Positions 1 to 31,459 of a stretch of DNA of 31,459 bases are shown piece by piece. How positions within the stretch are numbered: position 1 is the first letter of the stretch; each line of letters opens with the position of its first letter. The notes beneath the pieces were generated by a model. It made no database searches, was not told the origin of the DNA, and saw only the letters and a program-made list of their open reading frames with translations. This stretch comes from Phycisphaerales bacterium UBA1845 (lineage in GTDB: Bacteria > Planctomycetota > Phycisphaerae > UBA1845): contig DDIR01000013.1 of assembly GCA_002338715.1 (NCBI GenBank), forward strand, positions 1-31,459, given 5' to 3'. Made by a program: the position numbers and the translations under genes.

Positions 1-2
1 CC

Positions 3-671
3 TGGATTAAAAACGCTCTAGACGAGACACGTTCGAAGCGACCTCAGTTGGACGCTCTTTCAAGATTCGCCTGTTTGCGCGAATTGCTTGTGAGTGGGCA
101 TACCAAGCAATTGCATCGAGTGGCCGATCTGCCCTTGCTCGAGAAACTGCGACTCACACGACTTGGTTCGCCGGATCTGGGCTTTCTCGAAGCGGTTCCA
201 AAGCTGTGGTGGCTGGAATTCGTTCTCGGCGGAAGCAATGACTTATCAGCCATTGCGAGTGTCGACAACTTGAAGCACCTGGAGGTTTGCTGGGTCCGCG
301 GTCTTGGGGACCTTGGCTTCATATCACGCTGCACCAACCTTCAGTGGCTTGGGATTGATCGATTGAAGCAAGTTCAGAATCTTCCTGATTTCACGCGGCT
401 CAAGAAACTGCGCGCACTTTCTCTTTGCACGTTGCGAAGCCTGAAAAGTGTCGATTCCATTGAGGGGGCGCTTGCACTGGAGTGGTTTGGATTCGGTGAT
501 GCCTCCAACCTGAAGCCAGAAGACTTCCGCCGCGCCTTGCAGGCCCCTTCCCTGAAGCGCGCGACTGTCGGCTTCGGAAGCGAAAAACGGGACCGCCTGT
601 TTGAACAGATTGCGGCCGAGTACGGAATCGAAACGGAGGCCAAGTATGAGCCGTTTCGATATCAATCATAG
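3..671 (+). CDS. Leucine-rich-repeat protein, 5' end cut by window edge
   Basis: The reading frame is open from the first bases of the window to the TAG at 669-671, so the true start lies upstream; the TTG at 48 is only an internal possible start. The product has irregular leucine-rich repeats of about 22-25 residues, with recurring L-x-x-L-x-x-L patterns such as LPLLEKLRLTRL, VDNLKHLEVCWV, CTNLQWLGIDRL and LKKLRALSLCTL. Such repeats form a curved solenoid that usually binds proteins. No signal peptide or partner domain is visible because the N-terminus is missing. The stop codon lies 2 nt before a dispersed hairpin repeat, which may serve as its 3' end. LRR fold is confident; the role is unknown. 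Confidence 0.8.
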   Translation, partial: WIKNALDETRSKRPQLDALSRFACLRELLVSGHTKQLHRVADLPLLEKLRLTRLGSPDLGFLEAVPKLWWLEFVLGGSNDLSAIASVDNLKHLEVCWVRGLGDLGFISRCTNLQWLGIDRLKQVQNLPDFTRLKKLRALSLCTLRSLKSVDSIEGALALEWFGFGDASNLKPEDFRRALQAPSLKRATVGFGSEKRDRLFEQIAAEYGIETEAKYEPFRYQS

Positions 672-673
672 TC

Positions 674-867
674 GGGTGGCCTGCCTCCTTTGGAGGCGGG
701 GGAGGCGATGATCCGTGGCGCTGACTTTCCTACGCTTTGATTGTCAACACTTGTCACTGCCATAGAACCATCGACAATTTGCGAGTGCCAAAGCGTGGCA
801 CTATCACGCGCCCCGCTGAAGCACAGCGTATCATCGACTCCCCCATGTTTGAAAACATGGGACACCC
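674..867. repeat. REPIN-like element: two hairpin repeats in inverted orientation
   Basis: The left arm (674-714, plus) reads GGGTGGC, a hairpin with loop TTT at 689-691, then GGAGGCGATGATCC. The right arm (830-867, minus) has the same flanks, but its stem is CCCATGTTT/AAACATGGG. Between them, 785-803 holds a second inverted repeat, GTGCCA-AAGCG-TGGCAC. The element fills the gap between two convergent genes (ending at 671 and 904) and could act as a two-way terminator; that is inference. Confidence 0.75.
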
Positions 868-903
868 CGCCTTGGCGATGTACAACGTGGTCCGAACGAC
901 TGA

Positions 904-1920
904 CTACAGACCATCAATCCATTCCTGAACGTCCGCTTCGGCTGTTACCGGGGGGCATTGCGTTTGGTCAGTGATGCACATGTCGTCGTAAGCGAACTCG
1001 AATTGTTCGGCAGCACTTCGAAATGCCTCTTCTACTTCGGGCGGCATGGATGCATCGGACGGGTCAGGCAGGCGAGTCATGATGTTCAACCCAGCATATT
1101 CGCCGACGGGTGTTGAGCCGCAATAGGTGTACATGATCCAGTCGGGATCCGGGCGCGAGAGAATGTACCAACGTTCACGCTGCGGTTGTAGGGGCGGGTT
1201 GGTGTAGGGTACATCCAGCCGACCCGGTTCCTCTTCACTGATGCTGGGTTCTCCGATCAGGTGTACGACTCCCTGATCGCCGCAACTCCCGTCGTCAGCC
1301 GGGGCACAGAACGACGTGTGATACCACCACTGGTCGGCTCGGTAGATCCACGAGTCCGACCTGCAGGGCAGTGCGTCATATCCACCCTCCCAATTCGAAC
1401 CGGGAATGCCGCAGTTCAATCCCCGAACTTCCAGCCAGGTTCCTTCAATTTCGTCGAGGCTTTCAATGATGTAGACATCGTCGATGTTCTCGCTCGTCAC
1501 AGGGCATTGGCCATCGGTTCCTTCGGGCAATGATGGCAAGCAGCCGTTATTTGCGAAGCACTGCACGAGCGAGCCGTACAATTCGCTCGCCTGCCCTTGG
1601 GCAAGTTGGCACACCAGGTGGCAGGCCTGCTGTTCGCTTCGCGCCCCCCGAGAACCACACTCCGCGTTGCATTCAAGCGTTTCACGGCATGCGGGTTCGA
1701 AGAGGCAGGCGATCGATTGAAACAGGCAACGCGTGAGGCCACAGAAGATCAATTCGATGTCGAATGTTGCCGTGCTTTCGGTGTTGCGATTGGACTGCTC
1801 AACACTTGGTGCCGAGTGGTCTGAAGAAGTTGGCGCAAAGAAGGTCGCAGAGTCGCAACTCAGCCCCAGCGGGAGAAGTCCCAACACGCATGGAATCGCT
1901 CTGTTCACTCTTGACTTCAT
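904..1920 (-). CDS. Cys-rich exported protein, putative lipoprotein
   Basis: 338 aa. The N-terminus has basic residues, a hydrophobic stretch (about 10-20) and Cys22 in LGLSC, which suggests a type II signal peptide. The lipobox is not canonical because Gly sits at -3. After a Ser/Thr-rich linker comes a Cys-rich region (about residues 58-135) with many regularly spaced Cys, likely disulphide-bonded in the periplasm. The C-terminal half is rich in Trp, Tyr, Pro and acidic residues and contains more Cys pairs. GGTGGA lies ahead of the ATG at 1920. No family was recognised. It is convergent with the LRR gene, and its 3' end borders the REPIN-like element. The call rests on export signal and composition only. 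Confidence 0.7.
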   Translation of the reverse strand: MKSRVNRAIPCVLGLLPLGLSCDSATFFAPTSSDHSAPSVEQSNRNTESTATFDIELIFCGLTRCLFQSIACLFEPACRETLECNAECGSRGARSEQQACHLVCQLAQGQASELYGSLVQCFANNGCLPSLPEGTDGQCPVTSENIDDVYIIESLDEIEGTWLEVRGLNCGIPGSNWEGGYDALPCRSDSWIYRADQWWYHTSFCAPADDGSCGDQGVVHLIGEPSISEEEPGRLDVPYTNPPLQPQRERWYILSRPDPDWIMYTYCGSTPVGEYAGLNIMTRLPDPSDASMPPEVEEAFRSAAEQFEFAYDDMCITDQTQCPPVTAEADVQEWIDGL

Positions 1921-2112
1921 CGGCTTGGTCCACCGGCACGCGTATCAGAATTGCCAATGGATGACTGCATTCCCCTTGAGTCAAAGACCTTGGTCATTCA
2001 CATTCGAGGTATTCTAGTATGCCTCGCTCGCAATCGCCAAGTGATCACACGCAACCGGTTGCCGGGAGTGGGCAAGGCATTAACTTTGTGTGTTGCAGCG
2101 TTGGTTTGAATG

Positions 2113-2790
2113 TTATTGGATTTCGACGCGGATGAATTCGCCTGAGCGTTTCACCAGATCGTAGACTTCTTCCACGTTCCAATCGCGGCGAAAGCGGAGT
2201 TCGTATTCGGCGATGACGCGGTTATCTTGTTTCTGATGGTCGAGTGATACGCGAAGGATCGTGGCGCCGCCGGATTCGATCGCGCTTCGCCATCGGTCCA
2301 ACTCGTCGGGGTCGCTCAGCGTGATGGACACCCGCCGGTAGTGATGACTCTGCACCAGGTGGCCGACCTGCCGCATCGCCGTCAACGTGAACAGGGAGAG
2401 CGCCGCACCAACGCCCGCGACGACGTACATGCCCAAGCCGGTCGTCAAACCGAGTGCCGCGACGATCCAAAGCGAAGCGGCTGTCGTCAGCCCGTGCACC
2501 GACCAGTCGGTCTTCATGATGACGCCGGCTCCGAGAAATCCGATCCCGGTCAACACGCCATAAGCAAGTCGGGCCGGGTCGAGTCGCACGACGGTGTCTT
2601 CGCCGAGGTGGCTGTAGAGTCGAACGAAGTGCGTCGAGCCAAGCATCACCACGCAGCAGCCCAGGCAGACAAGAATGTGCGTGCGAAAACCAGCCGCCCG
2701 CCCATGGTACTCGCGCTCAAGCCCAACGGCTCCGCCGATGAGGACGCAAAGCAGCAAGCGTCCAATCGCAATCCATTGCCAGTTTTCCAC
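2113..2790 (-). CDS. MgtC/SapB family membrane protein
   Basis: Matches the MgtC/SapB family: an N-terminal hydrophobic domain with the signature GLEREYHGRAAGFRTHILVC, then GIGFLGAGVIMK and TTAASLWIVAALGL, giving about four to five membrane segments in the first 140 residues. A soluble ACT-like C-terminal domain of about 80 residues follows. Members are inner-membrane proteins linked to Mg2+ limitation or acid stress; the biochemical activity is not settled. I place the start at the GTG at 2790 because GGAG lies 8 nt upstream. The frame extends to another GTG at 2820, which would add ten residues but has no clear ribosome site. The gene stands alone, with a hairpin repeat just upstream (2842-2882). 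Confidence 0.9.
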   Translation of the reverse strand: MENWQWIAIGRLLLCVLIGGAVGLEREYHGRAAGFRTHILVCLGCCVVMLGSTHFVRLYSHLGEDTVVRLDPARLAYGVLTGIGFLGAGVIMKTDWSVHGLTTAASLWIVAALGLTTGLGMYVVAGVGAALSLFTLTAMRQVGHLVQSHHYRRVSITLSDPDELDRWRSAIESGGATILRVSLDHQKQDNRVIAEYELRFRRDWNVEEVYDLVKRSGEFIRVEIQ

Positions 2791-2841
2791 GACGTTTACT
2801 CCGAAAGGCAAGAAGCCCACCGCGCTAACAATCCGTTAAAA

Positions 2842-2882
2842 GGGTGGCCCGCCTCCTCTGGAGGTGGGGGAGGCGATGATCC
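2842..2882 (+). repeat. Solo copy of the dispersed hairpin repeat
   Basis: Reads GGGTGGC, then stem CCGCCTCC, loop TCT, GGAGGTGG, then GGAGGCGATGATCC. Flanks match the copies near 674, 3842, 10776, 11365 and 11470, but the stem differs. About 70 bp further on (2953-2970) is a short inverted repeat GTGCC-AAGCTGC-GGCAC in the same relative place as in the 674-867 element. The inverted partner arm is missing, so this looks like a truncated element. Confidence 0.7.
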
Positions 2883-2991
2883 GCGCGGCTCAAGTCTGAG
2901 ATACTCTATCAGCCCTTACGTCCCACCGCCAAGAAATCGCGAGCAGTCGGTGAGTGCCAAGCTGCGGCACCGACGAAACCGGCTCGCACCG

Positions 2992-3576
2992 TCAATGCTC
3001 TTCGCGGTGCCGCCTCAGCATGTCGACAAAGTCTCTTGCCGCGGACGCGATATCAGGAACGCCGTCCGAATCGACCCACCTCTGGACCTCTTGCTCCACC
3101 GGGTATTCCTGCCAAATCCTGTCCACCTTCACGAACGTGTCCGCGTCAATTGAAAAGAAAATGCAGTTCTGAAGCCCGATGATTATCTGAAATACAAGCC
3201 ATCTTGAGTCACTGGTGCGGTTGTCAATCAGTTGTTGCGCAAGTGGCCGTGCCGCCACAAGCGGATGCGCCTTGCTCAGCACCCAACAGACTGTCCCAAG
3301 ATGGTCTCTCGCTGCTGCTCCCGTGAGCAGCTTGGCCACGACATCCTGTTGAGTCTGAAGGCAGGCTGGGTCACTCAGCAATGTTGAGGAAATCAAAATG
3401 GGCGGTCGGCGATATTGAGCTTGGTGCTTGCTCAGGTCGTCGGCCGGCGCATTGATCACCTTGACCGAATACTCCAGATATATTCCGATCTCCCCGAGAG
3501 CGTTTCCTGCTTCCTCTGGGTCGCAAGAGTTCGCTAACTCCATCAACGTCGCAAGTTCTGGATTCATCGCTCCCAC
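2992..3576 (-). CDS. Hypothetical protein
   Basis: 194 aa from a GTG at 3576 (AGG 8 nt upstream); the ATG at 3567 is an alternative start giving 191 aa, with GGAG unusually close. No signal peptide or membrane segment is apparent. The sequence is mixed alpha-helical with a fairly acidic C-terminal part containing several Trp and Val residues. Composition and length look like a real soluble protein, but no family is recognised. It is flanked on both sides by hairpin repeats, so it is probably transcribed alone. Confidence 0.55.
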   Translation of the reverse strand: MGAMNPELATLMELANSCDPEEAGNALGEIGIYLEYSVKVINAPADDLSKHQAQYRRPPILISSTLLSDPACLQTQQDVVAKLLTGAAARDHLGTVCWVLSKAHPLVAARPLAQQLIDNRTSDSRWLVFQIIIGLQNCIFFSIDADTFVKVDRIWQEYPVEQEVQRWVDSDGVPDIASAARDFVDMLRRHREEH

Positions 3577-3998
3577 ATCATCGACCTAGAACACAAGATT
3601 CCGTGCTGACCAATTCTCTACATCCAGACGATACTACTCCGGCGCAATAGAACTCCTGCAGAACGTTGCATCTGCCAAACGACGGGTAAACAGCACCGTT
3701 TAGAGGCTGCGTAGCCGATGATCCCCGTTGCACGACATTTGATCACTTTACCAACCGTTGGACGGCCTCGCCAAGAAATCACGAACAAATGGCAAGTGAC
3801 GACAATTGTCACCAAGTGTACGATGAGCCGCTTTGGCGCTGATCATCGACTCCCCCATGTTTGAAAACATGGGCCACCCTTTGCTTGGTTGGTTGCATTC
3901 AAAAAAAGAACGATGAGTGGAGTTGCCTGCCTTTAGCTCTGATGAATTGGTCGGCAGAATTTACGACCCGGCAGCAAGCGAAGGCTCGTTATCTTCGT
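3577..3998. other. Intergenic region occupied mostly by a REPIN-like element
   Basis: No convincing gene is present. The open frame at 3618-3815 (minus) is low-complexity and overlaps the repeat. The region contains the inverted-repeat element described at 3683-3879; the rest shows nothing recognisable. Confidence 0.6.
3683..3879. repeat. REPIN-like element, left arm degenerate
   Basis: The right arm (3842-3879, minus orientation) is well preserved: ATCATCGACTCC, stem CCCATGTTT/AAACATGGG and GGCCACCC. The left arm (about 3683-3724) keeps only GGGT, a weak CAGC/GCTG pairing and the flank AGCCGATGATCC. Between the arms, GTGAC-GACAATT-GTCAC (about 3796-3812) is an inner inverted repeat, at the place where the 674 element has GTGCCA/TGGCAC. 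Total span (about 197 bp) is close to that of the 674-867 element (194 bp). Confidence 0.6.
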
Positions 3999-4292
3999 TC
4001 AATGCTGACGCGGTTTCTTTGAGCGGGTTTTGGGTTTGTGGTCGCCATTTGGCTCGATGGACACGACGTGGATGGGATCCAGCACCATCCAGTCGTCGGC
4101 GGGCTTGTCCGTTTTTAGGGTTGCGGGTTCGCGAGTTGTCTGCTTTGACGGTAATGCGATGAACATCCGCCTTGCCGTTACCAGCGCTTGCTCCGGATGC
4201 CGAATGACCACACTGCTACCGTCGGTCATTCGCATCCGAAACGATTCGAATGGCCGGACCTTTAAGAGCTTGTTGATTTCGCCAGCTTGCAT
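3999..4292 (-). CDS. Small conserved protein of the 'RPFESF' type, common in planctomycetes
   Basis: 97 aa starting at the ATG at 4292. The N-terminal half, LLKVRPFESFRMRMTDGSS followed by V-x-H-P-E, fits a family of short proteins I associate with planctomycetes, with a pattern like LL-x-A-Q-PFRPF-x-I-x-x-x-DG-x-x-x-x-V-x-HPE. Their function is unknown. The C-terminus is a short basic tail rich in Lys, Arg and Pro. The frame continues upstream into rho to 4511, but that part is antiframe rho sequence and not plausible protein. No Shine-Dalgarno is seen; TATAAT lies 6 nt before the ATG. It follows rho by 20 bp on the same strand, so read-through from rho is also possible. Confidence 0.75.
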   Translation of the reverse strand: MQAGEINKLLKVRPFESFRMRMTDGSSVVIRHPEQALVTARRMFIALPSKQTTREPATLKTDKPADDWMVLDPIHVVSIEPNGDHKPKTRSKKPRQH

Positions 4293-4298
4293 GTCTCT

Positions 4299-4304
4299 AT
4301 TATA
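4299..4304 (-). promoter_or_regulatory. Candidate -10 box (TATAAT) placed for a leaderless transcript
   Basis: A perfect TATAAT on the minus strand ends 6 nt before the ATG at 4292, so a transcript would begin at or next to the start codon. The region 17 nt upstream (ATGAAT) is a weak -35, and there is no Shine-Dalgarno. It lies between the rho stop (4313) and the small gene. Confidence 0.45.
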
Positions 4305-4312
4305 GCATCTCG

Positions 4313-5821
4313 CTACGCCAGATTCATGGTCATCAGGAATTCGGCGTTGGTGCGCGATTTGCTTAGTCTGGTTCGCAGCAATTCTATTGCTTCGACCGGG
4401 TTCATGTCGCTTAGGACTCGGCGGAGGCGGTAGACGAGTTCCAGCTCTTTTGGATCGAGCAGGAGTTCTTCTTTTCGCGTTCCGCTGGCTGCGACGTCGA
4501 TGGCCGGCCAAACCCGCTTGTCGACCAGGCGGCGGTCGAGGTGCAGTTCGGCGTTACCCGTGCCTTTGAACTCTTCGAAGATGACTTCGTCCATCTTGCT
4601 GCCGGTATCGACGAGTGCGGTTCCGATGATCGTCAGTGAGCCGCCTTCTTCGATATTACGAGCCGCGCCGAAGAAGCGTTTGGGTTTCTGCAGGGCGTTG
4701 GCATCGACACCACCGGAGAGAATCTTTCCGGAGTGCGGTATCTCGGTGTTGTGGGCGCGGGCGAGGCGCGTGATCGAGTCGAGCAGGATCACCACGTCGC
4801 GGCCATACTCGACGAGACGACGCGCTTTTTCGATCACCATCTCAGCCACCTGCACGTGCCTGGATGCCGGCTCGTCGAAGGTGGAGCTGACGACTTCGGC
4901 TGGCGTGTTGCGCTGCGTGTCGGTGACTTCTTCCGGGCGTTCGTCGATCAAGAGGATGATGACGTAGGCTTCGGGGTGGTTCTTGGAAATGGCGCAGGCC
5001 ATCTTCTGCAAGAGCACGGTTTTACCGGTACGCGGCGGGGCGACGATGAGCATACGCTGGCCCATACCGATGGGCGCGACGAGGTCGACGATGCGCATGT
5101 TCACTTCGCTCGGTTCGGTTTCGAGGATCAGCCGCTTCTCCGGGTGGAGTGCGGTGAGGTCTTCGAAGTTGGTGCGGTCGGTGACTTCATCTGGATCGGC
5201 AAAGTTGATCGCTTCGACGCGCAGAAGCGCGAAGTAACGCTCGGATTCCTTGGGTGGTCTGATCTGCCCGGCGACGGTGTGACCCGTGCGCAATCCGAAG
5301 CGACGGATCTGCGAGGGGCTGACGTAAATGTCGTCGGGGCAGGGCAGGTAGTTGTATTCGGGGCTGCGGAGGAAGCCGAAACCATCGGGCAGGATTTCGA
5401 GGACGCCCTCGCCATACATCATGCCGGTCTGATGGATGCGCTGCTTGAGGATGCGGAAGATCAGGTCCTGTTTCTTCAGGCCGCTGTGCTCTTCCAGGCC
5501 CTCGCCGCGAGCGACTTCGTGGAGTTCCGTCACCGTCATCTTCTGGAGTTCGGTGATGTGAACGCTGCCACGCTTGACTTCCTCGTACTTGGCATGGGTT
5601 TCCGGATCGACCGGTGGCGTTTCTTCGCCGCCATTGGTTGGAGGTGCCTTCTTCACGGCTTCGGGTTCAGCTTCGGCGACGGCAGACGCAGCGCGCGACG
5701 GCGACGATGAACGCGGCTTCGATGATGAAGCGCTCTTCCGCTTGGTGGTTGGTTTTGAGGAAGAGGGTTTTGAAGAAGATTTGGACGAACTGCTGCGTGA
5801 GCGGCCGGTGTTACCTGCCAT
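4313..5821 (-). CDS. rho: Transcription termination factor Rho
   Basis: 502 aa hexameric RNA-dependent ATPase/helicase that ends transcription. Residues 1 to about 85 are a disordered extension rich in Ser, Lys, Pro and Ala that E. coli Rho lacks. From about 90 the sequence follows E. coli Rho closely: the N-terminal helical domain with [12 protein letters not shown], the cold-shock-like RNA-binding domain ([28 protein letters not shown]), Walker A APPRTGKT (261-268), Walker B VVILLDS (343-349), [18 protein letters not shown] as the secondary RNA-site loop, and [13 protein letters not shown] near the C-terminus. Two local differences from E. coli are Arg for Lys181 beside Walker A and NTPA in place of the usual VKG before EVV. 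The start ATG at 5821 has GGAGG 10 nt upstream. Confidence 0.98.
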
Positions 5822-5913
5822 CGAAATTTAACCTCCACAGGGGTCGATCTAAGATCAAGCTTGGGTTTTGTATCAGAGACATAAAGGGTTGAAACACTTT
5901 GTAAACCACTCGC

Positions 5914-5933
5914 GGCGCAATTTACCTTGCGCC
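5914..5933 (-). promoter_or_regulatory. Hairpin in the rho leader
   Basis: GGCGCAA-GGTAAA-TTGCGCC (minus strand) is a perfect 7-bp stem with a 6-nt loop, about 93 nt ahead of the rho start. rho is autoregulated through its leader in E. coli, so a structured leader is worth noting. There is no direct evidence for function here. Confidence 0.35.
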
Positions 5934-6137
5934 GAAACCATGGGATATTCGCTTGTTTGAAGTGAATTGAGCGATCGGGATCGATAAACTGAGCCCATGT
6001 CACTCTTGCATTTTGAGGGAGCCACCGACCAGCGATGACGTTCTTCCTGTTTCTTATTAATCTTGTACTCTTGAACGGCTTCTAATGCAACGGCTGCCCC
6101 ATTTCTTTCTGAATCATTGCCATTTTGACGCTGCGCG

Positions 6138-6165
6138 GTGGGTGATCCGATGATGGATCAGCCAC
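6138..6165 (-). terminator. Hairpin downstream of coaE, possible terminator
   Basis: GTGG, one mismatch, TGATCC, loop GATGAT, GGATCA, mismatch, CCAC. It lies 42 nt past the coaE stop on the minus strand but is not followed by a T-run, so it may end transcription weakly or by Rho, or may just be an inverted repeat. Confidence 0.3.
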
Positions 6166-6206
6166 GGGCAATAAAAAGCGGGATTAGAAATCACCAATAT
6201 CAGAAT

Positions 6207-6863
6207 TCAATCGGTTGACGACGGGCCCTTTTCAAGGGATTGCAGAATGTCATCAACAGAGGAGCGAAGTTCATCGAGGTCCGACGAGTTGTTTGCTAAT
6301 ACATGATCGGCTCTCGTTCGCTTCTTGTCCAGTGCAAACTGCGATTTTTCTCGCTGACGCCACTGATCTTCGGACCAGCCGCGGGACCGAACGACCCGCG
6401 AAAGGCGGGTTTGGTCGTCGGCATCGACGAAAACGACGCTGTCGCACTTGGCGTCCAGACCGGCTTCGAGGAGCAGGGGGCTGTCCAACACGATCGCCCG
6501 GACACTTGGCGTGGCCCGGAACTCGGCCAACATCCGATCGCTTTCACGCGCGATTCGGGGGTGTAAAAACGACTCCAACCGCTTGCGTTGCGAGGGGTCC
6601 TGAAAGACGACGGATGCGATGGCTTTGCGGTCGAGCGTGCCCGATTCGGTGAGGATTTTTTCGCCCCACCAACCGGTCAGTTCCGCGATGACTTCGGGGT
6701 CGGCGAGCTGTTGACTATTGAGATCGTCGGAATTGATAACGGCACAACCGGCATCGGCGAAGGCGCTCGCCACCGTGGACTTTCCGGAGCCGATTCCGCC
6801 TGTGATGCCGATGACAGGCTTGTGCCCGCTGGTCGATTTGTCTGTTTCGGGTTTGTTGGGCAA
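6207..6863 (-). CDS. coaE: Dephospho-CoA kinase
   Basis: 218 aa, the usual length for CoaE, which phosphorylates the 3'-OH of dephospho-CoA in the last step of coenzyme A synthesis, in the cytoplasm. The P-loop GGIGSGKS is at 22-29, followed by the family's V-x-x-A-F-A-x-x-G and INSDDL (substrate-binding Asp), FLHPRI and VLDSPLLLEAG in the CoA-binding lid region, and the C-terminal RVVRSRGWS segment. The first 15 residues are a short hydrophilic extension. The only start in frame near the N-terminus is a TTG at 6863, with GGAG 11 nt upstream. It is divergent from the DUF368 gene, with 211 bp between. Confidence 0.95.
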   Translation of the reverse strand: MPNKPETDKSTSGHKPVIGITGGIGSGKSTVASAFADAGCAVINSDDLNSQQLADPEVIAELTGWWGEKILTESGTLDRKAIASVVFQDPSQRKRLESFLHPRIARESDRMLAEFRATPSVRAIVLDSPLLLEAGLDAKCDSVVFVDADDQTRLSRVVRSRGWSEDQWRQREKSQFALDKKRTRADHVLANNSSDLDELRSSVDDILQSLEKGPSSTD

Positions 6864-6903
6864 GCCGTTGCGGTCTCCAATTTCGTGATGACGTAATGAC
6901 GGG

Positions 6904-6909
6904 ATTATA
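6904..6909 (-). promoter_or_regulatory. Candidate -10 box for coaE
   Basis: A perfect TATAAT on the minus strand, 40 nt ahead of the TTG start. The -35 region at 16-18 nt spacing does not match TTGACA, so only the -10 element is supported. Confidence 0.4.
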
Positions 6910-7074
6910 GCGGATGGTTAGTCGATTTTCCCCATTGGAATCCGTGCGTTGTCGCGCGGCACTCGACGCGGCAGCATCAAGTCGATACAAGGTTGACCCG
7001 TCACATATGAATCACACATTGGGCGACGGGACGTTGATGAAGTCACGAGATTTTTCACCCGGGAGTTTCTCGCG

Positions 7075-8118
7075 TTGGATACGAACGAAGAGCGGAAGTC
7101 AATGATGTCGGCTGGCCATGGTTGCCTGGTGGCGATCGGTGGCGTGCTGATGGGAATCGCCAACCTGATTCCCGGTGTGTCCGGTGGGACGATGATTCTT
7201 GCGGTCGGTCTTTACGAAGAATTCATCGCGTCGGTGGCGGAGGTCAGTTCGCTGCGGTTTTCGTGGCGGCGGATTGTGTTTCTCGGATTGCTGGGCGGGT
7301 TCGCCGGCATTTCGATTGTGACGCTTTCGAGCGTGATCTTGTCGCTATTGTTGTGGCACGCACCGTTGATGTTTGCGCTCTTTATTGGTTTGACGCTTGG
7401 CGGTGCGCCGCTCCTCGTCAAGATGATTGGGAAGGCGTCAGCCGCTTCTGTTGTTGGAACGATTGTTGGCATCGCATTGATGGCCGGCGTTGCCCTGGCG
7501 CGCGACAGTGTGGCAATGCCGCGCAACACCGCGATGGATGTGGTGTCGGGGGTGGTGGGTTCGACGACAATGGTGCTTCCGGGAATCAGCGGTTCGTACA
7601 TGCTCTTGATTCTCGACCAATACGATCGCGTCATCGGCGCGGTGGCCGACCTGAAGGATCGCAACTTCGCATCGCTGCGAATCATCGCGCCGGTGGGCAT
7701 CGGTGCGGTGATTGGGATCGTCGGGCTGTCCAACCTGCTCAAGTTTCTGCTGAAGAAACACAAGGACGCGACGCTCGGTGTGCTGTTGGGGATGCTGTTG
7801 GGTTCGGTGCTCGGACTTTGGCCCTTCGATAAGCTGCCGCCGCACAAAGCCCTCGAACGCTGCACCGAAATTCAACTCGTCGAATTCGCCGAAGTGGCGG
7901 GTCTTGAAGGGGTCGCCGATCAGGAAGGGGTCGAAGCCCGCGCGAGCTACATCATCGAGAAGTGGAAAGACCACAAACACTCCGATTTCAATTCCAAGAA
8001 CATAGGGCTCGCGTCGGTGATGCTGTTGGTCGGCTTCGTCTGCACGCTGCTGCTCGGGCGGTTGGATAAGAGCAAGAGTGAGGTGAGTAATCTGAGCCCT
8101 TCGGCCGTGGATTCCTAA
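7075..8118 (+). CDS. DUF368 membrane protein, putative polyprenyl-phosphate transporter
   Basis: 347 aa, polytopic (about eight to ten hydrophobic segments). It carries the DUF368 hallmark GxxxGxANLIPGVSGGT with Y-E-E-F (residues 22-50) and the repeat-like VLPGISGSYMLLILDQYD (about 163-183), as expected for an inverted-repeat transporter fold. DUF368 proteins (PopT in Vibrio) were linked to recycling undecaprenyl phosphate across the membrane; whether this one does so is inference. A charged insertion (about 255-310) precedes the last membrane helix. Start: TTG at 7075 with GGAG 9 nt upstream; the ATG pair at 7102/7105 is an alternative. No linked envelope genes are nearby. Confidence 0.9.
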   Translation: MDTNEERKSMMSAGHGCLVAIGGVLMGIANLIPGVSGGTMILAVGLYEEFIASVAEVSSLRFSWRRIVFLGLLGGFAGISIVTLSSVILSLLLWHAPLMFALFIGLTLGGAPLLVKMIGKASAASVVGTIVGIALMAGVALARDSVAMPRNTAMDVVSGVVGSTTMVLPGISGSYMLLILDQYDRVIGAVADLKDRNFASLRIIAPVGIGAVIGIVGLSNLLKFLLKKHKDATLGVLLGMLLGSVLGLWPFDKLPPHKALERCTEIQLVEFAEVAGLEGVADQEGVEARASYIIEKWKDHKHSDFNSKNIGLASVMLLVGFVCTLLLGRLDKSKSEVSNLSPSAVDS

Positions 8119-8601
8119 CTAGTGTCTTTGCCGAAGCTCTTGATGCTATGACTTAGTTCACTTTTCTTTGGTACATTCCGAAATACATGTTTTGAATTTA
8201 TGTCCATGTCCTTCGATACCAGACAGTCTATTCGTCGCAACAAGGTCATTTACGGCAAGCGCTACGTAGCATGTGTTAACAGTCCTTGCGTAGGGTCCAT
8301 ACCTCACTTCAATGCTTTTCAAATAACTCATTGAGATTTCAGTGCCGTGAATTGAATCAAGTCAATGACGCAAAAAGGGTACTTGAACAGCGGCACCTGA
8401 GTTCGCTAAGCTCAAATCGGTCGGGTCGCCTATGTCGTCAAATCCATCTGGCGAAAACTTCAATAAGTGCTGTGCGTCGTCGCGGGCTTGGACTGTCGCG
8501 CGATTCGCATATGCGTAGGGTGCATCCGCCGGTCCAAGAAGCCTCCGGATTGGCGCATCATTCGGTTTGCTTGACCCTTTGTTTATGGAAAGGATAGACT
8601 T
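8119..8601. other. Gene-free stretch upstream of the glycine-zipper gene
   Basis: 480 bp without a convincing gene; the open frame at 8286-8597 has no ribosome site and a random-looking composition. A short phrase GCGTAGGGT occurs twice (about 8289 and 8515). By eye it is more AT-rich than the flanking housekeeping genes. Confidence 0.5.
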
Positions 8602-9855
8602 GTGAAAAAGATACTGTTTCTGGTTCCATTGTTTTGTGGTGGCGTCGCCCTAGCTGAGGGTTTGGTCGAAGTGAAGACTTCGCGATTCAGTCGCACTGAG
8701 AAAGCGACTTGGGCGAAACTAAAGCTACTGGACAATGTTGTATTTGAGGTCACCGAGTCGGACTCGAACACCATGCCCACTCCCGCGTACCTATTTGGGC
8801 GCCCGGATTCAGAGTGGTCTGAAGCTGATTTTGTCGTTGCCGAGCCGGACAATTCGCTTAGTGATAATGGATACTGGCTTTTTTGGGACAATTCCGTAGA
8901 CGCGGCTGCTCGCGAGGTGCGAGACGCTCTCGATCAAGCAACCATTGACTCAGGCGGAAATTTGATCTTCGAAGTAGTCCCTTACAGAAATAGCGTATCG
9001 AAGAATGCGACTGCAATTGAGCTCTCGGGTTCCATTCCGGTCGGCGTTCGCTCTCGTGATGGAGGGGAGGAAATATTCGAGCAGATCGTGTGGTTCAAGT
9101 CGCCAGCAGGTAGTAGTGACGAATATGTCGTTGCAAGCATGAAAGAATTCTCTGTGTCGTTTGATATTGTCCTAGATGAAAATGTTGGGACAGTAAGAGT
9201 CGTCCACCGGTCGGTGCACCCACTCTTGTATGTTGCCGGAGATGACACGAGCCATACGGATGGCAGGGGAGTCGCTCAAGCTTTCGCCGAGTTTTTTACG
9301 CAATCAGGAGATTTCAGTGACAAGGTTTTGTGGGAATCAGAATCTATCGGACTCGATCCTGAATTGCAGGAAGACGGTGAGAATACGGCAGAGAGCTGCG
9401 CGTTGGCATTTACTCGAGACTTCCACGCTGCGATGAATCAACAAGCAATCAGACTGAATGAATGTGATATGGAGCATGCAGGTTTCGATCGTGGCTTGGG
9501 GGACTGTTGCAGTACCGGTGCCGGTGTGGGCGCAGGGATAGGAGGGGGAATCGGAGCGGGGATCGGAGGTGTTGTTGGCGGCGTTGCCGGTGGGGCCGCG
9601 GGCGGAATAGGAGCGCTGCCTGGAATCGGCATCGGCGCGGGTGTCGGTGGAACAGTCGTCGGAGGGGCTGGGGGGTTTGTCGGGTGCTATTTGGGTGCAT
9701 TGATTTGCGCAATTGAAGGAAGCGACGAAGCGGACGACATGCTAGGCTATTGCCAAGAGGATGCTCGGCTTCGCATGCTCGCCGCTGTACAGCGCGCTCG
9801 CGACGAGCGAGCGCTGTGTTGCGCAGGGATTGAAGACTGTATTCCACTTCACTAA
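8602..9855 (+). CDS. Secreted protein with a long C-terminal glycine zipper
   Basis: 417 aa from a GTG at 8602, with AAAGGA 7 nt upstream. Residues 1-18 form a Sec signal peptide ending ALA. Residues 20-300 are an acidic, probably globular region without a recognised domain. Residues 306-368 are almost only Gly, Ala, Val and Ile, with repeated GxxxG and GxGxG spacing, the pattern of glycine-zipper helices that pack tightly in membranes or form pores. Cys pairs flank the zipper (Cys302-303, Cys362, Cys369, Cys384, Cys406-407, Cys413), so disulphides are likely. The next gene starts 15 bp downstream, so the two are probably an operon. A toxin-like, pore-forming or envelope role is possible but not shown. 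Confidence 0.7.
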   Translation: MKKILFLVPLFCGGVALAEGLVEVKTSRFSRTEKATWAKLKLLDNVVFEVTESDSNTMPTPAYLFGRPDSEWSEADFVVAEPDNSLSDNGYWLFWDNSVDAAAREVRDALDQATIDSGGNLIFEVVPYRNSVSKNATAIELSGSIPVGVRSRDGGEEIFEQIVWFKSPAGSSDEYVVASMKEFSVSFDIVLDENVGTVRVVHRSVHPLLYVAGDDTSHTDGRGVAQAFAEFFTQSGDFSDKVLWESESIGLDPELQEDGENTAESCALAFTRDFHAAMNQQAIRLNECDMEHAGFDRGLGDCCSTGAGVGAGIGGGIGAGIGGVVGGVAGGAAGGIGALPGIGIGAGVGGTVVGGAGGFVGCYLGALICAIEGSDEADDMLGYCQEDARLRMLAAVQRARDERALCCAGIEDCIPLH

Positions 9856-9870
9856 CGGAGCCGACTGGTC

Positions 9871-10644
9871 GTGCATTCATCTCCATGGAGTTCGGCGATT
9901 GCGTTTAGGCGTGTCTTTGTGCCTTGGATTGGGTGTTGTCTCTTGATCGTGGCGTCAGGCATAGCGCTCATGTTTCTTCATCGGGATTACGCCGGGACAA
10001 TTGGCGTTTCGATTCCCTTGGTGATGATTGGTCTGCTTTGCGCATGGATGGTTGGGCCCGTTCGCAGGTTTTATAAGCAAATGGCGGAAGGAGATTTTTG
10101 CCTGTCGTGCGGTCGTATGATCGAAGGTGGCACCACGGAATCGAATTGCGCGAATTGCGGCAGAGGCATCGCTGAGTCGATTGAGATACTCAAAGTTAAC
10201 AGAGAATCCCCAAGATTCAAACGAAATGCGGAAGCCGGATTTAGATTGCTTCCACTTGTACGCAATACGTGTTGCGGGGCGATCCGAATCGATTTTCGAA
10301 CTGCGATTCGGTATTTCATTGCTATCGGGTTTTGGTTCGTTCCGCTCAGGATCCTAGTGGGGAGAATTCCAAATAATGGTTCGATTGTTTGGCAGTTGCT
10401 TTTGTTGGCATTGCTTGTTTTTCTCGTACCCGTTGCCGTGTTTCTCTTTTACCGTTTGGGGCCGACTCGCCGATTTCACAAACGAGTTGCTGACGAAGAC
10501 TTCTGTGTGTATTGCGAGTACTCGCTTCGAGGACATGCGCAAGATGGCGCATGTCCAGAATGTGGAAAGGACATTGCGAAATCTCTGCGCATTTTGGATT
10601 GGCATCGCAATGGCAAGTCGAAGTGGATGAATGTGTTTATTTGA
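9871..10644 (+). CDS. Membrane protein with two zinc-ribbon modules (internal duplication)
   Basis: 257 aa made of two similar halves, each with two hydrophobic segments (about 18-36 and 46-62; 145-165 and 172-194), then GP-x-RRF-x-K and a zinc ribbon. The ribbons are Cys77-x2-Cys80-x12-Cys93-x2-Cys96 and Cys212-x2-Cys215-x12-Cys228-x2-Cys231, each followed by I-A-x-S and an I-L helix. The second ribbon, with YSLRG and CPECG, resembles the GYDLRG-type ribbons I associate with planctomycete membrane proteins. The ribbons are likely cytoplasmic zinc sites; function is unknown. The GTG at 9871 has GGAG 10 nt upstream. It lies 15 bp after the glycine-zipper gene, and a terminator-like hairpin follows. 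Confidence 0.75.
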   Translation: MHSSPWSSAIAFRRVFVPWIGCCLLIVASGIALMFLHRDYAGTIGVSIPLVMIGLLCAWMVGPVRRFYKQMAEGDFCLSCGRMIEGGTTESNCANCGRGIAESIEILKVNRESPRFKRNAEAGFRLLPLVRNTCCGAIRIDFRTAIRYFIAIGFWFVPLRILVGRIPNNGSIVWQLLLLALLVFLVPVAVFLFYRLGPTRRFHKRVADEDFCVYCEYSLRGHAQDGACPECGKDIAKSLRILDWHRNGKSKWMNVFI

Positions 10645-10691
10645 GCATTAGCGTGGCCAACTATATGGCCAGGCGAATTCTGAAACATGGA

Positions 10692-10728
10692 GCGGCGGGT
10701 GGTCTCTCGACCATCCGCCGCGCGTTTT
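10692..10728 (+). terminator. Probable intrinsic terminator of the zinc-ribbon gene
   Basis: A 13-bp stem (10692-10704 with 10709-10721, one G-U pair) around loop TCTC, followed by GCGTTTTAC. It lies 47 nt past the stop at 10644. The T-run is short, so the call is moderate. Confidence 0.6.
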
Positions 10729-10775
10729 ACTGTTTGGCACTCGACTCAGGCATGTACGTGGTCGGAAGTCTTACA

Positions 10776-10813
10776 GGGTGGCCCATGTTTTCAAACATGG
10801 GGGAGCCGATGAT
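10776..10813 (+). repeat. Solo copy of the dispersed hairpin repeat
   Basis: GGGTGGC, stem CCCATGTTT/AAACATGGG with a 2-nt loop, then GGAGCCGATGAT. It matches the arms at 3842-3879 and 830-867 in reverse orientation almost base for base. It sits between the two zinc-ribbon genes, and no clear inverted partner follows. Confidence 0.75.
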
Positions 10814-10975
10814 GGGTGGTCGAACGCAGCACGGTATTCTTGCAGACGCGCGTTCCTGACTGTTGGTTACTCGTGATTTTGCGGCGACGGATGCCTGGCG
10901 ATACGCTTGCTCATTGAAGACGTTGATCATCGTGTCTTGAAATTGTGTACCAAATAGCTGAGTCGGGGGTCACTG

Positions 10976-11341
10976 ATGTTACTGGAGTCAGTATGGGGGC
11001 GAACGATTTTGCCCCGCATGATGTTGCCCTATTTGCTGTCCTATTTTGTAATGTTGGGCGTCTTGCTTCTTGCGGAGTACTTCGGCTGGTTTTCCGGAAT
11101 TGTGTGTGGCGGGTTGGGTATTTCGGTGATGATCGCGATCTACGCTGCATATCAAATGGGGCCTGTGCGTCGTTTACGCAAAAGGGCGACGCAAGAGGAT
11201 TTTTGTCTGATTTGCGGCTACTCGTTGCAAGGTCTTGAGTTGGCAGAGAAATGTCCAGAATGCGGGGAGGCTATTGCCAGGTGTCGGCGCCTGCTTGAGG
11301 AATATCGAAATACAGGGTGGTGGAATCGGCGTTTTTATTAA
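10976..11341 (+). CDS. Membrane protein with one zinc-ribbon module
   Basis: 121 aa: two hydrophobic segments (about 15-35 and 40-60), then GPVRRLRKR, EDFC and a ribbon Cys77-x2-Cys80-x12-Cys93-x2-Cys96 with GYSLQG and CPECG. This is one copy of the module found twice in the protein at 9871-10644, with the Cys at exactly the same residue numbers as its first module. ATG at 10976; the upstream GGGGG is a weak ribosome site. A 330-bp gap with a terminator and a hairpin repeat separates it from its relative, so it is likely its own unit. Probable gene duplication; function unknown. Confidence 0.7.
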   Translation: MLLESVWGRTILPRMMLPYLLSYFVMLGVLLLAEYFGWFSGIVCGGLGISVMIAIYAAYQMGPVRRLRKRATQEDFCLICGYSLQGLELAEKCPECGEAIARCRRLLEEYRNTGWWNRRFY

Positions 11342-11364
11342 TCGCTGACGGACTATGATTGGAA

Positions 11365-11508
11365 GGTGGCCCATGTTTTCAAACATGGGGGAACCGATAA
11401 TCGGCTGCGACTTGCTGCGATGTTCTTGGACGGGGTTGTTTCTTGAGTGGTGGTTGATTCGGTGATTGGATCATCGGCTCCCCCATCTCAGGATGAGATG
11501 GGCCACCC
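11365..11508. repeat. REPIN-like element with two different stems
   Basis: Left arm (11365-11402, plus): GGTGGC, stem CCCATGTTT/AAACATGGG, then GGAACCGATAAT. Right arm (11470-11508, minus): ATCATCGGCTCC, stem CCCATCTCA-GGA-TGAGATGGG, then CCACCC. The flanks pair across the element while the two stems differ in sequence, yet each pairs perfectly within itself. It lies between convergent genes (ends at 11341 and 11557). Confidence 0.75.
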
Positions 11509-11556
11509 TTGCGCTTGTTGAGTCGATGGTGTGATCGGTGCTTCTGGGTTTGATTG

Positions 11557-13413
11557 CTATTGCTTAATGGCTTGTTCGCCGTAGGCGCGTTGCATCGCGA
11601 GGGCTCTGGCCTCTTCGTAGGCTGGGTTTAGTTCGGTCCAGTCGAGGCATTGGGCCAGTCGTTCTACGCGGTTTCTTAGTTGGATTCGTTGGCGGCGGTC
11701 GAGGGCGCAGAAGCGGATCATGATGTCGGCCAACTGATCGATCGAACTGCCGGTGTCGCAGTGGCGGCGTTTCAGGACGAAGATTCCGTTTTCGTCGTGG
11801 TCGGAGAACTTCGCCTGCATGAACGCACCGAACCCGGACAGGTCCGTGCAGATCGACGGAATGCCCATCACGGCGCACTCGGCTGGCGTGTAGCCCCACG
11901 GCTCGTAGTACGACGGGAACACGCCCAGATGGCAGCCGCGGACGAACTCCGGATAGTCCATCGAAAACAGCGGGTTCGTGCGGTTGATGAATTCCGGGTG
12001 GAACACCACTTTGACGCGATCGTGTTTGTTGTTGAACAGGTGGCGATGTCGCAGGTGGGCGAGCACCGGGTCGGTCGCGTCGTTGACCATGTGGTGGGTG
12101 ACGATCGGCGGCAGTTCCGTTTGTGAGCGCGAGTGAAGCAGGCGCTTGAGCACGACGATCTCATCGTTGGACAGCAAATCTTCTGTATCCGGCAACTCGC
12201 CCCGCGCGGTGGCGTCGAAGAGTCTCTTCTCAAAATTCCTGGCGATCTCTTCGCACGAACTCTTGAGTTCCGCGAGCATCGAATGGTTTTGCAAGACCTT
12301 GACGTTGAGGTGGTGCGTGGGGGCGGCAGTCACGATGAAGGCGACGACGGTGACGTCTGAACCGGCGTGCATCAGGTGATTGTTTAGGCGCGACAGTCCT
12401 TCGATGAACAGGTCGATGCCCTTGTTGTGATACTCGTAGCGACCCGACGTGAACATGTAGACGGTCTTGTCGAGATCAAACGGCGACGATCTGAAGAAGT
12501 GGGCTTGCACGAAGTGATGGATTTTCTCTTTCGCCTCGCGATGGAGGTTTTGAAATTCGTGCAATGCCGCGAATTTTTCGACGCGCAATCCGTTGGGCAA
12601 GACTTTTTCGGGGCGACGCTTGAGCAGGTGGTCGGCTTCGATGGCCGTGATGTCGGAGACGGTCGTGAACACGTCGGCGCCATGGGCGGCTGCCCGCTCG
12701 ATGCAGTATCGGTGATAGATCTGACGATCGCCGGCTTCCTGATCGGGATTGATCCAGGGGAGGCGTTCGTAGAAGTTTTGCGTTGAAGCGCAGAGGTATC
12801 TTCCCAGCAGCGTCGCGTGGGTGGTGAAGACGGTGGCGACGGGGATGTTGCGTTTCTTGATCAGCGGGATCGCTGCGCCGGCGAGCCACTCGTGAAACTG
12901 CGCGATGATCGGGCGCTTGTGGTGGAGCGAGTTGGTCAGCGCTTCAAAGAACTGAGCCAACAGGTATCCGAACGACACGCAGTCGTTGGTTTCGACATCG
13001 CCATCGGGATAGTTGATGTTGCAGTCGGTCCAGAACGAGTGGCGGTATTCGTTGAGCTTGTATGCGGCAGCGGATACGTCGATGAGCAGCACGCGCGGGT
13101 TACCGGTGACGAGCCAGCGCCCGTAATGGATTTTCATGCCGGCAGCGCGAAGCGCTTCGATGGTCGGGCCAAGGGTCGGGCCCAGTTCGAGTTCCTCGAA
13201 TTCGACGTCGGCTTTGTGCTCGACATACGGTCCGATGAGGCAGTACCGATCGCCCCAATCTTCGGTGGTGACAGCCGCTTTGGAGCGGAGGACGGTGTAG
13301 ATTCCGCCGACCTGATTGCAGACTTCCCAGGCGATTTCGAAGAGGATCGGTTTCGATTGATCTTCTTTGGGGTCGGCTTTCTTGAGGCGACTTATGTTTC
13401 GGATGGATGACAT
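11557..13413 (-). CDS. Glycogen synthase, eukaryote-type (GT3 family)
   Basis: 618 aa. Transfers glucose from UDP-glucose to the non-reducing end of glycogen. The sequence follows animal/yeast GYS along its whole length rather than bacterial GlgA: FEIAWEVCNQVGGIYTVL (25-42), FHEWLAGAAIP (173-183), TTHATLLGRYLCA (197-209), RQIYHRYCIERAAAH (230-244), GRYEYHNKGIDLF (324-336) and SYYEPWGYTPAE (501-512) with the catalytic E-x7-E (Glu504, Glu512). Near the C-terminus, DRRQRIQLRNRVER keeps all six Arg of the glucose-6-phosphate sensing helix (573, 574, 576, 580, 582, 585). Start ATG at 13413 has GGAG 9 nt upstream; the frame opens further to 13542, but that part looks non-coding. Confidence 0.96.
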   Translation of the reverse strand: MSSIRNISRLKKADPKEDQSKPILFEIAWEVCNQVGGIYTVLRSKAAVTTEDWGDRYCLIGPYVEHKADVEFEELELGPTLGPTIEALRAAGMKIHYGRWLVTGNPRVLLIDVSAAAYKLNEYRHSFWTDCNINYPDGDVETNDCVSFGYLLAQFFEALTNSLHHKRPIIAQFHEWLAGAAIPLIKKRNIPVATVFTTHATLLGRYLCASTQNFYERLPWINPDQEAGDRQIYHRYCIERAAAHGADVFTTVSDITAIEADHLLKRRPEKVLPNGLRVEKFAALHEFQNLHREAKEKIHHFVQAHFFRSSPFDLDKTVYMFTSGRYEYHNKGIDLFIEGLSRLNNHLMHAGSDVTVVAFIVTAAPTHHLNVKVLQNHSMLAELKSSCEEIARNFEKRLFDATARGELPDTEDLLSNDEIVVLKRLLHSRSQTELPPIVTHHMVNDATDPVLAHLRHRHLFNNKHDRVKVVFHPEFINRTNPLFSMDYPEFVRGCHLGVFPSYYEPWGYTPAECAVMGIPSICTDLSGFGAFMQAKFSDHDENGIFVLKRRHCDTGSSIDQLADIMIRFCALDRRQRIQLRNRVERLAQCLDWTELNPAYEEARALAMQRAYGEQAIKQ

Positions 13414-13477
13414 GAAGGGTCGCTCCAGGTCGGACGGTAACAATGGCACCAGCTCGAGTGTGGATTGACAAAGTGTC

Positions 13478-13506
13478 ATCATAGCAATTGCATCGGCAGA
13501 TGTCGC
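13478..13506 (-). promoter_or_regulatory. Candidate promoter of the glycogen synthase gene
   Basis: Minus strand: GCGACA (13501-13506), a 17-nt spacer and TATGAT (13478-13483). This predicts a start about 58 nt ahead of the ATG. -10 matches 5 of 6 and -35 matches 4 of 6 consensus bases. Confidence 0.4.
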
Positions 13507-13676
13507 GTTTGGGCGGAGGGCTTGCCCAAATTCATGCGACAATTCGTGCGGTGTGAAATGGCGCAGCCGATGGGGTTGGAATGAACCTCGATGACCGAGA
13601 TTGCCAGGAATACGGGCGCAGTCGGCCAGAATTGCGCATCCGATTGGATGGCGCCTGGGCTCGAAGTTCTTGGGAT

Positions 13677-14858
13677 TTAGCGTCGCGAGCCGGAGCGGTG
13701 GCGGATCAGTCGATTGGGTTGGAGGACCGCGGGTCTGGAGGCGCCGAACCGCGCGGTGCGTACGGCTTGGCGTTCAAAGTGCGGCGTGACGACGCGGAAC
13801 GTCGGACCGAATCCGAAGCTGCCTTCCGGTCTGGGGATGGCTCCATCGCGGATGAGCAGAAGCGTGTTGGAGTTCAGCCGGATCGGACTGTTTTGAAGGC
13901 GGCTTAGGATGCCGCCCAGGCTGCGTCCGGAGGTTCCGAACAAACCCCTTCCGGCTGGCCCGAGGTTGGACAAGCCGGTGGTTTCCTTGGCAACGAAATT
14001 CAGATCGGTTTCGCTCAGCGCTTCGGACTCGTAGAAGCGGACGCAGCGATTGAAGATGTCCTGATTGACCCACATCTTGGCGATGTTGTCGTTGGTGGCG
14101 TATTGACCGGGCGACACGGAACGGCGCTGGTTGTTGAGCTTTGAAAGGGCTTCGACCAATCCCGACTGAGCCAGCGAGATGCGGAAGCGGCCTGTGGTCG
14201 GTTCGACTTCGAGTTCAAATCCTTCGGTACCGCGTTTGGCCAACGTTGCGACGGTTGAGTTAATGACGACGTCGCTGCGCAGGGTGCCTTCACTGCTACC
14301 GCCGCGAATCGCGCCGTATCCCAGGCCCATGCGGATGCGCTGCTCGGTGGAAGTCTTTGCGAATTCGCTGATCTTGGCCAGGGTGGCGCGGCGCACGCTG
14401 ATGACCGTTTGGTTCGGTTCTTCGCCGAACATGAGCACGCAGCGTGAACGCAAACCGGTGCGGATCAACACATTTTCACCGAGTTCGTCGCCTTCTTTGA
14501 TCGGTTTCCAGGCTTCGATGTCGGTTGGGTCGGTGCCATCGGGCGCGGTTTCGACGGTGCCTTTGACTTCGACGACCGTGGCTTTCAGTGCGCTGGTGTT
14601 GGCGGTTGCGTTGGTATTGGTGTCAGCCGCCAACTTGGCGGTGGGCTTTGCAGTCGTTGCGTTCGTTTGTGCGCTCGCCGGAGTTGCAGATGTTGCATTG
14701 ACAGGTGTCATCGTCATTTGGGTAACCGATGACTGCGCCTGCGCCGAGGACGACTGGTCGGCCGATTGCTGCGCGGGTGCCTGTTGGGCCTGCGTCGTGA
14801 CGGTCAATGCGAGTGTTGCGAATGCGGCGACGATGATTTGAATTCGGGTATTGCGCAT
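13677..14858 (-). CDS. Exported FecR-like domain protein
   Basis: 393 aa. A Sec signal peptide (about 1-24, ending AQA) is followed by a low-complexity linker rich in Ala, Thr, Ser, Gln and Asn (25-90). Residues 92-225 look like a FecR-type domain: A-x-V-V-E-V-K-G-x-V, W-K-P-I-K-E-G-D-E-L, I-R-T-G-x-x-S-R, then S-D-V-V-I-N-S, as in secreted proteins of this fold with ribbon-like strands. The C-terminal 100 residues contain several Arg and end in a basic tail. It is probably periplasmic or cell-surface. The ATG at 14858 has AAAAGAAG upstream. It follows the lipoprotein and barrel genes on the same strand with a 194-bp gap. No sigma factor or TonB receptor is nearby, so a classic FecIR role is unlikely. 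Confidence 0.75.
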   Translation of the reverse strand: MRNTRIQIIVAAFATLALTVTTQAQQAPAQQSADQSSSAQAQSSVTQMTMTPVNATSATPASAQTNATTAKPTAKLAADTNTNATANTSALKATVVEVKGTVETAPDGTDPTDIEAWKPIKEGDELGENVLIRTGLRSRCVLMFGEEPNQTVISVRRATLAKISEFAKTSTEQRIRMGLGYGAIRGGSSEGTLRSDVVINSTVATLAKRGTEGFELEVEPTTGRFRISLAQSGLVEALSKLNNQRRSVSPGQYATNDNIAKMWVNQDIFNRCVRFYESEALSETDLNFVAKETTGLSNLGPAGRGLFGTSGRSLGGILSRLQNSPIRLNSNTLLLIRDGAIPRPEGSFGFGPTFRVVTPHFERQAVRTARFGASRPAVLQPNRLIRHRSGSRR

Positions 14859-14879
14859 GTGTTCTTCTTTTCAAACAGT

Positions 14880-14919
14880 ACGACTGGTCAATCAAACGAC
14901 TGGTCATTCAGACGACAGG
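14880..14919. repeat. 16-bp tandem repeat ahead of the FecR-like gene
   Basis: ACGACTGGTCAATCAA and ACGACTGGTCATTCAG are adjacent, followed by a partial third unit ACGACAGG. The nearest end is 22 bp from the start codon, in the leader or promoter region, so it may be a tandem binding site for a regulator. Confidence 0.55.
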
Positions 14920-15052
14920 ATTAGGCCCACGGGTCAGCTTGGTCTACGTGGCGATGGGGGAATCGCCGATTCGTTTCCAAACTATAGACCGCGTCGTGTG
15001 GGCAGGCTACTCCGACAGCCCAATTCAAGCACAAAACTGCGAACAATGGCGT

Positions 15053-15622
15053 TTATGGCGCTGCGACATCGCTTGGTGCGTTGATTTCTTCGCTGGCGTT
15101 TTCTGCATCGCGCTTGGCCAAGTGATCATCGATCTTCGCGACGGTGTAGAGCAGTTCGCCACCGGTGACGAATTTATATGACGGTTCATAGGGAATCAGG
15201 TCGGCGGCGGCTGCCTGCTTGTGCGCGTAGCGGCGATCACCCAGGCCCCATGATCCGAAAATCGTCGAACAAACGCTCGGGCGAAGGCTGCATATTTTGG
15301 TGGCCATAAATGCCATGGTGCTGACATCGAGCGATTGGTTGGCGTCGAGCTTCCAATCGTCGCGGACGATACCGCGCGTGCGCAGCGCGTCGAAACGTTC
15401 ATCGTGAGAACTGAAGTGGTCTGCGCCGTCGGCAGCGATGACCATGGCTTTGCACCCTTCGGCGAACGTCACCGTGGGGACTGTGCCCAGGTAGTGCAGG
15501 AACTGTGTTTCGGAATAGGTTTCCGGATCGACCTGCGGTTGAAACTCGCGGTAGTGCGCGCAGCCGCCTGAGAGGATCGCAGCAAACGCGGTGATGGCGA
15601 TGATGGTTTTGTGTGTTCGCAT
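15053..15622 (-). CDS. Putative lipoprotein downstream of the barrel gene
   Basis: 189 aa. The ATG at 15622 gives MRTHKTIIAITAFAAILSGGC, a clear lipoprotein signal with Cys21. The mature protein is soluble, with several aromatic and charged residues and a few more Cys; no family recognised. The frame runs upstream to 15838, but that part overlaps the barrel gene and has no signal-like sequence. It starts 5 nt after the stop of the beta-barrel gene, so the two are almost surely co-transcribed, and a barrel-lipoprotein partnership in the outer membrane is a reasonable guess. Confidence 0.75.
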   Translation of the reverse strand: MRTHKTIIAITAFAAILSGGCAHYREFQPQVDPETYSETQFLHYLGTVPTVTFAEGCKAMVIAADGADHFSSHDERFDALRTRGIVRDDWKLDANQSLDVSTMAFMATKICSLRPSVCSTIFGSWGLGDRRYAHKQAAAADLIPYEPSYKFVTGGELLYTVAKIDDHLAKRDAENASEEINAPSDVAAP

Positions 15623-15627
15623 GAGGG

Positions 15628-17103
15628 TTAGAAGCTCCACGTCATGCCGGTCAGGAAAAATGAGCGTGACGATTGATCGCTGAAGGCGTCGCCGGGAAAG
15701 AACAGGCCGTATCGCGCAGTCCATGATAGATCGTTGGTGATTGCCCAACTGGCGTAGTAATCCATTTCCCAACCGAGGTAGCCCGATTGCAGGTCGGCTG
15801 TCGGATCGGATACGGCGCCGTCGCTGCGATTCTTCCAATAGAGAAACCAGTTGGTGCCGAGTTCGAGGCGGTCGAACGTCGGATCGCCTTCGAGCGGGAA
15901 GAACGATGCGCCAACCCGCCAGATGTGCATGTTGCTGAGGCGCGGGGCGAATGACAAACCGGTGTCGCGATAACCGAGTCCGACGAAACTGCTGTCGCGC
16001 ATGTCGCCGCGATTGCCGCCGGACGCATCGGTCGGACTGACGAGGCGATCGGGATCTCCGCTGGCGAAGATGTATTCGGTGGAAAGGCGCGGATGCTTGG
16101 GCACGTCAAAGAGGTATTCGAGTTCGATGTCGAACGCCCAGGCTTTGATCACGTCGCGCTTGTAGAACTCGCGGTGACCGTAGCTGCGGCCGCCTTCGTA
16201 AACCCACTCGGTCGAGTAAGCGAGGTTCTGGGCGAGTTCACCGGTCGAACCCAGACCGACGTAGACCGAATCGTAATCGTAGTCCTGTAGCCAGGTCGGG
16301 CGCGTTTCGCGGTTGTGGTCGCTTTGCCAGAAGACGTAGGCGAAAGGGCGGTGTTTTTCGAAGCCGAGGTAGCGCAGCTGGGTACCGAAGATCGCCCGTC
16401 GCGTCCGATCGGTCGGACGGGTCAGATCGAAGTCCTGACTGCTGCCGACGGTCTTGCCGGCCAACCCGGTGAGTTCCCACTGCGAATCGCTGTAGGTGAC
16501 GGCGACATGATCGAGGATGTCGGAGAGGGCTAGCCCGGTACCGAATTCGACGAGGTCGCGTCCGATCTTGGCTTTGAGGTTGAAGTCGATGTCGCGGTTG
16601 GCGTAGGCCCGCATCGCCCGCTGCAAATCGAATTGATAGAACCCGCGTTCGAGGTTGGCACCGTTCCAATCGTTGTCGTCGCCGTCGTACGAGTCGCCGG
16701 TGTTGAAGTCGAGGTAGCTGAGTCGGGTGCGGGCGTAGATTTCGTGAGCGCCCTGGTCGAATGCCATCCGTGTCCAGAGTCGCAGATCGTGACGTCGGAA
16801 AGTTCGTGAGCTTTCGATGCCGTCGTCGTAGATGAACAGGTTGAAGCTGTAGTTCCCGCCAAAATCGAAATCGACCTTTTGGGTGGCTGGCATCTCGCGG
16901 TCGATCTGCTCCCAGATCCGGTCGCGGACACCGCGTTGCTGGATGAGGAACGCGTCGGTGTCGCGGCCCGTTTGGGCGTGGGCGGTCGGTGTTGAAGCGA
17001 TCGACGCCGAGGTAATCACAGCCAACCCCGCCATCAGCCAGCGGCAGACCGGTTTGTGGGATCGTGTCGTGCCGATTCGGTGCAATTTATTTTGAGCAGC
17101 CAT
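15628..17103 (-). CDS. Outer-membrane beta-barrel protein, alginate-export-like porin
   Basis: 491 aa. A Sec signal peptide with a long basic N-region (1 to about 44, ending AHA) is followed by a sequence of alternating hydrophobic and polar residues rich in Tyr, Trp, Asp and Arg. The C-terminus ends in GMTWSF, with the terminal Phe typical of barrels inserted by BamA. The stretch D-L-R-L-W-T-R and Y-A-R-T-R-L, and later L-E-L-G-T-N-W-F-L-Y, recall the AlgE-like alginate export family, but that family link is tentative. ATG at 17103 with AGGA 6 nt upstream. First gene of a unit with the lipoprotein gene. Confidence 0.8.
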   Translation of the reverse strand: MAAQNKLHRIGTTRSHKPVCRWLMAGLAVITSASIASTPTAHAQTGRDTDAFLIQQRGVRDRIWEQIDREMPATQKVDFDFGGNYSFNLFIYDDGIESSRTFRRHDLRLWTRMAFDQGAHEIYARTRLSYLDFNTGDSYDGDDNDWNGANLERGFYQFDLQRAMRAYANRDIDFNLKAKIGRDLVEFGTGLALSDILDHVAVTYSDSQWELTGLAGKTVGSSQDFDLTRPTDRTRRAIFGTQLRYLGFEKHRPFAYVFWQSDHNRETRPTWLQDYDYDSVYVGLGSTGELAQNLAYSTEWVYEGGRSYGHREFYKRDVIKAWAFDIELEYLFDVPKHPRLSTEYIFASGDPDRLVSPTDASGGNRGDMRDSSFVGLGYRDTGLSFAPRLSNMHIWRVGASFFPLEGDPTFDRLELGTNWFLYWKNRSDGAVSDPTADLQSGYLGWEMDYYASWAITNDLSWTARYGLFFPGDAFSDQSSRSFFLTGMTWSF

Positions 17104-17455
17104 CCGTCGTCCTGGCAGATACGCACATTGTGAAATTGAAACGGGGCGTCGAGCGTCGTGAGGCCCTGTGAAGTGGGCATCGTCGCGTGAGAACGGGGAA
17201 AGATCAAGACTCTAATGTCGGTGTGGGTGATCGGTCATTTGAGCGATGGCGGGCGGAGTTGGCAGGCGAGGGGCTGGTTTCAGACTTGCCCAAAGAAACG
17301 GGCCTCGCCCTTTCGATCAAAAGGGCGAGGCCACTGAAAGGGGACACGACAGCTTTCACGTCGAATATAGGATTCAAAATTGAACGAAGTCAAATGCGAT
17401 AAAACAAGGGGTTTGCGCAGTCTTGGTGGGGTTGATTATCTGACGTCTTCGGAGG
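17104..17455. other. Intergenic region between the ubiB-like gene and the barrel gene
   Basis: 350 bp without a supported gene (the open frame at 17187-17402 has a poor composition). It contains the hairpin at 17301-17332 and presumably the promoter of the barrel gene; no clear -35/-10 pair is seen. Confidence 0.5.
17301..17332 (-). terminator. Strong hairpin downstream of the ubiB-like gene
   Basis: GGCCTCGCCCTTT (17301-17313), loop of 6, AAAGGGCGAGGCC (17320-17332): a perfect 13-bp stem. On the minus strand it is followed by CGTTTCTTT, so it can work as a terminator, 124 nt past the stop. Confidence 0.55.
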
Positions 17456-19153
17456 TCAGGACAATCGGCCGCTGCGATAGATCGCCCACAGCAGCCGAAT
17501 ACCGAGCAAACCCGCGACGAGGTAGCCCGCGACCCCGAACCATTGGATGTCGATGCCCAGCACCGGGAACTTGGCGTTGGTGCTGACCACGACGGAGCTG
17601 CCCACGATGATGGCTGCGATGACGACCGCAAACGACAGGCGATTGCTGGAGCGATCGAGTTCGTTGATCAGGCGGTCGAGGTTCTCGTGGCGAATGTTGA
17701 CCTGCCATTTGCCTTTGCCCACCCGTCGGAGGGCGGCCCGCAGTTGCGACGGGGCGGAGCGGATGATGCTGAAAAAGTGCCACAATGTGACACCCGTTGT
17801 GCGGAGGATTTTCTTGGGCGAGAAGCGCCCCGCGACCAGCTTCCGCACTTTGGGGCTGAGTTCGGCGACGAGGTCGAGTTCCGGGTCCAGTCGCAGCGCC
17901 ACGCCCGCGATCGTGATCAGCGTCTTGAGCACCATGACGAGTTCACGCGGAAGGGTGACGTTGTGCTGGCGGATGACGCCGGCGATTTCGGTGAAAATCG
18001 TCAGCAGGTTGAGTCGCTTGAGCGGTAGCCCATGGTACTTGTCGAGCAGGTTGCGCAGGTCGCGAACGAGTGCTTTCGGATCGGTTTCCGTTTCCACCGC
18101 GCTGAGGTCGTAAAGGACGTCGACGACGATCTGCGGTTCGCGATAGATCATCGCGACGACGATGATCACCAGTTGGCCGGCTAACTCGTCGCTGATCGTA
18201 CCGGTCTGCCCGAAATCGATGAGGCCGATGCGGGCGGGCGGGCTGATGAGGAAGTTGCCGGGGTGCGGGTCGGCGTGGAACATGCGCATGTCGAAGAACT
18301 GCTTGACGTACATGTCGACAAGGCGTTTTCCCAGCAGTTTTCGGTCGATTTCTTCATGACCGCCTTCGAGAATTCCTTCAAATCCTTCACCCCGAATCCG
18401 CCCGATCGTCAGGACGCTCGACGACGTCAGGTTCCAGTGGACGTGGGGAATGTGTACGTGCGAATCGTTTTCAAACGCCTCTTCGAATCGGGAGGTGGCT
18501 GACGCTTCGCTGATGTAGTCGACTTCCTGCTTCAAGAGCAGTTCAAATTCCTCGACGATCTGCACGGGGCGAATGCGGGCGAGTTCCGGTAACCACTGCT
18601 CCGCGGCGCCGGCCATCCATTTGAGTATGTGGAGATCCTGGTGGAGGATCTCTTCGATGTCGGGTCGTTTCACTTTGACGACGACGTTGTCGCCGTCCTT
18701 GGTTTGTGCGTGATAGACCTGCCCGATCGATCCGCTTGCGAACGGTTCCTTGTCGAATGACGCGAAGCACTGGTCGGGCGATTCGCCGATTTCGGTGGCG
18801 ATGATTGACCGGGCCAATTCGCTGTCAAAGGGTGGCACATGGTCCTGTAATTTGCGCAACTCGCGAAGAACATCTTCGGACGCAATGTCGGCGCGCGTCG
18901 AAAGGGTCTGTGCGAATTTGACGAAGGTTGGTCCCAATTCGCTGCAGACCGATGCGATTCTTTTTCCAAGCGAAACGGGCGGTGCGTTTACGGATTCGGC
19001 TTGGGCGCTGCGCAGAATCTTTCCCAGTGGGAGATAACGTCCGAGATTGATGCGTTCGACAACGTGACCGAAACCGTGGCGCGCCAGAACGCGGACAATC
19101 TGCTGGAGTCGGTTGAGTGTTCGAACGCTGGTGGTGAGTTGGAAGTATGGCAT
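17456..19153 (-). CDS. UbiB/AarF (ABC1) family atypical kinase
   Basis: 565 aa from the ATG at 19153 (a GTG at 19156 is in frame). Members resemble protein kinases and support ubiquinone or other lipid metabolism. The family layout is present: LGPTFVKFAQTLSTRAD (motif KxGQ, here K-F-A-Q, about 79-82), the Ala-rich loop (here ASGSIGQVY, from 139), invariant Lys in VVVKVKRPDI (about 160), HADPHPGNF (293-301), DFG (313-315), and two C-terminal membrane helices (about 505-525 and 535-555). The KxGQ glycine is Ala and the Ala-rich loop carries a Gly; in E. coli UbiB these are KFGQ and ASASIAQV. No quinone-synthesis gene is adjacent, so a gene name is not assigned. No ribosome site is seen. Confidence 0.92.
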   Translation of the reverse strand: MPYFQLTTSVRTLNRLQQIVRVLARHGFGHVVERINLGRYLPLGKILRSAQAESVNAPPVSLGKRIASVCSELGPTFVKFAQTLSTRADIASEDVLRELRKLQDHVPPFDSELARSIIATEIGESPDQCFASFDKEPFASGSIGQVYHAQTKDGDNVVVKVKRPDIEEILHQDLHILKWMAGAAEQWLPELARIRPVQIVEEFELLLKQEVDYISEASATSRFEEAFENDSHVHIPHVHWNLTSSSVLTIGRIRGEGFEGILEGGHEEIDRKLLGKRLVDMYVKQFFDMRMFHADPHPGNFLISPPARIGLIDFGQTGTISDELAGQLVIIVVAMIYREPQIVVDVLYDLSAVETETDPKALVRDLRNLLDKYHGLPLKRLNLLTIFTEIAGVIRQHNVTLPRELVMVLKTLITIAGVALRLDPELDLVAELSPKVRKLVAGRFSPKKILRTTGVTLWHFFSIIRSAPSQLRAALRRVGKGKWQVNIRHENLDRLINELDRSSNRLSFAVVIAAIIVGSSVVVSTNAKFPVLGIDIQWFGVAGYLVAGLLGIRLLWAIYRSGRLS

Positions 19154-19516
19154 CACGCATCAGTGTAATTAAATCTGGAAAAAGCCCTATAACTTCGGCG
19201 CTGATTTATGATTTCTGACAAAGTTCTGTGCGAATTCGCGAACCTGTGGGAATTCGCCAATGTGCCTTGGCCCCACGTAGCCGACACGGCTGGGAAGTGT
19301 GATTTTCAGTAAAAGGGCCGTGGATCGCGGGGGAATCTGGCGTGTGAAATCTTTCGAGAACCCCAAAAATCGGTCAAACAGCCGGGCGTAAGGGCCTATA
19401 GTTGGGGGAGACCGTGAGGCAGACGCCCTAGGGCGTGTTGCTAGGCTGCCATAAGTTCCTTTATGACAATGCCTTACGCTGGCCTTATTAGAATTATGTT
19501 TTGACGGCTTTTCTGG
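19154..19516. other. Gene-free region upstream of the dockerin-gene promoter
   Basis: No gene. A perfect 14-bp palindrome ACGCCCTAGGGCGT occurs near 19423-19436, flanked by AGGCAG and CTGCC that extend the pairing loosely. Otherwise nothing recognised. Confidence 0.4.
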
Positions 19517-19545
19517 TTGAATCGCGCATCTCGAAAGGGTATAAC
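19517..19545 (+). promoter_or_regulatory. Promoter for the dockerin-gene region
   Basis: TTGAAT (19517-19522), a 17-nt spacer and TATAAC (19540-19545). It predicts a transcript start near 19552, about 356 nt ahead of the ATG at 19908. Confidence 0.55.
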
Positions 19546-19575
19546 TGGCTACGTGGTGACGTGGGAAAGGAGCAC

Positions 19576-19701
19576 ATGCCCTGTACTCCGTTTATGCCCA
19601 CAGCCGATCAACGACTAACCATCGTAAGATCGGTGTCCCCGCAGAGACGCAAAAGACGTTTAACGCTGTGTCTGAAGTTTGAAGTAGATTGCAGTGCCTG
19701 A
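19576..19701 (+). CDS. Possible small ORF in the leader
   Basis: 41 aa from an ATG at 19576, with AAAGGAG 3 nt upstream (short spacing), ending TGA at 19699-19701. The product is Arg/Lys-rich (QRRKRR). No family recognised. It lies just downstream of the predicted transcript start, so it could be translated as a leader peptide. Low confidence; it may instead be the intact front half of a broken gene (see next entry). Confidence 0.3.
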   Translation: MPCTPFMPTADQRLTIVRSVSPQRRKRRLTLCLKFEVDCSA

Positions 19702-19816
19702 AGTAGATATTGTTGATTCGGGAGAAGTTGCCGAAGCGATCGATCAAGTTTTGTGGGCCGTTACCCGCAAGTCACGCTTGGTTGAAAGATCGGTATCCGA
19801 ATCAGGAGGGTCGTAA
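19694..19816 (+). CDS. Possible second small ORF, overlapping the first
   Basis: 40 aa from a GTG at 19694 to TAA at 19814-19816, overlapping the previous ORF by 8 nt. The sequence is acidic then basic (EVDIVDSGEVAEAIDQ), with protein-like composition. TGAAGTAGAT occurs at 19680 and 19699; removing one 19-bp unit would join this frame to the preceding one into a single product of roughly 75 residues. So it may be a translationally coupled leader ORF or the back half of a frameshifted gene. Confidence 0.3.
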   Translation: MPEVDIVDSGEVAEAIDQVLWAVTRKSRLVERSVSESGGS

Positions 19817-19907
19817 CAAGAAGCACTAACCAACGCAGTATGAATTGGGACTAACGCGCAACCATTGACTAACCCGTTTGTCTCAGTTTCCCACGGAGGA
19901 ACGTAAG

Positions 19908-21104
19908 ATGAAATTGTCGAAAGTATTGGCTTCAGCAGCTGCACTTGGATTGGCCGTACCCGTCATGGCCGACACTCTTGAGCTGCGCGTTGTTGGCGAC
20001 GGCGATGCTGCCTCAGTTGCAGGCGGTGGCGTTGTCAACGTTTACATTCAGGGTCGCATCCAGGGCGCCACTGATGATGGATTGGCCCTTTGGGGTGCAA
20101 ACCTTTCAGACGCTGGTGCAGGCAGCTTTGATGTGACCGGCGCTGTCCTCGATTCACCGGGTGGTGACATCGATCAGTTCAAGAAGAATCTTGGTCTCAC
20201 CAACCCCGCCGGCTACGGTGGAACCGCCATTGGTGGCAACCTGATTCAAATCGGTGGTGGCCAGAACACCATCGGTAACGCAGGCCCGACGCTCTTCCCG
20301 GTCGGTACTGTCGCAACGGACGTTGCAAATGGTTCGGCTTGGGTTGACCTCGCCACTGGTTCGATCGATACCTCGGCCGCAGCCCAGGACATCGTTCTCA
20401 CGCTCGACACCGGTTTTGCCAACACCTTGGCAGCCAACACCGGCCCCGTCTTCCCCGTCAATGCCGCAACGGTGAGCATTGTTGGCGATCTGACGATCAC
20501 CATTGGTGGTGGTGGCACCGATCTCGATTTCACGGGTGTTGCTTCAACCGGTAACCACAATGCCAACGGTTCATTCGGTGGTGGCGACCTTGACATCGCA
20601 ATCGACGCATCAAGCGCCAGCAAGCCCGGCTACATTGAACCGCGTCAGTTTGGTGCTGCAGGCAACCTGTACGTTCGCGTTGACTTCGCCGAAGCCATTA
20701 CCGGTGGTTCGGTTGTTTCAAACCCAGCACTCGGTGGCTTGACGGCAACCCCGAATGGCAACAGCCTCGACATCACGTTCGCTGCACCGGCCAACGGAAC
20801 CTGCTACAGCTTCGACGTTACCGGTACGACGAGCGCCAGCAACTCAGTTGGTGTAGGCAGTTCCGACACCGACTTCTGCATCTGCTACCAGGAAGGTGAC
20901 ATCAACTTTGACAGCTTCGTGAACGCGTCAGACCGTTCGGTCGTTACGCAGCCCGCGAACCTGTTCAACACGATGGACGCAATCGGCATCACGGGTCCGC
21001 AGGTCGACCTCAACCGTGACGGTATCATGAACGCGTCGGACCGTTCGATCGTTACGCAGCCGGCGAACCTGTTCAACGACTTCACGGCAGTGACGTGCCC
21101 GTAG
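19908..21104 (+). CDS. Exported protein with two C-terminal dockerin-type repeats
   Basis: 398 aa. ATG at 19908 with GGAGG 8 nt upstream; the open frame extends upstream to 19878, but the signal peptide starts here. Residues 1-21 are a Sec signal (ending VMA). The body is Gly-, Asn-, Thr- and Asp-rich, of beta type. The last 70 residues hold two Ca2+-binding dockerin-like loops, GDINFDSFVNASDR and VDLNRDGIMNASDR, each followed by S-V/I-V-T-Q-P-A-N-L-F. Dockerins bind cohesins in cellulosomes, but planctomycetes carry them on other secreted proteins, so cohesin partners here are unproven. The DNA of the two repeats is 45/48 identical. The PEP-CTERM gene follows. Confidence 0.85.
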   Translation: MKLSKVLASAAALGLAVPVMADTLELRVVGDGDAASVAGGGVVNVYIQGRIQGATDDGLALWGANLSDAGAGSFDVTGAVLDSPGGDIDQFKKNLGLTNPAGYGGTAIGGNLIQIGGGQNTIGNAGPTLFPVGTVATDVANGSAWVDLATGSIDTSAAAQDIVLTLDTGFANTLAANTGPVFPVNAATVSIVGDLTITIGGGGTDLDFTGVASTGNHNANGSFGGGDLDIAIDASSASKPGYIEPRQFGAAGNLYVRVDFAEAITGGSVVSNPALGGLTATPNGNSLDITFAAPANGTCYSFDVTGTTSASNSVGVGSSDTDFCICYQEGDINFDSFVNASDRSVVTQPANLFNTMDAIGITGPQVDLNRDGIMNASDRSIVTQPANLFNDFTAVTCP

Positions 21105-21120
21105 TTTTAAGTTCTTTCGG

Positions 21121-21151
21121 GTTTGCCCACGGCAGTGGGCCGTGGGCAAAC
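21121..21151 (+). terminator. Stem-loop between the dockerin and PEP-CTERM genes
   Basis: GTTTGCCCACGGC, loop AGTGG, GCCGTGGGCAAAC: a perfect 13-bp stem 16 nt past the stop. Only a weak T-rich tail (TCTTAATG) follows, so it may partly stop transcription or stabilise the upstream mRNA. Confidence 0.5.
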
Positions 21152-21237
21152 TCTTAATGTTGAAAGTTTCCGCAGTTTCGCGGAGATTCGAATCGTAAAC
21201 TTGCAAGTTTCGTTTTCCAAAAGGAGGAGTAGAACAA

Positions 21238-21927
21238 ATGAGGAAATTACTAGCAGTAGCATTGCTGGCAGCCATTGCAGCACCCGCCAGCGCAGCAACT
21301 TTGGGGTTGCGTTTTGTTGGTCCCAATGCTGGCGACGACACCAACGCGACGGTTAACGCCGGTGAAAGCGTTCAAGTAGAGGTGACCTGGGAATTCTCAA
21401 GCGCTAGCGACGCAGCAAACGGCTTGGGTAGCATTTCCTTCAACCTGACCGCGGCGCCTGAAAATCCAGCAGGTGGTTTGCAGGGTGACTTGGTCGCCAC
21501 GACTGCATTGGGTATGGACAACTATGGCACGACGCTTCCCAACTGGACCACAGGCGGAACCCCTGGTCTCGTCGGTGCTGTTCAGTGGGCCGCCGGTCAA
21601 AACCTGCCGGCAGACGCGGTCACTGCGGCTGGCGTGACTGTCCTGGGAACGTTTGACATCACTGGACTGGAACTGGGAACACATCAGTTCTACATTCAGC
21701 GCAATATCACCCAGTTCTCACCGGAACCGACGACCTCGCAGGCGATTTCGTACAGCTTCAATCCGGGTGGCGATGGTTACGCAAGCCAGTTCAACATTGG
21801 CAACGGCTTTGCCGGAACCAACACTGGTACTGGTGCCATCCCCATGACTGTCAACGTCACTCCTGAGCCCGCCGCTTTGGCGCTGCTCGCACTGGGTGGT
21901 GTTGCTGTTCTGCGTCGTCGCAGCTAA
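21238..21927 (+). CDS. PEP-CTERM exported protein
   Basis: 229 aa. The ATG at 21238 has a very strong AAGGAGGAG 8 nt upstream. Signal peptide at 1-19 (ending ASA), a beta-rich Gly/Thr/Asn body, and a C-terminal PEP-CTERM tripartite signal: TPEPAALALLALGGVAVLRRRS, where Pro-Glu-Pro is followed by a hydrophobic helix and an Arg cluster. Such proteins are processed by an exosortase and moved to the cell surface or matrix; no exosortase gene is in the window. It shares the class and position of the upstream dockerin protein, and the strong ribosome site suggests high expression. Ends at an intrinsic terminator. Confidence 0.92.
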   Translation: MRKLLAVALLAAIAAPASAATLGLRFVGPNAGDDTNATVNAGESVQVEVTWEFSSASDAANGLGSISFNLTAAPENPAGGLQGDLVATTALGMDNYGTTLPNWTTGGTPGLVGAVQWAAGQNLPADAVTAAGVTVLGTFDITGLELGTHQFYIQRNITQFSPEPTTSQAISYSFNPGGDGYASQFNIGNGFAGTNTGTGAIPMTVNVTPEPAALALLALGGVAVLRRRS

Positions 21928-21969
21928 GGCTGTCTAGATGCAAAGGAGTCGTTGATGTTTGTGCGACTC

Positions 21970-21987
21970 TTAAGGCGTAAGCCTTAA
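21970..21987. promoter_or_regulatory. Short hairpin ahead of the terminator
   Basis: TTAAGGC-GTAA-GCCTTAA, a perfect 7-bp stem, 42 nt past the PEP-CTERM stop and 14 nt before the terminator. Role unknown; it may guard the 3' end. Confidence 0.35.
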
Positions 21988-22001
21988 AGAATTATCAAAT
22001 T

Positions 22002-22042
22002 AGCGGAGTCGATCCATTCTTGGGTCGGCTCCGCTTTTTTTT
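22002..22042 (+). terminator. Strong intrinsic terminator after the PEP-CTERM gene
   Basis: Stem arms 22002-22015 and 22022-22035 pair at all 14 positions (two G-U), loop ATTCTT, followed by seven T. A classic Rho-independent terminator. Confidence 0.9.
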
Positions 22043-22472
22043 CGGGCTGTCCTGCGACACGTGACAAAGCGGATAATAGCAGGAGGTTCTGTCACGCTGT
22101 GGTCGATGTGATTGCTTGGCATCGCCAGTCGCACATGATTGAGCGGCTTAGGTAAATGGAATCGGCCATTGAATCTAAAAAGCTTTTGGTCCAAACGTAG
22201 CGGCGCGATAGCGTCGTCATTCCCGCGCAGGCGGGAATCCAGGGGCAGAACGAAGTCAATCCACGTGGGTATCGGCGCCCGTGCTGTAAAGAGTGGGCGA
22301 GCAAAACGCGACGCTTGGATTAAGATCGCTATCAACTGACAGAGCAGTTTGTTTCGTAGTCTTATGAAGGAAGCGGACGACAAGACTCCGCGAGGCATAC
22401 TGGCTTGGGGGCAATCCAGCCTCTTTGCGGCCGTCGTTGCCGCAGAGCCCGGGATACTGAGAGACAATAGCC
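22043..22472. other. Region upstream of the phosphoesterase operon
   Basis: 430 bp without a supported gene; the open frames on both strands are random-looking. It contains the ATTCCCGC repeat (22205-22242). No clear promoter was found for the operon at 22473. Confidence 0.5.
22205..22242 (+). repeat. ATTCCCGC-type hairpin repeat, left copy
   Basis: GCGATAGCG, CGTC, then ATTCCCGC-GCAG-GCGGGAAT (22219-22238) and CCAG. The core is of a type seen in many bacterial genomes (for example dRS3 of Neisseria). An inverted copy lies at 27249-27326, so the two bracket the three phosphoesterase genes. Confidence 0.75.
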
Positions 22473-24011
22473 ATGGCAGATCGTGAGACGTCCAGACGGT
22501 CGTTTATCGTGGGTGCGGGGGCGGCTGCCATCTGTGGCATCTGTGGGCTGCCACATATCGCGTGCAGGGAGGCGGATGGTGCGGGAGCCGAAGCACCTGT
22601 CAGGGCGAAGGGGAAGTTGCTGAAGTTGCTTGGCGTCGGCGAGGGGGTGTTCAGGCCGACGGCGGATGGCGCGACGATTCACTGGATTCCGAACGGTGAA
22701 GTTGAGTCGGAGCTTTTGACGGGCACGTCGGGCAATGACCTGAAGATCGTCCGTTCGGTTGTTTCAAGTGTCCCGGTCGAGTTACAAATCGATGGGTTGT
22801 CTGGTGCGGCGGAGGTATTCTGGAGCGCAAGGCACCGCCGCAAGGGTGAACAGAAGTGGGTGAATTCTCCGGTTCGGTCGTTCAAGACCTGCCGTCAGAA
22901 GGGTGAATCGTTTCAGGCTGCGCTGTTCGCGGATTCACATTTCTACAGTGTGCGCAATCGCGCCCAAAGTCTGGGCAATATCCAAAAGTGCATGAATGCG
23001 GTTCAAAAGGCGCGGCCAGATTTCTGCGTCTTTCTGGGGGACGAGGCTGGCGTTCAGTACGTGACCGACGAGAAGACCCAGGACCAGGCCTTGGCTCGCG
23101 AGCGATGGTTGAATTGGCGCGAATACATCGGACCACTGCTTTCCGAGGTGCCTTCGTTCCTGGTGCTCGGCAACCATGAAGGCGAAGCCGGTTTCTATCG
23201 GGATCAGGACCGGGCCCGTAAGGTGTTCCTGCAGCGGTGGGGAACCATCGAGCGCAAGCGGCATTACTTGAACCCGCTCCCTTCAACCTATGCCGAAGGT
23301 GGGGAAAACCAGAACTGGAAAGGCAACCAGAAATCGGGGGCAACCGGAGGCGCTGACGAAGGCAACTGTTCGCCGTTTCAGAACTACTTCGCATGGACCT
23401 GGGGAGATGCGCTCTTTGTTGTGCTTGATGTGCATCGATACACCAACCCTGGCAAATCGACGCCCGCTGTGCCGGAAGAATGGACGCTTGGGCGCACCCA
23501 GTTGAAGTGGTTGGAGCAAGTGCTCAAGAACAGCGACGCACGCTGGAAATTCGTCATCGCGCACCATGTCGTTGGAGGCTCGCGATGGGATTTGAATTGC
23601 AAAGTAGAGAAGTCGGGATATGCCTACGGACGCGGCGGTGCACGTTACGCGCGGGTGGGTGAGCAGGCAAAAGTCACGGACCTGATGAAGCGGTATGGCA
23701 GCCGGTTTTTTGTTTACGGGCATGATCATATTTTCGCACACCAGGAAGCAGAGGGAATCCACTTCGTGTGTTGTGGGCGGCCTACGAAGGTGCCGGGTGG
23801 CTGGGTGCAGGAAGAGGGATTTATTGAGGCGTATGGCGATTTTCGTGCGCGGGATCCGCACGATTTCTACCTTGATGTCGGTTACACAAAGCTGACTGTT
23901 TCACCAAGCGAAGTCGTATTTGAGTATATCAAGACCGGTATGGACCCCGAAGGCAATGAGAACACGGCTGCCAAGGTTGGGGATGTCGTTCATCGTGTTG
24001 TGGTGACTTAA
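22473..24011 (+). CDS. Tat-exported metallophosphoesterase (paralog 1)
   Basis: 512 aa. Twin-arginine signal SRRSFIVGAG (7-16), with Cys31 after a hydrophobic run, which may be lipidated but has no good lipobox. Residues 55-140 look like a beta-rich N-terminal domain like that of purple acid phosphatases. The calcineurin-like domain has D154-S-H156, G189-D190, G233-N-H-E236, H364/H365 and G416-H-D-H419, the full set of metal ligands, so phosphoesterase activity is likely. The GD motif is followed by EAG where most members have x-x-D. First of three tandem paralogs. The ATG has GAGAGA ahead but no strong ribosome site. Substrate unknown. Confidence 0.88.
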   Translation: MADRETSRRSFIVGAGAAAICGICGLPHIACREADGAGAEAPVRAKGKLLKLLGVGEGVFRPTADGATIHWIPNGEVESELLTGTSGNDLKIVRSVVSSVPVELQIDGLSGAAEVFWSARHRRKGEQKWVNSPVRSFKTCRQKGESFQAALFADSHFYSVRNRAQSLGNIQKCMNAVQKARPDFCVFLGDEAGVQYVTDEKTQDQALARERWLNWREYIGPLLSEVPSFLVLGNHEGEAGFYRDQDRARKVFLQRWGTIERKRHYLNPLPSTYAEGGENQNWKGNQKSGATGGADEGNCSPFQNYFAWTWGDALFVVLDVHRYTNPGKSTPAVPEEWTLGRTQLKWLEQVLKNSDARWKFVIAHHVVGGSRWDLNCKVEKSGYAYGRGGARYARVGEQAKVTDLMKRYGSRFFVYGHDHIFAHQEAEGIHFVCCGRPTKVPGGWVQEEGFIEAYGDFRARDPHDFYLDVGYTKLTVSPSEVVFEYIKTGMDPEGNENTAAKVGDVVHRVVVT

Positions 24012-24051
24012 AGAATTGCAAGAACTGTCCTGACACATCGAGACGCAGTTG

Positions 24052-25593
24052 ATGGATGAGACAAACGAGTCGAGGCGGTCGTTCCTTCGGGTGGCTGGTG
24101 TTGCTGCGCTCAGTGGCCTGTGTGGCTTGCCGCAGTTTGGCTGCGACGAGGATGATCAATCCAAGCGCGTCCCGACTCCCGATGGATTCGGTGAGTTGAT
24201 GGAGGTGCGCGAGGGGCTGTTTCGCCCGACCGCCCGCGGAGCCACGATTCACTGGATACCAAATGGCGTGGTCGAATCGCAGGTGCTGGCTGGCCGATCC
24301 GAGAGCGAACTGGCTGTCGTTTATGACCAGACGTCCGCCGACCCGGTCCGCGTTGTGCTTGATCAATTCGATGGCATGCGCGAATTTCATTGGCAAATTC
24401 GGCATCGACGCAAGGGTCAAGAGAAGTGGCAGACCACGCCGACGGCTCGCTGCCGATTGGCGCGTCGGCCTGGGGAGACGTTTACTGCCGCTCTGTTTGC
24501 GGATTCCCATTTCGATAGTGCGCGGAACCATCCAAAGACGCGGGAGAATATCACCCTCGGCGCGCAGGCGGTGATTGACGATCAACCGGACTTTGGCGTG
24601 TTCATTGGTGATGAAGTTGGAATCACCGTTGGGTATCTTCGCAAAGAACCCGGTGTCCGGCAGGATGCATCGTTGGCCATGACGCGCTGGTTGGAGTGGC
24701 GGCAGTTTATAGGGGCATTGCTCGCCAACGTTCCGACGTTTTTTGTGCTTGGCAATCACGAAGGCGAAGCCGGTTATTACCAGGACATGAATCTCAAGGG
24801 AGATATTTTTGCGCAGCGCTGGAGTACGATCGCGCGCAAACGTTATTTCTTGAATCCGTTGCCAACGACGTATCCAGAGGGTGGTGAAGACGAAGGTTGG
24901 CGTGGTTCCGCTGATCGAGAATCGACCGGGGGTGCAGATGAGGGGAACTGTTCGCCGCTGGAGAATTACTTTGCGTGGACCTGGGGTGATGCGCTATTCG
25001 CGGTGATTGACGTGCATCGATACACGAAGGCTGGAAGAAACACGCCGAGGCGGCCTGAGGATTGGTCGCTCGGTGCTCCGCAACGGCTGTGGCTCGAGCA
25101 CGTTTTGGGGCAAAGCAATGCCCGCTGGAAGTTTGTCTTGTCTCATCATGTTGTTGGCGGCTCGAAGTGGGACTCGAGCGGTAAACAGGCTCAACCGGCG
25201 TATGCGTATGGCCGCGGTGGGGCAAAGTATTGTCGCATCGGTGAGCAGGCCATGCTTACAGATATCATGAAGAAGCATGGTGCGCAATTCTTTGTGTACG
25301 GACACGACCACATTTTTGCGCATCAGCAAGCCGAGGGGATTCACTACATTTGTTGCGGTCGGCCGACGAGGGTGCCGAATACCTGGGTGACAGCGCCCGG
25401 GTTCATGGAGGCGTATGGCGACTATCGTGCCCGCGATCCGCACGCGTTTATCATGGACGTTGGATATACGCGGTTGACGGTTTCGCCGTCTGAGGTAGTT
25501 TTTGAGTATATCAAGACCGGCATGGACCCCGATGGCAACGAGAACATCAAAGCGAACGTTGGTGATGTGGTGCATCGCGTTGCGGTCAGTTGA
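24052..25593 (+). CDS. Tat-exported metallophosphoesterase (paralog 2)
   Basis: 513 aa from the ATG at 24052 (a TTG at 24049 is adjacent in frame). Same architecture as paralog 1: ESRRSFLRVAG Tat motif, GLPQFGC where Cys31 could be lipidated, N-terminal beta domain, then ADSH, FIGDEVG, LGNHEGEAG, SHHVVGG and GHDHIF. In the region between the fourth and fifth motifs it departs most from its neighbours (SGKQAQPAYAYGRGGAKY). The C-terminus IKTGMDP-x-GNEN is nearly the same in all three paralogs. It starts 40 bp after paralog 1 and is probably translated from the same mRNA; the ribosome site is weak. Active-site completeness suggests a working enzyme. Confidence 0.88.
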   Translation: MDETNESRRSFLRVAGVAALSGLCGLPQFGCDEDDQSKRVPTPDGFGELMEVREGLFRPTARGATIHWIPNGVVESQVLAGRSESELAVVYDQTSADPVRVVLDQFDGMREFHWQIRHRRKGQEKWQTTPTARCRLARRPGETFTAALFADSHFDSARNHPKTRENITLGAQAVIDDQPDFGVFIGDEVGITVGYLRKEPGVRQDASLAMTRWLEWRQFIGALLANVPTFFVLGNHEGEAGYYQDMNLKGDIFAQRWSTIARKRYFLNPLPTTYPEGGEDEGWRGSADRESTGGADEGNCSPLENYFAWTWGDALFAVIDVHRYTKAGRNTPRRPEDWSLGAPQRLWLEHVLGQSNARWKFVLSHHVVGGSKWDSSGKQAQPAYAYGRGGAKYCRIGEQAMLTDIMKKHGAQFFVYGHDHIFAHQQAEGIHYICCGRPTRVPNTWVTAPGFMEAYGDYRARDPHAFIMDVGYTRLTVSPSEVVFEYIKTGMDPDGNENIKANVGDVVHRVAVS

Positions 25594-25632
25594 TGGGGCA
25601 TTTCAAGGGGTTGCAGCGCGAGGAGGTGGTCG

Positions 25633-27174
25633 ATGAAGAATACCAACGAATCGCGGCGGACGTTCATCAAGGCGGCAGGCGCTACGGCTCTTTGTGGAAT
25701 TTGCGGGCTTCCCCACTTCGCGTGCAAAGAAGGGAAGAAATCGCACCCCGTCGTCGAATCGAAAGAAGATTCCAAGAAAGTCGACTTGCTGGAAGTTCGT
25801 GAAGGGATATTTCGCCCGACGCTGACCGGTGCGACGGTACATTGGACGCCGCGCGCGAGGACCGAGTCGCAGGTGTTGGCTGGCACCTCAAAGGATGACC
25901 TGCGGCTGATCAAGGAGCTAACGTCGAGTGATGCGGTCGAGGTTCTGATTGACGGGTTCGAAGAAGACACCGAGTTCTTCTGGCAATGTAAGCATCGTCA
26001 AGCGCCCGATGACCCATGGACGGAGTCTGCGGTTCGAACTTGCAGGACGAGGCGTTTGTCCGGGACGACATTTCAGTTGGCATTGTTCGCCGATTCACAC
26101 TACTACAGCGCGCGTTCGACTCCTGCTCTTGTTCAAAACATCAGTCAATGCATGGAGGCGGTTCGGAAAGGACCGCACGATTTCTGCGTTTTTCTGGGGG
26201 ATGAAGCCGGGGTGCATTTTGCGGGGGACCGAGATGCCCGCCATAGTCGCGATCTGGCCCGTGAACGCTGGCGGCAGTGGCGGGACGTTGCGGCTGACCT
26301 GTTGGCAGATGTGCCGTCGTTCATGGTGCTCGGTAACCACGAAGGTGAAGCCGGTTTCTATCAGGAGATGGAGGAGGAGAGGGGGGCATACCTGCAGCGT
26401 TGGGGAACGATTGAGCGAAAGCGACACTTCTTGAATCCTGTTCCGCTGACGTATCCGGAAGGTGGAGAGAACGAATACTGGCGGGGGACCAGTGGTCGCG
26501 GACCGACCGGAGGCGCCGAGGAAGGCAATTGCTCGCCGTTGCAGAATTACTTTGCGTGGACGTGGGGTGATGCGCTATTCGTTGTATTGGATGTGCATCG
26601 TTATACCAATGTTGGCAAAGGTACGCCCCAACAGCCGGAAGATTGGACGCTTGGTCAGGCGCAACTTGATTGGTTTGAACGTGTTGCCACGAAGAGTTCG
26701 GCCCGTTGGAAGTTTGTTATTGCGCACCATGTGGTTGGCGGGTCTGAATGGAGCACGAATTGCAAGGTTCGGAATTCGGGTTATGCATACGGGCGGGGCG
26801 GGGCTCGGTATGCGCGTGTCGGCGAGCAGTCAAAGATCACCGACATCATGAAGCGGGCCGGTTGTCAGTTCTTCGTTTACGGTCACGACCACATTTTTTC
26901 GCACCAACAAGCCGAGGGGATTCACTACGTTTGTTGCGGGCGGCCTACGTTTGTACCTTCGCACTGGGCTGATGAGGCTGGGTTTGTCGAGGCCTATGGC
27001 GATCATCGGGCGCGGGATCCTTATGATTTCTTTATGGATGTCGGGTACACGCGTTTGACGGTTGGGCCGGACAAGGTGGCGTTTGAATACATCAAGACCG
27101 GCATGGACCCCAAGGGGGCTGAGAACATCAAAGTGAACGTTGGCGATGTGGTTCATCGATTTGAGGTGACTTGA
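25633..27174 (+). CDS. Tat-exported metallophosphoesterase (paralog 3)
   Basis: 513 aa, ATG at 25633 with a good GGAGG 8 nt upstream. Tat motif ESRRTFIKAAG, Cys31 after GLPHFA, charged linker (32-50), beta-rich domain, and catalytic motifs ADSH (153-156), LGDEAGV, LGNHEGEAG, AHHVVGG and GHDHIF. It is closer to paralog 1 than to paralog 2 in several places, for example VRNS/KVEKSGYAYGRGGARYARVGEQ. It starts 39 bp after paralog 2. Three copies kept intact suggest different substrates or a dosage need, which cannot be told from sequence. Confidence 0.88.
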   Translation: MKNTNESRRTFIKAAGATALCGICGLPHFACKEGKKSHPVVESKEDSKKVDLLEVREGIFRPTLTGATVHWTPRARTESQVLAGTSKDDLRLIKELTSSDAVEVLIDGFEEDTEFFWQCKHRQAPDDPWTESAVRTCRTRRLSGTTFQLALFADSHYYSARSTPALVQNISQCMEAVRKGPHDFCVFLGDEAGVHFAGDRDARHSRDLARERWRQWRDVAADLLADVPSFMVLGNHEGEAGFYQEMEEERGAYLQRWGTIERKRHFLNPVPLTYPEGGENEYWRGTSGRGPTGGAEEGNCSPLQNYFAWTWGDALFVVLDVHRYTNVGKGTPQQPEDWTLGQAQLDWFERVATKSSARWKFVIAHHVVGGSEWSTNCKVRNSGYAYGRGGARYARVGEQSKITDIMKRAGCQFFVYGHDHIFSHQQAEGIHYVCCGRPTFVPSHWADEAGFVEAYGDHRARDPYDFFMDVGYTRLTVGPDKVAFEYIKTGMDPKGAENIKVNVGDVVHRFEVT

Positions 27175-27194
27175 AGCGGACTTACTTTTCTGGT

Positions 27195-27222
27195 CGTCGC
27201 TGCGCAGTGACGGGGCTTTGTT
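27195..27222 (+). terminator. Weak terminator candidate after paralog 3
   Basis: CGTCGCT-GCGC-AGTGACG (one G-U), followed by GGGGCTTTGTTT. Stem of 7 bp with a T-rich tail after a G run, 21 nt past the stop; modest support. Confidence 0.3.
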
Positions 27223-27248
27223 TGCTGGGATTGATTTTGCATTTTTCT

Positions 27249-27326
27249 GGATTCCCGCTTTCGCGGGAATGACGGCCTGATTCGCGGGAGTGGCGGTTTG
27301 TTTCGCGGCAATGACGGCGCTATCGC
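27249..27326 (-). repeat. ATTCCCGC-type repeat, right inverted copy, with 21-bp triplet
   Basis: ATTCCCGC-TTTC-GCGGGAAT (27251-27270), then three 21-bp units starting at 27260, 27281 and 27302 (TTCGCGGG/AATGACGGC with variation), then GCGCTATCGC. GCGATAGCG and the CGTCATT order of the left copy (22205-22242) reappear here in reverse complement. Confidence 0.7.
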
Positions 27327-27352
27327 TCCGCTGCGATTGGAATTGGAGTGCT

Positions 27353-27637
27353 CTAGTAGGCGACGCCGAATGATTTGAATTCGCCGGTGGCTGGCGATTC
27401 GACTTTCTGGTGGTTGCGGATGTTGTTTTTCATTTCGAGGCAGATGTTTTCGTGCAGTTGGGTGAGCGATTCGGACTCGCCTTCTGCAACGAGTTCGACG
27501 CTTCCGTCGGCTAAATTCTTGACGTACCCAGTCACTTCAAACGGTTCGGCGATTCTGCATACGGTGTAGCGAAATCCCACGCCCTGGACGCGGCCGACGT
27601 AGTTGACGGTGATTCGTTTGGCGTTGATTTCGGTCAT
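27353..27637 (-). CDS. Acylphosphatase
   Basis: 94 aa, the usual length for this small enzyme, which hydrolyses acyl phosphates. GRVQGVGFRYTV holds the catalytic Arg23 and GYVKNL the catalytic Asn41, at the same numbers as the classic acylphosphatase. Next comes L-A-D-G-S-V-E-L-V-A-E-G, another conserved block. The C-terminus ends F-G-V-A-Y, where many members end in -F-x-x-x-Y or R-x. The start ATG at 27637 has no strong ribosome site. It is last of three genes in the same direction after the STAS and RsbW-like genes, though gaps of 77 and 121 bp leave it open whether they are one operon. Confidence 0.92.
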   Translation of the reverse strand: MTEINAKRITVNYVGRVQGVGFRYTVCRIAEPFEVTGYVKNLADGSVELVAEGESESLTQLHENICLEMKNNIRNHQKVESPATGEFKSFGVAY

Positions 27638-27714
27638 GGGGCGGATTCGATCGACGGGGTGAATTCAGTCATCGCGCGATTGCAACGGGCCGGGCGGGTG
27701 GTGCTTGGGTTCGA

Positions 27715-28167
27715 TTACGTGTTGGCCGGGTTGATCTTGGTCATGCAGATTTCGCGGCCATCTTCGCGATACTCCACTTCGTTCATGTAAGCTTTGATGA
27801 GCATGATGCCGCGGCCACAGGGCAGCGACAAACGTTCCGGTGTTGTCGGGTCGGGGATGTCTTCCGGGCGGAAGCCTTCGCCTTCGTCGCGCACGCAGAT
27901 GGTGACTTGCTTGGGGTTGACGATGTATCGGACGCGCACTTTTTTGTTGGCGTCACCGCAATTGCCGTGGCGGACGGCGTTGGTCATGGCCTCTTCGAGT
28001 GCCAGCTTGATGGCGAACGTGGAATCCTCATCGTATCCGGAATCTTCGATCTCTTTGAGGATGAGTGACTCGGGCTTTTTGGCCTCGGTCAGGGTGCTCT
28101 GAATTTCGATCACCTTGAACTCATCGTCGTTGCGAGGATCGACATTGTGTGGATCGACGGGGGTCAT
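27715..28167 (-). CDS. Anti-sigma factor-type ATPase-fold protein (RsbW/SpoIIAB-like)
   Basis: 150 aa with a GHKL-type ATP-binding fold: N-box A-L-E-E-A-M-T-N-A-V-R-H-G-N (about 55-69), G1-box R-D-E-G-E-G-F (about 93-99), and a G2-box region G-R-G-I-M-L-I-K. Such proteins are serine kinases or anti-sigma factors that bind a STAS antagonist or a sigma factor. A STAS gene lies 121 bp upstream. No sigma factor or phosphatase is in the window, so the target is unknown. Start ATG at 28167. Confidence 0.88.
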   Translation of the reverse strand: MTPVDPHNVDPRNDDEFKVIEIQSTLTEAKKPESLILKEIEDSGYDEDSTFAIKLALEEAMTNAVRHGNCGDANKKVRVRYIVNPKQVTICVRDEGEGFRPEDIPDPTTPERLSLPCGRGIMLIKAYMNEVEYREDGREICMTKINPANT

Positions 28168-28288
28168 GTGATGGTGTCTTGCGGTCTGTCACAGATCGAT
28201 TCGTTGGGCGAAAACGGGTATGGCCAATGACGGTTGGCGCATCGTTGCGCCATGCCGCGCCGTTTGAGACGCGGTTGATTTCCATTCG

Positions 28289-28648
28289 TTACGAAAAACT
28301 ATTGATGGCGTCGGACGATTGCTCGTGGATGTCGAAGTGCTTGCTCAACCGGGTGATCTTAAAGACTTCGTAGATCTGCGGGTTGATGTTGGAGAGCTTG
28401 AGCTTTCCTTTCTTGCCTTCGACTTCTTTCTTCAGGTTGATGAGCATGCCCAAGGCGGCGGACGACAGGTGCTCAACGTTTGAAAAATTGAGCAGCAGTT
28501 TGATCGCCGGCGTGGATGAGACGAGGGCGAATAGTTCATCTTCGATCTCGCGAATGGAGAGTTCTTCGAGGATCTTTCGATCGCTGAAGCGCACCATGTT
28601 TACGGAATCTTCTTCGATGATCGTGAGATGCGGTGACTTTTCCGTCAT
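28289..28648 (-). CDS. STAS-domain anti-anti-sigma factor
   Basis: 119 aa, single STAS domain (SpoIIAA/RsbV type). The stretch N-F-S-N-V-E-H-L-S-S-A-A-L-G-M-L holds the phosphorylatable Ser region (L-S-S-A-A-L-G matches the usual D-S-S-G-L-G). Together with the downstream RsbW-like kinase it would form a partner switch: the kinase phosphorylates the Ser and releases or captures its partner. The ATG at 28648 has AGGAG 8 nt upstream. It is divergent from truD with about 260 bp between. Confidence 0.9.
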   Translation of the reverse strand: MTEKSPHLTIIEEDSVNMVRFSDRKILEELSIREIEDELFALVSSTPAIKLLLNFSNVEHLSSAALGMLINLKKEVEGKKGKLKLSNINPQIYEVFKITRLSKHFDIHEQSSDAINSFS

Positions 28649-28906
28649 CGGGCCAGCTCCTGCCTGTTGTGTTACCCAATTGCTTGTTACTTTAATCTAA
28701 CCCAGAGTCACAGGGTGTCAATTCTATCGGATTTCTGCGGCTCGTGGCGGTTGAAAATATCGAGAGATCTCTGGGTTGCCATTATCCTTGTGGCTTTTCC
28801 GGCTTCGGTGCGGAAAGGTCTCTCCGGAGACATCCGAACCGATCGCCAGGGACACGGGCGTGTCTCAGTCGCCCGTCAATCAGTGATGAAATTGTAAGTG
28901 AATCGC

Positions 28907-30187
28907 ATGAATTCAACCAATATCGAAGCCAGCCGATTTCGCGACGAGGCGTTGCCCTACCTGACGTCGGATTTGCCCGGTGTGGGCGGGGTGATCAAGG
29001 AAGCCGACGAGGATTTCGTCGTCGAGGAAGTTCCCCTGTATGAGCCGAGCGGTGAAGGGACACACGTATTTTTCGAAATCGAGAAACAGGGGCTGACGAC
29101 ACGCGATGCGATCGCCCGGGTCTGCCGCTCGATTGGCTGCCAGCGGCGCGACGTGGGTTACGCGGGGTTGAAGGATGCCCGTGGCGTGACGCGGCAGGTG
29201 TTGAGCGTGGAGCATGTTGACCCCGAGAAGGTATTGGCCGCCTCGGCTGACCGGGTCCGCGTGCTTTGGGCGAAGCTGCATCAGAATAAGTTGAAGATCG
29301 GACACCTGTCGGGCAATCGGTTTGTGATTCGCATTCGCGGCGCGCAAGCTGGCAGTTTTGAACGTGCGGAGGCGATCGTTGCGCGGTTGGCGGCGCGTGG
29401 AATGCCGAATTACTTCGGACCGCAGCGTTTCGGGATGCGCGGGACGAATGCGATCGTGGGGCGGGCGGCGCTTTTGGGTGATTTCGAGCGGGCGATCAAC
29501 GTGCTTTGTGGTGGGCCTGCGGATGATGATTCGCCTGGTGGAAAGTTGGCGCGCGAATTGTTTGAGCAGGGCGATTACGCTGCGTCGCTGAAAGCTTGGC
29601 CGGGTGGACATTGCACGGAGCGGGCGCTTTGTCGGTGGATGGAACGCGGGTCGCTTGATTGGAGTAAGGCTTGGCGCAGTGTCGATCGCGCGATGCGAAA
29701 GCTTTATGTGTCGGCGTTTCAAAGCGAGCTGTTTAATCGGGTGGTGGCCAAGCGGATCGAGCGAATTGGCGAGATGATGCCCGGTGACCTGGCGTGGCTG
29801 CATCGCAATGGGGCGTGCTTTGCGGTGGAGGATTTAACCGCAGAACAGAAGCGGTGCGACGCATTTGAGATCTCGCCGTCGGGTCCGATGTTTGGAAAGA
29901 AGATGACGCAGCCGAAGGGCGAAGCGGCTTCGTTGGAAGCATCGGTCTTGAAAGAGTGCGGGCTGGATCTGGATGGGCGCTTCAGCGGTGCAAGTGATCG
30001 GCCCGAGGGGGCACGGCGGCCAATCCGTGTACCGGTGCAGGGGGCGACGTGTTGCGAAGGGGAAGATTCGAACGGGGCGTATCTTGAATTGCGTTTCGAA
30101 TTGCCGCCGGGCTCGTTTGCGACGAGTTTTGTGCGCGAGGTTTGTAAGTCGGTTGGTCGCGCTGTTGAACCGACGGGTTGTGCTTAG
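28907..30187 (+). CDS. truD: tRNA pseudouridine synthase D
   Basis: 426 aa from the ATG at 28907 (a GTG at 28898 would add three residues). Makes pseudouridine 13 in tRNA-Glu and related RNAs. The catalytic Asp lies in GYAGLKDARGVTRQ (Asp90). Other TruD blocks are F-V-V-E-E-V-P-L-Y, NRFVIRIRG, NYFGPQRFG, and C-terminal S-F-A-T-S-F-V-R-E. The insertion domain (TRUD, about 165-315) is present. It is longer than E. coli TruD, with added length around 330-390. No clear ribosome site; the first genes on either side read away from it or end far away. Confidence 0.95.
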   Translation: MNSTNIEASRFRDEALPYLTSDLPGVGGVIKEADEDFVVEEVPLYEPSGEGTHVFFEIEKQGLTTRDAIARVCRSIGCQRRDVGYAGLKDARGVTRQVLSVEHVDPEKVLAASADRVRVLWAKLHQNKLKIGHLSGNRFVIRIRGAQAGSFERAEAIVARLAARGMPNYFGPQRFGMRGTNAIVGRAALLGDFERAINVLCGGPADDDSPGGKLARELFEQGDYAASLKAWPGGHCTERALCRWMERGSLDWSKAWRSVDRAMRKLYVSAFQSELFNRVVAKRIERIGEMMPGDLAWLHRNGACFAVEDLTAEQKRCDAFEISPSGPMFGKKMTQPKGEAASLEASVLKECGLDLDGRFSGASDRPEGARRPIRVPVQGATCCEGEDSNGAYLELRFELPPGSFATSFVREVCKSVGRAVEPTGCA

Positions 30188-30221
30188 GTTCGTGTGTGGT
30201 GTGTCGGGTCGATGCCCCGAC

Positions 30222-30623
30222 CTACGTGGTTGGTAGAACGAAGACTTGTCGCGCGAGGTCCGAGTCTAACGTTGCGTTGTTGTAGAACCGCGTCAGCACT
30301 GATCGGTCGAAGAGATCGGGGTTTTTTGATTTGAAGGTTGGCCAATCGTTGGCGTTTTGTTGATGCAACCTTTCGTGGATGATTGCGATGAACGCGACGG
30401 TGATGGTTTCGTGGTAGTGGTTTGGCATTCCTTTGGACGTTGCGAATCGCTTTAGCATTTTCGGCAGGCGGGTGATGGTGGTTGCGAAGTCGGTGGACTT
30501 TAGGAGATGCCATGCGATTCGTACGTGGTCTTCGTGGGTGAGCGTTTCGAGTTGACAGTTGTCGAGCGCTTCGACCAGGTCGGCTGATCGAGCGTCGTTG
30601 ATGTTGGGTGGTTTGGTATTCAT
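30222..30623 (-). CDS. Conserved hypothetical protein
   Basis: 133 aa from the ATG at 30623 (a GTG at 30638 is in frame). It has L-T-H-E-D-H-V-R-I-A-W-H-L-L, then R-F-A-x-S-K-G, and Y-H-E-T-I-T-V-A-F, then L-F-D-R-S-V-L-x-R-F-Y and F-V-L-P. This pattern fits a conserved bacterial family I remember only as hypothetical, with H-x-D-H and Y-H-E-T motifs. His and Asp/Glu residues could bind a metal, but this is not shown. It begins 17 bp after the RHH-like gene on the same strand, so they probably form one operon under the 30896-30924 promoter. Confidence 0.7.
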   Translation of the reverse strand: MNTKPPNINDARSADLVEALDNCQLETLTHEDHVRIAWHLLKSTDFATTITRLPKMLKRFATSKGMPNHYHETITVAFIAIIHERLHQQNANDWPTFKSKNPDLFDRSVLTRFYNNATLDSDLARQVFVLPTT

Positions 30624-30640
30624 GGCTGCATGTCGCACAG

Positions 30641-30889
30641 TTACGCTTCGCTGAGTTGGTGGCTATGGGATGCGTCGAGGTCCAGACCGTAGATCTTCTT
30701 TAGCTTTTCGATGTTGGTGAGCGTCTCGGGTGAGAAGGCGGCTTTGCCTTCGAGGGCGTGGAGGCAGATGCCTTCGAGGAGGTCGCCGAAGGTGAGGTCC
30801 CGCAGCTCGGCGACGGCTTTTAGCACCTTGACGAGGCGTTTTTCGAGTCGGACTCCGGTCTGGATGCGTTCGATCTCTGTTGTTACCAT
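30641..30889 (-). CDS. Small RHH-like regulator, probable autoregulator
   Basis: 82 aa. The N-terminal part, T-G-V-R-L-E-K-R-L-V-K-V-L-K-A-V-A-E, then L-T-F-G-D-L-L-E-G-I-C-L-H, has the strand-helix-helix rhythm of ribbon-helix-helix (Arc/CopG) proteins, followed by a Leu-rich helical tail. RHH members are dimeric DNA binders, often antitoxins or autorepressors. The start codon lies inside two overlapping palindromes (30884-30901), as expected for self-repression. No toxin gene is evident; the hypothetical gene downstream is not a known toxin type. ATG at 30889, without a ribosome site and right after a -10, which fits a leaderless mRNA. Confidence 0.65.
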   Translation of the reverse strand: MVTTEIERIQTGVRLEKRLVKVLKAVAELRDLTFGDLLEGICLHALEGKAAFSPETLTNIEKLKKIYGLDLDASHSHQLSEA

Positions 30890-30901
30890 GGTACTATGGT
30901 A
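30884..30901. promoter_or_regulatory. Overlapping palindromes, candidate operator
   Basis: TACCATGGTA (30884-30893) is a perfect palindrome overlapping by 2 bp with TACTATGGTA (30892-30901). They cover the ATG of the RHH gene and its -10. Tandem sites like this suit RHH dimers. Confidence 0.55.
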
Positions 30902-30924
30902 GCAATTGGCGGGGTCGAGGTCAA
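30896..30924 (-). promoter_or_regulatory. Promoter of the RHH gene, leaderless layout
   Basis: Minus strand: TTGACC (30919-30924, 5 of 6), a 17-nt spacer, TACCAT (30896-30901, 4 of 6), then 6 nt to the ATG. Predicted start is at or next to the first codon. Confidence 0.55.
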
Positions 30925-30958
30925 GCGGTTCGAGGCGTGGTTGTGATAGGGTGAACGA

Positions 30959-31459
30959 ATGGGTGAGCCATTGGCGTCAGATCATGCGGAGCGGATGGAG
31001 CGGGCACGGTTGTCGCTTGAAGGGCTTTCGTTGGGCGATGCGTTTGGCGAGTGTTTCTTCAGTTCGGCGATGCAGCAGCGGTTGGCCTATCGGGAGTTGC
31101 CGGATGCGCCTTGGTTTTACACCGACGACACGATGATGGCCTGGAGTGTTGTGGACGTGTTGGCTTCGCATGGGGCGATTGATCAGGATCGGTTGGCGCG
31201 TTTGTTTGCCGAGCGCTTTCGACGGCAGCCGAATCGCAGTTATGGAGCCGGCGCGATTCGGTTGTTGACGGCGATTGGTGACGGTGCTGACTGGCGCGAG
31301 GCATCGCGGGATTCGTTTGGCGGACAGGGGTCGTTTGGCAATGGCGCGGCGATGCGGGTTGCGCCGATCGGGGCGTACTTCGCGGATGATCTTCAGCGGG
31401 TGGTTGATGCCGCGCGGGCGTCGGCGGTGGTGACGCATGCGCATCACGAGGGCGTGGCC
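30959..31459 (+). CDS. ADP-ribosylglycohydrolase family protein, 3' end cut by window edge
   Basis: 167 codons read from an ATG at 30959 to the window end without a stop, so the gene is C-terminally truncated here. Motifs of the ARH/DraG family: L-G-D-A-F-G-E near residue 25, Y-T-D-D-T-M-M-A (Mg-binding, about 57), S-Y-G-A-G-A-I near 97, G-S-F-G-N-G-A-A-M-R-V-A-P-I-G (about 124-138) and T-H-A-H-H-E-G-V near the end. Family members remove ADP-ribose from Arg or other groups, using two Mg ions. AGGGTG precedes the ATG by 5 nt. It diverges from the RHH gene with 69 bp between, so the operator may also affect it. Confidence 0.9.
   Translation, partial: MGEPLASDHAERMERARLSLEGLSLGDAFGECFFSSAMQQRLAYRELPDAPWFYTDDTMMAWSVVDVLASHGAIDQDRLARLFAERFRRQPNRSYGAGAIRLLTAIGDGADWREASRDSFGGQGSFGNGAAMRVAPIGAYFADDLQRVVDAARASAVVTHAHHEGVA

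Follow-up and report, generated by a model that had tools for sequence, protein, structure and literature searches.

A RAYT-associated REP family arranged as REPINs with unlike arms and probably poised between two folds

REPs are widespread in bacteria, and their dimers often prefer unlike partners, a preference for which a 2013 survey found "no obvious explanation" (PMC3733652). The heterodimers of the HH type in that survey, found in GTAG families such as GTAG-24 of P. aeruginosa and GTAG-3 of Enterobacteriaceae, are inverted pairs with different stems or loops, and the BIMEs of E. coli are described as y-z1 and y-z2 pairs (PMC8266576). The REPINs GI-GIII of Pseudomonas fluorescens are symmetrical (palindromic), hairpin-forming doublets linked to RAYTs, with clover and hairpin as alternative folds; it was proposed in 2011 that RAYTs recognise the clover, not the stable hairpin (PMC3116915, Figure S11 legend). 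In the IS200/IS605 insertion sequences (IS608, ISDra2), a Y1 HuH transposase acts on single-stranded hairpins near both ends, and a Class 3 Y1 family of Planctomycetes, Acidobacteria and Proteobacteria has a Y....Q motif and a CnGA foot (PMC6006769). REP heterodimers being already known, we judge that the family reported below joins a known class of hairpin repeats. It resembles the HH-type pairs as the survey text presents them, and differs from them by a foot that is mostly GTGG, a flipped base pair at position 6 of the stem, kept across genera, and a Phycisphaerae-like host; it shares hairpin-forming doublets, a RAYT link and the two alternative folds with the P. fluorescens REPINs, and differs from them by its unlike arms.

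The repeats were noticed in a window of 31,459 nucleotides, the whole stretch of DNA analysed, which is contig C88 of a 5.25-Mb draft genome (G000, the own genome). A re-scan recovered the seven good arms and the degenerate one listed by the earlier note, as well as its three inverted pairs, spanning 194, 197 and 145 bp. An arm consists of GGGTGG, a 9-bp palindrome and GGAGNCGATGAT, with GTGG facing outward; the arm at 828-867 has GGGTGT in place of GGGTGG. Arm types were set by stem position 6, which is G in type A and C, rarely T, in type B. Table 1 summarizes the window features. All eight arms lie between likely genes, as judged by eye from the ORF list of the window.

Table 1. Arms and REPINs of the window.
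Feature	Positions	Strand	Basis or context
Type B REP arm, stem CCTGCCTCC / GGAGGCGGG	674..714	+	covariance model 58.5 bits
Type A REP arm, stem CCCATGTTT / AAACATGGG, foot GTGT	828..867	-	covariance model 57.9 bits
REPIN a, B-spacer-A, 194 bp	674..867	.	flanked by 3' ends of convergent ORFs 48-671 + / 904-1920 -
Type B REP arm, adjacent partner not found	2842..2882	+	covariance model match
Decayed type B arm	3683..3727	+	comparison with G001, G003
Type A REP arm	3840..3879	-	covariance model 64.6 bits
REPIN d, decayed B-spacer-A, 197 bp	3683..3879	.	arm pairing and relatives
Type A REP arm	10776..10815	+	covariance model match
Type A REP arm	11364..11403	+	covariance model 53.6 bits
Type B REP arm, stem CCCATCTCA / TGAGATGGG	11468..11508	-	covariance model match and relatives
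REPIN e, A-spacer-B, 145 bp	11364..11508	.	flanked by convergent ORFs 10976-11341 + / 11557-13542 -

Some REPINs are old, being found at corresponding places in related species, where they retain the same arms. At the place of the window's decayed arm, the relative G001 has an intact B arm adjoining 88% identical DNA, and a B arm also stands at the corresponding place in G003. The single B arm at 2842 is followed by REPIN-spacer-like sequence, and positions 2842-2945 are a 76% match to a REPIN of G001; positions 10773-10936 match the A side of a REPIN in G001 at 75%, with the same downstream gene beside both. The last B stem of Table 1 was found beside the same downstream gene in three relatives: G003 and G004 have it unchanged, and G001 has it with a single difference. 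No evidence of an empty site or of movement was obtained for the family's REPINs, some of which are shared across related species.

The earlier note had made its reading depend on there being more than these few copies, and in the own genome a covariance model returned at least 43 matches at E<=1. At least 41 arms were found at E<0.01 in the 5.25 Mb of that genome, 150 of 4716 first-look candidates having been scored. Among these matches, the foot was GTGG in 36, GTAG in 1, and ATGG, GTGA, GTGC or GTGT in the remaining four, a count that is not fully independent because GTGG-type arms had served to build the model. A pattern that constrained only the flanks and the stem's first base found 25 copies in the whole genome, against 0 for the reversed pattern. 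Thirteen inverted doublets of the own genome are made of two good arms. Searching relatives, as the earlier note had advised, showed that of 60 genomes (the own genome and 59 relatives, the named ones being mostly Phycisphaerae/Planctomycetota), 30 contain matches at E<=0.001.

We then consider the stems. In the 25 pattern copies, standard pairs fill 222 of the 225 cells of the stems; of the 150 cells at the six inner positions, left free by the pattern, 149 are such pairs. When the 3' strands were re-dealt among the copies (2000 shuffles), paired inner cells averaged 111 and never exceeded 126. Each arm type taken alone (66/66 and 83/84 cells paired) was also above all 2000 shuffles, and in an alignment of 27 arms (24 distinct rows) changes on both sides were seen at 6 of the 9 stem pairs. 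Pairing beyond the shuffles, together with these two-sided changes, bears out the claim that structure is kept rather than sequence. Pairing percentages of the scanner arms are no evidence of this kind, because at most one mismatch was allowed there. The inner hairpin said to change in step is visible in some window copies but does not hold generally: across 18 spacers (95-150 nt), the inner region was hardly stabler than shuffled sequence (mean z -0.6), and a conserved inner spacer hairpin was rejected.

The two arms of a doublet, whose hairpins are 38-161 nt apart, were of different types in every doublet counted. All 49 doublets counted in 10 genomes were heterotypic, that is A-B, when random re-pairing gave 27.9 on average and 41 at most (20,000 permutations); none of the 49 had identical stems, compared with a permutation mean of 10.2 and a minimum of 2 (5000 permutations). 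A further set, mostly of another stem and flank version and drawn from five genomes (four of these new), gave 10 A-B doublets out of 10. To be listed in this set, a doublet needed stems agreeing at 4 or more positions, and therefore identical arms would have appeared. No A-A or B-B doublet was found among the 49 + 10 counted, and partners differ in stem or loop, as in REP heterodimers, in every one of them, across 14 genomes and 11 genera. Two of an initial 51 doublets had been left out: L072, whose second arm is a chance hairpin, and L073:2211, where a chance hairpin masked the true A arm and which is heterotypic too once that arm is recognised. One of 11 was likewise left out of the further set (L309, chance hairpin). 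A doublet on contig C100 of the own genome, missed by the scanner, was heterotypic on inspection. Regions of the relatives were picked non-randomly, from the best-scoring model matches; no doublets were found in those of G012 (7 regions, 8 arms), G014 (4 regions, 5 arms), G019 (7 regions), G023 (5) and G024 (6, plus L092). Because copies within one genome are related, the doublets are not independent events. With pairing kept, positions 5, 8 and 9 vary in A arms and positions 5 and 9 in B arms; between genera the A stems have turned over (CCCAGGTCC, CCCATGTTT, CCCATGTCC, CCCATGGCT), as have the B stems. Two other REP families of the own genome, each adjoining its own Y1 gene, have identical arms, so that unlike arms are not generally needed.

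A RAYT gene, which the earlier note had proposed to look for elsewhere in the genome, was found on contig C68 (C68:7502-8080). Its product reaches 90.9 bits with NF047646 REP_Tyr_transpos (cut-off 80); the HuH is at residue 61 and the Y at 148. It matches the solved structure 4er8, TnpArep, at E 9.5e-7, which we take to be the E. coli protein. Arms of the family flank the gene, at 7449+, 8105+ and 8260-. With their GT[AG]G foot, many copies, inverted doublets and a RAYT gene flanked by REPs, the repeats are REPs arranged as REPINs. The protein is distinct from the transposase of an IS200/IS605 insertion sequence, as it reaches only 20.7 bits against NF033573 (cut-off 55), and membership of the Class 3 Y1 family was rejected from the protein's motif YCHKNP and the GTGG foot. 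In G006 and G009, RAYT orthologues have A and B arms on either side; in G003, an A-B doublet stands on one side and a covariance model match on the other. Among the 60 genomes, 12 have a RAYT with 58% identity or more over 162 residues or more, and all 12 contain model matches (7 to 98). In G007, where the orthologue is 56% identical, both surrounding arms found have G at position 6 (L094), and one doublet elsewhere is heterotypic. A-B REPINs are also present in G001 and G004 without a close RAYT, the best matches there being at 46% identity and, over 65 residues, at 35%.

The folds of the 49 doublets were compared by calculation, using soft constraints and with junction energies uncertain by some kcal/mol. 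Under DNA parameters, the clover lies on average 1.1 kcal/mol above the long hairpin with natural arms, and 19.9 or 19.0 kcal/mol above it in comparators constructed with both arms made alike. Having unlike stems moves the calculated balance by ~18 kcal/mol and leaves the long hairpin and the four-way clover nearly equal: the clover matches or exceeds the hairpin's stability in 16 of 49 natural doublets, and in 0/49 and 0/49 of those made alike. Under RNA parameters the long form is still favoured, by 4.9 kcal/mol, and the clover matches or exceeds its stability in 6 of 49 doublets.

The BIMEs of E. coli behave similarly. Counted in 250 kb of K-12, 23 of 24 inverted neighbours combine y with z, two arm types nearly always together as here, and the long form and the clover are again close in calculated energy. 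For outward pairs, clover minus long is -1.6 kcal/mol with natural arms versus +27.4 and +29.4 when made alike (7 of 8 pairs scored, 3 of the 7 lying in one tandem array and the eighth being missed by a stricter pattern). In contrast, the REPs of E. coli show GTAG together with a conserved bulge in the stem, and GTAG faces inward in 16 of the 24 pairs, whereas here GTGG faces outward and stems are near-perfect. This absence of the mismatch bulge led us to reject an identity with E. coli-type BIME REPs.

We consider it rather probable that this is a RAYT-associated REP family arranged as heterotypic REPINs, with arms kept unlike at mid-stem and poised between two folds. The copied unit would be the asymmetric doublet A-spacer-B. 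Each arm, folded back as a single strand, would be bound at its GTGG foot by the RAYT, which would move or copy the doublet. Stem bases could drift so long as the arm pairs with itself, which would produce the coupled changes, and the A and B stems would stay unlike at position 6 (G versus C), avoiding collapse into one long hairpin. The element would be poised between this hairpin and a four-way clover presenting both arm hairpins to the enzyme. In our reading, most of the stem differences are those between the A and B ends of a single asymmetric doublet, with each end drifting through compensatory changes, and this unlikeness of the ends may be kept by selection. A stronger proposal, which we hold only tentatively and find rather unlikely, is that unlike arms are a selected, recurrent solution reached independently here and in E. 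coli, the mid-stem mismatch being kept to hold the two folds near equal energy and making a two-state REPIN whose clover is the sole RAYT substrate.

Copying of one ancestral A-B unit would preserve heterotypy without selection. If the first REPIN of the lineage happened to be unlike-armed and was copied whole, heterotypy would be functionless; the same arms kept at corresponding places, the partly alike spacers of the own genome, and the argument, made in PMC3116915, that REP doublets are the replicative unit, agree with this. Yet both stems have turned over between genera while the position 6 difference persists in 49 + 10 doublets, and E. coli, with stems of its own, likewise has a heterotypic system; inheritance only is possible, if somewhat unlikely. 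The RAYT could also read A and B as left and right ends, as in IS200/IS605, the mismatch being a by-product. The N of GGAGNCGATGAT is indeed arm-dependent (T in 29/49 A arms, G in 37/49 B arms, the same in both arms of only 5/49 doublets), all 49 B arms have C-G at position 8, which is mixed in A, and in G009 the flanks past the stem differ by arm. Relative to the RAYT gene, however, A and B have no set orientation, the arm directly upstream being A in G000 and G006 and B in G009, and we regard this polarity as unlikely. More credible to us, while still falling short of an even chance, is that unlike arms avert a long perfect hairpin removable by SbcCD-type nucleases or replication slippage, as put forward for REP heterodimers in the survey text cited (PMC3733652). 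The long hairpin is weakened in the same energy calculation, but homotypic REPs whose arms measure 7 bp are thriving in the own genome (46 and 144 strict-pattern matches), though their hairpins are shorter.

The earlier note saw the stems as freely swapped by a copying enzyme. Its description of REPIN-like repeats with a kept structure is supported, as is the RAYT it proposed to look for; the swaps are not supported as described. Many fully paired stem versions exist, but they fall into two classes, A and B, found together in every doublet counted (49/49 and 10/10), and free swapping, barely credible, was rejected. An RNA-level element kept by the host, for mRNA end protection or as a terminator, would suit the location of REPINs a and e between convergent ORF ends. 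It is improbable, as no Rfam family was found at E<=0.1 in positions 1-13000 of the window, a simple terminator scan of 1-12000 placed zero terminator-like sites on an arm, and mobility explains the RAYT-linked multicopy pattern.

The deep conservation of heterotypy makes the question of heterodimer preference testable, and the family offers a test of how repeats must fold to move. The identical-armed families of the same genome can serve as controls, providing a clean substrate set for testing both published ideas. In their REPINs, the calculated clover lies 11.9 (n=10) and 13.5 kcal/mol (n=11) above the long hairpin.

The repeats of the window belong to a family whose arms (REPs) run from GGGTGG through a 9-bp stem with a loop of 2–4 nt to GGAGNCGATGAT, two inverted arms and a spacer making a doublet, or REPIN. 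The window carries eight arms and corresponds to contig C88 of a draft genome that totals 5.25 Mb over 148 contigs. With a pattern that fixed the flanks and, within the stem, just the first base, 25 copies were matched in this genome, and the reversed pattern gave no match in the same whole-genome search. Of their stem cells, 222 out of 225 are paired; at the six inner positions, which the pattern leaves unconstrained, 149 of 150 are paired, against a maximum of 126 in 2000 re-dealings, which bears out the proposal of the earlier note that both stem strands change together and that structure is kept. Two-sided changes were present in 6 of the 9 pairs of an alignment of 24 distinct arms (A3; 48 cells, shuffled mean 16.2). 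A covariance-model search, also suggested there, recovered 41 arms at E<0.01 and 43 at E≤1 in the own genome (150 of 4716 candidates scored), and matches at E≤0.001 in 30 of 60 genomes (this one and 59 relatives).

REP arms in the window
Position (nt)	State
674	
828	
2842	
3683	decayed
3840	
10776	
11364	
11468	

Two arm types are told apart by stem position 6, G in type A and C or T in type B. Each of the 13 doublets of the own genome that have two good arms joins an A stem (CCCATGTTT and kin, CCCAGGATC) to a B stem (CCCACCTCC and kin). An automatic scan of the fetched regions yielded 51 doublets in 10 genomes, 49 of them retained for the count, and all 49 were A-B, with a T at position 6 in two B arms. 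When arms were re-paired at random within genomes, A-B doublets averaged 27.9 and never exceeded 41 in 20,000 trials; doublets with identical stems, absent from the 49, averaged 10.2, with a minimum of 2 in 5000 trials. G was again opposed to C at position 6 in 10 of 10 further doublets from five relatives (G007, G008, G009, G026 and G034, four of them new to the count); in G008, G026 and G034 CCCATGGCT is combined with CCCACCTCT or CCCATCTCT as stems, and the flank is also different. The feature that stands out in this family is how deeply the difference between its arms is conserved.

Two further REP families of the same genome, by contrast, have arms that match: where a partner hairpin was found, its stem was identical to that of the first arm in 10 of 11 and 12 of 12 cases, and the sole exception resembles a chance hairpin. 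No partner hairpin was found for 8 and 3 arms respectively. Both families have GTAG feet; their palindromes are GTAGGGTCCGC, with 46 strict matches, and GTAGGNTGGGC, with 144, as at C25:51048-51129 and C2:5916-5979. Of 24 inverted REP neighbours in a 250-kb sample of E. coli K-12, 23 were y-z pairs. For E. coli, y-z1 and y-z2 mosaics are reported in PMC8266576, as are binding and cleavage retained when the upper stem is replaced by its complement.

A single-stranded REPIN could adopt either a long hairpin, arm paired with arm, or a four-way clover made of an outer GGGTGG/CCACCC stem, the A hairpin, an inner GGAGNCGATGAT stem and the B hairpin. For the 49 natural doublets, calculation with DNA parameters made the clover less stable by a mean of 1.1 kcal/mol, and at least as stable as the long form in 16; position 6 was mismatched on both strands in the long form of all 49. 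Once the arms were made alike in silico, the clover lost by 19 to 20 kcal/mol and won in none of the 49. With RNA parameters the natural doublets scored +4.9 (clover at least as stable in 6 of 49), versus about +27 with arms alike, positive values meaning a more stable long form. The identical-armed REPINs of the same genome gave +11.9 (n=10) and +13.5 (n=11). For 7 outward y-z pairs of E. coli, of which a single tandem array supplies three, the mean was −1.6, versus +27.4 and +29.4 with arms alike.

PMC3733652 already distinguishes REP homodimers from heterodimers, finds "no obvious explanation" for the heterodimer preference, allows dimer partners to fold separately or jointly, and puts forward protection from nucleases; the clover is proposed as RAYT substrate in the legend to Figure S11 of PMC3116915. 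Among the matches listed for open-licence PMC papers, we found none on REPINs of Phycisphaerae, nor on a clover-hairpin balance; three planctomycete papers matched through an author named Rayt. The window repeats are of a known kind, a REP/REPIN family whose cognate RAYT (REP-associated Y1 transposase) is encoded in the same genome. The poise between the two folds is a calculated one, and we infer that it may have been selected. Overall, this mechanism is our best reading and a fairly probable one; our confidence is high in the classification and distinctly less so in a selected poise.

The RAYT, which the earlier note had proposed to seek elsewhere in the genome, was located at C68:7502-8080 (NF047646 match of 90.9 bits, cut-off 80), with 87 residues from HuH to Y and family arms on its borders (7449+, 8105+, 8260−). 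It is one of five Y1-type genes; those on contigs C25, C100 and C126 are each adjoined by palindromes of their own kind, and none was evident beside the gene on C56. Next to the C25 and C100 genes, the palindromes are of the GTAGGGTCCGC/GTAGGNTGGGC kind. In 12 of the 60 genomes there is a RAYT with an identity of 58% or more across 162 or more residues, and all 12 have model matches (7 to 98); at a looser cut of E≤1e-50, 15 of 20 genomes had matches versus 15 of the remaining 40 (Fisher p 0.013). Both arm types lie on either side of the orthologues in G006 and G009, and an A-B doublet on one side of that in G003; around the G007 orthologue (region L094) both arms found have G at position 6, and one heterotypic doublet lies elsewhere in that genome. 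Four named records encode a close relative of the RAYT, two titled Phycisphaerae, one Planctomycetota and one 'Alphaproteobacteria bacterium' (JANQQE010000021.1, L282), which is probably a mislabelled assembly.

The closest orthologue (88% identical), in G003, which is assigned to the same genus as the window, has an in-frame TAA (C10:121493-122071, L084), and G003 still has REPINs of this family despite it. A-B REPINs are also present without a close RAYT in G001 (best identity 46%) and G004 (a 65-residue match), where they may have outlived their RAYT. Within C68:7449-7502 (L031 1949-2004), a type A arm stops 12 nt ahead of the RAYT start codon, so the arm may fall within the 5′ untranslated part of the mRNA, and self-regulation through it is possible.

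Some REPIN copies are old, since the REPIN adjoining the downstream gene at 11557-13542 has the same B stem, CCCATCTCA, next to that gene in G003 and G004, while the G001 copy differs by a single change. The B arm at 3683 has decayed; its counterpart is intact in G001 (adjacent DNA 88% identical) and G003. Between arm 10776 and arm 11468, its likely former partner, lies a stretch the size of a gene, together with an additional A arm at 11364; the corresponding doublet of G001 is uninterrupted. By eye, the inserted ORF (121 aa) at 10776-11508 resembles the end of the preceding ORF, 9871-10644, which would fit a tandem duplication of gene and arm. One layout, arm X, a gene of ∼370–590 bp, arm X again and inverted arm Y, recurs at 2842-3879, 10776-11508 and C68:7449-8301. 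Further along the window (22473-27174), three tandem ORFs of 512–514 aa, similar by eye, have RRSFI, RRSFL and RRTFI near their N-termini.
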